From Numidum massiliense (GTDB taxonomy: Bacteria > Bacillota > Bacilli > Thermoactinomycetales > Novibacillaceae): a stretch of DNA of 64,000 bases. Below are positions 1 to 64,000 of this stretch, piece after piece. Where the stretch lies: contig NZ_CTDZ01000009.1 in NCBI RefSeq assembly GCF_001375555.1, positions 1,791,758-1,855,757 on the forward strand, written 5' to 3'. The notes under the pieces are model-generated. The model was not told the DNA's origin and made no database searches. It saw only the letters and a list, made by a program, of their open reading frames with translations. Positions within the stretch are counted from its first letter, which is position 1, and every line of letters starts with the position of its first letter. The position numbers and the translations under genes are program-made.

Positions 1-1015
1 CTGCTCGGGTGCGTACGTGCTTGCCGGATGCTTCAATGTGTACCTCCCGGTGGTACGTATTTTCGAATATCCGGCCTACATTTTCGCAAAGTTCTACTAG
101 ATCGACGCTTGAGTATTTTACGTTCAAGTCTTCGTCGCTTTCTGCTAGCTGCAACATTTGAGTCGTCATTTCTTTCATCCGAACGGTTTCCGAATGAATG
201 GCATCAATTGCTTCCTCCAAAACCTCCGGCTTTTTCATTCCCCACCGCTTCAGTAGGCTTGCATAGCTTTCGATCACGGTCAACGGCGTTTTCAATTCAT
301 GCGACGCATCGGAAACAAATGCCCGTTGTTTTTCGAAGTTGTCCTCAAGGATGTCCATCGTGTGATTAAAGGTGTGCGCCATTTTATGCAATTCATCTTG
401 TTGCTTTTCGCGTAAGGGGATTTTCTTGAATGTGCCACTTTGTTGAATATCGTTCATCGTATGAATCATGGAGTTGATCGGCCTCAATAAAATATTACCT
501 AACAGTCGTCCCCCTAGTATTGAGGGGATCATCACCACAAAAAAGGCGATCGCTAATACCACCTTCAACACATTCAAGTTATTCCCAATCTCATGTAGGT
601 TTTCGGTAACTTCTAATGTGACGACCCGCCCATCATTCCAAATAATCGGAACAGATACGACGCCGTAAGTTTCCCCCTTGACCTTTTGAAGACCAGTCGA
701 TTGAGACGATTGGAATTTAGGCGCAAGATCGGTCATTTCTGTGCTTTTTGTCGCTGTTAAGATCGGCTGGGAATGTCGGTTAACGACGCGGATCATGCCA
801 TTCGCAGGCAAATAAGCCCGCAGTAAATCCGCCGGGGCAACGTTGTTTCCCGGATTTACGGCAGTGGCGATGTTTTTCGTTTGACTCATCATGCGATTCA
901 GCTCACTGTCCGTTGCGATTTTATAAAACAAAAAATAAATGGAAATGTTGACAATGAGCAAGATGACGAGTAACCAAGCTGTAGAGAAGAGATAAATCAA
1001 TCGGCGGAGAGTCAT
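1..1015 (-). CDS. Sensor histidine kinase, C-terminal part outside window
   Basis: Membrane sensor kinase of a two-component system; the visible part is about the first 338 residues. Translation from the ATG at 1015 gives a hydrophobic segment (about residues 8-30), an extracytoplasmic sensor region, a second hydrophobic segment (about 155-180), a HAMP-like region starting near RPINSMIHTM, and the dimerisation/phosphoacceptor box FVSDASHELKTP, whose His is the expected phosphorylation site. The ATP-binding domain lies beyond position 1. The gene follows the disrupted response regulator by 29 bp, so the pair was one operon; the PepSY gene upstream resembles the B. subtilis ykoGHI neighbourhood (inference). 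With its regulator interrupted, this kinase has probably lost its cognate output and may also be transcribed from a different promoter. Confidence 0.88.
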   Translation of the reverse strand, partial: MTLRRLIYLFSTAWLLVILLIVNISIYFLFYKIATDSELNRMMSQTKNIATAVNPGNNVAPADLLRAYLPANGMIRVVNRHSQPILTATKSTEMTDLAPKFQSSQSTGLQKVKGETYGVVSVPIIWNDGRVVTLEVTENLHEIGNNLNVLKVVLAIAFFVVMIPSILGGRLLGNILLRPINSMIHTMNDIQQSGTFKKIPLREKQQDELHKMAHTFNHTMDILEDNFEKQRAFVSDASHELKTPLTVIESYASLLKRWGMKKPEVLEEAIDAIHSETVRMKEMTTQMLQLAESDEDLNVKYSSVDLVELCENVGRIFENTYHREVHIEASGKHVRTRA

Positions 1016-1018
1016 TCG

Positions 1019-1057
1019 TTATTGCCCCTTGTTATTGCCTCTTGTTATTGCCCCTTT
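1019..1057. repeat. 13-bp tandem repeat, three units, at the regulator/kinase junction
   Basis: Three near-identical 13-bp units (1019-1031, 1032-1044, 1045-1057; consensus on + strand TTATTGCCCCTTG) cover the end of the response-regulator gene and the ribosome binding region of the kinase. On the minus strand each unit supplies a purine-rich AAGGGG or AAGAGG and a TAA, so copy number could affect kinase translation. Confidence 0.8.
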
Positions 1058-1518
1058 AATGTGTATCCCACGCCACGTACCGTATGAATAAGCGGCATTG
1101 CAAAACCTTCGTCTATTTTTTTCCTCAAGTAGCGAATATACACATCAACCACATTTGTATCCCCGTAATAATCAAATCCCCATACATTGGACAAAATTTG
1201 CTCTCTTGTTAATACTTGTCTTTCATTTTTCATTAAATAAATGAGCAAATCAAACTCGCGAGGCGTTAGGTCGATCGTTTGCTTTCCCTTCGTCACTTCT
1301 CGCGTTTTTTCGTTGACCGTGAGGTCTTCCACTTTAAGTATGCCCTCATGGGCTTTCCGTGTAACCGCGTGGCGCATTCGTAAGCACGCGCGAATTCGCG
1401 CGAGAAGCTCCTCAATTTCAAAAGGTTTCGAGACGTAATCGTTCGCCCCTTGGTCAAGGCCGCTCACCTTATCGGGAGTCGAATCCCTTGCTGTTAAAAG
1501 GATCACAGGCGTTGTATC
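1045..1518 (-). pseudogene. OmpR-family response regulator, 3' part, cut by IS21
   Basis: C-terminal part of a response regulator. It starts in the receiver domain (ILLTARDS, with the conserved Thr, then KPFEIEELLARI with the conserved Lys) and continues through an OmpR/PhoB winged-helix domain (LTPREFDLLIYLM, then VVDVYIRYLRKKID). The 5' part is at 3947-4170. Removing the IS21 element and one copy of the GTTGTATC duplication rejoins the frame exactly: RKSGDTT continues into PVILLTARDS. The insertion is therefore the only visible lesion. An internal start could still yield a DNA-binding fragment, but it would lack the phospho-acceptor Asp. Confidence 0.92.
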
Positions 1519-1659
1519 TGTTTAGTGCAAAATAGAAATGGAGCAAAACGCAACTTAAAAATCCCGCATTGAGCTGGAAAACGAAAAGACCATTGCCAGC
1601 ACCCCAATTAATTACTACCCTCTAATTGACGGCAATCAGTTAGAGGAGGAAAACACGAG

Positions 1660-3162
1660 GTGTTGACAATGGTTCACGTTCACTATATCAAGTCTTTATA
1701 CGAAAGGGAAGGGCTATCTTTACGAGAAATTCAGCGGCGAACAACACACGACTTCAAAACGATTAAAAAGTACATCGACATGGAGGATTGGAATGAAACT
1801 CCGAAGCGGAAACCGCGTCGATCCAAACTGGATCCCTACAAGGAGACGATCGACGATTGGCTAGAGGGCGACTTAAAAGCTCCGCGTAAACAGAAGCATA
1901 CTGCGCGACGCGTCTATGAACGCCTTAAGGAAATGCACGGTGAGGCCTTCAATGTATCGCTAAGGACCGTTCAGTACTACGTTGCCAAGAAGAAGACAGC
2001 ACTTAAGGAGAAGACGCGCGGTTACATCCCGCTCGAACATACGCCGGGGGAGGCACAGGTCGACTTCGGAGAGGCTACGTTTGAAGAAAAGGGACAAGCC
2101 TTTAAAGGCTATTATTTAAACGTGTCGTTCCCATACAGCAATGCGGCCTACGTCCAAGTCTTCCGCGCACAAAATACCGAGTGTTTACTGGAAGGACTCA
2201 AACGAATCTTTGCGCATGTCGGTGGCGTCCCTACGCGTCTATGGTTTGACAACTTATCTGCGGCTGTAGCGACGATTTGTAAAAACGGTGAGCGCCAACT
2301 CGTCGATTCGTTTGCCCGGTTTGCCTATCACCACGGCTTCGAGCCTACCTTTTGCAACCCGAATAGCGGGAACGAAAAAGGGCATGTCGAAAATAAGGTC
2401 GGCTACCACCGGCGAAACTTCTTCGTCCCGATCCCTAAATTTGAGGATCTGGATGCTTATAACGCTGATCTACTACAGCGATGCGAACGGGATATGCAGC
2501 GTACGCACTATAAGCATCAGGAGCAGATCGCCGAACGGTTTCAAGCAGATGCTGCACAGTTCAAGCCACTGCCGCGCACAGCCTTTGACGTCCACCGCAT
2601 GGTCAAAGCGAAAACTGATAAGTACGGAAAAGTATGCTTTCAGAAAAACCGTTACTCGACATCACCGGGGTTAGCACGTCAGGAAGTATGGCTCAAAGTG
2701 ACCTGCGATCGCGTCATTGTACAAGATGAGTCCTATCGCACCATCGTCACGCACTCCCGTATCTACGGAGAAGGGAAAGAAGCGATGAAATGGACACCGT
2801 ATTTGTCACTCATGGCGAAACGGCCCAATGCGATGAAGTATACGGCGTTTTACAGACAACTGCCCGACCCGTGGCGCGAGTACCTAACGGTCAAGGAGCG
2901 ACGACCGAAGGGGTTGCGATTACTTGCGGAATTTCTAAGCCAAGGAGACATGCAACTTGCGACGACGGCATTGGAAGAAACACTCGCCCAAGGCGTGGAT
3001 GACGCGGATAGCTTACTTGCCACTTGGTACCGTCTCACCGGGCGTGCGAATGAGTGCTCTACACTTGCTGTCTCACACGACGTGCCGTCACATGCTATTT
3101 ACAAGACGGATCTTGGATCTTACGATCACTTGCTAAGAATAAGAAAAGGTGATGGGCGATGA
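1660..3162 (+). CDS. istA: IS21 transposase IstA
   Basis: DDE-type transposase of the IS21 family, 500 aa. An N-terminal helix-turn-helix region (LSLREIQRRTTHDFKTIKKY) is followed by the integrase core, recognisable from EAQVDFGEA (first Asp), LWFDNLSAAV (second Asp) and GNEKGHVENKVGYHRRNFF (Glu). The C-terminal part contains the FQKNRYS region usual for IstA. The GTG at 1660 is preceded by GAGGAGG at about 1643-1649, so it is preferred over the ATG at 1669. The stop overlaps the istB start in an ATGA junction, giving translational coupling. Confidence 0.95.
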   Translation: MLTMVHVHYIKSLYEREGLSLREIQRRTTHDFKTIKKYIDMEDWNETPKRKPRRSKLDPYKETIDDWLEGDLKAPRKQKHTARRVYERLKEMHGEAFNVSLRTVQYYVAKKKTALKEKTRGYIPLEHTPGEAQVDFGEATFEEKGQAFKGYYLNVSFPYSNAAYVQVFRAQNTECLLEGLKRIFAHVGGVPTRLWFDNLSAAVATICKNGERQLVDSFARFAYHHGFEPTFCNPNSGNEKGHVENKVGYHRRNFFVPIPKFEDLDAYNADLLQRCERDMQRTHYKHQEQIAERFQADAAQFKPLPRTAFDVHRMVKAKTDKYGKVCFQKNRYSTSPGLARQEVWLKVTCDRVIVQDESYRTIVTHSRIYGEGKEAMKWTPYLSLMAKRPNAMKYTAFYRQLPDPWREYLTVKERRPKGLRLLAEFLSQGDMQLATTALEETLAQGVDDADSLLATWYRLTGRANECSTLAVSHDVPSHAIYKTDLGSYDHLLRIRKGDGR

Positions 3163-3881
3163 AAGACATGATTGCCGCCCACTGCAAGGCGCTAAAACTC
3201 GGCAGTCACATCGTCGATGTTTATCCGACTATTCAGGCAGAGACACATGAACAGTTCCTTGCACAATTACTCGCTAGTGAAGTGGCACAGCGGGAGGTGA
3301 ACCGTAAAAACCGGTTACTCAAGCAAGCGAATTTTGATAGGATCAAAACGTTTGAGGGGTATGTGTTCGAAGGGATCGAGCTCCCCCGCCCCCTCAGTAT
3401 CGATACATTAAAGGAGGTATCTTTTGTTGCGCGTAAAGAAAACCTAATTCTTTACGGCCCAGTCGGCACAGGGAAGACGCATCTTGCCACAGCCATCGGT
3501 GTGGCAGCCTGCAACCAAGGGCAGCGCGTAAAGTTTTACCGCACAGCGGCGCTCGTGAATGCATTGATTGACGCTAACCAAAAGGGGCAATTGCAACGAT
3601 TTATACAGCAGTTGGAGAAGGTGGACTTGCTCATCTGCGACGAATGGGGGTACATCCCCCTTAACGGGGAAGGCGCGCAGTTATTGTTTCAAGTCATTGC
3701 CGGATGCTATGAGAAGCGAAGCGTCATCCTCACGACTAACTTGGAATTTAGTAAGTGGAACAGTGTCTTTCACGATGAACGACTCACGAACGCGATCATC
3801 GATCGCCTTGTGCATTACAGTTACTTGATCACATTTAGTGGCACGAGTTACCGACTGAAGCATTCTTACATGAATTGGTAG
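3159..3881 (+). CDS. istB: IS21 helper ATPase IstB
   Basis: AAA+ ATPase of the IS21 family, 240 aa, DnaC-like. It has Walker A GPVGTGKTH, Walker B LLICDEWGY and sensor-1 VILTTNLEF. IstB assembles on target DNA and directs IstA there. It starts at the ATGA overlap with istA and is full length for the family. It is intact, unlike the IstB remnants at 5261-5406 and 29968-30361, which are diverged in sequence and so derive from other IS21 elements. Confidence 0.95.
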   Translation: MKDMIAAHCKALKLGSHIVDVYPTIQAETHEQFLAQLLASEVAQREVNRKNRLLKQANFDRIKTFEGYVFEGIELPRPLSIDTLKEVSFVARKENLILYGPVGTGKTHLATAIGVAACNQGQRVKFYRTAALVNALIDANQKGQLQRFIQQLEKVDLLICDEWGYIPLNGEGAQLLFQVIAGCYEKRSVILTTNLEFSKWNSVFHDERLTNAIIDRLVHYSYLITFSGTSYRLKHSYMNW

Positions 3882-3946
3882 ATTTGGAAACCGGGGTGCT
3901 GGAAATTTTAATTGCACTTTGCTGGATTTTCTACTTGCATAATACA

Positions 3947-4170
3947 GTTGTATCGCCGGATTTGCGAATACGCCTTAGCACTTCAAGTCCGTTTAACTCG
4001 GGCAATCGAATATCAAGTAGTACGAGGTCAAAGTGGTTCCGTTGAAATGTTTCAAGTCCAATTCTCCCGTTTTCAGCGATTTCCGTCTTATAACCTTCAT
4101 ACTCTAACTCCAACTGAATGACACGTGCGATTTTTGCTTCGTCTTCAATAATCAGGATGCTCTCGGCCAC
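3947..4170 (-). pseudogene. OmpR-family response regulator, 5' part, cut by IS21
   Basis: N-terminal part of the receiver domain: ILIIEDEAKIARV carries the acidic pocket, and LVLLDIRLPELNG contains the phospho-acceptor Asp. The best start is the GTG at 4170 (VAESILII), with GGGAGG 7 nt upstream; the longer reading to 4185 has no such site. The frame enters the IS at 3946 and stops at 3931. It pairs with the 3' part at 1045-1518. Confidence 0.92.
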
Positions 4171-4411
4171 CCCGGTACCTCCCACTGTAAATCCTTTTAT
4201 ACCTGTACCTTATCATCATATAAGAAAAAATCGCAGCCCGCAATTGTGGCCGATTCCGTGTAAACTGACTGATCAGGTGTAGACGGCTCACATAGGACAT
4301 ACAGTCAATAACATAGAACAGATTGTATATTGGACCACGGCAAGACAGTTGCAGGGATTTTACATAAAGACTATTGGAATAATTTTAATGTAACTTCCGC
4401 CGGACTGGCAG

Positions 4412-4442
4412 AAAAACGGGGCCTAAGCGGCACCCGTTTTTT
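4412..4442 (-). terminator. Rho-independent terminator of the PepSY gene
   Basis: On the minus strand, AAAAACGGG and CCCGTTTTT form a stem around a 13-nt loop and end in a T run. It begins at the stop codon of the PepSY gene, so that gene is probably transcribed alone and the regulator/kinase pair has its own promoter in 4171-4411. Confidence 0.8.
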
Positions 4443-5034
4443 AATCATCCAATTCCATCTCGACAACTTTTCCGGAATTGGCGTCGATTTTTAGATCGTA
4501 TTCAAGCCCGTTTTGCGTCTCGATTTCAACTTTATACACCATTTCACCGTCATCTTGATCCAGTTTTACTTCTTCCACCCGACCATCTCGGCCATCTAGT
4601 TGGCTTAAAGCGATTTGCTCCGCATGGTCTATGCTAATTTTTGGATGAATCCCGTCTTTGTGCATTTGTTTATGTTTTCCCTCATCTTGTCCCTCATCGT
4701 GACCCTCATCGTCATCGCGTTCAACATCTATCTCGATGATTTTACCGGTCTCCGCGGAAACATCGCCGTCGATCCGTCCCTTTGCCGTATTTTTCATTTC
4801 CACCTCATACATTTTCTGACCGTGCTCCGTATCGATCTCAACGTTAATGACTTCTCCACCGAATTTATCTTTGGCAATTTGTACGGCCCGCGCCTCGTCG
4901 ATCGGTTCTTGATCCGTTTGGGCAGCAGAAACTATATTAGCCGAACTAGACGAACCGAATACCGAACCAGCCACCCCAAAGCCCCCTACGACAACGAGTG
5001 ATGCGATACAAATAGAAAAAACCTTTTTCTTCAT
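4441..5034 (-). CDS. Secreted or membrane-anchored protein with two PepSY domains
   Basis: A 197-aa protein with an N-terminal signal-like segment (MKKKVFSICIASLVVVGG, then small residues). Two PepSY-type repeats follow: about residues 43-105 (DEARAVQIAKDKFGG ... SAETGKIIEIDVE) and about 133-197 (DHAEQIALSQLDGR ... DANSGKVVEMELDD). They are joined by an acidic, His-rich linker (DDDEGHDEGQDEGKHKQMHK). PepSY domains are thought to act outside the cytoplasm, often as inhibitors or sensors for adjacent two-component systems. Here the gene lies directly upstream of a regulator/kinase pair on the same strand. The exact ligand is not evident; the His/Asp-rich linker could bind metal (inference). Confidence 0.85.
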   Translation of the reverse strand: MKKKVFSICIASLVVVGGFGVAGSVFGSSSSANIVSAAQTDQEPIDEARAVQIAKDKFGGEVINVEIDTEHGQKMYEVEMKNTAKGRIDGDVSAETGKIIEIDVERDDDEGHDEGQDEGKHKQMHKDGIHPKISIDHAEQIALSQLDGRDGRVEEVKLDQDDGEMVYKVEIETQNGLEYDLKIDANSGKVVEMELDD

Positions 5035-5260
5035 TTAATGTTCCCCCCAAATTAGTTTCATCTTCCCTCAGATGAGTTTCAACCTAATCATAAAAGGATA
5101 AGATGAAAGCCCACTGAGAGCAACATTAAAATTTGATTAGAACACGTGTTTTTGAAAGCAAAAGGTATACAAAAATGCAAGGAAAAGTGCTGAGGGCTTG
5201 CCAGCCTAATTTTCATTAAGATTGGGCCGTCGGCGACACATGCGAAAGCGCGTGTGTCAG

Positions 5261-5406
5261 TCAGTAACTCTCCCCTTTGAAAGCTAAAATGTGTGCATGG
5301 TGCGCGGGACGATCTACCAAAGCTGCGGTTAACTGGTTGTTACCAAACACACGGTTCCATTGTCCGAACTCCAAATTGGAGGTCACAATGACGCTTTTTC
5401 GTTCCC
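5261..5406 (-). pseudogene. IstB remnant (IS21), C-terminal end only
   Basis: The minus strand reads ERKSVIVTSNLEFGQWNRVF followed by GNNQLTAALVDRPAHHAH and a stop at 5261-5263. This is the sensor-1 and C-terminal part of an IstB ATPase without its N-terminal domain. It ends 17 bp before the leader-distal repeat of array 1, so this remnant borders the old end of the array. It differs from the intact IstB at 3159. Confidence 0.85.
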
Positions 5407-8400
5407 GACCGCAACGACTAGTCGTTTCAATTCCTCATAGGTAAGATCGCAAGCTGTTAAACGCATCTCACAGTATCAATGATGCGTGTTTCAATTCCTC
5501 ATAGGTAAGATCGCAAGGCGTCATCTCGCGCAGCTTCCTTCCGTCGTACGACCGATGTTTCAATTCCTCATAGGTAAGATCGTAAGGACGTCGTCCACAA
5601 TTTCTGAAAGGGAATGAAACCGTTTCAATTCCTCATAGGTAAGATCGTAAGTAGTCGCGCATCGGTGTAGATTTCTCGGCACCGCTCCCAGTTTCAATTC
5701 CTCATAGGTAAGATCGTAAGGTTCCGCTCCGGCACATTGATGTTCGACGTGTCGGAGTTTCAATTCCTCATAGGTAAGATCGTAAGAGGAAACGGTGTCG
5801 GTTGGGGAGAAGTCTCCATCGACATGTTTCAATTCCTCATAGGTAAGATCGTAAGTATAAACAGCGACGGAATAGTATCTTTGCCGAACCAATGTTTCAA
5901 TTCCTCATAGGTAAGATCGTAAGACATGATCGACCATGCAGTACAGGCGCGTGTAAAGGCGGTTTCAATTCCTCATAGGTAAGATCGTAAGCCGGAAACG
6001 TCTTTATTGATAGCGTTTCTTGATTATGTTTCAATTCCTCATAGGTAAGATCGTAAGAAGGAGATTCTCTGATGGCATACGCTCGTTTGTTATGTTTCAA
6101 TTCCTCATAGGTAAGATCGTAAGGCGTTGAGCTTCGCGCATATCTAAATAGAGGCGATGTTTCAATTCCTCATAGGTAAGATCGTAAGTATCTCAGCGGG
6201 ATTGCGTATGCACTACTTGGCGCGCGTTTCAATTCCTCATAGGTAAGATCGTAAGACTGGACAAGTGTATCTAGACGAGGGCGACTACATCGTTTCAATT
6301 CCTCATAGGTAAGATCGTAAGTTTACTCCGACGCTCGACCTACTTGCGGAAGTAGAGTTTCAATTCCTCATAGGTAAGATCGTAAGCGACGGGAAACCGT
6401 TGGGGATTCCAGAAAAATTCAAGTTTCAATTCCTCATAGGTAAGATCGTAAGGTTACAAAGAGAAACTGAAGGAAGAGCAGCAGCGCGAGTTTCAATTCC
6501 TCATAGGTAAGATCGTAAGGTTACAAAGAGAAACTGAAGGAAGAGCAGCAGCGCGAGTTTCAATTCCTCATAGGTAAGATCGTAAGGGGGCTGTATGCCC
6601 CAGAGCTTCGAGACCACTACTAGTTTCAATTCCTCATAGGTAAGATCGTAAGGTACGATCGTAGCGCAAGAACTTCACGGTCGGATCCTTGTTTCAATTC
6701 CTCATAGGTAAGATCGTAAGAGCAAATATGACGCTGCCCGCTGGCAGCGACCGTTCATGTTTCAATTCCTCATAGGTAAGATCGTAAGTCTATTTTTCTA
6801 GCTTCGGACGCATATATTGTGACGTTTCAATTCCTCATAGGTAAGATCGTAAGTGAGAAACTGCGAGATAGAAAATGTGACGGATGCGAGTTTCAATTCC
6901 TCATAGGTAAGATCGTAAGCGCGATCGCCGATCTTGACTCGCGTTGTCCAGCCGGTTTCAATTCCTCATAGGTAAGATCGTAAGCGGACACTTCTGTTTG
7001 CTACGGTGTCAGAATTTGTGTTTCAATTCCTCATAGGTAAGATCGTAAGCGACTGAATATCCATGAAGCGAAGCATTTCGTCGTTTGTGTTTCAATTCCT
7101 CATAGGTAAGATCGTAAGCGTGATTGACGTGGCCACGACGTACAGCCCCCGCAGTTTCAATTCCTCATAGGTAAGATCGTAAGGATATACGACTAGCGAA
7201 CGCCTCGGGGCGCGGTACAGGGTTTCAATTCCTCATAGGTAAGATCGTAAGGCCCCCACCGCTTTTCGGCCTCCACGGCAGTCATCGTTTCAATTCCTCA
7301 TAGGTAAGATCGTAAGCATGACCGCCGATGATGTGGAACTGCTTTTCGTCCCACGTTTCAATTCCTCATAGGTAAGATCGTAAGACTCATACCGCCCAGC
7401 GGGCTTGTCTTTGCGGAACCAGTTTCAATTCCTCATAGGTAAGATCGTAAGGCATTTGTTCGCTCTCCATTACGCACCGCTCCCTTTTTGTTTCAATTCC
7501 TCATAGGTAAGATCGTAAGTCGCGCCTGACACCGCTTTGACCCGCGACATGCTCGCCTGTTTCAATTCCTCATAGGTAAGATCGTAAGGTGTTCGCCTCG
7601 TATCTCCATGTCATTCCACCCCGGTTTCAATTCCTCATAGGTAAGATCGTAAGTTCGAATCAATGCCGCCGACCCTCTGGCGCAAGCGGGTTTCAATTCC
7701 TCATAGGTAAGATCGTAAGCGGTTTCGTTTTCGGTGACTAGTCTACTGATTAATGTGTTTCAATTCCTCATAGGTAAGATCGTAAGGATAGAGTAGAAGC
7801 AGAGCTGACAGGAGCCTGAGCCGTTTCAATTCCTCATAGGTAAGATCGTAAGTTATTCTTTTCGGCGTGGCGGCTTACGCCGTGTTTCCGTTTCAATTCC
7901 TCATAGGTAAGATCGTAAGCGTGCTTTGGCTCCGGCGCATCGATAACAAAACTATGAGTTTCAATTCCTCATAGGTAAGATCGTAAGGCACAGAAACAAA
8001 GGCAGCCGGGCTACCGCGATCGTAGGTTTCAATTCCTCATAGGTAAGATCGTAAGAATCAAACCCAAGCCGCGGTATTTGTTCGGGTTTATGTTTCAATT
8101 CCTCATAGGTAAGATCGTAAGATCGAACTCTTCTATCGAAGGCAAGTCGCGGTTATAAGTTTCAATTCCTCATAGGTAAGATCGTAAGAGGACACCCAAG
8201 GTGATAGCGATACAGTCGAAAAAAGTTTCAATTCCTCATAGGTAAGATCGTAAGCGCGTAGTACGGCGGCACAAACACGCCCAGGTGTTGGTGTTTCAAT
8301 TCCTCATAGGTAAGATCGTAAGAATTCCAATTGAGCGCGTTCGCTCGTACTCCCTCTTTGTTTCAATTCCTCATAGGTAAGATCGTAAGTTGGAAAAACA

Positions 8401-8926
8401 GTGGGCAGAACAGGAGCAGATTAATGTTTCAATTCCTCATAGGTAAGATCGTAAGTCGGCGTGCATACGGCGTGTTCCATACCAGTCGTCCGTTTCAATT
8501 CCTCATAGGTAAGATCGTAAGCGGAGGATAGTCTTAGCACGCTGTCAGAGGCGCTCGTGTTTCAATTCCTCATAGGTAAGATCGTAAGACTCACCTGCTG
8601 TTCCTCGATAGAAAATCATTTCGTTCGTTTCAATTCCTCATAGGTAAGATCGTAAGTTTACAACCACTATTTTCAAACTCATTAAGCTGCTGTTTCAATT
8701 CCTCATAGGTAAGATCGTAAGGGTTTCACTTCTCCGGTTGACTTGACTACTTTTGTGTTTCAATTCCTCATAGGTAAGATCGTAAGGTGAGAGATTTCCA
8801 CGGGGATGCTAGGTATAATCTGTTTCAATTCCTCATAGGTAAGATCGTAAGCTATTAAGCCCCTATAGTAACTTGGACATCACTAAACACTTTAAGTTAT
8901 ACTAGTGATGAAAGGGGCAGAATCAA

Positions 8927-9238
8927 ATGAAACGCCGTCAGTTCACCAAGGAATTTAAAATCCAAGTCGCAAAGGAAGCCATGGAGGTTGGTAACCAAGC
9001 GCTAGTTGCTCGCCGCTATGATCTCGGTTCTAACTTGCTTAACCGATGGGTTCGCGAATATAAGGACGGGCACTACGGGGACGTCCCGATCGAATCCGCC
9101 CAACCACGCGAATTCAGTGATCTTGCTCAGGAAAATGATCAGCTAAAACGGTTGTTGGGCGAAAAGGATTTAGAAATTGCCATTTTGCGTGATCTTGTAA
9201 AAAAGCAGCACCCTCACTTGCTGAAAAGATTGAAGTAG
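8927..9238 (+). CDS. IS3-family OrfA (copy 1)
   Basis: A 103-aa DNA-binding protein. It has an N-terminal helix-turn-helix (FTKEFKIQVAKEAME ... ALVARRYDLGSNLLNRWVRE) and a C-terminal leucine zipper-like segment (LAQENDQLKRLLGEKDLEIAIL). AGGGGC at about 8912-8917 precedes the ATG. The heptamer AAAAAAG at 9199-9205 is a typical -1 slippery site; slipping there joins it to OrfB to make the full transposase. Confidence 0.93.
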   Translation: MKRRQFTKEFKIQVAKEAMEVGNQALVARRYDLGSNLLNRWVREYKDGHYGDVPIESAQPREFSDLAQENDQLKRLLGEKDLEIAILRDLVKKQHPHLLKRLK

Positions 9239-10155
9239 CGGACAAGTGGATTTCTAAGGGATACCCGATCCAAACCGTTTTACGGATTGTCCACGTACCG
9301 CGTTCCACCTATTACTATCAGAAACACTATCGGGTGAAGGAGAAGAAAGTAAGTGGGGGGAGACCGGCACCAGGTTACTCCTTCACAAACAGCGGGCAAA
9401 AAGTGTCCGACGAACAAATTAAAGAATGGCTTATGGAGCTCGTCTCGGGTGATGGCTACGCGTATGGGTACCGAAAATTAACGGTGGCGCTCCGTTCGAC
9501 GTACGATTTAGTCATTAATAAGAAAAAAGTGTACCGTCTCTGCAAACGGTTAGGCATCTTACTGCCGCAGCGACGGAAGCGAATCCGCCACCCTAGGCGC
9601 CTTGCACGTAACCGCCTCGTTGAGCGATCGAATGAGCTGTGGGAAACAGACATCAAGTATGGGTACATTGCCGGAGAAAACCGCTTTTTCTTCCTGCTTT
9701 CCTACATTGACGTTTATGACCGTTCGATTATTGACTATCATGTTGGATTAGCTTGCGAAGGTCAAGACGCTGTTCAGGTGCTACAACGAGCGCTTTCGAC
9801 ACGCGGGCTTCAGGAGGCACAAGAAAAGCCGATCATCCGGACGGACAATGGTCCACAGTTCGTATCTAAAGTATTCGAAGAAGCTTGTGAACACTACGGT
9901 TGTGAGCACGAACGTATTCCGCCGAACACACCGAATAAAAATGCCCATATTGAGGCGTTTCATCGGATCGTTGAGGACGAATGCTTCAACAAGTATTCCT
10001 TTGAGACGTACGAGGAAGCATATCGTACCGTCATAGGCTTTATGGACTTTTATAACAACCGCCGCATACACGGTAGTATTGGGGACATGAGCCCCGCGCA
10101 GTTTTTCCATGCGCATCAAACATCTTCGTTGCGCACGAAAGCCGTTCGACTCTGA
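9205..10155 (+). CDS. IS3-family OrfB / transposase frame (copy 1)
   Basis: DDE integrase-core transposase part, reached by -1 frameshift at 9199-9205. After slippage the frame reads AAPSLAEKIEVADKWISKGY without a stop and continues into the HTH_21 region (SGDGYAYGYRKLTVALR) and the rve core: LWETDIKYG (Asp), IIRTDNGPQFVS (Asp) and PNKNAHIEAFHRI (Glu), then RRIHGSIGDMSPAQF. All three catalytic residues are present. An internal start at 9334 would yield OrfB alone. Confidence 0.93.
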   Translation, partial: AAPSLAEKIEVADKWISKGYPIQTVLRIVHVPRSTYYYQKHYRVKEKKVSGGRPAPGYSFTNSGQKVSDEQIKEWLMELVSGDGYAYGYRKLTVALRSTYDLVINKKKVYRLCKRLGILLPQRRKRIRHPRRLARNRLVERSNELWETDIKYGYIAGENRFFFLLSYIDVYDRSIIDYHVGLACEGQDAVQVLQRALSTRGLQEAQEKPIIRTDNGPQFVSKVFEEACEHYGCEHERIPPNTPNKNAHIEAFHRIVEDECFNKYSFETYEEAYRTVIGFMDFYNNRRIHGSIGDMSPAQFFHAHQTSSLRTKAVRL

Positions 10156-11755
10156 TCCTTCCCTTTCGTCTTCCAAGCCAACAGCCGCTGTAAGACGTGA
10201 CGTCAAGGGCGAGCGAAAGCGAGGGCGTAGCCTTTACCCTTGACGGAAGGTCTGAAGCGACTACACTTCTATTGACGAAAGGAAGCGAGAACCAGAGATA
10301 ACGTGAGCTTGTAGTTATGTATGTCCAGTTTTAAGGGGTTTATCCGGTAAGCGGCAAGGTTAGGGTTAGCTTTGATTGGTACACTGAGTTTCAATTCCTC
10401 ATAGGTAAGATCGTAAGCGAATTGGTGTATCAAGGAAAAGTTCTCCACGAGAAGTTTCAATTCCTCATAGGTAAGATCGTAAGGCTTTCATGACTTTATT
10501 TGTGTACGTGGTTCGTTGCACTTGTTTCAATTCCTCATAGGTAAGATCGTAAGGGAAGAGCCTAGAGAAGTCGTACTCAAGGCAAAGTGGGTTTCAATTC
10601 CTCATAGGTAAGATCGTAAGGAAAAGTGGGCGAGAGAAAATGACGCTCCATCGCTGTTTCAATTCCTCATAGGTAAGATCGTAAGCGGACAACCAAACAG
10701 CAGAAGCATATCCGTCAGTCAGCGGTTTCAATTCCTCATAGGTAAGATCGTAAGGAAGTCTTACTAGGCCATGGCGTGCGGATCATCTCCGTTGTTTCAA
10801 TTCCTCATAGGTAAGATCGTAAGTTCATTCGATCCCTCCTTATTCTGATGTGGAATACTGTTTCAATTCCTCATAGGTAAGATCGTAAGGTGTCGGGTCG
10901 TAGTCAATACCGTCGGGCTTTTTGGTTTCAATTCCTCATAGGTAAGATCGTAAGGAGACTGCCCTCTTGTCGGTAGCCAGCTGCCACGGTTTCAATTCCT
11001 CATAGGTAAGATCGTAAGAAGTTCTCCTCAAACGCCATTTTTCGCTTCATCGAAGAGTTTCAATTCCTCATAGGTAAGATCGTAAGTGGCAAGCATATAT
11101 TCCAGTGAGTCCTGGAACTCGTGAGTTTCAATTCCTCATAGGTAAGATCGTAAGTCCGGCATCACCCTTTTCCCTTCCCAGTCCCGAGCGAAGTTTCAAT
11201 TCCTCATAGGTAAGATCGTAAGGTCTGCGACTGAAAGCCACGACTACTTTATCGCGGCGCTGTTTCAATTCCTCATAGGTAAGATCGTAAGCCGTCTGTA
11301 TTACAATCCGGGGTATAATTTTTCTAAGGAGTTTCAATTCCTCATAGGTAAGATCGTAAGTTTCCTGCAACCGCACCTCTTCGCGTTGCCTATGCTGTTT
11401 CAATTCCTCATAGGTAAGATCGTAAGCACTCGTCTTTGTAGTAGTTTGGACCGTACCGGCGCTGTTTCAATTCCTCATAGGTAAGATCGTAAGCTTTTAT
11501 CACCGGATGGTTCGGTGGCGGGGGGTTGTTTCAATTCCTCATAGGTAAGATCGTAAGATTATGATTCCAGGAACTCCTTTTTCCAGAGCTCAAGGTTTCA
11601 ATTCCTCATAGGTAAGATCGTAAGCTTTTTGCATTTGATACAGCAGTATGCCCCGTCATCGTTTCAATTCCTCATAGGTAAGATCGTAAGTTTAGAGAAA
11701 AACCTTTCATATTTCTTCGTGTCTTGTTTCAATTCCTCATAGGTAAGATCGTAAG

Positions 11756-11950
11756 CCCAAAAAACCCTTGAAACTACTACTAATCATACATTAGTCATCA
11801 CACGATATACAACCTTTTCGTTAAACCGAAAACAATGCGTATCACATGGTAATCCCTTTCTTTCTTGCCCTTTCTCACAAATACTCGCTTTTTCAAATTG
11901 TCGTCGATCCCCCCGGGGTTACAACGCCATAGAGGGTCGACGACAAAAAA
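11756..11950 (-). promoter_or_regulatory. Leader of CRISPR array 1 with conserved dyad
   Basis: This A/T-rich region lies between cas2 and the first leader-proximal repeat. It resembles 43045-43240 beside array 2 in two blocks. The first is the array-adjacent 55 bp (shared + strand words: CCAAAAAA, CTACTA, ATACATTA, ATCACACGA, ACAACC). The second is a 10-bp inverted repeat, TTGTCGTCGA at 11898-11907 and TCGACGACAA at 11937-11946, around a G+C-rich centre with CCCCGGGGTTACAACGC. The block order and the distance to the array (142 bp here, 141 bp there) are conserved. This is where crRNA transcription and spacer integration should begin. The rest of 11951-12103 shows nothing further. Confidence 0.85.
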
Positions 11951-12103
11951 GCGGAAAAAATCCCCTTCAAAGCAAAGAAATACCGGCTTAATTGACAGCC
12001 ATCGCCCACCCACAAACACATTTGAATAAACAACAAATATTCCCGTTGTCTTTCTTCATTTTCTTCATCACTAATAAAACAATACAACACTAATACGGCG
12101 CCA

Positions 12104-12367
12104 TCACAAAATGAATTCTTCGCCGCCCTTCTTCAGTCCCATCTCCTCACGCTTTGAATACTTCTGCGTGCGGAACGTATAAAAGATCACCGAATCCTCC
12201 TCCTCATTCATAAGACGCTCTAACTCCATCTTCAATTTTACATAATTGGCGTTAGATATTTCCCCTTCTAGAACGGAGTTTTGCACCCAGTGTAAATACT
12301 TACGGGCAATCTTCAAAGCCTTCGCAACACGTTTTTCGTTGAAATCATATACAAGTATAACAAACAT
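12104..12367 (-). CDS. cas2: CRISPR-associated endonuclease Cas2
   Basis: An 87-aa ferredoxin-fold protein. The N-terminal VILVYDF has the conserved Asp of beta-1, followed by KIARKYLHWVQNSVLEGEIS and VIFYTFR, all as in Cas2 of type I-B loci. With Cas1 it forms the spacer integrase. The ATG at 12367 has AAGGAGGTG just upstream. It lies 276 bp downstream of cas1, unusually far because these genes often overlap. 12368-12643 shows no gene but could hold a separate promoter. The gene is followed by the leader of array 1. Confidence 0.95.
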   Translation of the reverse strand: MFVILVYDFNEKRVAKALKIARKYLHWVQNSVLEGEISNANYVKLKMELERLMNEEEDSVIFYTFRTQKYSKREEMGLKKGGEEFIL

Positions 12368-12643
12368 ATTTCACCTCCTTACCTCGCCACTGATACCTAC
12401 TAGTTGTCATCAACTACCGTACACGTGTACGCGACAAAGAATATTCACGAACAAATACGTACAATGATTGTTTGTCACCTAGTTAGGCCATTGGCCATCC
12501 ACCGCATCACTGACACACCTAAAAATCACGCAACTAAAAACGTGACGACACTAGCTTTCCCCTAGGCCACTTAGCTTACGTTACAATCCGCCTAACATGA
12601 CTACTCCATACCTAAAACTCCCTACCCAAACGTGATACATTCG

Positions 12644-13648
12644 TCACCACAACGATTGATACGGTTCATATAACCGTTCATCCAGAAAGTGTTTCTGGAT
12701 TTTGTACAGTTCGAGCCGAATTAGGCGGCGGTAGGAGACAGATTTCCCCAAGTGGCGGTGGTTGACAGTCGTTTTCATCCGCTTGTCCAATTCTTGCACG
12801 AACTTCTTCCTTCCGGTCTCCGACAATAAGATCCCGTCTGTGTGCCCGTCAAAATCTTTCTTTGTAAGCATCTTCTTGTTAACGAGCGAAAAAATGAGGC
12901 GATCAACCATGATCGGTTTAAAAATCTCTGCCACATCCAAATTTAGTGAAAATCGACGGAAGTTCGTCGCGTGTAAATAGCCGATCCGTGGATCTAAAAA
13001 TGTCTTATATATCTCACTCAACACCGTCGTATAGCAAATCGAATTTCCAAAACTAATCATCGCATTGACCCGGTTTTTTGGGGGTCGTTTCGTCCTCTTC
13101 TCAAATACGAAGTCGGGGTTGTTCATTATGTAGTCAAACGACTGGTAATACCGCTCGCGGGCGTGACCTTCCACTGCCATCAATTCTTCCACTGTCTCCG
13201 TCTCTGCAAGCTGTGATTGATCACTTTTCATCTGTATTAGCAATTCTTCTAAAACATCCCTACCAGATGCAACTCGACCTCGATAATACTTCAATACTTG
13301 CATCATTTGCGCGATTGAACCGTCCACAAAGGCGCGTGCTAAGGCAAGTCGTTTCTCTTGATCAATATAATGTTCAACTTGTTTTACGACGACATGGCCG
13401 GCATTGTAATGTTCCCGTGGGTAAAAAGTTCCCACGTAATACCCATGATGGTTAAAATAATGGACACAAATCTCCTTTTGTGACGCAAATTCAAGAAAGC
13501 GCTTCGAGACATCTACTTCGCCAAAAATGAAAATGTCGTTCGTGTCCTCGACAGGAATGTACTTCCGCCTTTCCTCCGATTCAAAGTAAAGACTGTTGTC
13601 TTTTCGCCTTAGTTCCCCGCTTTGAAAAATATACAACGTTTTCCTCAT
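12644..13648 (-). CDS. cas1: CRISPR-associated endonuclease/integrase Cas1, type I-B
   Basis: A 334-aa protein with the Cas1 beta domain (TLYIFQSGELRRKDNS; VEDTNDIFIFGEVDVSKRFL) and the all-alpha catalytic domain. The metal-binding residues are seen in TTVLSEIYKTF (Glu), IGYLHATN (His) and LNLDVAEIFKPIMVDRL (acidic cluster). Together with Cas2 it inserts new spacers next to the leader. It starts at the ATG at 13648 with GGAGG 8 nt upstream and follows cas4 closely. The HH(G)YYVGTFYPRE region matches I-B Cas1. No lesion is seen. Confidence 0.96.
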   Translation of the reverse strand: MRKTLYIFQSGELRRKDNSLYFESEERRKYIPVEDTNDIFIFGEVDVSKRFLEFASQKEICVHYFNHHGYYVGTFYPREHYNAGHVVVKQVEHYIDQEKRLALARAFVDGSIAQMMQVLKYYRGRVASGRDVLEELLIQMKSDQSQLAETETVEELMAVEGHARERYYQSFDYIMNNPDFVFEKRTKRPPKNRVNAMISFGNSICYTTVLSEIYKTFLDPRIGYLHATNFRRFSLNLDVAEIFKPIMVDRLIFSLVNKKMLTKKDFDGHTDGILLSETGRKKFVQELDKRMKTTVNHRHLGKSVSYRRLIRLELYKIQKHFLDERLYEPYQSLW

Positions 13649-13677
13649 CGATTAGTCCTCCATTCGATATCCTCCGT

Positions 13678-14211
13678 TCAGCCCTCCGCCCAACAGTACT
13701 CGCGATACCCACACTGGCGACAGAGGTTGATTTTCTTCGGGGGAGGCGGCACCGGCATTTTCGCAATCCGCCGAATTTCACCAATGGCCTCCTCTAGCGC
13801 CGCCACCATTTCGTCCGTTAACGCGACACTCTCTTTCTTCTTTTCTTCCGGAAAAAGCAATTCGCCCCTTGCCGAAATACCCATCTGTCGCAATGTATAC
13901 AAATAAAAAGCGAGCTGATGACGGGCACTCATTACAAACTTCGACGACTTCTTTACCTCTTTAACGACGAGCTCACCGGACTCTTTTTTCATGCGATCTA
14001 TTTTAATCGCATCGATAGCAACTTCTTTTTTTTCGCGACCATAGCGATACTCGTGAATAAACCGCCCAATCTCAATGTTCTCATCCTCTTGATCAGGGGT
14101 AATTTGATGTTTGTTCAACCACACTTCTCGCTGACAAATAAAGTAATACCATATATCTGTCCCCGTCACTGGCATTTCCTGATCCCCATCTTTTGTCTGC
14201 AACTCTTCCAC
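13678..14211 (-). CDS. cas4: CRISPR-associated exonuclease Cas4
   Basis: A 177-aa RecB-like nuclease that trims prespacers and helps select the PAM end. The four Cys of the 4Fe-4S cluster are visible: Cys26 (WYYFICQREVW) and Cys164, Cys167, Cys173 (LCRQCGYREYC). Nuclease motifs include GRFIHEY, AIDAIKIDRM and LVVKEVKKSSK (Glu-Val-Lys), with the QLAFYLYTL motif downstream. The GTG at 14211 has AGGAGG at 8-nt spacing; the GTG at 14220 overlaps that site and is less likely. The gene lies between cas3 and cas1. Confidence 0.94.
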   Translation of the reverse strand: MEELQTKDGDQEMPVTGTDIWYYFICQREVWLNKHQITPDQEDENIEIGRFIHEYRYGREKKEVAIDAIKIDRMKKESGELVVKEVKKSSKFVMSARHQLAFYLYTLRQMGISARGELLFPEEKKKESVALTDEMVAALEEAIGEIRRIAKMPVPPPPKKINLCRQCGYREYCWAEG

Positions 14212-14287
14212 CGCTTTCACCTCCTAAAAGTTCCCTTAACAGACGCATTGGACAGCTTTTGAAACTTTACTAACTTTATTAGCGCAG

Positions 14288-16753
14288 TTAAATAAAGTTG
14301 TCATACTCCTCAAAGGGCGCCTTCAAACCGACCTGTGCGTCGTACGCATCGTTTCCATAAAGGCATGGCACTCGCTGCTGTAGAAAATCTTCTCTACTGG
14401 CGACTTGCAACGCTTTTTTGACTGGGACGTTTAACACGTAGTAACCGAACAAAATCATGAACTGTTTGCGTTCGTCAAATGACAGCTTCGCCATGTACGA
14501 CTGATCAGCAAAACGATCATATACCTCATGACCGCTAAACACGTCGAACTTCTGCTGTAACGCAACAAACTTATTCGGTAACCATTGTCGCTCAGTATCA
14601 GTAGGGTCCCACGGTACAAACAACGGCAGTTTCAAATAGTCTGGGCCAAATGGTTGGAAGTCGGCAAGTTCTTCCCAACGGCCTTCATAAGCGCTACGAA
14701 TGTGAGCAAGCACCGTTTCATACGTATTTTGACGAAACATTTCCTCGTAATACTGTTGCACGAGTTGTGTTAGTTCCGACTCGCTCCAGCGCGGCTTCGC
14801 CTCTATTAGCTCATCTGTAATTTGCCGCAATGCTTTAGCGTAAATGAACGTTCGCGTATTTGTCTTCCCGTGGCGCAAGAAAGGAAAGACAGTGATCGTT
14901 CCCTTTTTTCCACCTTCTGCGTGGCGGTTAACCCTTCCGGCCGCTTGCACGATCGACGGTAAAATCGGCAATGCCCGCGCGACGTGGCGAAAACTTACAT
15001 CGACCCCCGCCTCAATGACTTGCGTCGACACGACATATAATGGCGGGCCGTCCGAATGTGCGAGTGCCGCACGTACTTTTTCAATGGCGATCGATTTGTG
15101 TAACGGTGTCATCAGACCATGTAATAAGAACAGCTGGCGCTCATCGTTCCGTTCGCCGTCGACCCCACCTTCATCCTTGCACGCTACACCCCAATGTTTG
15201 TCCTCCTCATCATTTCCGAACGTATGTCCAATACCAACTCCTTCAGTCGCTTCTGATCCTTCCCAACCGAGCGCATCCTTTAACTCGTGATACACGCGGT
15301 AAGCGTCCTCAATCGTATTTAAAATCGCTGCTTGTGACCGTGTCTCCCGATCCAATAAAAACTGCGTGAGTGACACTTCATCTTTTGCCTCTTCGCGTAT
15401 TAATTCATAACGGTCGTTTTCTGCCGTTGCTTCGATGGTAAGTGCCGCTGGTCGCCGTGATAAACCGTAATGAAACGGTGGCATCGTCGCCGACAAAAAG
15501 ATCACTTTCAAATTGACAAGTGACGCGAGCGCCTCTAAACCGCACAGAAATAAATTCCACACTTCCGGATTAAAGATTTGCGGCTCGTCGATAATGATGA
15601 CACTATCGCGCAAAAAGGCGCGGCGTAGGGCATCCTGGGAGCGCCGCGGGAACAGCGCCTTACTGAACTGCTGAAAACTCGTGCAGACGATCGCATGTGC
15701 CCACGACTCCATCGCCAATTGACTACTCGCTGCCCGTTGCTCGTCATCGTCGTCTAACACTGCAAGCGAATGGTGCTCTAACGCTTTTTCCCGTAAAACC
15801 TCTTCGATCACGTGGCTCGTCTGTTCAAGAATCGATAAGTAAGGGGCTACGTATACGATCTTGCGATAGCCCTGCTGTTCGCCAAACCACGCTCCCATTT
15901 TTAAGGCAGTAACCGTCTTCCCGTAACCTGTAGGCATCTCTAATGTGTAAAACCTCGCATCCGCACGCTGAGCCAATTGCGCCATAATATCTGCTTGCGC
16001 TTTCACGCGCACGGTCGCAAGGGGATGATTGCCGTTCTCCCGGCAAAACTGTTCCAAATAACGCTGATGCTGTCTGTGCTGTTTAGGTGCGAGCCACACG
16101 GTATCCACTGTACGCACGTCGAATCGATCACCAGCGATTAAACTCGTCGTCAGATCCCGCCATTTTTGCAACTCTTCCATCAGCTGTAGGGCTTCCCACT
16201 CGTCGTAACCGAGGTCAAGGGCGTCCAGCGCTTCCTCAATCGCGTCCTCTGCTTCGTCGATCCACACTTCAAACGACTCTTCCGTACATGGCACATCACA
16301 CAGCGTGTCGTACTGCTCGTGAATAAACGTTTCAATCCCAGGAAGGTCGTACATGTCCCAATCATAGCGTTTTAGCCAGCGGTCATCCGTCAAATTATGT
16401 AACTGGCTATGGTGGTCTGCAATATCGCGTGTCAACCAAAGCCAACAGACGCAATCGTCGTCCCAACGGTCTGTTTCTTGCAATAAGTGATAGCCGAAGT
16501 AGGAAAAAAAGAAGGCCCCACAAGCCGCGTGGGTGGGACCTTTCTTAATGCTGTCACTCACAATGTACGCCTGCCACTCAGCGTGACTTTTAGCTAGATC
16601 GTGACATAGCCCTGCGAGCCCGACGAGTTGGTGCAACGGCTCTTCTCGTTCCGGAAAATATCGCGCCATCGCCTTCCGAACACGAACGAGGTGATCGACT
16701 AGCAACGACCCTGGACGCGCGATACATTGTGAAAACGGAACTATACGAGACAT
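14288..16753 (-). CDS. cas3: CRISPR-associated helicase/nuclease Cas3 with N-terminal HD domain
   Basis: An 821-aa interference nuclease-helicase that degrades DNA recognised by Cascade. The HD nuclease domain comes first (LAGLCHDLAKSHAEW, His51-Asp52, and His126-His127 region ADHHSQLH). The SF2 helicase follows: Walker A EMPTGYGKT near 272-280, Walker B IIDEPQ near 389-392 (DEPQ box), LSATMP, and the motif V/VI region VIEAGVDVSF ... QAAGRVNRH. The ATG at 16753 overlaps the 3' end of cas5 and has GGGGG upstream; the longer form from 16786 would start inside cas5. All catalytic motifs look intact. Confidence 0.95.
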   Translation of the reverse strand: MSRIVPFSQCIARPGSLLVDHLVRVRKAMARYFPEREEPLHQLVGLAGLCHDLAKSHAEWQAYIVSDSIKKGPTHAACGAFFFSYFGYHLLQETDRWDDDCVCWLWLTRDIADHHSQLHNLTDDRWLKRYDWDMYDLPGIETFIHEQYDTLCDVPCTEESFEVWIDEAEDAIEEALDALDLGYDEWEALQLMEELQKWRDLTTSLIAGDRFDVRTVDTVWLAPKQHRQHQRYLEQFCRENGNHPLATVRVKAQADIMAQLAQRADARFYTLEMPTGYGKTVTALKMGAWFGEQQGYRKIVYVAPYLSILEQTSHVIEEVLREKALEHHSLAVLDDDDEQRAASSQLAMESWAHAIVCTSFQQFSKALFPRRSQDALRRAFLRDSVIIIDEPQIFNPEVWNLFLCGLEALASLVNLKVIFLSATMPPFHYGLSRRPAALTIEATAENDRYELIREEAKDEVSLTQFLLDRETRSQAAILNTIEDAYRVYHELKDALGWEGSEATEGVGIGHTFGNDEEDKHWGVACKDEGGVDGERNDERQLFLLHGLMTPLHKSIAIEKVRAALAHSDGPPLYVVSTQVIEAGVDVSFRHVARALPILPSIVQAAGRVNRHAEGGKKGTITVFPFLRHGKTNTRTFIYAKALRQITDELIEAKPRWSESELTQLVQQYYEEMFRQNTYETVLAHIRSAYEGRWEELADFQPFGPDYLKLPLFVPWDPTDTERQWLPNKFVALQQKFDVFSGHEVYDRFADQSYMAKLSFDERKQFMILFGYYVLNVPVKKALQVASREDFLQQRVPCLYGNDAYDAQVGLKAPFEEYDNFI

Positions 16754-17475
16754 ATCGCTTTGCCCCCAATGTATGCGACGCGGCACGAAGCTTCGGCTTT
16801 ATGGTTTAAACGGAAAGAAATCGGCCGCCCGTCTTTTTCATAAATGTAAGCGAGAGAGCGTTCAAACGTTCGCTCGCCGAGATAATCTTGCATAAAACCG
16901 CCTGCGCGACTGTAATAGCGCTCTTCCTCTAGAATAAGCTCCCGCACGAGCTGAGTCGGTACAACGGCGGGTGTTTCGATCACATCGTCTTCTGCTACGT
17001 TGGCTGCACTTGACGCGTTCTCCGTGTTAGACGCGTCTGCTGTATTTAACGTCTGAACGTCTGTTTCATAAGTGACAAGTTCCGGGAATGTCAACGCAAA
17101 CGCTACCCCTAAGTACGTATGGTAGACGGACTGTCTGCTATTAAGCTTCTCCGCTAGTTCCGTCACGTGCTCGTCACCCACGTAATACAAACGATACGCT
17201 GGCGCAACGAGCAGTTCCATCGTCGTTGGTCGGTTAAAACTCTTTCCCGCATCTTTGCCGATCAGAGACAGCTGTTGTGCGGACGTACGCACCGGTTGGA
17301 GTAATTGAATCCCGATCTGATCATTCGTGACAAAATCAGTCTTTCCGAGAATGCTACCGACGAGCCCTTTTGCCGCGGTCGGCGTAATAAACGGGTAGGT
17401 CAACTGTGTCGCCGTCGTATCCGGACGGCGAAAGTGGGCCACCTTTCCTTTTAGATCAAATACTACCGCATCCAT
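16741..17475 (-). CDS. cas5: Type I-B Cascade subunit Cas5
   Basis: A 244-aa RAMP protein that binds the 5' handle of the crRNA. The N-terminal fold is typical of Cas5b/Csh-type: AVVFDLKGKVAHFRRPDTTA, then YPFITPTAAKGLVGSILG. Residues about 150-180 (TLNTADASNTENASSAANVA) form a Ser/Ala/Asn-rich linker not needed by the fold and probably flexible. It lies 9 bp downstream of cas7 and overlaps cas3. Confidence 0.92.
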   Translation of the reverse strand: MDAVVFDLKGKVAHFRRPDTTATQLTYPFITPTAAKGLVGSILGKTDFVTNDQIGIQLLQPVRTSAQQLSLIGKDAGKSFNRPTTMELLVAPAYRLYYVGDEHVTELAEKLNSRQSVYHTYLGVAFALTFPELVTYETDVQTLNTADASNTENASSAANVAEDDVIETPAVVPTQLVRELILEEERYYSRAGGFMQDYLGERTFERSLAYIYEKDGRPISFRLNHKAEASCRVAYIGGKAICLV

Positions 17476-17484
17476 GGCGCTCGC

Positions 17485-18441
17485 CTACCACAAAGGTTGT
17501 TGGAACGTAGATATATCGCCATCGACAGTCACGGACGGATGCACCCAAACTCTGACGCGGGCAATTTTATCTCCGTATTGTTTTACGGTCTCCAACAACG
17601 GTTGCAATTGTATAGAAATGTCTTTAAGCGACGACGGACGTTTACCCGCACTACGCCATGCGTCTTCACCCGGATTTAACGAAATTAAATCTTCAAGGTA
17701 GCCGATGCGGAAGAACGGGTCGCGGTACTCGACGTGAGCGAGTAAAAGTGGTTGCTGTTGACCCCGACCTCGCGCCTGCCGATGTTGTGTGCCCTGCCAC
17801 AACGCCTTCAATAGTAACTCTTGATCATCCGCAGTCATACCGGTCTGCGCGGCAATCTTCGCGTTGATCACGCCTGGCATCGCAAACACGGCGAAAGGCA
17901 CGACATAGCTCGTCCAAATCGTCCCTTGTGTCTTCCCTTCTTCCCCGTCTTTCACGTCCGCACTCGGCATGACGACAGTGCCTTGCACGTATTGACTATC
18001 TACGGGGTGTAACGAATGTGCCCAGCCAAACTGCACCGGACCCGTCAAGTGAAACTTCGGCTTAACCGAGTAGACGATCCCGAAGGTACGCACGTCAAAA
18101 CTGTGTTCGAGTAGCACATTCTTCATATCGGTTTTAGCTTCTTTTTCTTTGTTAACCGTCTTGGCAATTAAGTCAGCTAAGCTTCCACGCCCTAACAATT
18201 TCCCTTTGTCATTCACTTTTTGTTGGACGAAGATGAAATTGTTGCCTGCTTCGCCTCCGTCCGGCTCGGCGTCAATGACATAATCGCGCACGTCTCGCTT
18301 GATACTGACATCGCTCAGCGAAATCCGCCCGTCCTCTTCTGGAAACAAGCGGCGCGCGTCACTGTCTTGTAGCGGATCCCGGTTCGGTATCCCGTCCTTC
18401 ACCGATTTAACGAACAAAATTTCTCCATTATTAATTGTCAT
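17485..18441 (-). CDS. cas7: Type I-B Cascade backbone subunit Cas7 (Csh2 family)
   Basis: A 318-aa RAMP protein forming the crRNA-binding backbone. The start MTINNGEILFVKSVKDGIPN and DSDARRLFPEEDGRISLSDV are characteristic of Csh2/Cst2-type Cas7. VRDYVIDAEPDG and KPKFHLTGPVQFGWAHSLHP fit the thumb/palm region. The GTG-ATG start lies just after the cas8b stop, and the cas8b codons themselves (GAGGAGGAA) supply the ribosome binding site, so translation is coupled. It is expected to be the most abundant Cascade subunit. Confidence 0.93.
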   Translation of the reverse strand: MTINNGEILFVKSVKDGIPNRDPLQDSDARRLFPEEDGRISLSDVSIKRDVRDYVIDAEPDGGEAGNNFIFVQQKVNDKGKLLGRGSLADLIAKTVNKEKEAKTDMKNVLLEHSFDVRTFGIVYSVKPKFHLTGPVQFGWAHSLHPVDSQYVQGTVVMPSADVKDGEEGKTQGTIWTSYVVPFAVFAMPGVINAKIAAQTGMTADDQELLLKALWQGTQHRQARGRGQQQPLLLAHVEYRDPFFRIGYLEDLISLNPGEDAWRSAGKRPSSLKDISIQLQPLLETVKQYGDKIARVRVWVHPSVTVDGDISTFQQPLW

Positions 18442-18444
18442 CAC

Positions 18445-20436
18445 TTATTCCTCCTCTTTTTTCTGATACATTAAGTAGCCAGACCAAAAAGCAGTCATAA
18501 ATTGATCCTTCCCGGCAGAAAGCTTATTTTGTTGCTCAGCTTCAAGAAAACCTAACAGAACTTGTGCGAGTACGGGACGAAAGTTTTTCGCCAATTTCAT
18601 ATCCCATTGCGCCGCTAATTCTTCACACCGCAGCACACCGTCTTTCCAAATCATTTCTGGCGTCAACTTGTTCCCAAATTTCATGACGCGATGCTTGACA
18701 AAATCTTTCCCCGTCTTGTGGTGAAAGGAATTAGAAAACTGCTTTAAAAGTAGTCCGCTAACAAACCCAAGCGTTTCTGTATCCCGCAACTTTTCCATTG
18801 CGACCGTTCCCGTGTGATAATCTTCTAACGTTTGGCTCCAATCGGCCATCGTCTTCACCCTTTCTTCCTGTTTGGCAATCTCAGACTGATAGCGGCGGTA
18901 AAAAGCAAGGAACGCATAATGGAAGGTTAGTTCATCGACCATTCCCCAATGCTCTTCCTTGTTCGCCAGCTCGCTTAACTTGCGCGCCGTCGTACGGTAA
19001 AGCCGCTTCACCTTGATCGGTTGCCGATGAAACACGGATTGCAAGCTACTCCACACATAACCCGGCCCGTAGGCATTCGCTAGCAGCGACGGAAGTGACT
19101 GTGCACGGTAATAGTCTTTATCCGTGTTACTCCCGAACGCTTTGCGAATGTCGAACAAGTCTTTGCGATTAATCCCCCGCACTATTTTTTGTAACGTCGC
19201 CGCAACGGTCGGAATGACGTCTTCGATTACCATGCGGATGTGCATGTTGCCACGCGACAAATCACCAGAGTAATACAGTAATGTTAGGCGGTGGGCATCG
19301 CTCACCTTCGGCACGACTTTATCGATCCCAGCGAGCAACTGCAAATGTAAATCGCTGTCGTTTAACTCACTACCCCGGTTCAATATTTTTTGGTATTTGT
19401 CGTACAGTTGCTGCGAGTCACCTTCTACGAGCGGCAATACGAGCGGAACACCGAAAATAGGTTCAAAACTTGTAACCTTCATATGTTTTTTCGCTTCGAC
19501 ACTCGTAATCGGGGCAAACATCTCCTTGAGGATGCCACTCGAAATCGGCACGGTGATTTGCTTCAAAAACTGCACACCGTATAAATACGCTTCGTAAGTG
19601 GTGCGATCAATTTTAACGCCGCGCGTCCACTCTGCTTTACCCCAGTAAATCGAACGCGGCATTTCCCACGTCGGCGACAGCCATAACCAAAACTTATTGT
19701 AAATGGAAGCAACTTCGTCCTCTTCCCTGTTCGTAAACGTCGACACGGCGTTTTTTTCATGTCCGAGAGTCTTTGCTTCGGAAAACTTTGCTTCAATGAT
19801 GCCGCTTAGTGCCGTATCACCGTCCAAGTACACGTGCTCATCGGGTTTCAGTTTGCTCTCCGTAATCCATAAATAGCGCGGGTCGGTGATGCGTTCGTCT
19901 TTCGTTTGGAACGTCGGCAGCGAGTGATCGACAATGTATAAAATGCCGAGTTGTTTTTCTTCCGTAATAAAGCTGTCGTAATGTGCTGCAAGGACGTCAG
20001 CGACTTTTTTTGCAATTGCCGTTAGTTGTTCATCTTCCGCACCGCTGTACACGACTGTGTTGCGAAGACGCGGCAACACCACCTTTTCTGCGAACGATTG
20101 CACGTCATTCATTCCGTTAATGTGCGGATCGTACATCAAATAACACGGTACGGGATATGTCCCTTGGGCCACTAGTGGGTTCCCGCCTTGTGGGTACAAA
20201 ATTGGGTAAGCGTTATTTCTCGTTTTGTCGACGTGAAACTTTTTCTCTTCCCAGTTACCGACTTGCATAAAGTGAAACGCGGTACGCTCCCCGTCTAACT
20301 CGACGAGAAACACGTGTTGAAAGTAGTTTTTACAGTTTTCGCTATCCGCATCAGTAAGCCAACGTACGCGCTCCCGGTTCGGCAAGCTGCTGTTGACAAT
20401 GGGCCTACCGATGCGAATGATCGATTCCGCGAGCAT
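18445..20436 (-). CDS. cas8b: Type I-B Cascade large subunit Cas8b (Csh1-like)
   Basis: A 663-aa protein in the position and size range of Cas8b/Csh1, the PAM-recognising large subunit. Large subunits diverge quickly; the assignment rests on context (cas6-[this]-cas7-cas5-cas3), length, and segments such as NFRPVLAQVLLGFLEAEQQNKL and TETLGFVSGLLLKQFSNSF near the C terminus that resemble Csh1. The first 60 residues (IIRIGRPIVNSSL) also fit. The ATG at 20436 has GAGGAGGTG at good spacing. No lesion is seen. Confidence 0.88.
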   Translation of the reverse strand: MLAESIIRIGRPIVNSSLPNRERVRWLTDADSENCKNYFQHVFLVELDGERTAFHFMQVGNWEEKKFHVDKTRNNAYPILYPQGGNPLVAQGTYPVPCYLMYDPHINGMNDVQSFAEKVVLPRLRNTVVYSGAEDEQLTAIAKKVADVLAAHYDSFITEEKQLGILYIVDHSLPTFQTKDERITDPRYLWITESKLKPDEHVYLDGDTALSGIIEAKFSEAKTLGHEKNAVSTFTNREEDEVASIYNKFWLWLSPTWEMPRSIYWGKAEWTRGVKIDRTTYEAYLYGVQFLKQITVPISSGILKEMFAPITSVEAKKHMKVTSFEPIFGVPLVLPLVEGDSQQLYDKYQKILNRGSELNDSDLHLQLLAGIDKVVPKVSDAHRLTLLYYSGDLSRGNMHIRMVIEDVIPTVAATLQKIVRGINRKDLFDIRKAFGSNTDKDYYRAQSLPSLLANAYGPGYVWSSLQSVFHRQPIKVKRLYRTTARKLSELANKEEHWGMVDELTFHYAFLAFYRRYQSEIAKQEERVKTMADWSQTLEDYHTGTVAMEKLRDTETLGFVSGLLLKQFSNSFHHKTGKDFVKHRVMKFGNKLTPEMIWKDGVLRCEELAAQWDMKLAKNFRPVLAQVLLGFLEAEQQNKLSAGKDQFMTAFWSGYLMYQKKEEE

Positions 20437-20466
20437 TCGTCCACCTCCTCTTATAAATACTCACGA

Positions 20467-21204
20467 TCAAGCGAGTAACTCGAACAGGCCGAAGCCGGCC
20501 GAGTTCCTACTACCAAGACCAACTTGGTGCGCAAAGGTTAGCATTCTCGGAGTCGACTGTACTTCGTATATCCCGCCCCACGCGTTAATAATCGTCCCCT
20601 TAAATTTGGTAACGACTTTATGTTGGCGCGAAACCGAAAGCGGACGAATGACAAAGTCGTCTGTACGTGTCTCCCCGGTAAATGCTGTATATTTGCGTAG
20701 TAGATTTTCCTTCACCATATGTGAAAAGGCGAGGTCATCCGGTGCAAAGAAATGGGTCAACTTCTTGCCATCCTGCCCAACATACGTACTCGCAACAGTA
20801 ATTGGCGACAACATTTTTATCTTGCACGTTGCGGATGTAATAGTTGGATTGCGATAGGTTACTTCTTTAACCAATATATCTTGTTGGTGCAATTGAAGAG
20901 ACGGTTCCAGCAATAATGCTTGTCCTAAGTCGTGAATGAACGCAGGCAGTGCCGAACTCACTTGCCACTTCAATTCTCCGTCAAACGTCAATTTGCGCGT
21001 TTCCCGGTCATAGGCCCCCGCTCCCAGCAGCTTTGAAAAAGTAAACATTTTGAACGACCGCTTATTGTACTGGAAGCCACTATCGTGCAAAAATGACGTC
21101 AACTTCGGATTGGATAAGGAACGATAAATGACGCCCTGCATAATTTGCTCGTATTGCACCGGAATCGTGAGCTTATTAGCTTCGAGAACAACGTGTAGTC
21201 GCAT
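20467..21204 (-). CDS. cas6: CRISPR RNA endoribonuclease Cas6
   Basis: A 245-aa RAMP endoribonuclease that cuts the precursor within the repeat and leaves the ATTGAAAC handle. It begins MRLHVVLEANKLTIPVQYEQ and ends with the glycine-rich loop VGLGSRNSAGFGLFELL, diagnostic of Cas6. A His in the N-terminal third is expected to be catalytic. The ATG at 21204 has GGGAGGAGG at 8-nt spacing, so it is preferred to the GTG at 21213. It is the first gene of the I-B operon; the same enzyme probably processes both arrays and supplies Cmr. Confidence 0.93.
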   Translation of the reverse strand: MRLHVVLEANKLTIPVQYEQIMQGVIYRSLSNPKLTSFLHDSGFQYNKRSFKMFTFSKLLGAGAYDRETRKLTFDGELKWQVSSALPAFIHDLGQALLLEPSLQLHQQDILVKEVTYRNPTITSATCKIKMLSPITVASTYVGQDGKKLTHFFAPDDLAFSHMVKENLLRKYTAFTGETRTDDFVIRPLSVSRQHKVVTKFKGTIINAWGGIYEVQSTPRMLTFAHQVGLGSRNSAGFGLFELLA

Positions 21205-21541
21205 CCAATTCACCTCCTCCCAACGGCGCGCACCACTTAAACATCATTCTAATTGCGACAAGCTAGTCTACTAATAGTTGCAGATTACTGTTAGTGTCAT
21301 GTTGACCCTACAATTAGTAAAATGTAAGTCCTACAGCTAGATACAAAACAAGTTTACTGTTTTTCCCACACTGTCAAGTATAGCACAGTGATAGTGCCGG
21401 ACTTTGTCAGCGAACAAAAGTTTGGGGCTGATTTTTTTCTCACAGCCCGATCATTTTTCTTGCACGCAAATTAGGCGTCATGGGGATGGATCGATCCACC
21501 TAGAAGCCATCCCCATTAACAACGACACACCTAACGTTCAC
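21205..21541 (-). promoter_or_regulatory. Intergenic region between cmr6 and cas6
   Basis: This 337-bp gap separates the III-B and I-B operons and should hold the I-B promoter. It contains an inverted repeat, ATGGGGATGG at 21480-21489 and CCATCCCCAT at 21507-21516, 26 bp beyond the cmr6 stop. The repeat is a strong hairpin without a T run, and may end or stabilise the cmr transcript. No ORF with coding character is seen. Confidence 0.55.
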
Positions 21542-22741
21542 TTATTCCCCTAGTATTTTCTTGATATCCTGTACCTTAGCGAATTGCTTCGACTTCTTAT
21601 TCTTCACTTTCCATTGTCCTGTTGTGCGCCAGTATTCTCTCAATGCGGTGGCAACGTCTACATCGTTAGCCTCGACGATGCGCGTGTACAGCTCACCTTT
21701 ACTTTTTTCAATGTCTTCTGGCCCCTCACCGAGTTGCCCTATATCGTAAAGGAGCCGTTCACGCGGTGACATTTTTGCTAATCGCTGTCGTTCTTCCTCC
21801 GCTTTTCGTGCGGCTTCCCGCGCGCGGCGTTCCTCGGCGAGCCGCTCTTTCCGCAACCGACGTTCTTCTTCCCGCTTTTTCAGTTGCCCGGCCAGTCTCT
21901 CTTCTGTCACATCTATCACTGACGAAAACCGACCGTAACCGGAGGCCGTCTTGGAGCCAATCCCGAGTTCCGTTAACGCGCGCGCCGTCCACGATACGAC
22001 TAAATCGGCTAGCGCTTCGCTAGCAATCGCCTGTCCGTCTATGGAAGCAACCGTCGCTTTCGGAATCATAAAATACCACTCCGCCGACGACGCATTAACA
22101 GCATAAAATGTGATCGGGTTCGGATCTTGATCATCTGTCGCCGATTTCTTCCTGTTATAGTAATCTGGAAAGTGTGGAGTCAGCACATCGGGCTTTAACT
22201 CTAGTTGCTCGTGAAAAAAGAGGTCAGTAAACTGCACCGCCCCTTTGCGCTCTTGACTTCCAAACACAATGCGCCCCAACTGAGCCGACTCGCCGTCACC
22301 TTCTAACAAGTTCTTCTCCCTGCCGTCGAGAAACGCTTCGATATACCAGCGCCGCACCACCCCTTTAATACTGGAAGCTGGAATGTAGGGGACGCCGTAC
22401 ACGGGGTGTACGGTGAGGGACGTCTCACAGACGTGCCCTCCGCCTAGCCCGTGAACAAGTGCTGATGTTGGTTTCCCTTCCAACACTCGCACGTGTTGCT
22501 CGTCTGCAACGTCTAGGAGGGCGTTAAACCGCTGCACCATCGCCTGCTTGACGAGTTGTTTAAGACCCTCGGTCGGTTTAACCGGCGCGATGACTTTCTT
22601 CGCCTCATACTTACCCTTCTCAAACGTCATTTGGTCATAGTGAACGGCGTACCACATATGGTCTGAATATTTTGCATTATTGTGGCTCTGCTTTTCGATT
22701 GGTCGGCTCGCTTCTCGCGTGTCCCGCGGATGTGCGTACAT
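21542..22741 (-). CDS. cmr6: Type III-B RAMP protein Cmr6 with C-terminal charged extension
   Basis: A 399-aa RAMP protein. The Cmr6 core is clear: SALVHGLGGGHVCETSLTVH, VYGVPYIPASSIKGVVRRWY and the glycine-rich GIGSKTASGYGRF near residue 275. The next 50 residues are almost entirely Arg, Glu, Lys and Ala (REEERRLRKERLAEERRARE) and should form a long helix or coiled coil, followed by a small globular tail of about 65 residues. This extension is absent from textbook Cmr6. The ATG at 22741 has AAGGAGGG at good spacing; a longer reading to 22771 lacks a site. It is the last gene of the cmr operon. Confidence 0.93.
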   Translation of the reverse strand: MYAHPRDTREASRPIEKQSHNNAKYSDHMWYAVHYDQMTFEKGKYEAKKVIAPVKPTEGLKQLVKQAMVQRFNALLDVADEQHVRVLEGKPTSALVHGLGGGHVCETSLTVHPVYGVPYIPASSIKGVVRRWYIEAFLDGREKNLLEGDGESAQLGRIVFGSQERKGAVQFTDLFFHEQLELKPDVLTPHFPDYYNRKKSATDDQDPNPITFYAVNASSAEWYFMIPKATVASIDGQAIASEALADLVVSWTARALTELGIGSKTASGYGRFSSVIDVTEERLAGQLKKREEERRLRKERLAEERRAREAARKAEEERQRLAKMSPRERLLYDIGQLGEGPEDIEKSKGELYTRIVEANDVDVATALREYWRTTGQWKVKNKKSKQFAKVQDIKKILGE

Positions 22742-22767
22742 CGTAGTCCCTCCTTCTGCTCCCGAAA

Positions 22768-23193
22768 TCACTCATCGTCCGTGACCATTCCGTCGGCAAA
22801 CTTACGCATCCAGTTTAAGAACGCAAGAGTTTCCATCGTCACGAAACGATAGTCTTTACTTTTGAGGTTAATGACAGTTTTAATCAGCTTGTACGCTTCG
22901 CGATCCGGCTGTTCTCGGAAGTATTCTGGAAACTTCTGTTCCAGCCACTTGGCCACCGACTGGTAAATTTCATCGTATATTTTTCCTTCGCCACTCCTCT
23001 TTCTTTTAGAGAAGTAAAAAGCTAACGTTTGTCCGAGTCCGTTCACTTGAATGAGTGAGGGCATTTTTTTTACATAGGCACGATATTTCTTACCGTCGAT
23101 CCGCCCATCCCTTACCGACTGTGCCACTTCGTCAAAAGCAAATGCTGCCCGGCCACCTTCGATTTTTGCGATCGATTCGTTTACGTTCGTCAT
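22768..23193 (-). CDS. cmr5: Type III-B small subunit Cmr5
   Basis: A 141-aa helical small subunit of the Cmr complex (MTNVNESIAKIEGGRAAFAF, then KKMPSLIQVNGLGQTLAFYF, a Cmr5 signature, and LIKTVINLKSKDYRFVTMET). It stacks along the crRNA-target duplex. The ATG at 23193 overlaps the cmr4 stop (ATGA), and GGAGG lies upstream within cmr4. A longer form from 23214 is possible but less likely. Confidence 0.93.
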   Translation of the reverse strand: MTNVNESIAKIEGGRAAFAFDEVAQSVRDGRIDGKKYRAYVKKMPSLIQVNGLGQTLAFYFSKRKRSGEGKIYDEIYQSVAKWLEQKFPEYFREQPDREAYKLIKTVINLKSKDYRFVTMETLAFLNWMRKFADGMVTDDE

Positions 23194-24134
23194 TGTCCGT
23201 CCTCCGCTAACCATATTCTCCGCATCATACCTTTACCGATCGTATAGTTGCCGCCGAGCTGGAATACCGCAGGGAAGTTCTCATCTTCCACCATAAACTG
23301 CGCGACGTCCGCGGCCGTCTGCATGCCATCGATCCCTTTTCCGCGCACGTTGCCGATAAAAAGGAAACTGTAAAACACTGCTTCCGGCGGGACGTTCTCT
23401 TCATACCAGAGCGCGCCGCTGTCTACGGTACCGTTGTCGCCAACTTTGATGCGCGCGTTCACTTCCGTCGATAATTTTACAAAGTCACTAAAGTCGCTGT
23501 CGCTCAGTACCGCTATCCGTTGTGCCACGTCGATCGACAAGTGATCGCCGAGCATTTGCGAAATTTGCCGCGCCAGTATTTGGGCTTCTTCGTCCACCGT
23601 CGCATGGAACGTATACTCCTCGAGTATGAGCTTGTCGTTCCCCACTAAAATGTGATCCGAGGATACGGGATAAACGCTAGCATCAGAACTAACGTCGGGA
23701 ACGACCAACTCTTCCACTACGTTACCGTTTGCGTATACTTTCCGTTCATCGTTAAACCGCTTAAGCACGTGTGGACACGTAATCCATGTGAACACGCCGC
23801 GCAAGGAGCGAACGGGGAACAATAAGATGCGGGCGTCGCTAAAGGCGATCGCGCTCGCTTGCGTCTCGTTGGCATTGCTTGTATCGCCGGTATCATTTTC
23901 TGTCCGCGGTTTCGCACCGAACACGAGTTCAAATTTCTTCTTTTCCTGCTCAGACGTACAGCTACCTTCTGTTTGAAAACGAATGGCCCCTTTGAGTGAC
24001 GAACTCTCAACTTTCGGGTACCCCGTATGTTTTTCCCGCTGAATCGGTAAGTCTACAATGCCAATTTCACTACCGCTACCTGCATGGACAGAAGTAATGG
24101 CATGAAGCAAAAACGGTTTAGCTTTTGTGTACAC
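23190..24134 (-). CDS. cmr4: Type III-B backbone ribonuclease Cmr4
   Basis: A 314-aa RAMP protein that forms the backbone and cuts target RNA at 6-nt intervals. HAITSVHAGSGSEIGIVDLP is the Cmr4 N-terminal signature, and Asp28 in IVDLPIQRE corresponds to the catalytic Asp of the family. SSSLKGAIRFQ, the DARILLFPVRSLRGVFTWIT segment and the GGNYTIGKGMMRR loop near the C terminus follow. The GTG at 24134 has GGGAGG at 7-nt spacing; the ATG at 24149 overlaps that site. Target RNA cleavage should be intact. Confidence 0.94.
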   Translation of the reverse strand: MYTKAKPFLLHAITSVHAGSGSEIGIVDLPIQREKHTGYPKVESSSLKGAIRFQTEGSCTSEQEKKKFELVFGAKPRTENDTGDTSNANETQASAIAFSDARILLFPVRSLRGVFTWITCPHVLKRFNDERKVYANGNVVEELVVPDVSSDASVYPVSSDHILVGNDKLILEEYTFHATVDEEAQILARQISQMLGDHLSIDVAQRIAVLSDSDFSDFVKLSTEVNARIKVGDNGTVDSGALWYEENVPPEAVFYSFLFIGNVRGKGIDGMQTAADVAQFMVEDENFPAVFQLGGNYTIGKGMMRRIWLAEDGQ

Positions 24135-24195
24135 AATAAAACCTCCCATGATAAAATGAATGATGTTCCATTTTTACGAGCTGTACGCACACTTT

Positions 24196-25314
24196 TTATA
24201 AGTTTGGCACACCCGCAGCGACCGCGAATCCGAACCCTTCATGTGCCCCTTCATCCGTTAACGTAAACCCGTTAGCCAAAGCGATAAAGCGGTCAATGTC
24301 GGCCTCGGCGATCCGCACGTACAACACCGTACCAGCTGGTACCATCTGTCGCCGCTCTTTCGGCCGATGTTTCACGATGTCCCAGCCACCGTACATGTCT
24401 GGTCGCCCGACGGCAGCAGTAAGTACCTCTGCTCGCAACCCATTCGACAATTCAATTTCCTTCGTTTCTTCATTAAAGGAACCTGGCCGCGACCCGTTGC
24501 CCCACACCGCCGGCGAAAGCAACACGATGCGCGCGAGCTTCGTTGCGGCAAGTTGCTGGCGCAATTGTGCGAGTTCCTCCTCTTCCCACAGTGTCCACGA
24601 ATGATCTTCTTCGGCAATTGTCCACGGACGGCTCTCGGCACCTAACCGCGCAAACGGAACGTCGGCAAAGTCTGGGCACGGATCGGCATACACTGCCAAC
24701 TGGCAGCCGCCGACCATCGTAAGCATTTGTTGCTGGTAAAAATAATGCTTTTCCGCACGGCGTTCCTTATTGAGGTGAATGCCTACCTTTGGACTGCGTT
24801 GAATCAGGTCGGCGGCTGCCAGAAGAAATTCCGTCGACTCCCCAGATAATAAAAGTTTTTTCCAATCCCTCATCGGCACAAATTTCCCCGCCGCACTCGC
24901 CGACTTTTTGTTGGACGACGCCCGTAAACGCCACAGTGACGCGTTGTTCGACGACGGTAGGTCGTCGGGGGTTAACGTCAGTGGGTGTACTTCTAGTTTT
25001 TCTTCCTTTAACACCTGACAGTCGAGCGGTAACGGCAACAGTAACTCGTCATTCTTCATTAATAACAGCAACGCTTGTCGAAATGAACCGAACGATTCTG
25101 GAGTGCCCATCCATTCCTTAACGGCATCATCCTTACCTGCTGCAAAATCCTCGAATGTGCTGTGCTGGTGAATATAGGCGGCGCGCAACGCCCCGTATAC
25201 AGTGTTCGAGCGCGGTGGAAACATGCCGTCAGCAACTGTATGTACACCAGCGTCCGCCGTTGCGTGCCCCTTAAAAAAGAATGTGTCTACTGGTTTTAGT
25301 CTGAGACGTTTCAC
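24196..25314 (-). CDS. cmr3: Type III-B RAMP protein Cmr3
   Basis: A 372-aa RAMP protein of the Cas5 group, which caps the complex at the crRNA 5' handle next to Cmr2. LKPVDTFFFKGHATADAG and FPPRSNTVYGALRAAYIHQ match the Cmr3 N terminus; the glycine-rich DEGAHEGFGFAVAAG is close to the C terminus. It starts with GTG at 25314, overlapping the cmr2 stop (GTGA), so translation is coupled. It is separated from cmr4 by 61 bp. Confidence 0.93.
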   Translation of the reverse strand: MKRLRLKPVDTFFFKGHATADAGVHTVADGMFPPRSNTVYGALRAAYIHQHSTFEDFAAGKDDAVKEWMGTPESFGSFRQALLLLMKNDELLLPLPLDCQVLKEEKLEVHPLTLTPDDLPSSNNASLWRLRASSNKKSASAAGKFVPMRDWKKLLLSGESTEFLLAAADLIQRSPKVGIHLNKERRAEKHYFYQQQMLTMVGGCQLAVYADPCPDFADVPFARLGAESRPWTIAEEDHSWTLWEEEELAQLRQQLAATKLARIVLLSPAVWGNGSRPGSFNEETKEIELSNGLRAEVLTAAVGRPDMYGGWDIVKHRPKERRQMVPAGTVLYVRIAEADIDRFIALANGFTLTDEGAHEGFGFAVAAGVPNL

Positions 25315-26969
25315 AAGCGATTCACCCCTTTACGTTGGAAAAATGTCAGCATCTTCAACAAGCGAAAGAAATCATCCGTAGTAGGTACCACATCGTGCAG
25401 ACGCATCGCCTTCTTTACGAAGTCGTCGAGATCGGCAATTGTTTTACCGTCTTTAAGTGAACGGCGAACTAAGCGCCCAAATTCTACCTCCAGCATGTCC
25501 TTACGCTCAATGCGCGGGACGTCAGGCGAACATACAAGCGGCGCAAATACTTGGGCAAACCGATAGATGAAGGTAGTAGAGAGCTCTTCTTCCAATGCAT
25601 CAATCATGCGCTTCAATTGCGAAATTGTTTCTTCACCATCTGATTGCCATGGCACAACCGTCTCCGCTATTTCACCTGCGTGCGTGTGTACAGCGAGGGC
25701 GAGCGCGTCTTTTTCTTTTTCGGTCAATCGGTTTTTGTACTCTTTCGCCCGACCTTCTAGTTTGCGTACTTCGTTTAGCAAGTGATGCAGTGGCGCCTTT
25801 TTGTGCCCGATGACGACCCCTGCAGAAGCCGTCGCTTCCCGCCCGACGCCTTGCTTGTCACTACCGAAGGCGAGACGTAGTTCATTCGCCGCATCGAGCA
25901 CTTGGTCGACGGGGAAAAATGCCAACACGTCGTCGCCCCCCGCGTAGACGATGACTCCCTCATACTTCGCGACAATTTTTGGCACCTCTTTCGCGGCAAA
26001 ATGGGACAATCGTCTGCTTACATCGCGGTATTGCTCCAGCGTTTCCCCGGAGAACAACTTCCCCATATTGTCGCCGTCCAATTTTAAAATAGCGAAATAC
26101 GACTGCGCTTTTACACCAATGTCTTGTGTCGACGGGAAGGAAGCGAACGGTTTGCTGACTTTGTAGTAGTCCTTCTTAAAATAGTCGCGAGCGACGCGCT
26201 TGCCCAAACATACGCCGCATAAGAATTCATTATCTTTAATCCGCGCGTGATCATTGTTTTCTCCTACTGTCGCTTCTATAGGAACGTGGAATTCTTCACT
26301 CCGCTGCTGCCACGTGTCACGCAGTTTTTTTCTCATGTGACCGTAGCGATCACTGTCGTTTACCGCGTACATCGAAAGCGCGTCACGTTCTTTACATACG
26401 GAACAAGTGATGCCCGCCCCCGTAAACTGGGAAAACTGCTTGTCGCTTTTCAGTGCATTGAGGCGCACCTCTAGCTCTTCTTGCTGTTCTGAAAAACTAG
26501 TTTCCGCAACGTAAGGCTGCAAGACCCAATACACTTCAAGTAATGCATCGACTTGCCTTTCTGCTTGCGACTGTAACGCTTCTTGAAATTCACGATCGGG
26601 AAACACATATTTAACCGCCCATGAACAAAACTGTTTAAAGGCATCCCGCACTATCGTTTCCGTCTGCCCCATCACCTCAGCCACTTCTTCCGGCGAGCCT
26701 TCAATGAGAGCCGTCAACCGGTTAGGGAGGGAGGCAATGTTTAAGTTGGCGTCGTTCTGCTTGTTATCGAGTGCGATCCTTTCCTTAGTCACTTGCGGAA
26801 AGATCATCTCGACATTGCGCCCCGCCGCGTAAAGCGCTTCGATCGCCCGTTCGACGAGAAAGGAGAGGACGTAACTGCCACTCCACAAATCTTCTGTCTT
26901 GCGAGCCGAAGCAATGAACGACTGCACTGGTCCGATTGTAAAAATCGCCATTTGGCGTGTTGCTGTCAT
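25311..26969 (-). CDS. cmr2: Type III-B Cas10 subunit Cmr2, lacking an HD domain
   Basis: A 552-aa signature subunit of type III-B. It begins directly with the first palm region (FTIGPVQSFIASARKTEDLW), so the N-terminal HD nuclease found in many Cas10 proteins is absent. A zinc finger follows (Cys189, Cys192, Cys251, Cys254), then the second palm with KLDGDNMGKLF near 297-306 and VYAGGDDVLAFF with GGDD at 344-347. The intact GGDD predicts cyclic oligoadenylate synthesis on target RNA binding. DNA cutting by HD is not expected. The start overlaps cmr1 (ATGA). Confidence 0.95.
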   Translation of the reverse strand: MTATRQMAIFTIGPVQSFIASARKTEDLWSGSYVLSFLVERAIEALYAAGRNVEMIFPQVTKERIALDNKQNDANLNIASLPNRLTALIEGSPEEVAEVMGQTETIVRDAFKQFCSWAVKYVFPDREFQEALQSQAERQVDALLEVYWVLQPYVAETSFSEQQEELEVRLNALKSDKQFSQFTGAGITCSVCKERDALSMYAVNDSDRYGHMRKKLRDTWQQRSEEFHVPIEATVGENNDHARIKDNEFLCGVCLGKRVARDYFKKDYYKVSKPFASFPSTQDIGVKAQSYFAILKLDGDNMGKLFSGETLEQYRDVSRRLSHFAAKEVPKIVAKYEGVIVYAGGDDVLAFFPVDQVLDAANELRLAFGSDKQGVGREATASAGVVIGHKKAPLHHLLNEVRKLEGRAKEYKNRLTEKEKDALALAVHTHAGEIAETVVPWQSDGEETISQLKRMIDALEEELSTTFIYRFAQVFAPLVCSPDVPRIERKDMLEVEFGRLVRRSLKDGKTIADLDDFVKKAMRLHDVVPTTDDFFRLLKMLTFFQRKGVNRL

Positions 26970-27967
26970 ACGTCTACCCCCAAAATGCGTAAAAACAGAT
27001 CGCGGTCACTTTGATATCGCTGCCAATTACTCATGACCTTTTGCGAATGCAATTCGTTGACGACCGGGTAATATAGATTACCGATTTTGCGCACGGTACA
27101 CCATAGTGGTGAAGCAAAGCGACCCCCCATCGCGGAACCGAGGGATTGTCCACGGCCATTGGCACGGTGCGACGCGTCCCCAATCTTTTTTAGGACGGCG
27201 TAGGCATCTTTTTCACCACTGCCAAGCCACACCGCTGCGAGCGTTGGGTGCTCACTCATCTTAGCCGCAGTCGTCGGCCTGTACGGCTGCCTAACCTGCA
27301 CTTGTCCACCTGTACGCAAGGTATCATGTCTTTTGTCTAGGGCATCTTCCCCTGCCGCCGTTCGCAACAAGCACGTGTTGCTTGTTTGTCTTTCGTAACT
27401 TGCACCTAGATCGTCGAGCGCTGCGTATAGCGTTTGTCTGAAATTGTCAATTGTCGCAAACTGGTGCTCTTGCCCCTGTATCGCCCCGAATCCACGACGC
27501 GCTCGTTGCCCTACACTCGCAAGCAGAAGCGTGTAGTTGACGATTTTTTTGTACTGCATGACAGTGTCGATTGGGACTCGCTTCGCAAGTGCCAGCGTAA
27601 AAGTGACGGTGTGTCCTTGTTCTACAGCTGGCACCTTCCCTTTACCTTTATGTGGTAGAATGATCGCTTTCTGTCTAGATGTGTACTGTTGCGTCGACAT
27701 AAATGTGATGGGCGACTTCTTACCACTTTCTCCATCACTTCCGTTCGTCCCACCGAACAATTCTTCTTCTTCTAGTATCAGCCCTCTCTTATTTTTACCG
27801 AACTGCAACGTCCGCCACCAATAGCGTAAAATTCCTTTGAAGGAAGAATGACGCCATTCTGCCATTTGCCTGTTGTCGGCACCGTGTACTGCCATCGGCG
27901 TCACGAGCGAAACGGTGTAGTCAATCGTACGAAGCGCTGTTCCCTCTTCGTATAAGGCTAGATTCAT
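26966..27967 (-). CDS. cmr1: Type III-B RAMP protein Cmr1
   Basis: A 333-aa RAMP protein that caps the 3' end of the Cmr complex. It has the Cmr1 signature PMAVHGADNRQMAEWRHSSF followed by KGILRYWWRTLQFG, and the glycine loop RARRGFGAIQ. The ATG at 27967 has GGGAGG at 8-nt spacing; the GTG at 27976 overlaps it. It is the first gene of the cmr operon. About 70 bp upstream is the end of the broken Csx1-like gene, read in the same direction, so the effector and cmr probably shared a transcript. Confidence 0.93.
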   Translation of the reverse strand: MNLALYEEGTALRTIDYTVSLVTPMAVHGADNRQMAEWRHSSFKGILRYWWRTLQFGKNKRGLILEEEELFGGTNGSDGESGKKSPITFMSTQQYTSRQKAIILPHKGKGKVPAVEQGHTVTFTLALAKRVPIDTVMQYKKIVNYTLLLASVGQRARRGFGAIQGQEHQFATIDNFRQTLYAALDDLGASYERQTSNTCLLRTAAGEDALDKRHDTLRTGGQVQVRQPYRPTTAAKMSEHPTLAAVWLGSGEKDAYAVLKKIGDASHRANGRGQSLGSAMGGRFASPLWCTVRKIGNLYYPVVNELHSQKVMSNWQRYQSDRDLFLRILGVDV

Positions 27968-28038
27968 TTCCTGCACCTCCCACAGTAATAAAAGGTTTTT
28001 AGTAGTTTTACTCGTTGCATTCCGCTGCCCCTCGGCTA

Positions 28039-29384
28039 TTAACTCAGTAGTGTCCCTTCCGCTAATACGATTTTATTTGCTACCTTCTGGAAAAACGGCT
28101 TCATCTCGCTTACAAACTCAACGATGGTACGCTCAATATTTTGTGCCGAAATACGTTCTATGTTCATCTCAGAGTGGTTAAGGTTGTTGCGAAATTTGAC
28201 CAGATTACTGAACGGCTTTAACTGCTCACGATACGGTTCGATAACTGCAATTACGCGCTTAATTGTTTCGATGTCACCGCGCCATTCTTCCTCCGGCTTT
28301 TTTTGAAGGTAGACGCTTAGTGCACCGCCCACACTTTCTCGACTATCTACATCTAGTTCATCCAAGCCAGTTAATTTGCAAACAAACGATAGAGATGACG
28401 TACTCCTGAAGTAATGTGTACGCCAGTTGAATCAAACCGTGATCGACACACCAGCTCACAGCGTAATAACTGTTCATTACTTCATCGTCGGTGAAGTCAG
28501 CGTATTTTGCCTCAATTTCGTCGACGAGCGGTAGGAGTGGGCGCACGTGCTTCGTTTTAAGCTGCTTCACACGCTCAACCTCTCGCCTGAGTTCGCGTAT
28601 TTTATCGATGTATGACCGACCACGGCACGTTTGAAAGGCCAAACTCGTTTGTTCCATGCGATTGGCCAACTTCTGTAGTTTCCCGAACTGCCTGCGGTCT
28701 TCTTTATCGACTTTGTCGGATTCGTTAGCATCGCGTGTGAAAAACCGCTGCGCCTCACCTTCCGTCAGTTCTTTAATTTTGGACGCGTCACCTGTCCGCA
28801 AATATTGGTCGACCCCGTTCGTCCAGTCGAGTAGCAAGGCCATGTTCGTGAAATCGACAATCGGTGCCAACCGCTCCACAACATTCATCGCCTTGATCTC
28901 GGGGAAACTTCCCAACTCTTCGATCCACCCATACATCATCTTTCCAATTGTCGCCCGCTTCAAAAAGCGCGCATAGTTAAGGACGATAAGGGCAACTACT
29001 GGATTGGTACGAAAACTGTGCGTAACGTCAAAATAAATGTCGTCACCGTTTTCAATTTCGTTCATAATCGCGTCGAACAATCCCCAGTTCGCCGCCTCAT
29101 CTTGGCTACTCGAAATATCGACCAGCTAATTTTCCCGCTTTACGTAAGGCGTGCACGGCGGAGTACTCTGCACTTATTCTTTCTGGTTGATTGTCAATCT
29201 CCGGCATTAGTGTCTGGCAGTGACGAAACCAATCGGCTATTTTGACTTTCGTTTCCTCTGTTATTGTTTTCGCTTGAAGGTCGACAGAAAAATCCGTGTT
29301 GTGACCTTCTTTCTTTATCATGGTGAATAAGTTTCGTGGAAAATTAAAGGAAATTCCGCAAGTAATAACGATTGTATGGTACAT
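28039..29384 (-). pseudogene. Broken CARF-HEPN effector, Csx1/TM1812-like, in three frames
   Basis: Three reading-frame pieces. 29106-29384 (ATG with AAGGAGG upstream) reads MYHTIVITCGISFNFPRN to AEYSAVHALRKAGKL and looks like the start of a CARF Rossmann domain. 28358-29117 holds the rest of a TM1812-type CARF, with GDDIYFDVTHSFRTNP and the linker. 28039-28365 holds the HEPN end, with RNNLNH matching the RxxxxH active site. The second junction is a simple one-base shift in GTTTGTTTGC near 28380-28391: in the other frame VCKLTGLDELD is restored. At the first junction (about 29105-29117) sequence seems to be missing as well as shifted. Csx1-like proteins are RNases activated by cyclic oligoadenylate made by Cas10, so this copy has probably lost that function. 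A sequencing error could explain the second break but not easily the first. Confidence 0.82.
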
Positions 29385-29857
29385 AAGTTCCTCCTTAACA
29401 TGTGCGTTTAATCCTTCAAGTACATACGCAATCATGCACGGCACTCGCAGCTATTCATTTTATAAACGTCTCACTACATTTTGACTGACAAACATACAAA
29501 CCTGCAAACCTGCACCTCTCCAAAATAGCTGTCTACCAAAGAACATATTTCGACATAAAGTGCTGTTTTTCCTTCTTTAACGGGAATTGTATTGGCATCG
29601 TTCTCTTCCCCAACGGCAAATGACGATTGCTAATGATAAAAGTATACCGTATAGATTGTGCCAAAACCGGTCAGCAAACATACGTTCCCTACATAATCTT
29701 TTTTTGAGAAAGTATTCAAACTTAATTTGTGAGACTACCTACCGTACTTGCTGGCACCTATACGTCTCATTGAATGACTCACTGAACATACGTCTTGGTA
29801 CCGAGTCATGACGGCGCAATAGACGAAAAAAACGAAGGAAAGCTTATGTAGCTGACG
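29385..29857. other. Intergenic, no gene seen
   Basis: This A/T-rich stretch has no ORF with coding character and no ribosome binding site. It lies between the broken Csx1 gene, whose promoter it probably contains, and a relic CRISPR repeat. Confidence 0.5.
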
Positions 29858-29925
29858 GTTTCAATTCCTCATAGGTGAGATTCGAACGGCTACACAGGGA
29901 TGCTAGAATGTATTTGTTTCAACTC
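29858..29925 (-). repeat. Relic CRISPR repeat-spacer-partial repeat
   Basis: A solitary 30-bp repeat at 29858-29887 matches the array repeats at its handle end (GAATTGAAAC on the minus strand) but differs at the other end (GTTCGAATCTCACC). After 28 bp a second copy begins (GTTTCAACTC, 29916-29925) and breaks off. This is a third variant of the same repeat family and looks like the stump of an old array. Confidence 0.8.
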
Positions 29926-29926
29926 A

Positions 29927-29952
29927 AAAGCCGGCCAATTTCCGGCCATTTA
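29927..29952. terminator. Possible bidirectional hairpin
   Basis: GCCGG and CCGGC form a stem around a CCAATTT loop, with AAAA on one side and ATTTATT on the other. It lies just downstream of the IstB remnant on the minus strand and could be a weak terminator. Confidence 0.4.
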
Positions 29953-29967
29953 TTAATAGTACGAATA

Positions 29968-30361
29968 TTAATAATAATGTTGTTGCAGTAACCATTTCTC
30001 CGTTTCCTTCATCCGGTACGAGCTGCCATTCATGTTGACCAAATACGCTTGGTGCGTGAGGCGTCGATCATTGCTGCTGTCATCACCTCGTCTTGAAAGA
30101 TTTTGCCCCAGTGTTCGAAAGACAGATTAGTCGTAATAATCGTTGAGTGACGACCCGCACAAAGGGAAAGGTGGGTAAACAGTAACTCTGCGCCCTTGTC
30201 AAAGGAGATGTAACCATCTCGTCAGCGATAACGAGATCATACTTTTCGAAACGGCTTTGAAAGTTACGTAGGATTTTTTTCGCCCATGTTATATTAATCC
30301 TGTTGACCAAGAGTGGAACGGTCGTAAACCATACTTTAAATCCTTCCATACACGCTTTCAT
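29968..30361 (-). pseudogene. IstB remnant (IS21), frameshifted
   Basis: The minus strand reads KACMEGFKVWFTTVPLLVNR, then the FQSRFEKYDLVIADE Walker B region, and further on, in other frames, FEHWGKIFQDEVMTAAMID and NMNGSSYRMKETEKWLLQQ with a stop at 29968. The Walker A part is missing and several frameshifts are needed, so it is inactive. Its 5' end directly abuts the RAMP-like fragment, so the insertion or a later deletion truncated that gene. It differs from the intact IS21 at 1519-3946. Confidence 0.85.
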
Positions 30362-30563
30362 GCCAGTTCCATGGTCTTAGCATAATCAGAACCGACATGA
30401 GCGACGACGCGCATTCGGCACAAACCATAACCCGAACCTTTTGCTCCGCCTAAATATAAACGTTCGCTATCAAGCGATTGCTCCTGGGCACACGTTTTGG
30501 GCACTCATTAAAATAGAAGCCTCACTTGCCGAAAGTATTACACCTGTTCTTGACGAAGTTCAT
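30358..30563 (-). pseudogene. Remnant of a RAMP-like gene after the Cas10-like gene
   Basis: The Cas10-like gene ends in an ATGA overlap: an ATG at 30561-30563 starts MNFVKNR and soon needs a frameshift to continue as VILSASEASILMSAQNVCPG followed by AIA and a stop. About 100 bp on, another frame reads CAQEQSLDSERLYLGGAKGS and GYGLCRMRVVAHVGSD. A beta-strand N terminus ending in (Y/C)(I/V)PG..(I)A and a C-terminal glycine loop LGG.KGSGYG.C are what RAMP proteins (for example Csx10/Cas5/Cas7 types) show at their two ends. The middle of the gene has been deleted and the end truncated by an IS21 remnant. The family call is inference from short segments. Confidence 0.5.
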
Positions 30564-32128
30564 TGCTCGTTTTCCGCGACTAAAGCTGCATACTCCGAGT
30601 TCGCTTCGCCAAAGGTCTCTTGCACGATTTGAACGATTCGCTCGCAACCTTCCGTCTGGTTCGTTTCAAAAAACAGCTCGTATTGCTCCCACCCCGAATA
30701 AATGACTCGCTTTATTTTTTCCAAGATGGAGCTACTAATCGCTTTCTCCTTCTGCCCGACCTTATCCTCCTTTTGCCCTTCATTAATTTTTTGCACTAAC
30801 CGAATAAAAGCACCGTAACTGTAAACGCCATCTTGTGCCGCTTCCTCTTGATCAATTCGCAAAGGTTTAAGGTGAAAGCGCTCTTCATATTGCCCGTGTC
30901 TGACGTAGTCCTCGTATGTATGATCACTGTCGACTTGCCCTTGGACAATCTCCCAATCGATAAACGACGCATTCGCGGCCTTACTGCCTTCCGTTCTGAC
31001 TTTGTGCATCGACTCTTTGGCACGGTGACACAATGCTTCTGCTGTGCGAACGGCCTCAAAAAACGGATAGTTGTATTTAACAATCGCTACTCCCGCGCAT
31101 GCGGTTAAGCCCTCTCCTTGTTGATCTCGGTCCATTAATTCGTGTAATACTTCCCGATCCCTGTTCTTTTCGAGGGATAATTTTTTAATATTTTCAACAA
31201 TCGTCTTGGCTAGTTCAATTGCGTGTTCCGCTTCGACGATGAGGCATATGTCGTCCCCTGCCATCACAATCGGGGTGACAAGTATTTTTTGCAATTTGCC
31301 CTCTGTATCAGCGCTATACACAGATGCCGCATGAGTCAGTAAAGCATTACTGACTGCTTGACTATACAAATTATCGATCGCTTCACTAAACCGCTTTAGT
31401 TCCTTAAACGTCGTAATCTTGCTGACCATTTCTCCCATTTTATTGCCGTCGATCGCAATGACACCGATATAACTTTTGCCGTCTTCCCCTTTCTGATAGT
31501 CTTGCAATTCGTCCGTTATTTCGATGGGAGCGCTTGGTGTGTTCGCTTCGTTGTTGGACTCTAGTTTTTTCTTTAAAGACCGGAACAAATATTTCTTTGA
31601 CAGATCATAATCCCTATCTTGCTTAACGTCACACCGTTCTGCTTGTCCCGTCTCGTCAATCTGCTCCACACCATATGTCCAACGCCGGAACTTAGCCCGT
31701 CATTTGTCTTTTAATTTATCTGCTTTTTCATGCAGTAACTCGCGAATTTTCTTTTCCTTAATCCCATCGATTCCACCGCAAACGCTAACAACTTCGTCCT
31801 CATCATCGTCAACCAAACTTATGTATAGCTCCAGATCAGGATAGTCTCTAAGGACTCTCCCGGAGTATGTTCGGACAAAGTGTTCTGCTTGTTCTTTAGT
31901 AGCGAAGCGAACGATGCTGTTTCCTCCACCTGAGTAGACAAACTCTACTTGCTCGCTGAAATGCCTCGTTAAATGCCGGCTTAACGAAATAAGCTTTTCC
32001 GGGGGCTCAGGGAGCTCTTCTGTCACGCACTTGATGATAAAGGAGTTATACAGGTTATCCCGGAGCTTATTATGTTTATAAATAAACTCCTGTTTCTGAG
32101 ATACGTCGATAAACGCATACGTTGCCAT
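30560..32128 (-). pseudogene. Cas10-like double-palm protein outside the cmr operon, one in-frame TGA
   Basis: One reading frame of 522 codons broken only by TGA at codon 143 (31700-31702). The N-terminal part, YAFIDVSQKQEFIYKHNKLR and FVYSGGGNSIVRF, matches the first palm of Cmr2 (compare IGPVQSFIASARKTEDLW). After the stop, ten codons continue without interruption (RAKFRRWTYG) into the second palm: IAIDGNKMGEM at about 224-234 (compare LDGDNMGKL in Cmr2) and VMAGDDICLIV with GDD at 291-293. The acidic residues that bind metal are kept; GGDD is changed to AGDD. No HD domain or clear zinc finger is seen. The ATG at 32128 has AGGAGGG at ideal spacing. A restart at the GTG at 31669 would give only the second palm. 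The gene is outside the cmr operon and next to a nuclease gene, suggesting a separate nucleotide-signalling module. Confidence 0.8.
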
Positions 32129-32192
32129 TAAAACCCTCCTGTTCTTTTGAGTGGAATGACCCTTACCTTGCGGGCCGATCCCGTTATTCGGT

Positions 32193-33164
32193 TCAACTTT
32201 TCCTTTGTTTATTGTTTGCTGCTTTCTCATTTTCCATTTCCGCGACGATTTTATTGAAGGCCTTGGCGTACTCGAAATGCGGAAAAAGCATCGGGTTGTT
32301 GATGAGCATGAGCAGCTGGTTTAATTGCAGGTTTAAAGAGAGTAGTGGGTTGCCGGTTACCTTTAAATCTTTTAATGTGTTGGTTAGGTCATGGTCACTA
32401 TCCTTTTTAAACTTTAACTCAGCGTCACTCCGAAGCTCTTTTTTGATTGGGAATTTAATATGAAGCGGTTCGTCCGAATTTTTATCAATAGTTCTCTCTT
32501 CCCACATATTTAATCGCTTCGCCCACCATCCTAGCGCCTTGTCTTCATATTTAATTGAAACCTGAAATCCCTCCATATCGCCTTGCATTTTTTGAATTAT
32601 GAAGTCAAAGTAATCCCCTAGCTTTTCTTTATTTTTTTCTAGAGTGCTTTCCCGTGCGTTTGACTTAAGAGATGCTAAGATTTTGATGGGTTGTGTATTT
32701 ATTTGTGATTCATTTGTGATTCCAGTAGTATAGCCGCTAACAATTCGCGCGATACCAGACCTCCTTGTCTTTAATTTCCCAATACAATCAGCCCATTCTA
32801 TCAACTTGTTATCTGAAAAATCTTTACTCTTGCATTCTATTACAATAGCAACAGCTTCAATCGGAATAAATTTAAGTGTATTATATTGAAAGACGTACGG
32901 CGTATATTGCTCATCAAACACTGCAATATCGACTTCCTTGGAAACCTCCCCATAAGAATCAATGATCATGACCCCTTGAGCAATGGAGAACTTCCTAGGT
33001 ATAATGCTTCTAAAAAATTTTATCCACATTTCCTCACGATGGTTACCGGTTAAACCACCATGCTTAGAAGCTATATCCATTTCTTCTACCATCATGTTGT
33101 TAACATAATTATAGTTATCATATATTTTTCCGAATACTTCAGCAGAATTCTTTTCCTGCGCCAT
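32193..33164 (-). CDS. DUF6602-like protein, PD-(D/E)XK-type nuclease candidate
   Basis: A 323-aa protein. Residues about 35-115 resemble DUF6602: HREEMWIKFFRSIIPRKFSI, then GVMIIDSYGEVSKEVDIAVF and PIEAVAIVIECKSKDF. Asp79, Glu110 and Lys112 form a D...ExK pattern with a preceding helix, as in restriction-endonuclease-fold nucleases. The remaining 200 residues are helical and unfamiliar. The ATG at 33164 has AAGGA upstream. It lies 64 bp upstream of the Cas10-like gene on the same strand, so the two are probably one operon. I infer a nuclease effector for this module; a restriction-like or nicking role is an alternative. The reading frame is intact. Confidence 0.72.
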   Translation of the reverse strand: MAQEKNSAEVFGKIYDNYNYVNNMMVEEMDIASKHGGLTGNHREEMWIKFFRSIIPRKFSIAQGVMIIDSYGEVSKEVDIAVFDEQYTPYVFQYNTLKFIPIEAVAIVIECKSKDFSDNKLIEWADCIGKLKTRRSGIARIVSGYTTGITNESQINTQPIKILASLKSNARESTLEKNKEKLGDYFDFIIQKMQGDMEGFQVSIKYEDKALGWWAKRLNMWEERTIDKNSDEPLHIKFPIKKELRSDAELKFKKDSDHDLTNTLKDLKVTGNPLLSLNLQLNQLLMLINNPMLFPHFEYAKAFNKIVAEMENEKAANNKQRKS

Positions 33165-33421
33165 TACATTCATTCCTTTCTTATCTTACCATTCTGTTTA
33201 GCCAAAATAATTAGGGTATCGAAAGAAGTTCAAAGCAACCTTCTTTTTTCACACACCGTAAGAAATAGGGTTCAAAAATCAAATGAAGCTTCACCTATAC
33301 TCCTCAATCGTCATTAAAGTATGACTAACACTACTAAATAGTATACCTATTAAGCCCCTATAGTAACTTGGACATCACTAAACACTTTAAGTTATACTAG
33401 TGATGAAAGGGGCAGAATCAA

Positions 33422-33733
33422 ATGAAACGCCGTCAGTTCACCAAGGAATTTAAAATCCAAGTCGCAAAGGAAGCCATGGAGGTTGGTAACCAAGCGCTAG
33501 TTGCTCGCCGCTATGATCTCGGTTCTAACTTGCTTAACCGATGGGTTCGCGAATATAAGGACGGGCACTACGGGGACGTCCCGATCGAATCCGCCCAACC
33601 ACGCGAATTCAGTGATCTTGCTCAGGAAAATGATCAGCTAAAACGGTTGTTGGGCGAAAAGGATTTAGAAATTGCCATTTTGCGTGATCTTGTAAAAAAG
33701 CAGCACCCTCACTTGCTGAAAAGATTGAAGTAG
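33422..33733 (+). CDS. IS3-family OrfA (copy 2)
   Basis: A 103-aa OrfA with the same translation as the copy at 8927: helix-turn-helix followed by a leucine-zipper-like helix, ending after the AAAAAAG frameshift site. Confidence 0.93.
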   Translation: MKRRQFTKEFKIQVAKEAMEVGNQALVARRYDLGSNLLNRWVREYKDGHYGDVPIESAQPREFSDLAQENDQLKRLLGEKDLEIAILRDLVKKQHPHLLKRLK

Positions 33734-34650
33734 CGGACAAGTGGATTTCTAAGGGATACCCGATCCAAACCGTTTTACGGATTGTCCACGTACCGCGTTC
33801 CACCTATTACTATCAGAAACACTATCGGGTGAAGGAGAAGAAAGTAAGTGGGGGGAGACCGGCACCAGGTTACTCCTTCACAAACAGCGGGCAAAAAGTG
33901 TCCGACGAACAAATTAAAGAATGGCTTATGGAGCTCGTCTCGGGTGATGGCTACGCGTATGGGTACCGAAAATTAACGGTGGCGCTCCGTTCGACGTACG
34001 ATTTAGTCATTAATAAGAAAAAAGTGTACCGTCTCTGCAAACGGTTAGGCATCTTACTGCCGCAGCGACGGAAGCGAATCCGCCACCCTAGGCGCCTTGC
34101 ACGTAACCGCCTCGTTGAGCGATCGAATGAGCTGTGGGAAACAGACATCAAGTATGGGTACATTGCCGGAGAAAACCGCTTTTTCTTCCTGCTTTCCTAC
34201 ATTGACGTTTATGACCGTTCGATTATTGACTATCATGTTGGATTAGCTTGCGAAGGTCAAGACGCTGTTCAGGTGCTACAACGAGCGCTTTCGACACGCG
34301 GGCTTCAGGAGGCACAAGAAAAGCCGATCATCCGGACGGACAATGGTCCACAGTTCGTATCTAAAGTATTCGAAGAAGCTTGTGAACACTACGGTTGTGA
34401 GCACGAACGTATTCCGCCGAACACACCGAATAAAAATGCCCATATTGAGGCGTTTCATCGGATCGTTGAGGACGAATGCTTCAACAAGTATTCCTTTGAG
34501 ACGTACGAGGAAGCATATCGTACCGTCATAGGCTTTATGGACTTTTATAACAACCGCCGCATACACGGTAGTATTGGGGACATGAGCCCCGCGCAGTTTT
34601 TCCATGCGCATCAAACATCTTCGTTGCGCACGAAAGCCGTTCGACTCTGA
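33700..34650 (+). CDS. IS3-family OrfB / transposase frame (copy 2)
   Basis: Integrase-core DDE frame, identical in translation to the copy at 9205 and reached by -1 slippage at 33694-33700. The catalytic Asp, Asp and Glu (ETDIKYG, RTDNGPQF, HIEAFHR) are all present. Confidence 0.93.
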   Translation, partial: AAPSLAEKIEVADKWISKGYPIQTVLRIVHVPRSTYYYQKHYRVKEKKVSGGRPAPGYSFTNSGQKVSDEQIKEWLMELVSGDGYAYGYRKLTVALRSTYDLVINKKKVYRLCKRLGILLPQRRKRIRHPRRLARNRLVERSNELWETDIKYGYIAGENRFFFLLSYIDVYDRSIIDYHVGLACEGQDAVQVLQRALSTRGLQEAQEKPIIRTDNGPQFVSKVFEEACEHYGCEHERIPPNTPNKNAHIEAFHRIVEDECFNKYSFETYEEAYRTVIGFMDFYNNRRIHGSIGDMSPAQFFHAHQTSSLRTKAVRL

Positions 34651-35028
34651 TCCTTCCCTTTCGTCTTCCAAGCCAACAGCCGCTGTAAGACGTGACGTCA
34701 AGGGCGAGCGAAAGCGAGGGCGTAGCCTTTACCCTTGACGGAAGGTCTGAAGCGACTACACTTCTATTGACGAAAGGAAGCGAGAACCAGAGATAACGTG
34801 AGCTTGTAGTTATGTATGTCCAGTTTTAAGGGGTTTATCCGATACCATATTGTGGAGTGATCGGGAATAGGTAGTCCTAAATAATACTTAGACTACTGAC
34901 AATAGAAGCAGAAACTCAATGTTCCTAGTTATTTATGTTAACTTAAAAAACAGCCGCCTTGAGCATCGAAAAACCGGCCATTAAGATAGATGATCCTACT
35001 TGTCAATAAGACGAGTGGGGTAGGAGAG

Positions 35029-35608
35029 ATGATCACGATGATCCAAAAATATCAAGTGCTCATGCTGTATGTGCATGAGGGAAAATCCTTCCGGGGGATC
35101 GCTCGTGAAGTGGGTATCCATCGGGAGACAGTCAGTAAATACGTACACGAATATGAGCAGAAGCGAAAGAATTTTGCTAGAACAAGACAACTCCCCAAAT
35201 ATTGACGCGCTCATTGAATCTCTTACGGAGAAACCCGTTATCCAATCGGTCTCTTTCCAGACGCAAACTAACGCCAGCGATCGAGCAAAGGATTCGTGAG
35301 TTTCTTCAAGAAAACCGAGAGAAGCGCCACAAAGGACAAGTCAACCAGCAAAAGACAGTCGTGGACATGTTTGAAGCGTTAATGGCGGAGGGGGTGGACA
35401 TCAGTTACAGTACAGTTCGTCGGTTCGTACGCCAAACGGAGCGTAACACGTTAGCAATGCGTGGCTGACCACGAGCGTTTAGGCGGCAACCATCGATGGC
35501 ACCTTGAGCTCGCCCATGTACTTAAGACTTTACAAAAAAAGCCTGGTGCATTAGCGGGCAGTTTATCCCTGCAGGTGAAACTACTGAGGAAATGTATCCT
35601 GCTCGACA
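35029..35608 (+). pseudogene. IstA remnant (IS21), frameshifted and internally deleted
   Basis: The first frame reads MIQKYQVLMLYVHEGKSFRG and IAREVGIHRETVSKYVHEYE, the helix-turn-helix start of an IstA. After a frameshift near 35165 it continues as EQDNSPNIDALIESLTEKPV, then in a third frame as LTPAIEQRIREFLQENREKR to STVRRFVRQTE. Beyond 35465 only a C-terminal scrap remains (HLELAHVLKTLQKKPGALAG). The catalytic core is missing. The scrap ends directly at the first repeat of array 2. Confidence 0.85.
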
Positions 35609-38600
35609 GTTTCAATTCCTCATAGGTAAGATCAAAGCGGAGATAGTCCGCAAGTCATGATTACGACTACGCCGTTTCAATTCCTCATAGGTAAGATCAA
35701 AGCATTTACCATGAAAAAAGCTGAATTGAAAGAGTTGTTGATGTTTCAATTCCTCATAGGTAAGATCAAAGCCCCTCGACCAACATTGCGTTTGTACGAT
35801 CGCTTTGACCCTGTTTCAATTCCTCATAGGTAAGATCAAAGCAAAAGCCGAACAATGTACCGCAAAAAAACATCCGAGTTTCAATTCCTCATAGGTAAGA
35901 TCAAAGCCTACCACCGGATAGAAGAACTGAAAGCGGAGGTCGCGTTTCAATTCCTCATAGGTAAGATCAAAGCTGGCTTCGGCGCAACATTTGAAACGGC
36001 GTGCTTCGTTTCAATTCCTCATAGGTAAGATCAAAGCGCGCATATATAGTGTGAGCGAAAAACAGGAGGAAACGTTTCAATTCCTCATAGGTAAGATCAA
36101 AGCATTGGCCTAGGTCTACTTGCGCGGCACTTGCGAGGTTGTTTCAATTCCTCATAGGTAAGATCAAAGCCGTGAACATGTCCGTTGGCCTCGCGAAAGG
36201 CGGAAAGGTTTCAATTCCTCATAGGTAAGATCAAAGCGTATGCATCGCCCATAGCGCCCGCAGCCGGCCAACCCCGGTTTCAATTCCTCATAGGTAAGAT
36301 CAAAGCTGTCGTGGTGTGCAATCGGCTTGATGCGCGTACGGAAGTTTCAATTCCTCATAGGTAAGATCAAAGCATTACCGTGCCCGCGTCTTTCCACGCC
36401 TGCAAGCGCAGTTTCAATTCCTCATAGGTAAGATCAAAGCACTGAAGCGCCCCTCTAAATGCGGAGGGGCATTGTCGTTTCAATTCCTCATAGGTAAGAT
36501 CAAAGCACTCGGGCCGGCTACAGTAGAGTACGGCGACGGAGCCGAGTTTCAATTCCTCATAGGTAAGATCAAAGCCCGCGCCCGAGCCGCGGCATGAAAC
36601 GGAGACTATCGTTTCAATTCCTCATAGGTAAGATCAAAGCGCTTTCGTGCCCGTTTCGATGAGCTTGCGGAACATCGGGTTTCAATTCCTCATAGGTAAG
36701 ATCAAAGCTTGAATCACCTCTTTATCTATATCATACACTGCTGCGTTTCAATTCCTCATAGGTAAGATCAAAGCGGAGGACGAGGTGGACTTCGAAAGGT
36801 ACGCAATGATGTTTCAATTCCTCATAGGTAAGATCAAAGCCATTTTGGCTGTATGACTGATACAGCGTTACGAAGGGAGTTTCAATTCCTCATAGGTAAG
36901 ATCAAAGCCGCCCGTACCCGTCGACATGAAACTGAACCATTCGTGTTTCAATTCCTCATAGGTAAGATCAAAGCTCAGCTTGTGAGAGACCCCTTTTTGT
37001 TCTCAAGTCCTGTTTCAATTCCTCATAGGTAAGATCAAAGCTACCGTCGTTGACGGCCGCGTACTCTGCCGGTGATATTTGTTTCAATTCCTCATAGGTA
37101 AGATCAAAGCGGTACTTGTGCCTACCGGATTAGCATTCGCAATTCCAGTTTCAATTCCTCATAGGTAAGATCAAAGCGCCGGGCACATCGTCGCGGTTCC
37201 GGGGTTCGTTCGGTAAGTTTCAATTCCTCATAGGTAAGATCAAAGCGGTGGCAGGAGATTCTGGCCGATCGTTGTTGATCCGGGTTTCAATTCCTCATAG
37301 GTAAGATCAAAGCCCATCAAACGGTATTGATGGTATTATGCGGATCCTTGTGGTTTCAATTCCTCATAGGTAAGATCAAAGCTCTCTTTTGCAGAAGGCG
37401 TAAACCTGAAGTCGTACAGCTCAGCGTTTCAATTCCTCATAGGTAAGATCAAAGCACTTTTTTCATCCTTAGCTTTGACACCACCACATCCGGGTTTCAA
37501 TTCCTCATAGGTAAGATCAAAGCGATGCGGTTGTTAAAGTTGTCCATCGAGTTAGACGGCGGTTTCAATTCCTCATAGGTAAGATCAAAGCCGCCGTTCA
37601 CCTTCGTTCGTTTCTTCCGGCGTAAATGGTTTCAATTCCTCATAGGTAAGATCAAAGCAAGAAATAGCACTCGCACAAATTACTGTTTCAGCAGGGTTTC
37701 AATTCCTCATAGGTAAGATCAAAGCGCGACTGACGGCACCCCAAACGTCTTCAACCTCCCAGTCGTGTTTCAATTCCTCATAGGTAAGATCAAAGCCCTT
37801 ACGAAACGGAGTGGTACGATCGCATGATTACGCGTTTCAATTCCTCATAGGTAAGATCAAAGCAAAATCAGCGACCAAGGGAACGTCCTGCACGATACCG
37901 GTTTCAATTCCTCATAGGTAAGATCAAAGCCCGCTGATCATGGAGACAGGATTCATACGGTTCAAGCAGTTTCAATTCCTCATAGGTAAGATCAAAGCAA
38001 ACTGAACGGAAACCCGCGCGGGAGGTGGACCCGCGTTTCAATTCCTCATAGGTAAGATCAAAGCAGTTGATTGCATTCGCCATCAGTCATTTCCTCCTTG
38101 TTTCAATTCCTCATAGGTAAGATCAAAGCCCAGTGAGGCGATGGATCTTTTGGAGCGGGCCGAGGACTGTTTCAATTCCTCATAGGTAAGATCAAAGCCG
38201 TCTGGTTGTGTTGACTGTACAAGGGAAGACCGAAGTTTCAATTCCTCATAGGTAAGATCAAAGCCGGCGGTGATTCTATTTCCGTTGTCGGAAAACAACC
38301 GAGTTTCAATTCCTCATAGGTAAGATCAAAGCTCAGCGTGTCTCCGTCCAGCTTGATCGTGTCCATATCGTTTCAATTCCTCATAGGTAAGATCAAAGCG
38401 CCGCATTACGCGAGGGCGTGAGGATCGGGCATGAGTGTTTCAATTCCTCATAGGTAAGATCAAAGCGTCCGCCCAGTTGATTGAGTGTCTCGATCTGCCA
38501 TGGTTTCAATTCCTCATAGGTAAGATCAAAGCTGAATACCGGGATCTCTGTTCTATGCAGCCGATTGAGTTTCAATTCCTCATAGGTAAGATCAAAGCGT

Positions 38601-39099
38601 AGAGGCGCCGGAAGGAGGCGATATACTTCGCAAGTTTCAATTCCTCATAGGTAAGATCAAAGCTTAACCTCGCGGTCGATAGACCGTTCGCGAATCAAGT
38701 TTCAATTCCTCATAGGTAAGATCAAAGCCGCACCCATGATGTAACTACTGACAGCGGCATTCTCGAGTTTCAATTCCTCATAGGTAAGATCAAAGCCAGA
38801 ATATGGCGGCATGATATGCGCTCAAATGTATCCGTTTCAATTCCTCATAGGTAAGATCAAAGCCCCCGACCCACATCCGTAAGTCAGCACTCATCGACGG
38901 TTTCAATTCGGATAAACCCCTTAAAACTGGACATACATAACTACAAGCTCACGTTATCTCTGGTTCTCGCTTCCTTTCGTCAATAGAAGTGTAGTCGCTT
39001 CAGACCTTCCGTCAAGGGTAAAGGCTACGCCCTCGCTTTCGCTCGCCCTTGACGTCACGTCTTACAGCGGCTGTTGGCTTGGAAGACGAAAGGGAAGGA

Positions 39100-40050
39100 T
39101 CAGAGTCGAACGGCTTTCGTGCGCAACGAAGATGTTTGATGCGCATGGAAAAACTGCGCGGGGCTCATGTCCCCAATACTACCGTGTATGCGGCGGTTGT
39201 TATAAAAGTCCATAAAGCCTATGACGGTACGATATGCTTCCTCGTACGTCTCAAAGGAATACTTGTTGAAGCATTCGTCCTCAACGATCCGATGAAACGC
39301 CTCAATATGGGCATTTTTATTCGGTGTGTTCGGCGGAATACGTTCGTGCTCACAACCGTAGTGTTCACAAGCTTCTTCGAATACTTTAGATACGAACTGT
39401 GGACCATTGTCCGTCCGGATGATCGGCTTTTCTTGTGCCTCCTGAAGCCCGCGTGTCGAAAGCGCTCGTTGTAGCACCTGAACAGCGTCTTGACCTTCGC
39501 AAGCTAATCCAACATGATAGTCAATAATCGAACGGTCATAAACGTCAATGTAGGAAAGCAGGAAGAAAAAGCGGTTTTCTCCGGCAATGTACCCATACTT
39601 GATGTCTGTTTCCCACAGCTCATTCGATCGCTCAACGAGGCGGTTACGTGCAAGGCGCCTAGGGTGGCGGATTCGCTTCCGTCGCTGCGGCAGTAAGATG
39701 CCTAACCGTTTGCAGAGACGGTACACTTTTTTCTTATTAATGACTAAATCGTACGTCGAACGGAGCGCCACCGTTAATTTTCGGTACCCATACGCGTAGC
39801 CATCACCCGAGACGAGCTCCATAAGCCATTCTTTAATTTGTTCGTCGGACACTTTTTGCCCGCTGTTTGTGAAGGAGTAACCTGGTGCCGGTCTCCCCCC
39901 ACTTACTTTCTTCTCCTTCACCCGATAGTGTTTCTGATAGTAATAGGTGGAACGCGGTACGTGGACAATCCGTAAAACGGTTTGGATCGGGTATCCCTTA
40001 GAAATCCACTTGTCCGCTACTTCAATCTTTTCAGCAAGTGAGGGTGCTGC
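39100..40050 (-). CDS. IS3-family OrfB / transposase frame (copy 3)
   Basis: Same translation as the OrfB frames at 9205 and 33700; the DDE residues are intact. It is expressed as a -1 frameshift fusion from OrfA at 40017-40328. Confidence 0.93.
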   Translation of the reverse strand, partial: AAPSLAEKIEVADKWISKGYPIQTVLRIVHVPRSTYYYQKHYRVKEKKVSGGRPAPGYSFTNSGQKVSDEQIKEWLMELVSGDGYAYGYRKLTVALRSTYDLVINKKKVYRLCKRLGILLPQRRKRIRHPRRLARNRLVERSNELWETDIKYGYIAGENRFFFLLSYIDVYDRSIIDYHVGLACEGQDAVQVLQRALSTRGLQEAQEKPIIRTDNGPQFVSKVFEEACEHYGCEHERIPPNTPNKNAHIEAFHRIVEDECFNKYSFETYEEAYRTVIGFMDFYNNRRIHGSIGDMSPAQFFHAHQTSSLRTKAVRL

Positions 40051-40328
40051 TTTTTTACAAGATCACGCAAAATGGCAATTTCTAAATCCTTTTCGCCCAA
40101 CAACCGTTTTAGCTGATCATTTTCCTGAGCAAGATCACTGAATTCGCGTGGTTGGGCGGATTCGATCGGGACGTCCCCGTAGTGCCCGTCCTTATATTCG
40201 CGAACCCATCGGTTAAGCAAGTTAGAACCGAGATCATAGCGGCGAGCAACTAGCGCTTGGTTACCAACCTCCATGGCTTCCTTTGCGACTTGGATTTTAA
40301 ATTCCTTGGTGAACTGACGGCGTTTCAT
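40017..40328 (-). CDS. IS3-family OrfA (copy 3)
   Basis: A 103-aa OrfA with the same translation as the copies at 8927 and 33422. The AAAAAAG slippery site lies near its 3' end at 40050-40056. Confidence 0.93.
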   Translation of the reverse strand: MKRRQFTKEFKIQVAKEAMEVGNQALVARRYDLGSNLLNRWVREYKDGHYGDVPIESAQPREFSDLAQENDQLKRLLGEKDLEIAILRDLVKKQHPHLLKRLK

Positions 40329-43044
40329 TTGATTCTGCCCCTTTCATCACTAGTATAACTTAAAGTGTTTAGTGATGTCCAAGTTACTATAGGGGCTTAA
40401 TAGAATTCCTCATAGGTAAGATCAAAGCGGTGGACCGAATTAGAGCGCTAGGAAATGCTGTTGTACCTGTTTCAATTCCTCATAGGTAAGATCAAAGCAA
40501 AGTGTACAAGGATCACATCGAGATACATACCTTCGTTTCAATTCCTCATAGGTAAGATCAAAGCTTAGCGCCGTTCAAAGCGCTACTCAAAGCGTGGTCG
40601 TTTCAATTCCTCATAGGTAAGATCAAAGCTTTCAGCTCCGTCTTGGCGTTGCGGATCGCGCGTTCAAGTTTCAATTCCTCATAGGTAAGATCAAAGCTTA
40701 AGGGACTGCCTAATTTCATCTTGGCCAATGTCGTTTCAATTCCTCATAGGTAAGATCAAAGCATTTAACCTCGCGGTCGATAGACCGTTCGCGAATCAAG
40801 TTTCAATTCCTCATAGGTAAGATCAAAGCGTCCCGCACGTGGCCGTCAGCGGATACAAGCCGCAGTTTCAATTCCTCATAGGTAAGATCAAAGCCCAACC
40901 GTTATCGAGGTGAGCGGTCGGAGGTATACGCTGGTTTCAATTCCTCATAGGTAAGATCAAAGCTCCCTTAACCTGCAAGCCCTGCTTATAAAAGTTATGT
41001 TTCAATTCCTCATAGGTAAGATCAAAGCTGGAAGTTACGTCCAAAAACGATAGGAAACGAAAGTGCGTTTCAATTCCTCATAGGTAAGATCAAAGCGTTT
41101 TCAACGACACGCCGGAACGCGGTCTAACCTGGTTTCAATTCCTCATAGGTAAGATCAAAGCGTATCCGCTTGCTTCGGCGTCTTGATCTCTGAGCGTAGT
41201 TTCAATTCCTCATAGGTAAGATCAAAGCCAATGCTGCCGTTGATGATGCGGCGCATCAAAGCGAGTTTCAATTCCTCATAGGTAAGATCAAAGCTCGAAA
41301 CGGACTTTTTCGTGCATCAGCCATGTCGCGGTTTCAATTCCTCATAGGTAAGATCAAAGCTCGCAGCGACCGGATTGTTTGAAGTGGCGTTCCAAGTTTC
41401 AATTCCTCATAGGTAAGATCAAAGCTCCAGCGCATCTCAAACCGTTCCACACACCAATCAACGTTTCAATTCCTCATAGGTAAGATCAAAGCGCCATCTC
41501 GTCGCCACGTTTCGCTGCCTTGGCAATCGAGTTTCAATTCCTCATAGGTAAGATCAAAGCTAAAAATGATAGACCCTATGGCGTGTTCAATAGAGGAGTT
41601 TCAATTCCTCATAGGTAAGATCAAAGCATTGAACGCTCCCCATTGACAACCAGTGTTCGCGAGTTTCAATTCCTCATAGGTAAGATCAAAGCGCCCTCAT
41701 TCTCTTTCAGCCGCTTCACGATGGCGAGGTTTCAATTCCTCATAGGTAAGATCAAAGCTCGCTACCCGCCGATGTCGACCGCGAGGAGTTCATCGAAGTT
41801 TCAATTCCTCATAGGTAAGATCAAAGCCTTTGACCGCGTCGGCCAACTCGCGTTTGTACGCCGGTTTCAATTCCTCATAGGTAAGATCAAAGCTACTAGT
41901 CCAACCACGAACGGAAATACGGCGGGGATGTTTCAATTCCTCATAGGTAAGATCAAAGCCACCCGCGGTTTCTCGCTGTAGAACTTTTGAACACTGGTTT
42001 CAATTCCTCATAGGTAAGATCAAAGCAAGGACAAAAACCCGAAAGCTCAGGGTCTATGGTACGAGGTTTCAATTCCTCATAGGTAAGATCAAAGCGGTCA
42101 CCTAGAAGAGACATGTTTTTCCCTCCTTCTGAGGTTTCAATTCCTCATAGGTAAGATCAAAGCTCATCGAGGAGACAGGGAGAACTCGGCGATATGACCG
42201 GGTTTCAATTCCTCATAGGTAAGATCAAAGCTCTTCAGCAGTTTTTATGTTCTCCTTACTCCAGTTCATGTTTCAATTCCTCATAGGTAAGATCAAAGCC
42301 CGCAGAACGGCACAGGCAATGATGCAAGCGTACGAGGTTTCAATTCCTCATAGGTAAGATCAAAGCCCGATATTGTCGCCAAGAAAATCCTTCGCAATTT
42401 CCTTCTGTTTCAATTCCTCATAGGTAAGATCAAAGCCGTGATGAACTCGTATTTGTTGTCGAGCTCGTTTCGCGAAGTTTCAATTCCTCATAGGTAAGAT
42501 CAAAGCGATCTCTTCCAGCCGTCGCGCCCACTCCATGCGTTCCGTTTCAATTCCTCATAGGTAAGATCAAAGCGTAAGGGACGCGAAAGAAAAGGCGAAT
42601 GATGAGGATAGGTTTCAATTCCTCATAGGTAAGATCAAAGCGGACAAAGTCTGTCTCCCGTTCCCCTTGTTGGTTTGGTTTCAATTCCTCATAGGTAAGA
42701 TCAAAGCGTGTCCGTTTGCCGTCGTTGCCCGTGGTCTCCCCTGTGGTTTCAATTCCTCATAGGTAAGATCAAAGCTTCCCACGTCATCGCCTGTTCTATG
42801 GCTTCGTAAACGTGTTTCAATTCCTCATAGGTAAGATCAAAGCGCGGTACCCGTACCCGACATTCACTTTCATGTGGTCGTAGTTTCAATTCCTCATAGG
42901 TAAGATCAAAGCCTGCCGCAGAAAAATTCGAGGAGTGGGTTTTCGACGTTTCAATTCCTCATAGGTAAGATCAAAGCAACCAGAAAGGTGACCATCACCA
43001 CTACCGGCATCCAAGTTTCAATTCCTCATAGGTAAGATCAAAGC

Positions 43045-43240
43045 CCAAAAAAACCTTGCTAGTGCTACTAAGTATACATTATGGATCACACGACAAACAA
43101 CCTACCCATCTAACTGAAACCATTACAAAACACAATCCTACCTTCCCCTTACTCCTCTATCCTCCCAAACCCTCCCCTTCTCATATTGTCGTCGATCTCC
43201 CGGGGTTACAACGCTATAGGAGGTCGACGACAAAAAAGCA
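43045..43240 (-). promoter_or_regulatory. Leader of CRISPR array 2 with conserved dyad
   Basis: It matches the leader of array 1 in its array-proximal block and in the dyad TTGTCGTCGA (43186-43195) / TCGACGACAA (43224-43233), with a nearly identical centre (CCCGGGGTTACAACGCTATAG). The dyad begins 141 bp from the last repeat. The sequence between the two blocks is pyrimidine-rich and not conserved, which makes the two conserved blocks stand out. 43241-43480 shows no gene. Confidence 0.85.
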
Positions 43241-43548
43241 ACCAGCTAACGAAAACCGATTTGCGCACCAAACCGACCCTTCCAAATTATTAATTCAACT
43301 TCATTGTAAATACCACCTTACACAAAGGCAACACAAAAAACCTAACCAATTTAACACAAATAATATAACACTAGAAACCGGACGGCGGCCCGGTGTACCC
43401 TCCCGGCAATAACATATTTCGCCCCCCCACTCCCCTCCCCAAACCGCCCCAAAACGTTCATACATCCCCAAAAACACATATGCTATACTTGGCATGTGTC
43501 GCCTACTTGCCTCTTAAAACCCGACACCACAAAAACTGCATCTTCACC

Positions 43549-43725
43549 TCCGAGCCACGCGATCTAAGGGCTACACAACCCGTCATGCGCACCTACCACG
43601 CAATGAACAGCATGACACCTATCGACACCTGCCTACGAGCGCGCGGCCTGGACCGTAGAGTCCACGGGGTATACATGGAAACGTGTATGCCTTCCCATTT
43701 GTCGTAAAGGAGGCACTAGCGGCTC
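43549..43725 (+). ncRNA. Structured 5' leader, possible molybdenum-cofactor-type riboswitch
   Basis: The region upstream of the importer genes can fold strongly. GAGCC (43552-43556) can pair with GGCTC (43721-43725) to close a domain of about 175 nt. Inside, ATACATG (43671-43677) pairs with CGTGTAT (43682-43688) around a GAAA tetraloop, and GGAC/GTCC form a smaller hairpin. An intrinsic terminator follows within 11 nt, the usual layout of a transcriptional riboswitch. The genes downstream (FecCD-like importer, modA, modB) suggest a Moco/Tuco-type or cobalamin-type RNA, but I cannot confirm a consensus by eye. Confidence 0.4.
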
Positions 43726-43735
43726 ATCAACAGAG

Positions 43736-43772
43736 AGAGTCTTAGTTCCTTACGGCCTAAGACTCTTTTTTA
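43736..43772 (+). terminator. Intrinsic terminator in the leader of the importer operon
   Basis: AGAGTCTTAG (43736-43745) pairs perfectly with CTAAGACTCT (43757-43766) and is followed by a T run. It lies about 85 bp before the start codon at 43855, so it can act as an attenuator for the operon rather than only ending an upstream transcript. Confidence 0.85.
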
Positions 43773-43854
43773 TTTGTCAAAAAACGTACCGTTAAACTTC
43801 TCAAATCTCTCAAACCTATCAAAAAATCGTACAAACAAGAAAGGAGGCCCTCCC

Positions 43855-44949
43855 TTGCAGCGCTCGACAGCTCCAGATCATCCGAAAGCCCCGTCAGCTC
43901 ACGGAACCGCCACCGATCAACAAGCCGCCACCCGATCACACCTTAAGTCGCGGCTCAAATGGTTGCTCATCGTGCTTTCGCCTGTCATCGTCACCTTGTG
44001 TGCGCTCCCACTCGGCCGCTACCCCGTCTCGTTGGAACAACTGTGGCTAGCGCTCGCGGGATTCGTCAGCGGTACCGACTACGGCCTGCCCGATCCGATC
44101 GCCAACGTACTGTTCAACATCCGCCTGCCGCGCATTGCGGCGACGCTGCTCGTCGGCGCCGCGCTCGCCGTGTCTGGGTCGGCGTACCAGGGCATTTTTC
44201 GCAACCCGCTCGTCTCCCCCGACATTTTAGGGGCAAGTGCGGGTGCGGGGTTTGGGGCAGCGCTCGCCATCTTAATGTCGTGGAGCGTCTTCAGCGTGCA
44301 ACTGTCGGCGTTTTTGTTCGGCGTGTTAGCTGTCGCGATTACATACGGGCTGAGCGCGCGCATGCGCCAAGGGGATCGCACACTCGTGCTCATCCTGACG
44401 GGCGTCCTCGTCGGCACATTGTTTTCTTCGTCAATCTCCTTTATAAAATACGTCGCCGACCCGTATGACAAGCTGCCGGCGATCACTTTTTGGCTGATGG
44501 GGAGTCTCGCCTCGGTGAGTGCGAAAGACGTCTACCTCGTCCTCGTGCCGATCGTGCTCGGATTCGTGCCGCTGTACCTCGTCCGCTGGCGCTTAAACGT
44601 CATTTCCTTCGGTGACGAGGAGGCGCAGGCGCTCGGCATCAATACAAAACGGTTGCGGCTGGTTACCATTTTTTGCTCGACGCTGTTGACCGCTTCCGTC
44701 GTCGCCATTAGCGGCATGATCGGCTGGGTCGGGCTCGTCATCCCGCACTTGGCGCGGGCACTCGTCGGACCGAATTACCGCGCACTGCTGCCGGCGACGG
44801 TCTTTATCGGGAGCGCCTACATGCTACTCGTCGACACGCTAGCACGCGTGCTGCTGCCGGTGGAGATTCCGCTCGGCATACTGACATCATTTATTGGCGC
44901 GCCCTTCTTCATTTTCTTACTCGCGCGCTCGCGGAAGGGATGGGCATGA
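43855..44949 (+). CDS. FecCD/BtuC-family ABC importer permease
   Basis: A 364-aa polytopic membrane protein of the iron-siderophore/cobalamin/molybdate type II importers. It contains the FecCD signature segments LPRIAATLLVGAALAVSGSA, YQGIFRNPLVSPDILGASAG and the C-terminal GMIGWVGLVIPHLARALVGP. The TTG at 43855 is chosen because AAAGGAGG lies 7-8 nt upstream; an in-frame start at 43774 would begin just past the terminator. The first 40 residues are polar, then about 9-10 membrane segments follow. It overlaps the ATPase gene (ATGA). The substrate cannot be read from the permease; adjacent modA/modB favour molybdate or tungstate. Confidence 0.9.
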   Translation: MQRSTAPDHPKAPSAHGTATDQQAATRSHLKSRLKWLLIVLSPVIVTLCALPLGRYPVSLEQLWLALAGFVSGTDYGLPDPIANVLFNIRLPRIAATLLVGAALAVSGSAYQGIFRNPLVSPDILGASAGAGFGAALAILMSWSVFSVQLSAFLFGVLAVAITYGLSARMRQGDRTLVLILTGVLVGTLFSSSISFIKYVADPYDKLPAITFWLMGSLASVSAKDVYLVLVPIVLGFVPLYLVRWRLNVISFGDEEAQALGINTKRLRLVTIFCSTLLTASVVAISGMIGWVGLVIPHLARALVGPNYRALLPATVFIGSAYMLLVDTLARVLLPVEIPLGILTSFIGAPFFIFLLARSRKGWA

Positions 44950-45725
44950 AACTCGAAATTAAACAAGCTGCTTTTCAGTACGGCGCAAAAAAAGTGTTCG
45001 ACAATGTATCGCTCTCGCTGGAAGCGGGTGAAGTCCTGTCCATACTAGGACCGAACGGTACCGGGAAGACGACGCTGTTCAAAGTCGTGTTGGGCTTTTT
45101 AAAACCGCAGCGAGGCGAGGTGCTTTTGAACGGGGAAAACTTACACGCCCGCACGCCGCAACAAATCGCGCACTTGATCGGCTACGTGCCACAAAACCAT
45201 ACGCCGCCCTTTCCGTTTACGGTACGGGACGTCGTGTTGATGGGACGTACGGCGCATCTGTCCCGCTTTGCCGCCCCATCAAAAAAAGACGCCGCCATTG
45301 CCGAGCACGCCTTAGAAGTGCTGAGGATTGCCCACTTGCGCGATCACATGTATACCGAAATTAGCGGTGGCGAGCGGCAACTCGTCCTCATCGCCAGGGC
45401 ACTGGCACAACAACCGCAAATATTAATCATGGACGAGCCGACATCGAACTTAGATTTCGGTAACCAAGTCAAAGTGCTGCACCACATCAAGCGACTCGTC
45501 GACGGAGGGCTTGCCGTCATTATGTCGACGCACCATCCCGATCACGCCCTTCTATTTGCGACGAAAGTTGCGTTGATGAAGGGAGGCGGGTTAATCGAAG
45601 TCGGAGCGCCAGAAGACGTCATTACAGCCGAGAATTTACATAAAATTTACGGCGTCCAAGCAAAAGTCGCAAGTTTTTCATTAGGCGAAAACCGTGAAGT
45701 GAAGACGTGTCTCCCACTTTTGTAG
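44946..45725 (+). CDS. ABC importer ATPase, FecE/BtuD/MolC-like
   Basis: A 259-aa ATP-binding subunit. It has Walker A GPNGTGKTT, Q-loop GYVPQNH, signature ISGGERQLVLIARAL, Walker B ILIMDEPTSNLDF and the H-loop STHHPDHAL. The ATG at 44946 overlaps the permease stop and has GGAAGG at 7-nt spacing. It pairs with the permease before it and the binding protein after it. It could also energise the modA/modB pair downstream, which lacks an ATPase, but FecE-type and ModC-type ATPases are not normally interchangeable. Confidence 0.92.
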   Translation: MKLEIKQAAFQYGAKKVFDNVSLSLEAGEVLSILGPNGTGKTTLFKVVLGFLKPQRGEVLLNGENLHARTPQQIAHLIGYVPQNHTPPFPFTVRDVVLMGRTAHLSRFAAPSKKDAAIAEHALEVLRIAHLRDHMYTEISGGERQLVLIARALAQQPQILIMDEPTSNLDFGNQVKVLHHIKRLVDGGLAVIMSTHHPDHALLFATKVALMKGGGLIEVGAPEDVITAENLHKIYGVQAKVASFSLGENREVKTCLPLL

Positions 45726-45835
45726 CTCCTAGCTCCGGGATGCAAGTTGTGAACCTTGTCGTCCCATCTGTCACACGTAAACACGTGTCTTACAATGTCC
45801 TTTTTCAAAAAAATGTTAGAGTGGAGTGGTGTAAC

Positions 45836-47020
45836 GTGAAGAAAAAAGCACTCATTATCCTTACCGCGCTCATGCTAATTGTCGGTCTCATCGGCTGTCA
45901 AGCCGCACCGGACAAGCAAGCCTCGTCCGGAAGTGAGACGACAAAAACGAACGATGCCAAGACGAATGAAGAAAAAACTGACAATGAGAAAGACGGCAAC
46001 AAAGACGGTGAAGCCACTGCTGACTTTCGCGAAATAAAGGACATGTCCGGCCGTACCGTTAAAGTACCGGCCAAAATTGAAAAAGTGTTTGGGACGAGTG
46101 AAATTAGCACGCTGTTCCTCTATTCGTTAGCACCGGACAAAGTGGCGGCACTAAACCGCGAGCTAACCGCGGACCAGAAAAAGTTTTTTGACGAGAGGAT
46201 TCACGATTTACCCGCGTTAGGCAGTTGGAAAGGCAAAGGCGGGGACACGAACTTAGAAGAGATTTTAAAGGCCGAACCGGACATCATCATTAATATGGGG
46301 GACATGGACGAGCGCTACCAGTCTGGCGCAGACGAAATGCAAGAAAAACTCGGCATCCCCGTGTTGTTGATCGACGGCAGCCTGGAGAACTTACACGACG
46401 CGTACCGTTACGCTGGCGACCTCCTCGACGTCAAAGAGCGCGCCGACACGTTGGCCGAATACTGTGAGACGGCGATGGCCAAAGTGACTGACACCGTGAA
46501 GGACATTCCGGAGAAAGACCGCCTCCCCGTCTACTACGCGGTCGGCATGGATGGCCTAGAAACGGCGCCTAAAGGGACGATTAACACCGAAGTGCTCGAG
46601 CTGGCCGGCGGGGACAACGTCGCCAGCACCGGAGACAAGCCGCGGGGCAAAGCAGTCGAAGTATCGATGGAACAAGTGCTGAAGTGGGATCCAGAGCTCA
46701 TCGTCGTCAGCCCGGCTTTTGACTCTGAGACAAACGAAGCGTACGACCTCATTTTAAAGGATGACAAGTGGAAAGACCTTAAAGCCGTGAAAAATAAGCT
46801 CGTGTTCGAAATTCCGAACCTACCGTTCAACTGGTTCAACCGCCCACCGACGATTAACCGCATCCTCGGCGTGCAATGGTTGACGAACTTGTTGTACCCG
46901 GAACAATACGACATCGATCCGGCCGAGACGGCGCAAGAGTTCTTCTCCACCTTCTATCAAGTGGAGCTATCTGACGACGACATCGGCGAATTACTCAAAC
47001 ACGCCGTACGGGAAAAATAA
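45836..47020 (+). CDS. Lipoprotein substrate-binding protein, FecB/BtuF/MolB-like
   Basis: A 394-aa lipoprotein. The signal peptide ends in the lipobox LIGC (Cys21), followed by a 40-residue Lys/Glu/Asn/Thr-rich linker and the periplasmic-binding fold of class III: IKDMSGRTVKVPAKIEKVFG, LLIDGSLENLHDAYRYAGDL and WDPELIVVSPAF. The GTG at 45836 has GGAG upstream and is the only start that gives a signal peptide; the reading to 45707 overlaps the ATPase and adds a non-signal leader. The class binds metal chelates, vitamins or oxyanions; H. influenzae MolB shows molybdate is possible. Confidence 0.88.
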   Translation: MKKKALIILTALMLIVGLIGCQAAPDKQASSGSETTKTNDAKTNEEKTDNEKDGNKDGEATADFREIKDMSGRTVKVPAKIEKVFGTSEISTLFLYSLAPDKVAALNRELTADQKKFFDERIHDLPALGSWKGKGGDTNLEEILKAEPDIIINMGDMDERYQSGADEMQEKLGIPVLLIDGSLENLHDAYRYAGDLLDVKERADTLAEYCETAMAKVTDTVKDIPEKDRLPVYYAVGMDGLETAPKGTINTEVLELAGGDNVASTGDKPRGKAVEVSMEQVLKWDPELIVVSPAFDSETNEAYDLILKDDKWKDLKAVKNKLVFEIPNLPFNWFNRPPTINRILGVQWLTNLLYPEQYDIDPAETAQEFFSTFYQVELSDDDIGELLKHAVREK

Positions 47021-47042
47021 TCGGTACCACAAAAGACGACGC

Positions 47043-47071
47043 GACATTGAGGGGGCAGCCTCCCTCAATGT
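47043..47071 (+). terminator. Hairpin after the binding-protein gene
   Basis: GACATTGAGGG and CCCTCAATGTC form a perfect stem 22 bp past the stop codon. There is no clear T run, so it may be a stabilising hairpin rather than a true terminator. Confidence 0.5.
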
Positions 47072-47245
47072 CCGAAACGCACGCATTCGTTCGTCACAAA
47101 GTCTTCTGCTCCATAAATCTTATGCTCTATAAGTTTTTACCCACGTATTTATGTTCCCGCACAAATTGAAGATGACCGTCGTCAACGGTGTTGTCTCACT
47201 TTTGACAAGCTGTATATACTAATAGCCACATGGAGGAATCCTCAA

Positions 47246-48124
47246 ATGTTTAAAAGAAACGTGTTTATTGCCCTCTTAGTAGCGATGTTGTTGCTCGTAG
47301 GCTGCACGAATGACTCGGGTATGCGTACCGAGCAACCCGCGCCGCAGTCGAAAACAGAAAATACATCGAAAGGAGATCAGGACGCTAAGGACGGAACAGA
47401 CGCAAAAAAGGACGTCAAAGGTGAAACGGTCGAGTTAAATGTGTCGGCGGCGATTAGTTTAAGTGACGTGTTAAAAGAGGTTGCCGAAACGTATGAAAAA
47501 GATCACCCGAACGTGCGCATTACGTACAACCTCGGCGCTTCAGGTAGCTTACAGCGGCAAATTGAGCAAGATGCACCGGTTGACTTGTTTATTTCTGCCG
47601 GAAAACCGCAGATGGATGCCCTCGTCGAACAACAACTGATTGACAAAGCGCAAACAGCGACTCTCGTGCACAACGCGTTAGTACTCATTCAGCCAGCTGA
47701 GGCTGACCAAGAGCTCAAAGGAATGAAAGATTTAACGACAGACAAAGTGACACAACTCGCGGTCGGGGAACCGGAATCTGTTCCCGCCGGCAACTACTCG
47801 CGGCAGGCACTAGAGCACTTTAAACTGTGGGACAAACTGCAGCCGAAAATCGTCTTTGCCAAAGATGTGCGGCAAGTACTGACCTATGTGGAAACGGGCA
47901 ACGTTGACGCGGGTCTCGTCTACCATTCCGACGCCTTGTCCACCGATGCTGTCAGCATCGTCGAAACGGTCGATTCGGCTAGCCACGACCCGATTGAATA
48001 TCCGATCGGCATCGTCAAAAAAACCGCTCACATCAAGGAAGCGGAGCAGTTTTACAACTACTTGTTATCGGAGAAGACTGCCCCACTGTTTGAAAAATAC
48101 GGGTTTGACCCGGCTAGTAACTAG
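47246..48124 (+). CDS. modA: Molybdate/tungstate ABC transporter binding lipoprotein ModA
   Basis: A 292-aa lipoprotein with a signal peptide ending in LLVGC (Cys20), then a polar linker and the ModA fold: VSAAISLSDVLKEVAETYEK, YNLGASGSLQRQIEQDAPVD, LFISAGKPQMDALVEQQLI. Ser residues in SAAIS and ASGS are the expected oxyanion ligands. The ATG at 47246 has GGAGG at 47232-47236. It is followed 29 bp later by modB. An upstream hairpin and 225 bp of spacing suggest its own promoter. Confidence 0.92.
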   Translation: MFKRNVFIALLVAMLLLVGCTNDSGMRTEQPAPQSKTENTSKGDQDAKDGTDAKKDVKGETVELNVSAAISLSDVLKEVAETYEKDHPNVRITYNLGASGSLQRQIEQDAPVDLFISAGKPQMDALVEQQLIDKAQTATLVHNALVLIQPAEADQELKGMKDLTTDKVTQLAVGEPESVPAGNYSRQALEHFKLWDKLQPKIVFAKDVRQVLTYVETGNVDAGLVYHSDALSTDAVSIVETVDSASHDPIEYPIGIVKKTAHIKEAEQFYNYLLSEKTAPLFEKYGFDPASN

Positions 48125-48153
48125 TAACTAGTAAATAGAGAGGTTGTCGTCTG

Positions 48154-48819
48154 TTGATACATTCTTTTTGGGACCCGGTGCTATTGTCAATTCGCGTCGC
48201 CCTACTCGCAACGGCAATCGTCATCGTGTGCGGTACAGCGATCGGCTGGTGGATGGCTCGCTACACCTTTCCGGGAAAAGTTATCCTGGAAACGATCCTT
48301 ATGTTGCCGCTCGTTTTACCGCCAACCGTCGTCGGGCTCGGACTGCTCATGCTATTCGGTAAGCGCGGTTGGATTGGCGAATGGCTCGATCAGACGTTGA
48401 ACGTCTCCTTGCTGTTTACTTACTGGGGAGCAGTACTCGCGGCAGCCGTCGTCTCCTTTCCGCTCGTGTATCAGACGATTAAGACGGGCTTCACCTCGAT
48501 CGACAAAAACTTAGAGCTCGTCGCACGCTCCGACGGCGCAAACGGGTGGAAAGTGTTTTGGCACATTAGTCTTCCGCTCACATGGCGTCACATTTGTACA
48601 GCGATCGTCTTCGGCTTCACCCGCGGATTGGGGGAATTCGGTGCCACGTTAATGTTTGCCGGCAACATCCCGGGCAAAACACAAACGATCCCGACGGCGA
48701 TTTACGTCGCCGTCGAATCGGGGCAAATGGCCATCGCCGGCACGTGGGCACTTAGCATGGTCGTCCTGTCGTTCGCCATGTTGCTCGTCGTCTACCGATT
48801 ACAAAATAACACGGAGTGA
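48154..48819 (+). CDS. modB: Molybdate ABC transporter permease ModB
   Basis: A 221-aa permease with about five membrane segments. The cytoplasmic EAA-type loop ARSDGANGWKVFWHISLPLT and FGFTRGLGEFGATLMFAGNI with PGKTQTIPTAIY are ModB hallmarks. TTG at 48154 has GAGAGG upstream. No modC follows: after 48819 comes a short gap and then a decayed hydrolase on the other strand. The ATPase must be encoded elsewhere, or the system is incomplete. Confidence 0.92.
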   Translation: MIHSFWDPVLLSIRVALLATAIVIVCGTAIGWWMARYTFPGKVILETILMLPLVLPPTVVGLGLLMLFGKRGWIGEWLDQTLNVSLLFTYWGAVLAAAVVSFPLVYQTIKTGFTSIDKNLELVARSDGANGWKVFWHISLPLTWRHICTAIVFGFTRGLGEFGATLMFAGNIPGKTQTIPTAIYVAVESGQMAIAGTWALSMVVLSFAMLLVVYRLQNNTE

Positions 48820-48928
48820 GCACACCACCTGTTTCAGACTGACTGACAGAACTACTTTGTTTAAACTTACAGATTCTGTGACAAATACTGTGACAAAACA
48901 GATATTGTAACAAATACTCCAACAGATA

Positions 48929-49533
48929 CTACTCTGTTCCTGGACAAGCGGAATCGAGTAGTTTTTTGTCAATCGCAGCAAAGACCGCTTCCGGATTCAC
49001 GTGCGGGATCATGTGACCAGTGTGGGCAACACGACGAGCTTAGATGTAGGAATGTCGCGGTGTAACCTAAAAGACTGCTGCTCCGGATTAAAAGAATCGG
49101 CATCCTAAGGCGACGCTCGTGACGGGAACACGAATGAGGCGGTAACGCTCACTTAACGAGTTAATACAGTCGGACTAAATGTCGCGACATCTTCCCTGTT
49201 CGCCTTAAACTGACGCGGCAGCGGCCAAAGGTCTGCAGCAACTTTAAAAAAAGCTCTTCAAAATAAGCTGGAGATACCGGATCGGGGGAGAACGTCGCCT
49301 GAAGCGTCGGCTTGACCATCCGTCCGCCTAAAGGGACTAATAACGTCGGTAAGAGAAACTTGCCGAGGATAGGCGTACGTACGACGGCATTGAGAATGTC
49401 GTCCGCTTGACTCGTCGGGTATGCGTTGCCCCGTAGGCCGCCGGGGCGAGCAACACGATGTGGGAAACGTCGTCCGGATACAGGAATACAGGAGTGCGTA
49501 TGCGAGGACGAGTGTACCGTTCCACGAATGACC
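48929..49533 (-). pseudogene. Decayed alpha/beta hydrolase
   Basis: The minus strand reads GHSWNGTLVLAYALL, the nucleophile elbow, then PDDVSHIVLLAPAAYG, LGKFLLPTLLVPLGGRMVKP and, near the end, HMIPHVNPEAVFAAIDKKL with the usual C-terminal His. At least three frameshifts or stops interrupt it, and everything before the nucleophile elbow is missing; the methyltransferase gene ends 11 bp away. It is an inactive remnant. Confidence 0.75.
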
Positions 49534-49543
49534 GTGGGTCCCC

Positions 49544-50146
49544 TTAATCCGGTTTGGCCCAAACCAAATGCACCATTCCCGCCAGATAATGCTCCGCTCG
49601 CTCGACGACGATTCCGGACGACCGGATGAGGTCCATCACGTCCCTCGTCTGGTGACACCCGACGACGCGATATGAAAGGGGATTCAACACTTTTTGTACA
49701 GAGGCAACAATACGGTTGGAGCTAATTCCGTGTTCCATGAGCAAGATACGGCCATCTTTTTTACACCATCGCCTGCACTTTTTTAAAAAGCGTAACGGGG
49801 CGTTGTAGCTGCATAACGACAACGTCGAAACAACCGTATCGAACGAGTCGGGAGCAAACGTGATGTCTTCGATGTCAGCTTGCACAAACTCGGCTGTGAT
49901 TCCGTATTCTGCCGCTGCTTCTCGCGCCTTTTGCAACATTTCCGGACTGAAGTCCACCGCTGTCACTTCCACCCGCGCATCGAAAAAAGGAAAATTGGCG
50001 CCTGCCCCGACACCCAGTTCCAACACCTGCCCCTCTGCCGTTTGCAATAGCTTTTGCCGCCACTGTTTTTGCTCTAGCCTTTTCCGCCTTTTTTCGTACA
50101 TGCGTGCCTGTTTGTCAAACTTTCCGATTAGCTTCGCCCGCTTCAT
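49544..50146 (-). CDS. Class I SAM-dependent methyltransferase
   Basis: A 200-aa protein with motif I LELGVGAGANFPFF, acidic VTAVDFSPEMLQKARE, motif ADIEDITFAPDSFDTVVSTL and DGRILLMEHG, as in the UbiE/COQ5-like and phospholipid N-methyltransferase-like groups. The ATG at 50146 has AAAGGAGA at good spacing, so the 31 extra residues of the longer reading are unlikely. The substrate is not evident. It precedes the hydrolase remnant and follows a TetR-type regulator on the same strand. Confidence 0.85.
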   Translation of the reverse strand: MKRAKLIGKFDKQARMYEKRRKRLEQKQWRQKLLQTAEGQVLELGVGAGANFPFFDARVEVTAVDFSPEMLQKAREAAAEYGITAEFVQADIEDITFAPDSFDTVVSTLSLCSYNAPLRFLKKCRRWCKKDGRILLMEHGISSNRIVASVQKVLNPLSYRVVGCHQTRDVMDLIRSSGIVVERAEHYLAGMVHLVWAKPD

Positions 50147-50291
50147 CCGTACATCTCCTTTTCTGACCCTTTCCGAATCCGTAAGATTTCCTCTTGTCCT
50201 GGAGCCGTAAGTTGCCAACATCGGTCGAATCCATGACATTTCATCTTATTCTTGCGCCCGGCGTTCAGAGCTCCTAGGCGTTTATTTCCCC

Positions 50292-51074
50292 TCATTCCCT
50301 TGCCGGACGTAACCCTTTCCACAACACGCGGGAAACGTCTGGAACGAGCGAGTTAGCTGGCACGCGTTCGGGATCGATCAACCACGTGAGCAAAAAGCCG
50401 TTGACGAGCGCGTACAACATGGTCGTTACTGCCTTTGGATCGATATCTGCCGCTAGTAAACCTTCTTCCTGCATTTTCGCGATAAGCGAATCAGTGCCGT
50501 TAAACATTTTTGCATACGTGTCACGTAGTTTTTCTTTGATCGCCGGCTCGCGGCTGGAGGTGATGAACTCGAAGAAAAGCATCGGATCACCTTCCCTTCG
50601 CTCACAACACGCCAATTGCGCTTGCAACCACGAAGCGAGTGCCTGTAGCGGTTCCGCCGTCGCAAACATATCTTTCGCTTGGCTGGACAGCTGTTGCAAC
50701 TGTTGTGCCATGTTGCGATCGCAAATCGCGAGAAACAGGTCACTTTTCCCGGAAAAATGCCAGTAAACAGCGCCTTTCGTCAGCCCGGCATCAGCAGCGA
50801 CTTGTTCTAACGTCGCCCCGTCGTACCCATGCGCCGCGAACACCCGGGCAGCCGCATCCAAAATGCGCGTGCGTGTGTCTGCCAGCGGTTGCCCCCCTGC
50901 CGCCTGCCACTCCGCTAACAACTTGCGCATTTCTTGTTTACTCCCAAAGTGCCGCCTGACGACCGTCCAGTGTACGCCGACAGTTTGAGCAATCTCAGCA
51001 AACGTAATTTTGTCAAACGGGCGCTGTTCGGCCAAGTCGTAAGCGGCCTGTCTTATTTGTTCGTGCAACGACAT
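50292..51074 (-). CDS. TetR-family regulator with two tandem HTH regions
   Basis: A 260-aa protein. Residues about 6-52 form one TetR_N-like helix-turn-helix (ITFAEIAQTVGVHWTVVRRH then FGSKQEMRKLL). Residues about 64-112 form a second, more canonical one (TRILDAAARVFAAHGYDGAT, LEQVAADAGLTKGAVYWHFS). The ligand-binding helical domain follows, with the AcrR-like LVNGFLLTWLIDPERVP at the C-terminal end. The ATG at 51074 has AAGGAG upstream. TetR proteins normally carry one HTH. The methyltransferase downstream may be a target. Confidence 0.88.
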   Translation of the reverse strand: MSLHEQIRQAAYDLAEQRPFDKITFAEIAQTVGVHWTVVRRHFGSKQEMRKLLAEWQAAGGQPLADTRTRILDAAARVFAAHGYDGATLEQVAADAGLTKGAVYWHFSGKSDLFLAICDRNMAQQLQQLSSQAKDMFATAEPLQALASWLQAQLACCERREGDPMLFFEFITSSREPAIKEKLRDTYAKMFNGTDSLIAKMQEEGLLAADIDPKAVTTMLYALVNGFLLTWLIDPERVPANSLVPDVSRVLWKGLRPARE

Positions 51075-51262
51075 GCAATGACGTCTCCTTCTAAGTGTGT
51101 GTTTGTACGATGAAACGACTGGACGTACCAGTATTATATTCCCGTACTTATAAGTATGTGAATATTATAAAGAAGTGTGTAACCGCCGTCAAGATGAATG
51201 AAATTATTTAATGTGGAGTAGTTGTGACTATGATATAGAGTGCGATACAGTTCCCAAAAAAC

Positions 51263-52192
51263 CTACCACGAGAACCCCGCTACCATTTCTCGCAGTGATG
51301 GAAACGACGGCAACTGCTTCTCGCCAAACCCCAAACTGAGTAGCTTCTTCGTCTCCACAAAACGTTCCCTATCACCGGGCGTCCCCATGACGACCGAAAT
51401 TAAGCGCTGTTCCCCTCGCTTCGCCGTGCCAGCGAAACAGTATCCGGCGCTGTCGATAAACCCTGTCTTTAACCCGTCGACACCATCGAACCGGACGTTC
51501 GGGTCGCCCGCGGCTAACATGCGGTTCGTGCTGGCTAACACGGAGCCGTCGAAGTTTAATGCATACTGAGCTAAATGTGCTGTATCTAACACCTCGGGGT
51601 AATCGTCGAGTAAGCGTTTGGCGAGGCGCGCGACGTCTTCCGCGGTCATGAGCGACGACGTACCGTTCTCATCAAGTCCCGTCGCATTAATGAACGTCGT
51701 CTTAAGAGACAGTCCGAGTGCTTTTGCCTTCGCGTTCATTAACTGAGTAAATGCTTCTTCACTACCCGCAATGTGTTCTGCGAGAGCGACGGCCGCATTG
51801 TTGGCAGAGGCGACGACGACGGCACTGTACAAATCGCGCACGGTCAACGTGTCCCCTGGATGGATGTCTATTTTTGCCCCTTCCTTATACGCCGCGGCTC
51901 TGCTAATCGTCACTGGATCGTCCCAACCGATCGCGCCGTCACCGATCTTTTCTAACACGATATATTCGGTCATCATTTTCGACATACTTGCCGGCGGCAG
52001 CGGTTCGTCGCTATTGTGCTTGAACAAAATTTTTCCCGATTGCGCATCGATAAGGATGGCCGCTTTGGCGTGAATGGATAGGCCCTTCGTATAAAAGATC
52101 CAACCGTTTAACACGACAAATACAGCCGCTAAAAAGAGAATGCATCTAATGGACCGCTTCGACACTTTCGCTTTGGACGTTTTCATTTTCAT
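51263..52192 (-). CDS. D-alanyl-D-alanine carboxypeptidase (DacF/PBP5-type, S11 family)
   Basis: A 309-aa penicillin-binding protein that trims stem-peptide D-Ala. It has an N-terminal membrane anchor or signal (about residues 15-35), then Ser69-Met-Ser-Lys72 in PPASMSKMM, the Ser-x-Asn motif in VVVASANNAAVA, and Lys-Thr-Gly in VDGLKTGFID. It ends soon after the catalytic domain, without the C-terminal beta domain of longer PBP5 proteins. All catalytic motifs are present. 52193-52463 shows no gene. Confidence 0.93.
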   Translation of the reverse strand: MKMKTSKAKVSKRSIRCILFLAAVFVVLNGWIFYTKGLSIHAKAAILIDAQSGKILFKHNSDEPLPPASMSKMMTEYIVLEKIGDGAIGWDDPVTISRAAAYKEGAKIDIHPGDTLTVRDLYSAVVVASANNAAVALAEHIAGSEEAFTQLMNAKAKALGLSLKTTFINATGLDENGTSSLMTAEDVARLAKRLLDDYPEVLDTAHLAQYALNFDGSVLASTNRMLAAGDPNVRFDGVDGLKTGFIDSAGYCFAGTAKRGEQRLISVVMGTPGDRERFVETKKLLSLGFGEKQLPSFPSLREMVAGFSW

Positions 52193-52463
52193 AGTTCCCC
52201 CTCACACGTACACAGTATATGTGCAAAAGCTCAATTGGCAGCTAAGCAGGAGTAAAGAAACGCTAAAGATTACGCTAAAAAAAACACAAGCTAACAAGCT
52301 TAAGATGAAAGGCTAAAGGAACCACCCCTGCCTGCGACGGACTCTCCGCGGTGTACCTTTGCTTTTGTTTTGTGCACATCTTTCATGATTGGCAGCACGG
52401 CACACGAATATACCCGGGACAGTCGTACACAAAAACCGCACCAACATATTGCAAAACGATCCC

Positions 52464-52506
52464 AAAAAAATAAGGCACCCCCGGATCATTTCCGGTCGAT
52501 GCCTTA
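52464..52506 (-). terminator. Rho-independent terminator of the alarmone synthetase gene
   Basis: On the minus strand TAAGGCA and TGCCTTA pair, with an inner CCGGAAATGATCCGG hairpin, followed by TTTTTTT. It lies about 155 bp beyond the stop codon at 52662. Confidence 0.85.
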
Positions 52507-52661
52507 GAATCGCTCATCGTCACTTCTCATTTTAATTATCCTACTACAGTGTTTCCGTTCACTTATAGGCCCGCAACTGCGCATCGGATTATTCTCGCTC
52601 ATTAATTGGCACGGCACGTTGCCATCCATCGTCCAATTACCACCGCGCCACCGTACAACCG

Positions 52662-53330
52662 TTATGACGTAATCCGGTATGCGTCTGTTTGATTCGTTAA
52701 TAGCTGGCTTCTTAATACCGACATTTTTTCATCGAGGGAAAAAGCAGCTTCTGCGATTTCCATCAATTGTCTCTTTGACGCTTCCGGTACTTCCCCGCCT
52801 TCGTACTTGTAATTCAGTTTATGTTCCGTGGATGCCCAAAAATCCATCGACAGCGTACGTAGCTGGATTTCTGCCGGTACCCACAACACGTCGTTGGATA
52901 AAATGACTTGTGTCTCTACGACGAGGTGCAAGCTTTTATAGCCGCTCGGTTTCGGGTTTTGAATGTAATCTTTCACTTCTACGACGCGGATGTCTTCGCG
53001 CTGATCGATATGTTCGCTAAGCATGTATACGTCGTCGAGGAAACCGGTCACGATCCGTAGACCGGCGATATCCTTTATGTTCGCCTGTACAGATTCCTTC
53101 GAAAAAGGTAAGTTTCGTTTCTCTAGTTTTTTCAAGATCGACTGCGGTGTTTTCAATCGCGTTTTTAAATGTTCAATCGGGGAATAGCCGTGCTTTGATT
53201 GCCATTCCAAATCGATAATTTGGAAGTCACTCACTAACTCTTTCAAAGCCATCTCATACTGCCGAAAAAACGTCCCCCAATTTTTCTCGATCCGATCGAG
53301 CAATTCTGCACCGATTAGCTTGGCGGTCAT
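52662..53330 (-). CDS. Small alarmone synthetase (RelA/SpoT-type synthetase domain only)
   Basis: A 222-aa single-domain (p)ppGpp synthetase of the RelQ/RelP group. The synthetase motifs are KDIAGLRIVTGFLDDVYML, KDYIQNPKPSGYKSLHLVVE and VPAEIQLRTLSMDFWASTEH followed by KLNYKY. No hydrolase HD or TGS domain is present. The ATG at 53330 has GGGAG upstream and gives the family length (about 210-220 aa). The terminator at 52464-52506 follows. Confidence 0.92.
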   Translation of the reverse strand: MTAKLIGAELLDRIEKNWGTFFRQYEMALKELVSDFQIIDLEWQSKHGYSPIEHLKTRLKTPQSILKKLEKRNLPFSKESVQANIKDIAGLRIVTGFLDDVYMLSEHIDQREDIRVVEVKDYIQNPKPSGYKSLHLVVETQVILSNDVLWVPAEIQLRTLSMDFWASTEHKLNYKYEGGEVPEASKRQLMEIAEAAFSLDEKMSVLRSQLLTNQTDAYRITS

Positions 53331-53519
53331 ACGTATCCACTCCCTACCGTATAAATGAGGGCCGCTTATATTATACCATTCGGCAGTCACCTGTTTCACC
53401 CATTACAACATCTAGTTCAAATTGATTTCAGATTTTTACGTACCGTTCGGTATACGGCGGTTCAGCGAACGACCTTTTTTCTTATGCATCTGGTTGTGCG
53501 CTACGGAGCTGTGCTTGCT

Positions 53520-55403
53520 TCAGGTTTTCAAAAGTGCGGCCGGTACGTCGAGGGCGTACAGTTGTCGGTAACGCGCACTTTGCGCCAGTAACTCACTGTG
53601 TGAGCCGGTCATCGCCACCTGCCCGTCTTCGAGAAACACAATATCGTCCATCTGCTCCACGCCCGTCAAATGGTGTGTCACCCACAGCAACGTTTTGTCT
53701 TTCGTCACTTGAAACACGGTCGACAGTAGCGCATTTTCGGTGTGCGGGTCGAGCCCGATCGTGGGCTCATCCAATACGACGATCGGCGCATCTTGCAACA
53801 AAATGCGCGCTAAAGCGATGCGTTGCCGTTCCCCGCCGGAAAACCGCTGTCCCATTTCGTGTGTCAGTGTGTCGTAACCGTGTGGAAGCGATTCGATGAG
53901 TTCGTGCAGTTGCGCTTTGCGCGCCGCCTCGCGCACCTCTTCGTCCGACGCATCTGGTCGCCCGAGGCGGATGTTGTTCCCGACCGTCGTGTCAAACAAG
54001 TGCGGGCTCTGGTTCAACACCGAGACGACGCGGGAGATACCGTCGCCCAACCGGTGCACGTCGATCCCGTTTGCGGTCACAGAACCCCGTTCCGGTTGTA
54101 GGGCACCTTGGACGAGTTTCAGCACCGTCGATTTACCGGCCCCGCTACGCCCGATGAGGGCGACTTTTTTCCCGTGCGGAATGTCGAGGGAGACGTCGCG
54201 CAAGATCCAGTTGACGATCCCCGGGTAGCGGTACGACACGCAGTCCAAGCGGATATGCACGGACTGAGCAAACGCCACTGGGGACGGCGCGATGCCGTTC
54301 GGTGACACGACGCCCGACGGGGGTACACGACTCGCGTCCCCTTCGCCCTGCCGCAGCGCCTTCACCTCGCCACCACCGATTACATGCTCTTGCGAAGTGC
54401 CTTCGTTCGCACCCTGTCCACCCGTCTCTCCTTGTTGACTTTGTTCAGCCTGCCTCTCCTCAACCGCGGCGATGCGTCGCAAAGAGTCGTTGTAGCGCGG
54501 CAATTTTTCCACCGCTTCCGACATTGGGACGAACGTGTTCATCAACGGCAATGTCACTAAGACGAACGCCGCAATGAGCACCGCAGACAATTCGTCTGCC
54601 GCCGCTTGCTGTCCGCTCCACGCCACCATCGAAAGCACAGCGACGGCAAGGACAGCTTCGGCGAGCAAGCCCCGCCAGTGCGCCCACGCGTGTACCTTCC
54701 GTTCGACGCGTGCCAGTTCGCGTTCACTCGCTTCGTAAGCGCGCACGAATTCATCTTTTCTACCACTGACGAGCCAGTCGTTAATACCGAGTACCGCGTC
54801 CGTCAGCTTCTGGTACAACTGATTGCGGCCACGCTTTAACTGGACGTGTTTGCGCCGCGTCACAGCTAGTGAAAGGAGTGGCAGCACAAACACGAGGACG
54901 GCGGCGTACAGTGCCATGAGCAAAGCGAACGACCAGTCAAACAGCCCGACGGAAAAAATGAATATACCGTAAATACATAAAGAGACGAGACTCGGAAAAA
55001 CGGTGCGCAAGTAGACGTCTTGCAAATGCTCAATGTCGTCGGACAGCACACCGAGCATGTCCCCGGTTCGGTAGCGGGAACGAATAAACAGCGCTTGCGG
55101 CTCTAAAACGACGTACAGCCGTTCCCGCATCGCGGCTAATATGCGCAAGACGGTGTCGTGGCCGACGAGTCGCTCCACATAGCGAAGGGCTGCCTGTCCG
55201 ATGCTGAAGGCCCGCACGGCGACGATTGGGACGTACAGCAGCATAATATTGCGCGGGCGCAGCGCCGCTTCCGATATTAAGTAACCGGATGTGAACATGA
55301 GCGCGGCCGAAGAAGCGACGCCGAGTACCCCTAACGCCACTGCCAACAATAAGCGCCAACGATGTTTTTGGACATACGGGCGCAGCCATCCTTCGCCGTT
55401 CAT
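53520..55403 (-). CDS. cydC: Heterodimeric thiol-reductant ABC exporter subunit CydC
   Basis: A 627-aa half-transporter: six membrane segments in the first 300 residues (RLLLAVALGVLGVASSAALM, LISEAALRPRNIM) and a nucleotide-binding domain with Walker A GRSGAGKST, signature FSGGERQRIALARIL and Walker B PIVVLDEPTIGLD. CydDC exports cysteine/glutathione-type reductants (bacillithiol or cysteine plausible here) and is needed to assemble cytochrome bd. Between the membrane part and the ATPase is a polar insert rich in Gly, Gln and Glu (QQGETGGQGANEGTSQEH). It overlaps cydD by 4 bp. Confidence 0.92.
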   Translation of the reverse strand: MNGEGWLRPYVQKHRWRLLLAVALGVLGVASSAALMFTSGYLISEAALRPRNIMLLYVPIVAVRAFSIGQAALRYVERLVGHDTVLRILAAMRERLYVVLEPQALFIRSRYRTGDMLGVLSDDIEHLQDVYLRTVFPSLVSLCIYGIFIFSVGLFDWSFALLMALYAAVLVFVLPLLSLAVTRRKHVQLKRGRNQLYQKLTDAVLGINDWLVSGRKDEFVRAYEASERELARVERKVHAWAHWRGLLAEAVLAVAVLSMVAWSGQQAAADELSAVLIAAFVLVTLPLMNTFVPMSEAVEKLPRYNDSLRRIAAVEERQAEQSQQGETGGQGANEGTSQEHVIGGGEVKALRQGEGDASRVPPSGVVSPNGIAPSPVAFAQSVHIRLDCVSYRYPGIVNWILRDVSLDIPHGKKVALIGRSGAGKSTVLKLVQGALQPERGSVTANGIDVHRLGDGISRVVSVLNQSPHLFDTTVGNNIRLGRPDASDEEVREAARKAQLHELIESLPHGYDTLTHEMGQRFSGGERQRIALARILLQDAPIVVLDEPTIGLDPHTENALLSTVFQVTKDKTLLWVTHHLTGVEQMDDIVFLEDGQVAMTGSHSELLAQSARYRQLYALDVPAALLKT

Positions 55404-57253
55404 CGAATCCCCTCCACTTGCGACCGAATCAAGTTGTAGTAGACGCCCTGCTTCTTCACGAGTTCTGCGTGTGTTCCGCTTTCCGCCACCCGCCCGCGTT
55501 GGAGTACGACAATGTGATCCATGTGCGGCATCCAGTGGAGGCGGTGGGTAGCGAGAAAGACCAATCTGCCTGCAAACAGTTGCAACATCGTCTGTTTCAA
55601 CTCATATTCCGTTTCCACATCTAAATGGGCGGTCGGTTCGTCCAACAAGACAATCCACGGCTCGCTTAAAAACGCGCGCGCGAGTGCGACACGCTGTTCT
55701 TGACCGCCACTTAACGGGCGCCCGCCGTTACCGATCACTTCGTCATAACCGAGCGGCAACGTCTTGACGAAACGTTCCAACCCAGCAGCCCGGACCGCAC
55801 GATCGACGTCTTCCTCGGACGCATCGGGGGTGTAAAAGCGGATGTTATCGCCAAGCGTCGCATTAAAAATGTACGGGTGCTGCGGGATGTACGTCGTCTG
55901 TGCGTGCCAGGCGCCGTCGTTGAGTGAATGGCGCACGGTTCCGTCCCAGGTGATCCTTCCGCGCGAAGGGTGTAAAAACCCTCCTAACACGTCGATCAAG
56001 GTCGACTTGCCCGCCCCACTCGCCCCGACGATGCCAACTTTTAACGTCCCTTGTACGTCGAGTGACACGTCGCGCAGCGAAAAAACGGTACCTTGTTCGT
56101 CTTCCGCTTCAGAAGTAGCAGCCTCGTCCCCGCTCTCATTTCCGTTCCTCTCTTGCTTCGCGCGGATCGGCTCCTGCTGCGTACGCACCCCTTCGTTCTC
56201 CCGATCATCGTCTCCTTTGCGGTGCGCCACCGTCACACCGCTCAGTGACAAGCGACTGTCTGCGCCCCACGGCTTTACCCGTGTCGCTTCACCTGTCGCC
56301 TCACCGGTAGGATGCGCCAAGATCGCCTCAATGTTTTCTTCCGCTGTCTGCCCGTCCAATGTGGCGTGAAAATCCGCCCCGACGTCGCGAATCGGCAAGA
56401 AATACTCGGGCGCCAAAATGAGCACCGTAAGCGCCGTCGACAAACCGATCGTCCCGTCGACGAGGCGCCACCCGAGACCGACCGCGACGAACGCAACGGC
56501 GAGACTCGTAAAGAAATCCAACGCAAATGAAGAAAGAAAAGCGACGCGCAACGTGCGCACCGTCGCCGAGCGGTATTGGTCGCTTACGCGGGCGATCGCC
56601 GTCTTGTGCCGCTTACTTTGCCCTAAAAACTTTAGCGTCTCCAAGCCGCGCAGGGTGTCGACAAAGTGGTTGGACAATATGCGGTACGATTGCCACTGCT
56701 TATCCATCTGTTTCTTCGCCGCCAACCCTAGCAAGATCATAAACACAATAATGATCGGTACGGTGACGATTAAGAGCACCGCCGACATTTTATCTTGCCA
56801 AAACACGTAGGCGACGATAACGACTGGTAAAATCGCCGTGCCGACCAGGCGCGGTAAATACAGTTCGATATACGTACGCAACTGGGAAACGCCTTCTAGC
56901 GCTAAAGTGACAAGTTTGCCCGTCCCTTCGGAACGGGCAAAGCGTGGACCGAGCGCAAACAGTTTTGCCAGCAACTTTTTGCGCGTCCGGGTTGCCGTTT
57001 TGTCGGCGAAGCGGTAAGCGAGCTTTTGGCGCACAAACGTGAGCACGCTTCGTCCCATGAACGCACTGACAAAGATAAACATGTCTCCGTACAAATTCGC
57101 CACCGACTCGCCGTAGAAGAGCGCCGTTACCATCCGCGCGAGCCAAGCTGCTTGCACTATGATACAACCACTCTGAAGCAAGGTGATGACGCTGAGCGCC
57201 AAAAAGTGCCGCTTAACACCGTCGTATGACGGCAACTTTCTTTTTCTGTCCAT
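55400..57253 (-). CDS. cydD: Heterodimeric thiol-reductant ABC exporter subunit CydD
   Basis: A 617-aa half-transporter. The N-terminal TLLQSGCIIVQAAWLARMVT is the CydD signature; Walker A GASGAGKST, signature LSGGQEQRVALARAFL and Walker B IVLLDEPTAHLD are intact. A charged linker of about 60 residues (Glu/Lys/Gln-rich, near 335-395) parallels the one in the partner. Its start abuts the cydB stop. In B. subtilis numbering this is the third gene of the operon. Confidence 0.92.
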   Translation of the reverse strand: MDRKRKLPSYDGVKRHFLALSVITLLQSGCIIVQAAWLARMVTALFYGESVANLYGDMFIFVSAFMGRSVLTFVRQKLAYRFADKTATRTRKKLLAKLFALGPRFARSEGTGKLVTLALEGVSQLRTYIELYLPRLVGTAILPVVIVAYVFWQDKMSAVLLIVTVPIIIVFMILLGLAAKKQMDKQWQSYRILSNHFVDTLRGLETLKFLGQSKRHKTAIARVSDQYRSATVRTLRVAFLSSFALDFFTSLAVAFVAVGLGWRLVDGTIGLSTALTVLILAPEYFLPIRDVGADFHATLDGQTAEENIEAILAHPTGEATGEATRVKPWGADSRLSLSGVTVAHRKGDDDRENEGVRTQQEPIRAKQERNGNESGDEAATSEAEDEQGTVFSLRDVSLDVQGTLKVGIVGASGAGKSTLIDVLGGFLHPSRGRITWDGTVRHSLNDGAWHAQTTYIPQHPYIFNATLGDNIRFYTPDASEEDVDRAVRAAGLERFVKTLPLGYDEVIGNGGRPLSGGQEQRVALARAFLSEPWIVLLDEPTAHLDVETEYELKQTMLQLFAGRLVFLATHRLHWMPHMDHIVVLQRGRVAESGTHAELVKKQGVYYNLIRSQVEGIR

Positions 57254-58269
57254 CAGTACTCCATTTGTTCTTTGTGCTTAATTCGTTTGCGGAACACGTA
57301 GTAGCTCCACACTTGGTACCCTAACACGAATGGAAGTAACGTCAGCGCAATGTATGTCATCACCTTTAGCGTATAAGCGCCAGAAGCGGCGTTGTAAATC
57401 GTTAAGCTGTTTTCCGGACTGAGCGAGCTAATTAAGACATTCGGGAACAATCCGATAAACACACTTGCCACGGACAAAATAATGACTGTCCCCGTCATCG
57501 CAAACGCCCAGCCGTCGCGTTCTCTTTTTAGGAAGTGACCGGCGGCGGCAAAAGCGACGACACCAAGGGCAATGAGCGCAGTCCACAAGACCCCGTGCTT
57601 CGCAAAAATGTCGGTACTGAAGTACGTCATCACCGCAAACGCGCTGAGGACAATCGCGACAGCCGGTCCGACTTTCCAAGCGGCTTGCCGCGCCCGCTCC
57701 CGCATCTCACCCGTCGTGCGCAACGTAATGAACACGAGCCCGTGTAACACACAGAGGAGCAAGGCCGCGACGCCGCCGAGCAGAGCATAACCGCTCAACA
57801 GTTCAAACAGACTGCCGACAATTTCTTTCTGACCGTCGATCGGCACGCCGCGGATGAAGTTGGCGAACACGACCCCGAACAAAAACGGCGGTAGCAAACT
57901 ACCGTAAAACAGGGCAGCGTCCCACGTCTTTTTCCAGGCGGTGTTTTCTACCTTACCCCGAAACTCGAAGGAGACACCGCGAACGATGAGCGCAAGTAAC
58001 AAAATGACGAACGGGATGTAGAAGCCACTGAACAACGTCGCATACCACTCGGGGAAGGCGGCAAACATGGCCCCGCCAGCCGTCAGTAGCCACACTTCGT
58101 TCGCATCCCAGAACGGTCCAATCGTATTGATCACCATGCGCCGTTCCAAATCGTTTTTTCCGAGGATGCGCGACGCGATCCCGACGCCGAAATCAAAACC
58201 TTCCAGGAAGAAAAAACCGACAAACAACACCGTAATTAAGACAAACCACAACGCATTAAGCGAGAGCAT
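57253..58269 (-). CDS. cydB: Cytochrome bd ubiquinol/menaquinol oxidase subunit II
   Basis: A 338-aa membrane subunit with MLSLNALWFVLITVLFVGFF at the N terminus and FLEGFDFGVGIASRILGKND, the CydB signature, followed by NTIGPFWDANEVWLLTAGGA. The ATG at 58269 has AAGGAGGGG and overlaps the cydA stop by 14 bp; a longer reading to 58365 lies within cydA. Full length for the family. Confidence 0.95.
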   Translation of the reverse strand: MLSLNALWFVLITVLFVGFFFLEGFDFGVGIASRILGKNDLERRMVINTIGPFWDANEVWLLTAGGAMFAAFPEWYATLFSGFYIPFVILLLALIVRGVSFEFRGKVENTAWKKTWDAALFYGSLLPPFLFGVVFANFIRGVPIDGQKEIVGSLFELLSGYALLGGVAALLLCVLHGLVFITLRTTGEMRERARQAAWKVGPAVAIVLSAFAVMTYFSTDIFAKHGVLWTALIALGVVAFAAAGHFLKRERDGWAFAMTGTVIILSVASVFIGLFPNVLISSLSPENSLTIYNAASGAYTLKVMTYIALTLLPFVLGYQVWSYYVFRKRIKHKEQMEY

Positions 58270-59656
58270 TGTACCCCTCCTTGTCGAACGGGTCGGTCGT
58301 ATGCATATCGTCAGACTGCTGTCCGACACCTTCGCGGCGAATGACGCGGGTGAACAAATAGGCACTAGTTGCAGCGAGAATCCCGTACAGTGTCGTAAAG
58401 GCGATGAGCGAAAACAGCAAGCTACCAGCTGTCACGGAGGGCGACACCGCGTCTTCGACCCGCATCACCCCGTACACGACCCACGGTTGCCGACCCATCT
58501 CTGCCATCAGCCAGCCAGTTGTGTTCGCAATGAACGGTAGGGCGATGGCCCAAACCATAAACTGTAAGTAGCGTCGCTTCAGCTCCAGCTTCCCTTTGCG
58601 CGCGTAAATGAAACCGAAGATTGCCAGTAAGGCCATAATGCCCCCGAGTACGGTCATAATTCTAAAGCTCCAGAACGTCGTCTTTACTGCTGGGATGTAA
58701 TCGCCCGCACCGAGCTCACTCTCGAAAGACGCCTGTAGCTCATTCATCCCTTCGATCGAACCACTGAACTTGTTGAACGATAAGAAACTGAGCATGTACG
58801 GAATTTTTATTTCCGCCGAGTTTTGTTTGTTTTCCGTGTCAATATTGGCGAAGACAGTAAACGGCGCCGGATCTTCACTGTGCTCCCACAGTGCCTCGGC
58901 GGCAGCCATCTTCATCGGCTGGCTTTCCACGAGAAATTGCGCTTGTTGGTGCCCGGCTACAATGACGAGCAAGCTCGAGATGAGCCCTACCGAAATCGCG
59001 ATAAAGAAAGACTTTTTAAACATGTCTTTGGCGTGCCCTTTTAACAACTTCCACGCACTGACCCCAGCGATAAAGAACGCGCCGGTCGCGAGGGCCGAGA
59101 ACAACACGTGCGGGAACTGTACCCACAAGTGTGAGTTCGTGACAATGCTGAAGAAATCGTTCATTTCCGCACGGCCGTTTTGCAGTGCGTAGCCTACCGG
59201 CGACTGCATAAACGAGTTCGCGGACAAAATCCAAAACGTCGACAGGACCGTACCGATCGACAGCAGCCAAATACAGGCGAGGTGTACCTTCTTCGATAAA
59301 CGATCCCACCCGAACACCCACAAACCGATAAACGTCGACTCTAAAAAGAACGCGGCCAACGCTTCAATGGCGAGCGACGGTCCGAAGACGTCGCCGACGA
59401 AACGGGAATAATTCGACCAGTTCATACCGAATTGAAACTCTTGTAAAATACCTGTGACCACGCCGACGGCGAAGTTAATGAGCAACAGCTTGCCCCAAAA
59501 CTTCGTCATCCGCTTATACGTTTCGTTTCCTTTGACTACGTACAGCGTCTCCATTATGGCCACTAAAAATGCTAAGCCAATCGACATCGGGACAAAAATG
59601 TAGTGAAAAATGGTCGTTGCTGCGAACTGGATCCGCGCAAGAAGTAATGCGTCCAA
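58256..59656 (-). CDS. cydA: Cytochrome bd ubiquinol/menaquinol oxidase subunit I
   Basis: A 466-aa haem-binding subunit of the high-affinity oxygen reductase. LARIQFAATTIFHYIFVPMS with the His ligand near the N terminus, NFAVGVVTGILQEFQFGMNW and FLESTFIGLWVFGWDRL are typical. The Q-loop is short. The TTG at 59656 is preferred: GGAGGAGAG lies upstream within what would otherwise be codons of the longer ATG reading at 59671, and the length then matches homologues. First gene of cydABDC; a Rex-type operator lies 208 bp upstream. Confidence 0.94.
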   Translation of the reverse strand: MDALLLARIQFAATTIFHYIFVPMSIGLAFLVAIMETLYVVKGNETYKRMTKFWGKLLLINFAVGVVTGILQEFQFGMNWSNYSRFVGDVFGPSLAIEALAAFFLESTFIGLWVFGWDRLSKKVHLACIWLLSIGTVLSTFWILSANSFMQSPVGYALQNGRAEMNDFFSIVTNSHLWVQFPHVLFSALATGAFFIAGVSAWKLLKGHAKDMFKKSFFIAISVGLISSLLVIVAGHQQAQFLVESQPMKMAAAEALWEHSEDPAPFTVFANIDTENKQNSAEIKIPYMLSFLSFNKFSGSIEGMNELQASFESELGAGDYIPAVKTTFWSFRIMTVLGGIMALLAIFGFIYARKGKLELKRRYLQFMVWAIALPFIANTTGWLMAEMGRQPWVVYGVMRVEDAVSPSVTAGSLLFSLIAFTTLYGILAATSAYLFTRVIRREGVGQQSDDMHTTDPFDKEGYNALA

Positions 59657-59863
59657 TACTCTCTCCTCCATCCTAATAGTGATCCAGCGTAAAAAATATC
59701 GACTAGAAAGGCAATAAACATACTTCTGCATAACGATAAATAACTTTGTTCATATATGCACATATATGCAACTCCCATCACCATTACACGGGAGCTTGCA
59801 CGGTTTCACTCGAATACACGAGTGATCTTACTTTTTATTTTATGATGTTTTGAAACAGAGCGC

Positions 59864-59881
59864 ATGTGAATTATGTCACAA
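59864..59881 (-). promoter_or_regulatory. Rex-type operator upstream of cydABDC
   Basis: On the minus strand the site reads TTGTGACATAATTCACAT, matching the Rex pattern TTGTGA-n6-TCACAA with one mismatch. Rex represses cyd genes at low NADH/NAD+, as in B. subtilis. The rest of 59657-60100 is A/T-rich and shows no gene. Confidence 0.75.
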
Positions 59882-60100
59882 AAGTGGGGCTAAGCAGTGG
59901 CATTTTTGCGACTATCGTATGGCTAAACTGTGTCGAGCAAGGGCTAACCCCGCGCCGCGCACCAGTTTGTACGCGGCTTAAGTCAGCCCTTTCCTTAAGA
60001 ATGTGGCAATGCGGAGGATCTGTTCTCAGGCAACTTCTTCTCCACACCGTATGCGATTGCGTCTATATACTATTCTGTGTGTGAGTACTTTCTTACAGTG

Positions 60101-61450
60101 CTATTGACGAATCCAGCGCCATATTTCTTTCGGTGTCGCGTTTTTCCCGTACAGCAAAATGCCAGTGCGGAAGATCTTACCCGCAGCTTTCATCGCGAAC
60201 CAAATGCTAACGCCGAGAACGAGCATTGTCAACACGACATCGAGCACTGGCAGTTCCGGACTAGCCGCGATGCGCGCCACCATCACCCCGGGCGTCGTCA
60301 GTGGAATATACGACGCGACGCGGGCGACAACACCGTCTGGATTGCTGAACACAGGAGCGATTAACATAAATTGCACAAAGGGAGCTAAAAACACGAACGA
60401 ATGAAAGTTTCCTGCAGTGCTCAAGTCGTCAATCGTTGCGCCGAAACTCGCGAAAATTCCCGCGAACAACAAATAACCAGCTAATGCGTAAAACAGTGCC
60501 AGAGCGAATTCAGGAACGAACAAATGGGGTAAAATATTGATATCAAACACCATTTGTACGAACGGAATACCGAATATGAGCCAGACGACGACTTGGGAAA
60601 TACCGATGACGAAGTGCCCGATAATCTTCCCTTGCATGAGACTCGTCGCTGACACGGACGACAAAATCATCTCCGCAATTTTATCTTTTTTCTCTTGCAT
60701 CGAACTGTTGAACGGTCCCATCCCTTGCATGACGATCCCGAACAAAAACACCATCGCCACAGCGGAGGGGATCATGTCGCCGAATCCGTCGGCCTCGTCA
60801 GGCTCGTGAATCCCATGCTCACCCGCGTTCCCCACTGTGGCCGACTTAGCGTCCTCTTTAGACGCATCCGAACTTGTGCCATTATCAGCCGCGATTCCTT
60901 CGCCCCCTGCTACCGATGCGGCATCGTCCGGTGCTTCTGCAGCGGTGGCAAGTGGCAGTTCGTCGAGTATCACAGGCGCGAGTGCGCGCTCGGCATCTTT
61001 TTCACTCAACCCTTGCGCCATCAACCCGTGCTTTTGTAAGGCGCTGTCCACGATGTGCTCCACGGCCATACGCTGTGCGTAGCTTAGATCGGCCCCCGTA
61101 TAGAGGTCAACCCTATTATCCTTTAAGCCACGTGCGTCTAATACGACGATCCCTTCCGCCGCATCTTCGGCGATGGCGGCTTGAAGTTTTGCCACATCGC
61201 CGCTATATTTTTTCACGTGCACGGAGTCGTCGTGCAGTTCGGCCGCCTGTTCAACTGCCTGATACACGTTCAATCGGTCGACGACGTGTAGCGTATACGT
61301 TTTTTCCTCATCCTTAAACAGCTGGGGCAGCATGCCAAAGGCGACAAACAGAATCGGCGTTAACAGCACCGAAATAATAAAGGACTTGTTTTTCATGTGG
61401 CGCGTCATTTCCCATGAAGCGACTTTCCAACTATCCCGCCACGTTTTCAT
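60101..61450 (-). CDS. ABC-2 type exporter permease, NatB/YhaP-like
   Basis: A 449-aa permease. One membrane segment near the N terminus (SFIISVLLTPILFVAFGMLP) is followed by a large outside domain of about 200 residues. That domain includes an Ala/Asp/Ser-rich stretch (AAEAPDDAASVAGGEGIAAD) that is probably disordered. Five to six membrane segments complete the protein, starting at DMIPSAVAMVFLFGIVMQGM. The ATG at 61450 has AAAGGAGG at 8-nt spacing and overlaps the ATPase gene by 20 bp. The topology matches NatB and YhaP. Substrate unknown; Na+ or peptide export are possibilities. Confidence 0.85.
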   Translation of the reverse strand: MKTWRDSWKVASWEMTRHMKNKSFIISVLLTPILFVAFGMLPQLFKDEEKTYTLHVVDRLNVYQAVEQAAELHDDSVHVKKYSGDVAKLQAAIAEDAAEGIVVLDARGLKDNRVDLYTGADLSYAQRMAVEHIVDSALQKHGLMAQGLSEKDAERALAPVILDELPLATAAEAPDDAASVAGGEGIAADNGTSSDASKEDAKSATVGNAGEHGIHEPDEADGFGDMIPSAVAMVFLFGIVMQGMGPFNSSMQEKKDKIAEMILSSVSATSLMQGKIIGHFVIGISQVVVWLIFGIPFVQMVFDINILPHLFVPEFALALFYALAGYLLFAGIFASFGATIDDLSTAGNFHSFVFLAPFVQFMLIAPVFSNPDGVVARVASYIPLTTPGVMVARIAASPELPVLDVVLTMLVLGVSIWFAMKAAGKIFRTGILLYGKNATPKEIWRWIRQ

Positions 61451-62360
61451 CCGATGTACCTCCTTTAGCGACACTGACAAAAATGTCGTGCAGCGAGATG
61501 CGGTCGATTTTCAGCTCATCGATGCGGAGCTGTTCTGGTAAGGCTTTAAGTACGTGGAGCGGATTGGCGTCGTGCGTCAAGTGCAGCGTCAATTGACGCG
61601 CGCCCCGGACGACTCGTTCCACGCCCGGCACCCCCGCCAGATCGACGTCGCCGTTGTCACCGACAATGTCGCACTTAAAGTTGGCGTACGTTTCCTTAAT
61701 CTTGTCGAGGTGACCGTACAATATTTTTTGCCCGCGGTTGATCATGTAGATGCGGTCACACAATTCTTCGACGAGGTTCATCTGGTGCGCGGACAGCAAA
61801 ATCGCCTTCCCGTCCGCCGCCAGCTGTTTAATCTCCGTCTTGAAGACGTCTTGGCTCACAGGATCCAAGCCAGAAAACGGCTCATCGAGCACGATGATGT
61901 CCGGATCGTGAACAATCGAAGCGATAAATTGCACTTTTTGCGCCATCCCTTTGGACAGCTCTTCAATTTTCGCCTTCTCTTTTCCTTTTAAATCAAATTT
62001 TTCTAAGTACTGTAATGCCCGTTGCCGCGCCTTGTCTAGCGGGTAATCTTTCAATTTGGCAAAGTAAAGAATAATGTCCATCACTTTTACACTGCGGTAT
62101 AACCCGCGTTCTTCCGGCAAAAAACCAATCGCTTCCCGCGGCACGTCTGTCGTTTCCCGCCCCTCAAGCGAAAATTGTACGCGCCCTTCATCCGGCAAAA
62201 TAATGCCCATCAAGCAACGAATCGTCGTCGATTTTCCGGCCCCGTTCGGCCCTAAAATGCCGAGGATCTCCCCCGGGTACACCTCTAAAGAGATGTCGCC
62301 CAAGACGCGCCGCTCTTTAAACGACTTGCCGAGCCCGTGTATTTGTATAACTGGTTTCAC
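61431..62360 (-). CDS. ABC exporter ATPase, NatA/YhaQ-like
   Basis: A 309-aa ATPase with Walker A GPNGAGKST, signature LSKGMAQKVQFIASI, Walker B IIVLDEPFSGLDP and H-loop LSAHQMNLVEEL, plus a C-terminal DUF4162-type accessory domain (KILYGHLDKIKETYANFKCD). It is paired with the permease downstream. 62361-62640 is the divergent promoter region towards the isomerase gene and shows no other feature. Confidence 0.9.
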   Translation of the reverse strand: MKPVIQIHGLGKSFKERRVLGDISLEVYPGEILGILGPNGAGKSTTIRCLMGIILPDEGRVQFSLEGRETTDVPREAIGFLPEERGLYRSVKVMDIILYFAKLKDYPLDKARQRALQYLEKFDLKGKEKAKIEELSKGMAQKVQFIASIVHDPDIIVLDEPFSGLDPVSQDVFKTEIKQLAADGKAILLSAHQMNLVEELCDRIYMINRGQKILYGHLDKIKETYANFKCDIVGDNGDVDLAGVPGVERVVRGARQLTLHLTHDANPLHVLKALPEQLRIDELKIDRISLHDIFVSVAKGGTSDENVAG

Positions 62361-62640
62361 GTTGTATTCCCCCGTTCTATCGTCTATGGCATACCCTTTA
62401 TTAACGTTCGATAGATGTTAGACCTTCTTCGAGCGACTAATATTAGACCCTATTACTTATACGAGCAAATTCCGATTTTGTTTCAAAAAAATATATATGT
62501 AATGAGGTCATACGCTACAGCGATCTTGTCGTAAAATACGTATAGGACGCGTGCCCATGAAGGTGGCGCAATGAGGACACGCGCTGAAGAAAGTAAGCAT
62601 TTACTAGTTTACTAACGGTTCGAAAGGAGTGCACAGTACG

Positions 62641-63399
62641 ATGCGGGAAAAATTTGCGGTTCAGTTGTACACGTTACGCGATCAGTTGGAGGAAGATTTT
62701 CGAGGTGTACTCAAACAACTTGGACAGATGGGTTGGGCCGGGGTGGAACTTGCTGGCTTACACGGTTATCCAGCCGAACAAATTGCCGACTGGCTACAAG
62801 CATGCAACTTGGAGGTCGCGGGCATGCACGTCGACATCGCGCGACTCGAAAAAGAGTTGGAGGACGTACTTGCCGAAGCGCGCTTATTTCAGACGCGGGA
62901 TATCATTTGCCCATATTTAATAGAAAGTATACGGCACGAAGCAGGTTACAAGAAAGTGCGCCAGACGTTGAACGACATTGCCGAAAAAGTAGCGCCACAA
63001 GGATTCCGCATCAGCTACCACAACCACGACTTTGAGTTTAAGACGACGGTCGCGGGGACATCGGCCCTCGAATACTTACTTGCGTCCACTGCAGACAACG
63101 CTGTACTGGCAGAAATCGATGTTTATTGGGTAAAAAAAAGCGGTCGCGACCCGCTTACGTTTATAGAACCGTATGCGTGGCGCATGCCGCTCGTGCACTT
63201 GAAAGATATGACCGCCGACGCACGCGAAACGTTCGCGGCCGTCGGGAGCGGCTGCATCGATTTTGCTCCCATCCTCAACTGGTGCGAACAAAACGGCGTC
63301 GAATGGTACATCGTCGAACAGGACGTCTGTCCGGGGAACCCACTGCACAGCATCGAAGCGAGCTTACGCCATTTGCAGCAATTGGCTAGCTACATTTGA
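62641..63399 (+). CDS. Sugar-phosphate isomerase/epimerase-like TIM barrel (AP-endonuclease 2 fold)
   Basis: A 252-aa protein with strands ending in metal ligands: FAVQLYTLRDQLEEDFRGVL at the start, GMHVDIARLEKEL, FRISYHNHDFEF (His-Asn-His), AEIDVYWVKKSG, PLVHLKDM and WYIVEQDVCPG. This is the xylose isomerase-like/IolE-like fold. The ATG at 62641 has AAAGGAG upstream. Monocistronic, divergent from the ABC exporter. The substrate cannot be decided. Confidence 0.88.
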   Translation: MREKFAVQLYTLRDQLEEDFRGVLKQLGQMGWAGVELAGLHGYPAEQIADWLQACNLEVAGMHVDIARLEKELEDVLAEARLFQTRDIICPYLIESIRHEAGYKKVRQTLNDIAEKVAPQGFRISYHNHDFEFKTTVAGTSALEYLLASTADNAVLAEIDVYWVKKSGRDPLTFIEPYAWRMPLVHLKDMTADARETFAAVGSGCIDFAPILNWCEQNGVEWYIVEQDVCPGNPLHSIEASLRHLQQLASYI

Positions 63400-63506
63400 C
63401 AACACGAAGTTTGGCGGGGAACGCCCGTCCCATGTAGTTACACATATACTTCATAGGCGGGCGATCTGCCGCCTATAGCGGCGGGACGGCGGGCGGATTG
63501 AAACGT

Positions 63507-64000
63507 CTATTTTTGAGGTAGCACCCGGTACGTCCAATACGTCTCTTGTGTGAGCCAGGCGAGCAATTCCGGATCGTTCGCCTCAAGTTTCGGTTGCCAC
63601 TGCCGCATCATCCACTCCGTTTGCGAGCGGTGCGCGCGCAGTACGTCAAGCTTCCGCTGCAGCACGTGGCTGATGTCGTTGACGACGTCGGGCTTGCCGA
63701 GCACGTCCTCACAGCCGTGCGAGAACGCTTTGCAGTAAATTTTTGGCCGTTGCTCTTTCGGCAGACGTTGCGCTGCGCGAATGACGGCCGCCCCGAATGC
63801 GTCGTGGTCGGGGTGTACCGCAAATCCCGGATAAAACGTAATGATGAGCGACGGGTTAATCTCGTCGATAATCGCTGTCATTTTATCGGCGACGAAATCT
63901 TCGTCCTCAAATTCAATCGTCTTATCGCGCAAACCGAGCAAGCGCAAGTCTTGAATGCCCATAACCGCGCAAGCGGCTTGTAGCTCCTGTTTGCGAATTT
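63507..64000 (-). CDS. bshB2: Bacillithiol biosynthesis deacetylase, BshB2-type (N terminus beyond window)
   Basis: 164 codons are visible of a LmbE/PIG-L family zinc deacetylase. IRKQELQAACAVMGIQDLRL continues into LLGLRDKTIEFED and ITFYPGFAVHPDHDAFGAAV, where HPDHD carries catalytic/metal His and Asp residues. The ending ETYWTYRVLPQK is as in YojG/BshB2. The enzyme removes acetyl from GlcNAc-malate in bacillithiol synthesis; related enzymes deacylate other GlcNAc conjugates. The frame is open to position 64000, so the ATG at 63962 is internal. Confidence 0.88.
   Translation of the reverse strand, partial: IRKQELQAACAVMGIQDLRLLGLRDKTIEFEDEDFVADKMTAIIDEINPSLIITFYPGFAVHPDHDAFGAAVIRAAQRLPKEQRPKIYCKAFSHGCEDVLGKPDVVNDISHVLQRKLDVLRAHRSQTEWMMRQWQPKLEANDPELLAWLTQETYWTYRVLPQK

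Follow-up and report, generated by a model that had tools for sequence, protein, structure and literature searches.

The CRISPR leaders of Numidum massiliense carry a 48-bp dyad that is conserved across Bacillota, linked to CRISPR arrays, phased to the leader-repeat junction and not to predicted promoters, changed symmetrically in its two arms, and linked to one clade of Cas1. We think it probable that this dyad is a DNA docking site for spacer acquisition, putatively bound by a protein and looping to the leader-repeat junction. Two such leaders lie in the window, the whole 64,000-nucleotide stretch of DNA that was analysed. Both arrays are transcribed on the minus strand, with repeats of the form ...CTTACCTATGAGGAATTGAAAC, and the locus encodes the type I-B genes cas2-cas1-cas4-cas3-cas5-cas7-cas8b-cas6 together with a type III-B cmr set (Table 1).

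Table 1. Positions of the dyads, leader parts, arrays and adaptation genes in the window, and of inverted dyads at other loci.
Feature	Position	Strand	Sequence or composition	Remarks
Dyad of leader 1, 49 bp	11898..11946	-	TTGTCGTCGA CCCTCTATGGCGTTGTAACCCCGGGGGGA TCGACGACAA; half-sites 11937-11946 and 11898-11907	Covariance model E=7.5e-10, whole genome
Dyad of leader 2, 48 bp	43186..43233	-	TTGTCGTCGA CCTCCTATAGCGTTGTAACCCCGGGAGA TCGACGACAA; half-sites 43224-43233 and 43186-43195	Covariance model E=9.8e-14, whole genome
Leader 1, dyad to first repeat, 142 bp	11756..11897	-		Distance class 139-144
Leader 2, dyad to first repeat, 141 bp	43045..43185	-
Leader-proximal conserved block, leader 1	11756..11783	-	-1 to -28	Profile of representative leaders
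Leader-proximal conserved block, leader 2	43045..43072	-		Whole-leader alignment and profile of representative leaders
Best candidate promoter of array 1	11783..11812	-	TTGTAT-18-TATGAT	Downstream of dyad; L001, score 8.6, moderate
CRISPR array 1	5424..11755	-	30-nt repeat CTTACGATCTTACCTATGAGGAATTGAAAC	Interrupted by IS-like element 8927-10155
CRISPR array 2	35609..43044	-	Repeat GCTTTGATCTTACCTATGAGGAATTGAAAC	Interrupted by IS-like element 39100-40328
cas2	12104..12367	-	Cas2-like C-terminus KGGEEFIL	From translation; stop codon 157 bp upstream of leader 1 dyad
cas1 (Cas1b)	12644..13648	-		Belongs to the Cas1 clade that tracks the dyad
cas4 (Cas4b)	13678..14220	-		Third adaptation gene
Inverted dyads near arrays of other repeats	L310 9236-9279; L311 16333-16376; L313 10008-10051; L314; L315 9838-9881

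The exact 10-mer TTGTCGTCGA occurs only four times in the window, as the arms of the two dyads. The initial annotation had placed the dyads 142 and 141 bp from their arrays, and both were found there, the first repeats starting at 11755 and 43044. It had also described a nearly identical centre of 28-29 bp. The centres between the arms do measure 29 nt (leader 1) and 28 nt (leader 2) and share CCCGGGGTTACAACGC followed by one nucleotide and ATAG (TCCCGGGG in leader 2), but the earlier reading, CCCCGGGG, was one base off. Aligned over their whole length, the two leaders were nearly identical at the dyad and in the final ~60 bp before the repeat, with far lower identity between. The exact form of the dyad matched twice in the 3.76-Mb genome, and a reversed control pattern had no match, which is more than chance would give. 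A third array of the same genome has a leader with a one-mismatch copy, TTGTCGTCGACCCCTTGTAGCGTTGTTACCCTAGGGGATGGACGACAA, 144 bp from the first repeat. When a covariance model trained on relatives was run over the genome, the strong matches were these three array leaders, and the next match had E=0.4.

Several other features were observed in the window. An IS-like element with two ORFs (103 and 273 aa) is present in three copies (8927-10155, 33422-34650 and 39100-40328), of which at least two interrupt CRISPR arrays, and two neighbouring repeat-spacer units at 6422-6555 are identical, giving a duplicated spacer. Outside both arrays, at 29858-29926, a repeat-like sequence GTTTCAATTCCTCATAGGTGAGATTCGAACGG is followed after a short gap by GTTTCAACTC. 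Together they form a lone or degenerate pair of repeats, which may be CreTA-like or a relic. Csx1 (CARF-HEPN, 28039-29444) is split over two overlapping ORFs and adjoins an N-terminal fragment of a CARF-RelE protein, an arrangement that looks like decay. A Cas10-like protein split over two ORFs lies next to a NucC-like nuclease (30560-33173), away from the cmr operon, and a Moco riboswitch (RF01055) lies just past leader 2 at 43536-43728, on the strand opposite to the array.

The dyad model matched 132 of 398 Bacillota genomes at E≤0.1, roughly a third, and 29 of 61 close relatives at E≤0.001. Exact copies of the pattern were present in 27/398 genomes. Named genomes among the exact matches listed include Geobacillus, Paenibacillus, Thermoanaerobacter, Caloramator, Caldicoprobacter, Tissierella, Ureibacillus and Desulfofundulus. 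Among the matches listed, in named genomes, 108 of the 126 exact copies lay near CRISPR repeats, 94 of them within 260 bp of an array and 14 beside a single repeat-like sequence. Five others were at contig ends and 13 had neither, two of these having an unrelated centre and looking like chance matches. The repeats beside dyads were nearly all of type ..ACCTATRAGGRATTGAAAC. That the dyad is under selection, as initially proposed, is strongly supported: it is present in the leaders of relatives, and it is kept in leaders of very different Bacillota in which the adjoining leader bases are not. The plasmid collection searched held no relative of leader 1. Two dyads were matched in viral contigs; one (L143) has an unrelated centre. 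The other (L142, 12825-12872) lies on IMGVR_UViG_2687453591, a contig classed as viral in its catalogue, and is followed at 121 bp by an array; this may be the edge of a prophage or an array carried by a virus.

In one genome the dyad was matched 29 times. At least 11 dyads lie within ~11 kb of genome G424, where leader and mini-array units stand in tandem with ~0.5-1 kb spacing (L358, L359), and several clustered dyads were seen in Paenibacillus tyrfis. Clusters of this kind would suit a recombination or duplication site that spreads leader-array cassettes, conservation then reflecting mobility and not adaptation. We give this reading only a slim chance, since the dyad flanks share no conserved ends in the position profile and since it predicts neither lineage-specific arms nor phased spacing.

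Across leaders, the dyad length is almost invariant at 48 bp (47-49). The arms are nearly fixed, and an A-tract, A24-A28 (>92%), and G22 are kept in the centre. This profile of the centre and inner stem was taken from 114 sequences whose arms were exact by selection, and arm variation was read from a relaxed set of 74 sequences. In the latter, pair 4/45 was TA in 67, CG in 6 and TG in 1, pair 5/44 was CG in 66, TA in 7 and CA in 1, and pairs 2-10 held just one G-U cell. Besides TTGTCGTCGA, the arm sequences include the variants TTGCTGTCGA, TTGTTGTCGA and TTTCCGTCGA, and the two dyads read in one genome (G152) have the same variant arms. Symmetric, lineage-wise change of the arms with almost no G-U is what would be expected of two half-sites for one protein. 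The inner arms favour particular bases rather than pairing: positions 11/38 form a C.A mismatch in 64/114 sequences, and the inner arms of relatives are non-complementary, e.g. CCAGG/GGGGA. An extended hairpin model was dropped after its inner stem had been examined in the 114 sequences, where pairing was unsupported.

No conserved bases flank the dyad in the position profile. Conservation returns in the final ~28 bp ahead of the repeat, which end in GG; across representatives this proximal block has GG at -2/-1, A at -4, a T-rich stretch at -19 to -16 and AA at -28/-27. With the distal dyad and the proximal block conserved and the flanks and the DNA between them variable, the leader thus has two conserved parts.

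The distance from dyad to first repeat was not constant. In 75 leaders deduplicated at 65% identity, distances fell into classes with means of 95.4, 107.3, 118.6, 130.3 and 141.9 bp, giving a period of 11.8 bp (bootstrap 11.5-12.1), with R reaching 0.62, whereas none of 5000 jittered sets exceeded 0.43 (p<2e-4). An earlier subset of leaders had given R of 0.67-0.71, and the fit at a period of 10.5 bp was poorer (R 0.32). Leaders were grouped by greedy clustering above background identity (background maximum 0.57), which was used instead of single-linkage clustering, as the latter over-merged the leaders and gave no phasing signal. With one leader drawn per family (39 families), R was at least 0.52 in every draw vs a 99% null value of 0.42. 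In seven families more than one distance class was represented, the classes differing by roughly one turn or several (119 and 131 in one case; 106, 118 and 154 in another), and whole-turn changes therefore recur. Distances in a later, fresh set of relatives were 103-105, 117-122, 129-131 and 140-144. The "fixed distance" of the initial annotation thus describes the window pair (142/141 bp) but gives way, across leaders, to steps of ~11.8 bp. As in phased upstream adaptation motifs, a conserved motif lies at a helically phased distance from the leader-repeat junction. The period of 11.8 bp exceeds the 10.5 bp of relaxed B-DNA. Periods above 11 bp are possible in vivo for loops of underwound DNA, and looping of such DNA could be the cause here.

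Sigma-A-like promoter predictions, where good, fell between dyad and array and were better on the sense than on the antisense strand (p ~1e-7). One example is a predicted TTGACA-17-TATAAT between dyad and array in a Caloramator leader (L028), which ends 13 bp short of the repeat. Where the promoter is predicted on the array side of the dyad in this way, the pre-crRNA would not include the dyad. This placement is also what a transcriptional operator would have: a dimeric regulator on the dyad would turn the array promoter up or down, either from its upstream position or through a loop, with no role in integration. Activator sites upstream of promoters are often helically phased, and Csa3a of Sulfolobus also controls array transcription through a distal leader motif (PMC9456107). 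However, where promoters were well predicted, the dyad kept phase with the repeat (p 0.017 to <1e-3) while its distances to the best -10 prediction showed no periodicity (p 0.38 to 0.90), the distance from predicted promoter to array ranging from 13 to >70 bp. In addition, the N. massiliense genome has no further strong copies that would indicate a wider regulon, and the dyad follows a Cas1 clade. We therefore regard the operator, the main rival to a docking site, as unlikely. A promoter-phased activator was rejected on the same missing phase between dyad and predicted -10, and the role of core promoter element proposed at the outset is disfavoured as well.

Stable hairpins are predicted for both strands of the dyad (z -3.4 to -7.0) and the arms co-vary, so that a hairpin in an array-sense or antisense leader transcript, bound, processed or regulating crRNA production, has to be weighed. 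We judge it very unlikely. In many leaders a consensus promoter is predicted on the array side of the dyad, pairing of the inner stem often fails, the arms show almost no G-U intermediates in pairs 2-10, and near-helical phasing would not be expected of RNA; neither window dyad had an Rfam match at the gathering threshold. The same evidence disfavours the earlier suggestion that the transcript begins with an RNA hairpin. A terminator or insulator separating the cas operon (cas2) from the array seems scarcely credible. The dyad directly follows cas2 at several loci, and lies 157 bp after it in leader 1, but leaders away from cas genes have it as well, among them leader 2, that of the third array and some that follow an unrelated gene; no conserved T-tract of the kind that marks an intrinsic terminator follows it on the sense strand in the position profile, and the phasing would be left unexplained.

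The distribution of the dyad followed that of one Cas1 clade. A dyad (E≤1e-4) was found in 83 of 91 genomes with a window-like Cas1 (E≤1e-105) vs 33 of 307 others (Fisher 2e-48). At E≤0.1 the count rose to 89/91, and in the two exceptions Cas1 has an in-frame stop (G394) or the assembly is fragmented (G077). A dyad at E≤1e-7 was present in 28 genomes outside this clade. Window-type Cas8b was found in just 30/398 genomes, so the Cas8b effector fails to explain the pattern. As Cas1 clade, repeat family and leader co-evolve, these data indicate association with the adaptation module, which is not proof of contact. Among the functions offered by the initial annotation, positioning of Cas1-Cas2 is the best supported, the dyad being in helical phase with the leader-repeat junction, not with predicted promoters, and tracking one Cas1 clade.

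In a small number of leaders the dyad is inverted and lies 43-122 bp off, with other repeat families (Table 1). Repeats at these loci are, e.g., GTTTTTGACCCGACTATAGGGGACGGAAAC, the nearest often being 51-52 bp away; the orientation of the array at L315 is uncertain. Inverted dyads at arrays of other repeats are easier to reconcile with a DNA site.

We propose that the dyad acts as a double-stranded element, with inverted 10-bp half-sites 28 bp apart around a conserved A-tract centre. The two half-sites would be held by a dimeric factor, either a host protein or Cas1-Cas2(-Cas4) itself. The leader DNA between would loop, bringing the bound complex to the Cas1-Cas2 integrase seated on the proximal block and first repeat. 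Because of this looping, the dyad would have to face the right side of the helix and yet could sit 8 to 12 turns away. Against this docking model we count the period of 11.8 bp, the finding of no CARF-HTH regulator among the ORFs scanned in the cas neighbourhood of the window, the co-evolution of Cas1 clade with repeat family and leader, the dyads in genomes without this Cas1 clade, the inverted copies at 43-122 bp, and the fact that the promoters are predicted ones. In a bolder form, which we advance tentatively and at somewhat short of even confidence, the dyad binds a novel IHF-independent leader factor of Bacillota, or is a second Cas1-Cas2-Cas4 dock, looping over 8-12 turns, and serves as a general homing signal for acquisition, used by one Cas1 clade at I-B arrays and, inverted, at some others.

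Bacillota are not generally known to have IHF. Work by Santiago-Frangos in 2021 reportedly dealt with IHF-dependent leaders of systems I-C, I-E, I-F and II-C, where it is said to matter how an upstream motif is phased to the site of integration; the present dyad, by contrast, belongs to I-B-type leaders of Bacillota. In the type I-A system of Sulfolobus islandicus, a leader-distal motif at -143 to -94 is bound by the Cas1 partner Csa3a and needed for efficient adaptation, its mutation lowering acquisition (PMC9456107). There too a distal motif stands apart from a leader-proximal block at the repeat junction, and the array-side edge of the dyad, at ~-95 to -144 in the main classes, gives a similar placement, not an identical extent. 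That system is archaeal, however, and no CARF-HTH regulator of the Csa3 type was among the ORFs scanned in the cas neighbourhood of the window; the 48-bp dyad is likened to its motif in position and putative role. In type I-F, leader inverted repeats contact Cas2 in an IHF-folded leader (PMC12259127); inverted half-sites upstream of the repeat are thus read as DNA by the integrase. Type I-F is IHF-dependent and proteobacterial, whereas the arms here, with their 28-bp centre, lie 95-144 bp away in leaders of Bacillota. By analogy, the dyad may resemble the Csa3a and I-F motifs in role, membership of either group not being implied. Leaders of Clostridioides difficile, also type I-B and from Bacillota, have inverted repeats upstream of their arrays (PMC8406132 Fig. 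S6). In the C. difficile arrays checked, the half-sites are TTTGCAGTGAGCG, span 109 bp overall and end ~52 bp from the repeat; they are unrelated in sequence to those of the window dyad. No CRISPR paper came up when the arm sequence itself was searched for in the open literature, and the work found on leaders and motifs concerned only I-A, I-E/F, II-A, V-A and C. difficile. The dyad is undescribed in the open literature searched; a 2025 survey of leader motifs (Buyukyoruk 2025) may already include it.

One prediction of the docking model is that whole-turn shifts of the dyad should be tolerated and half-turn shifts not. Another is that the arm TTGTCGTCGA should be recognised by a factor that changes in step with arm variants, TTGCTGTCGA for example, and the dyad could be used as bait for it. 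The dyad would also allow array orientation and orphan leaders to be read from sequence. It provides a precise, portable 48-bp candidate signal, present in roughly one in three of the sampled Bacillota genomes and accompanied by a partner Cas1 clade, and bears on how integrases locate the leader in bacteria that lack IHF, a question that arises for most type I-B systems.
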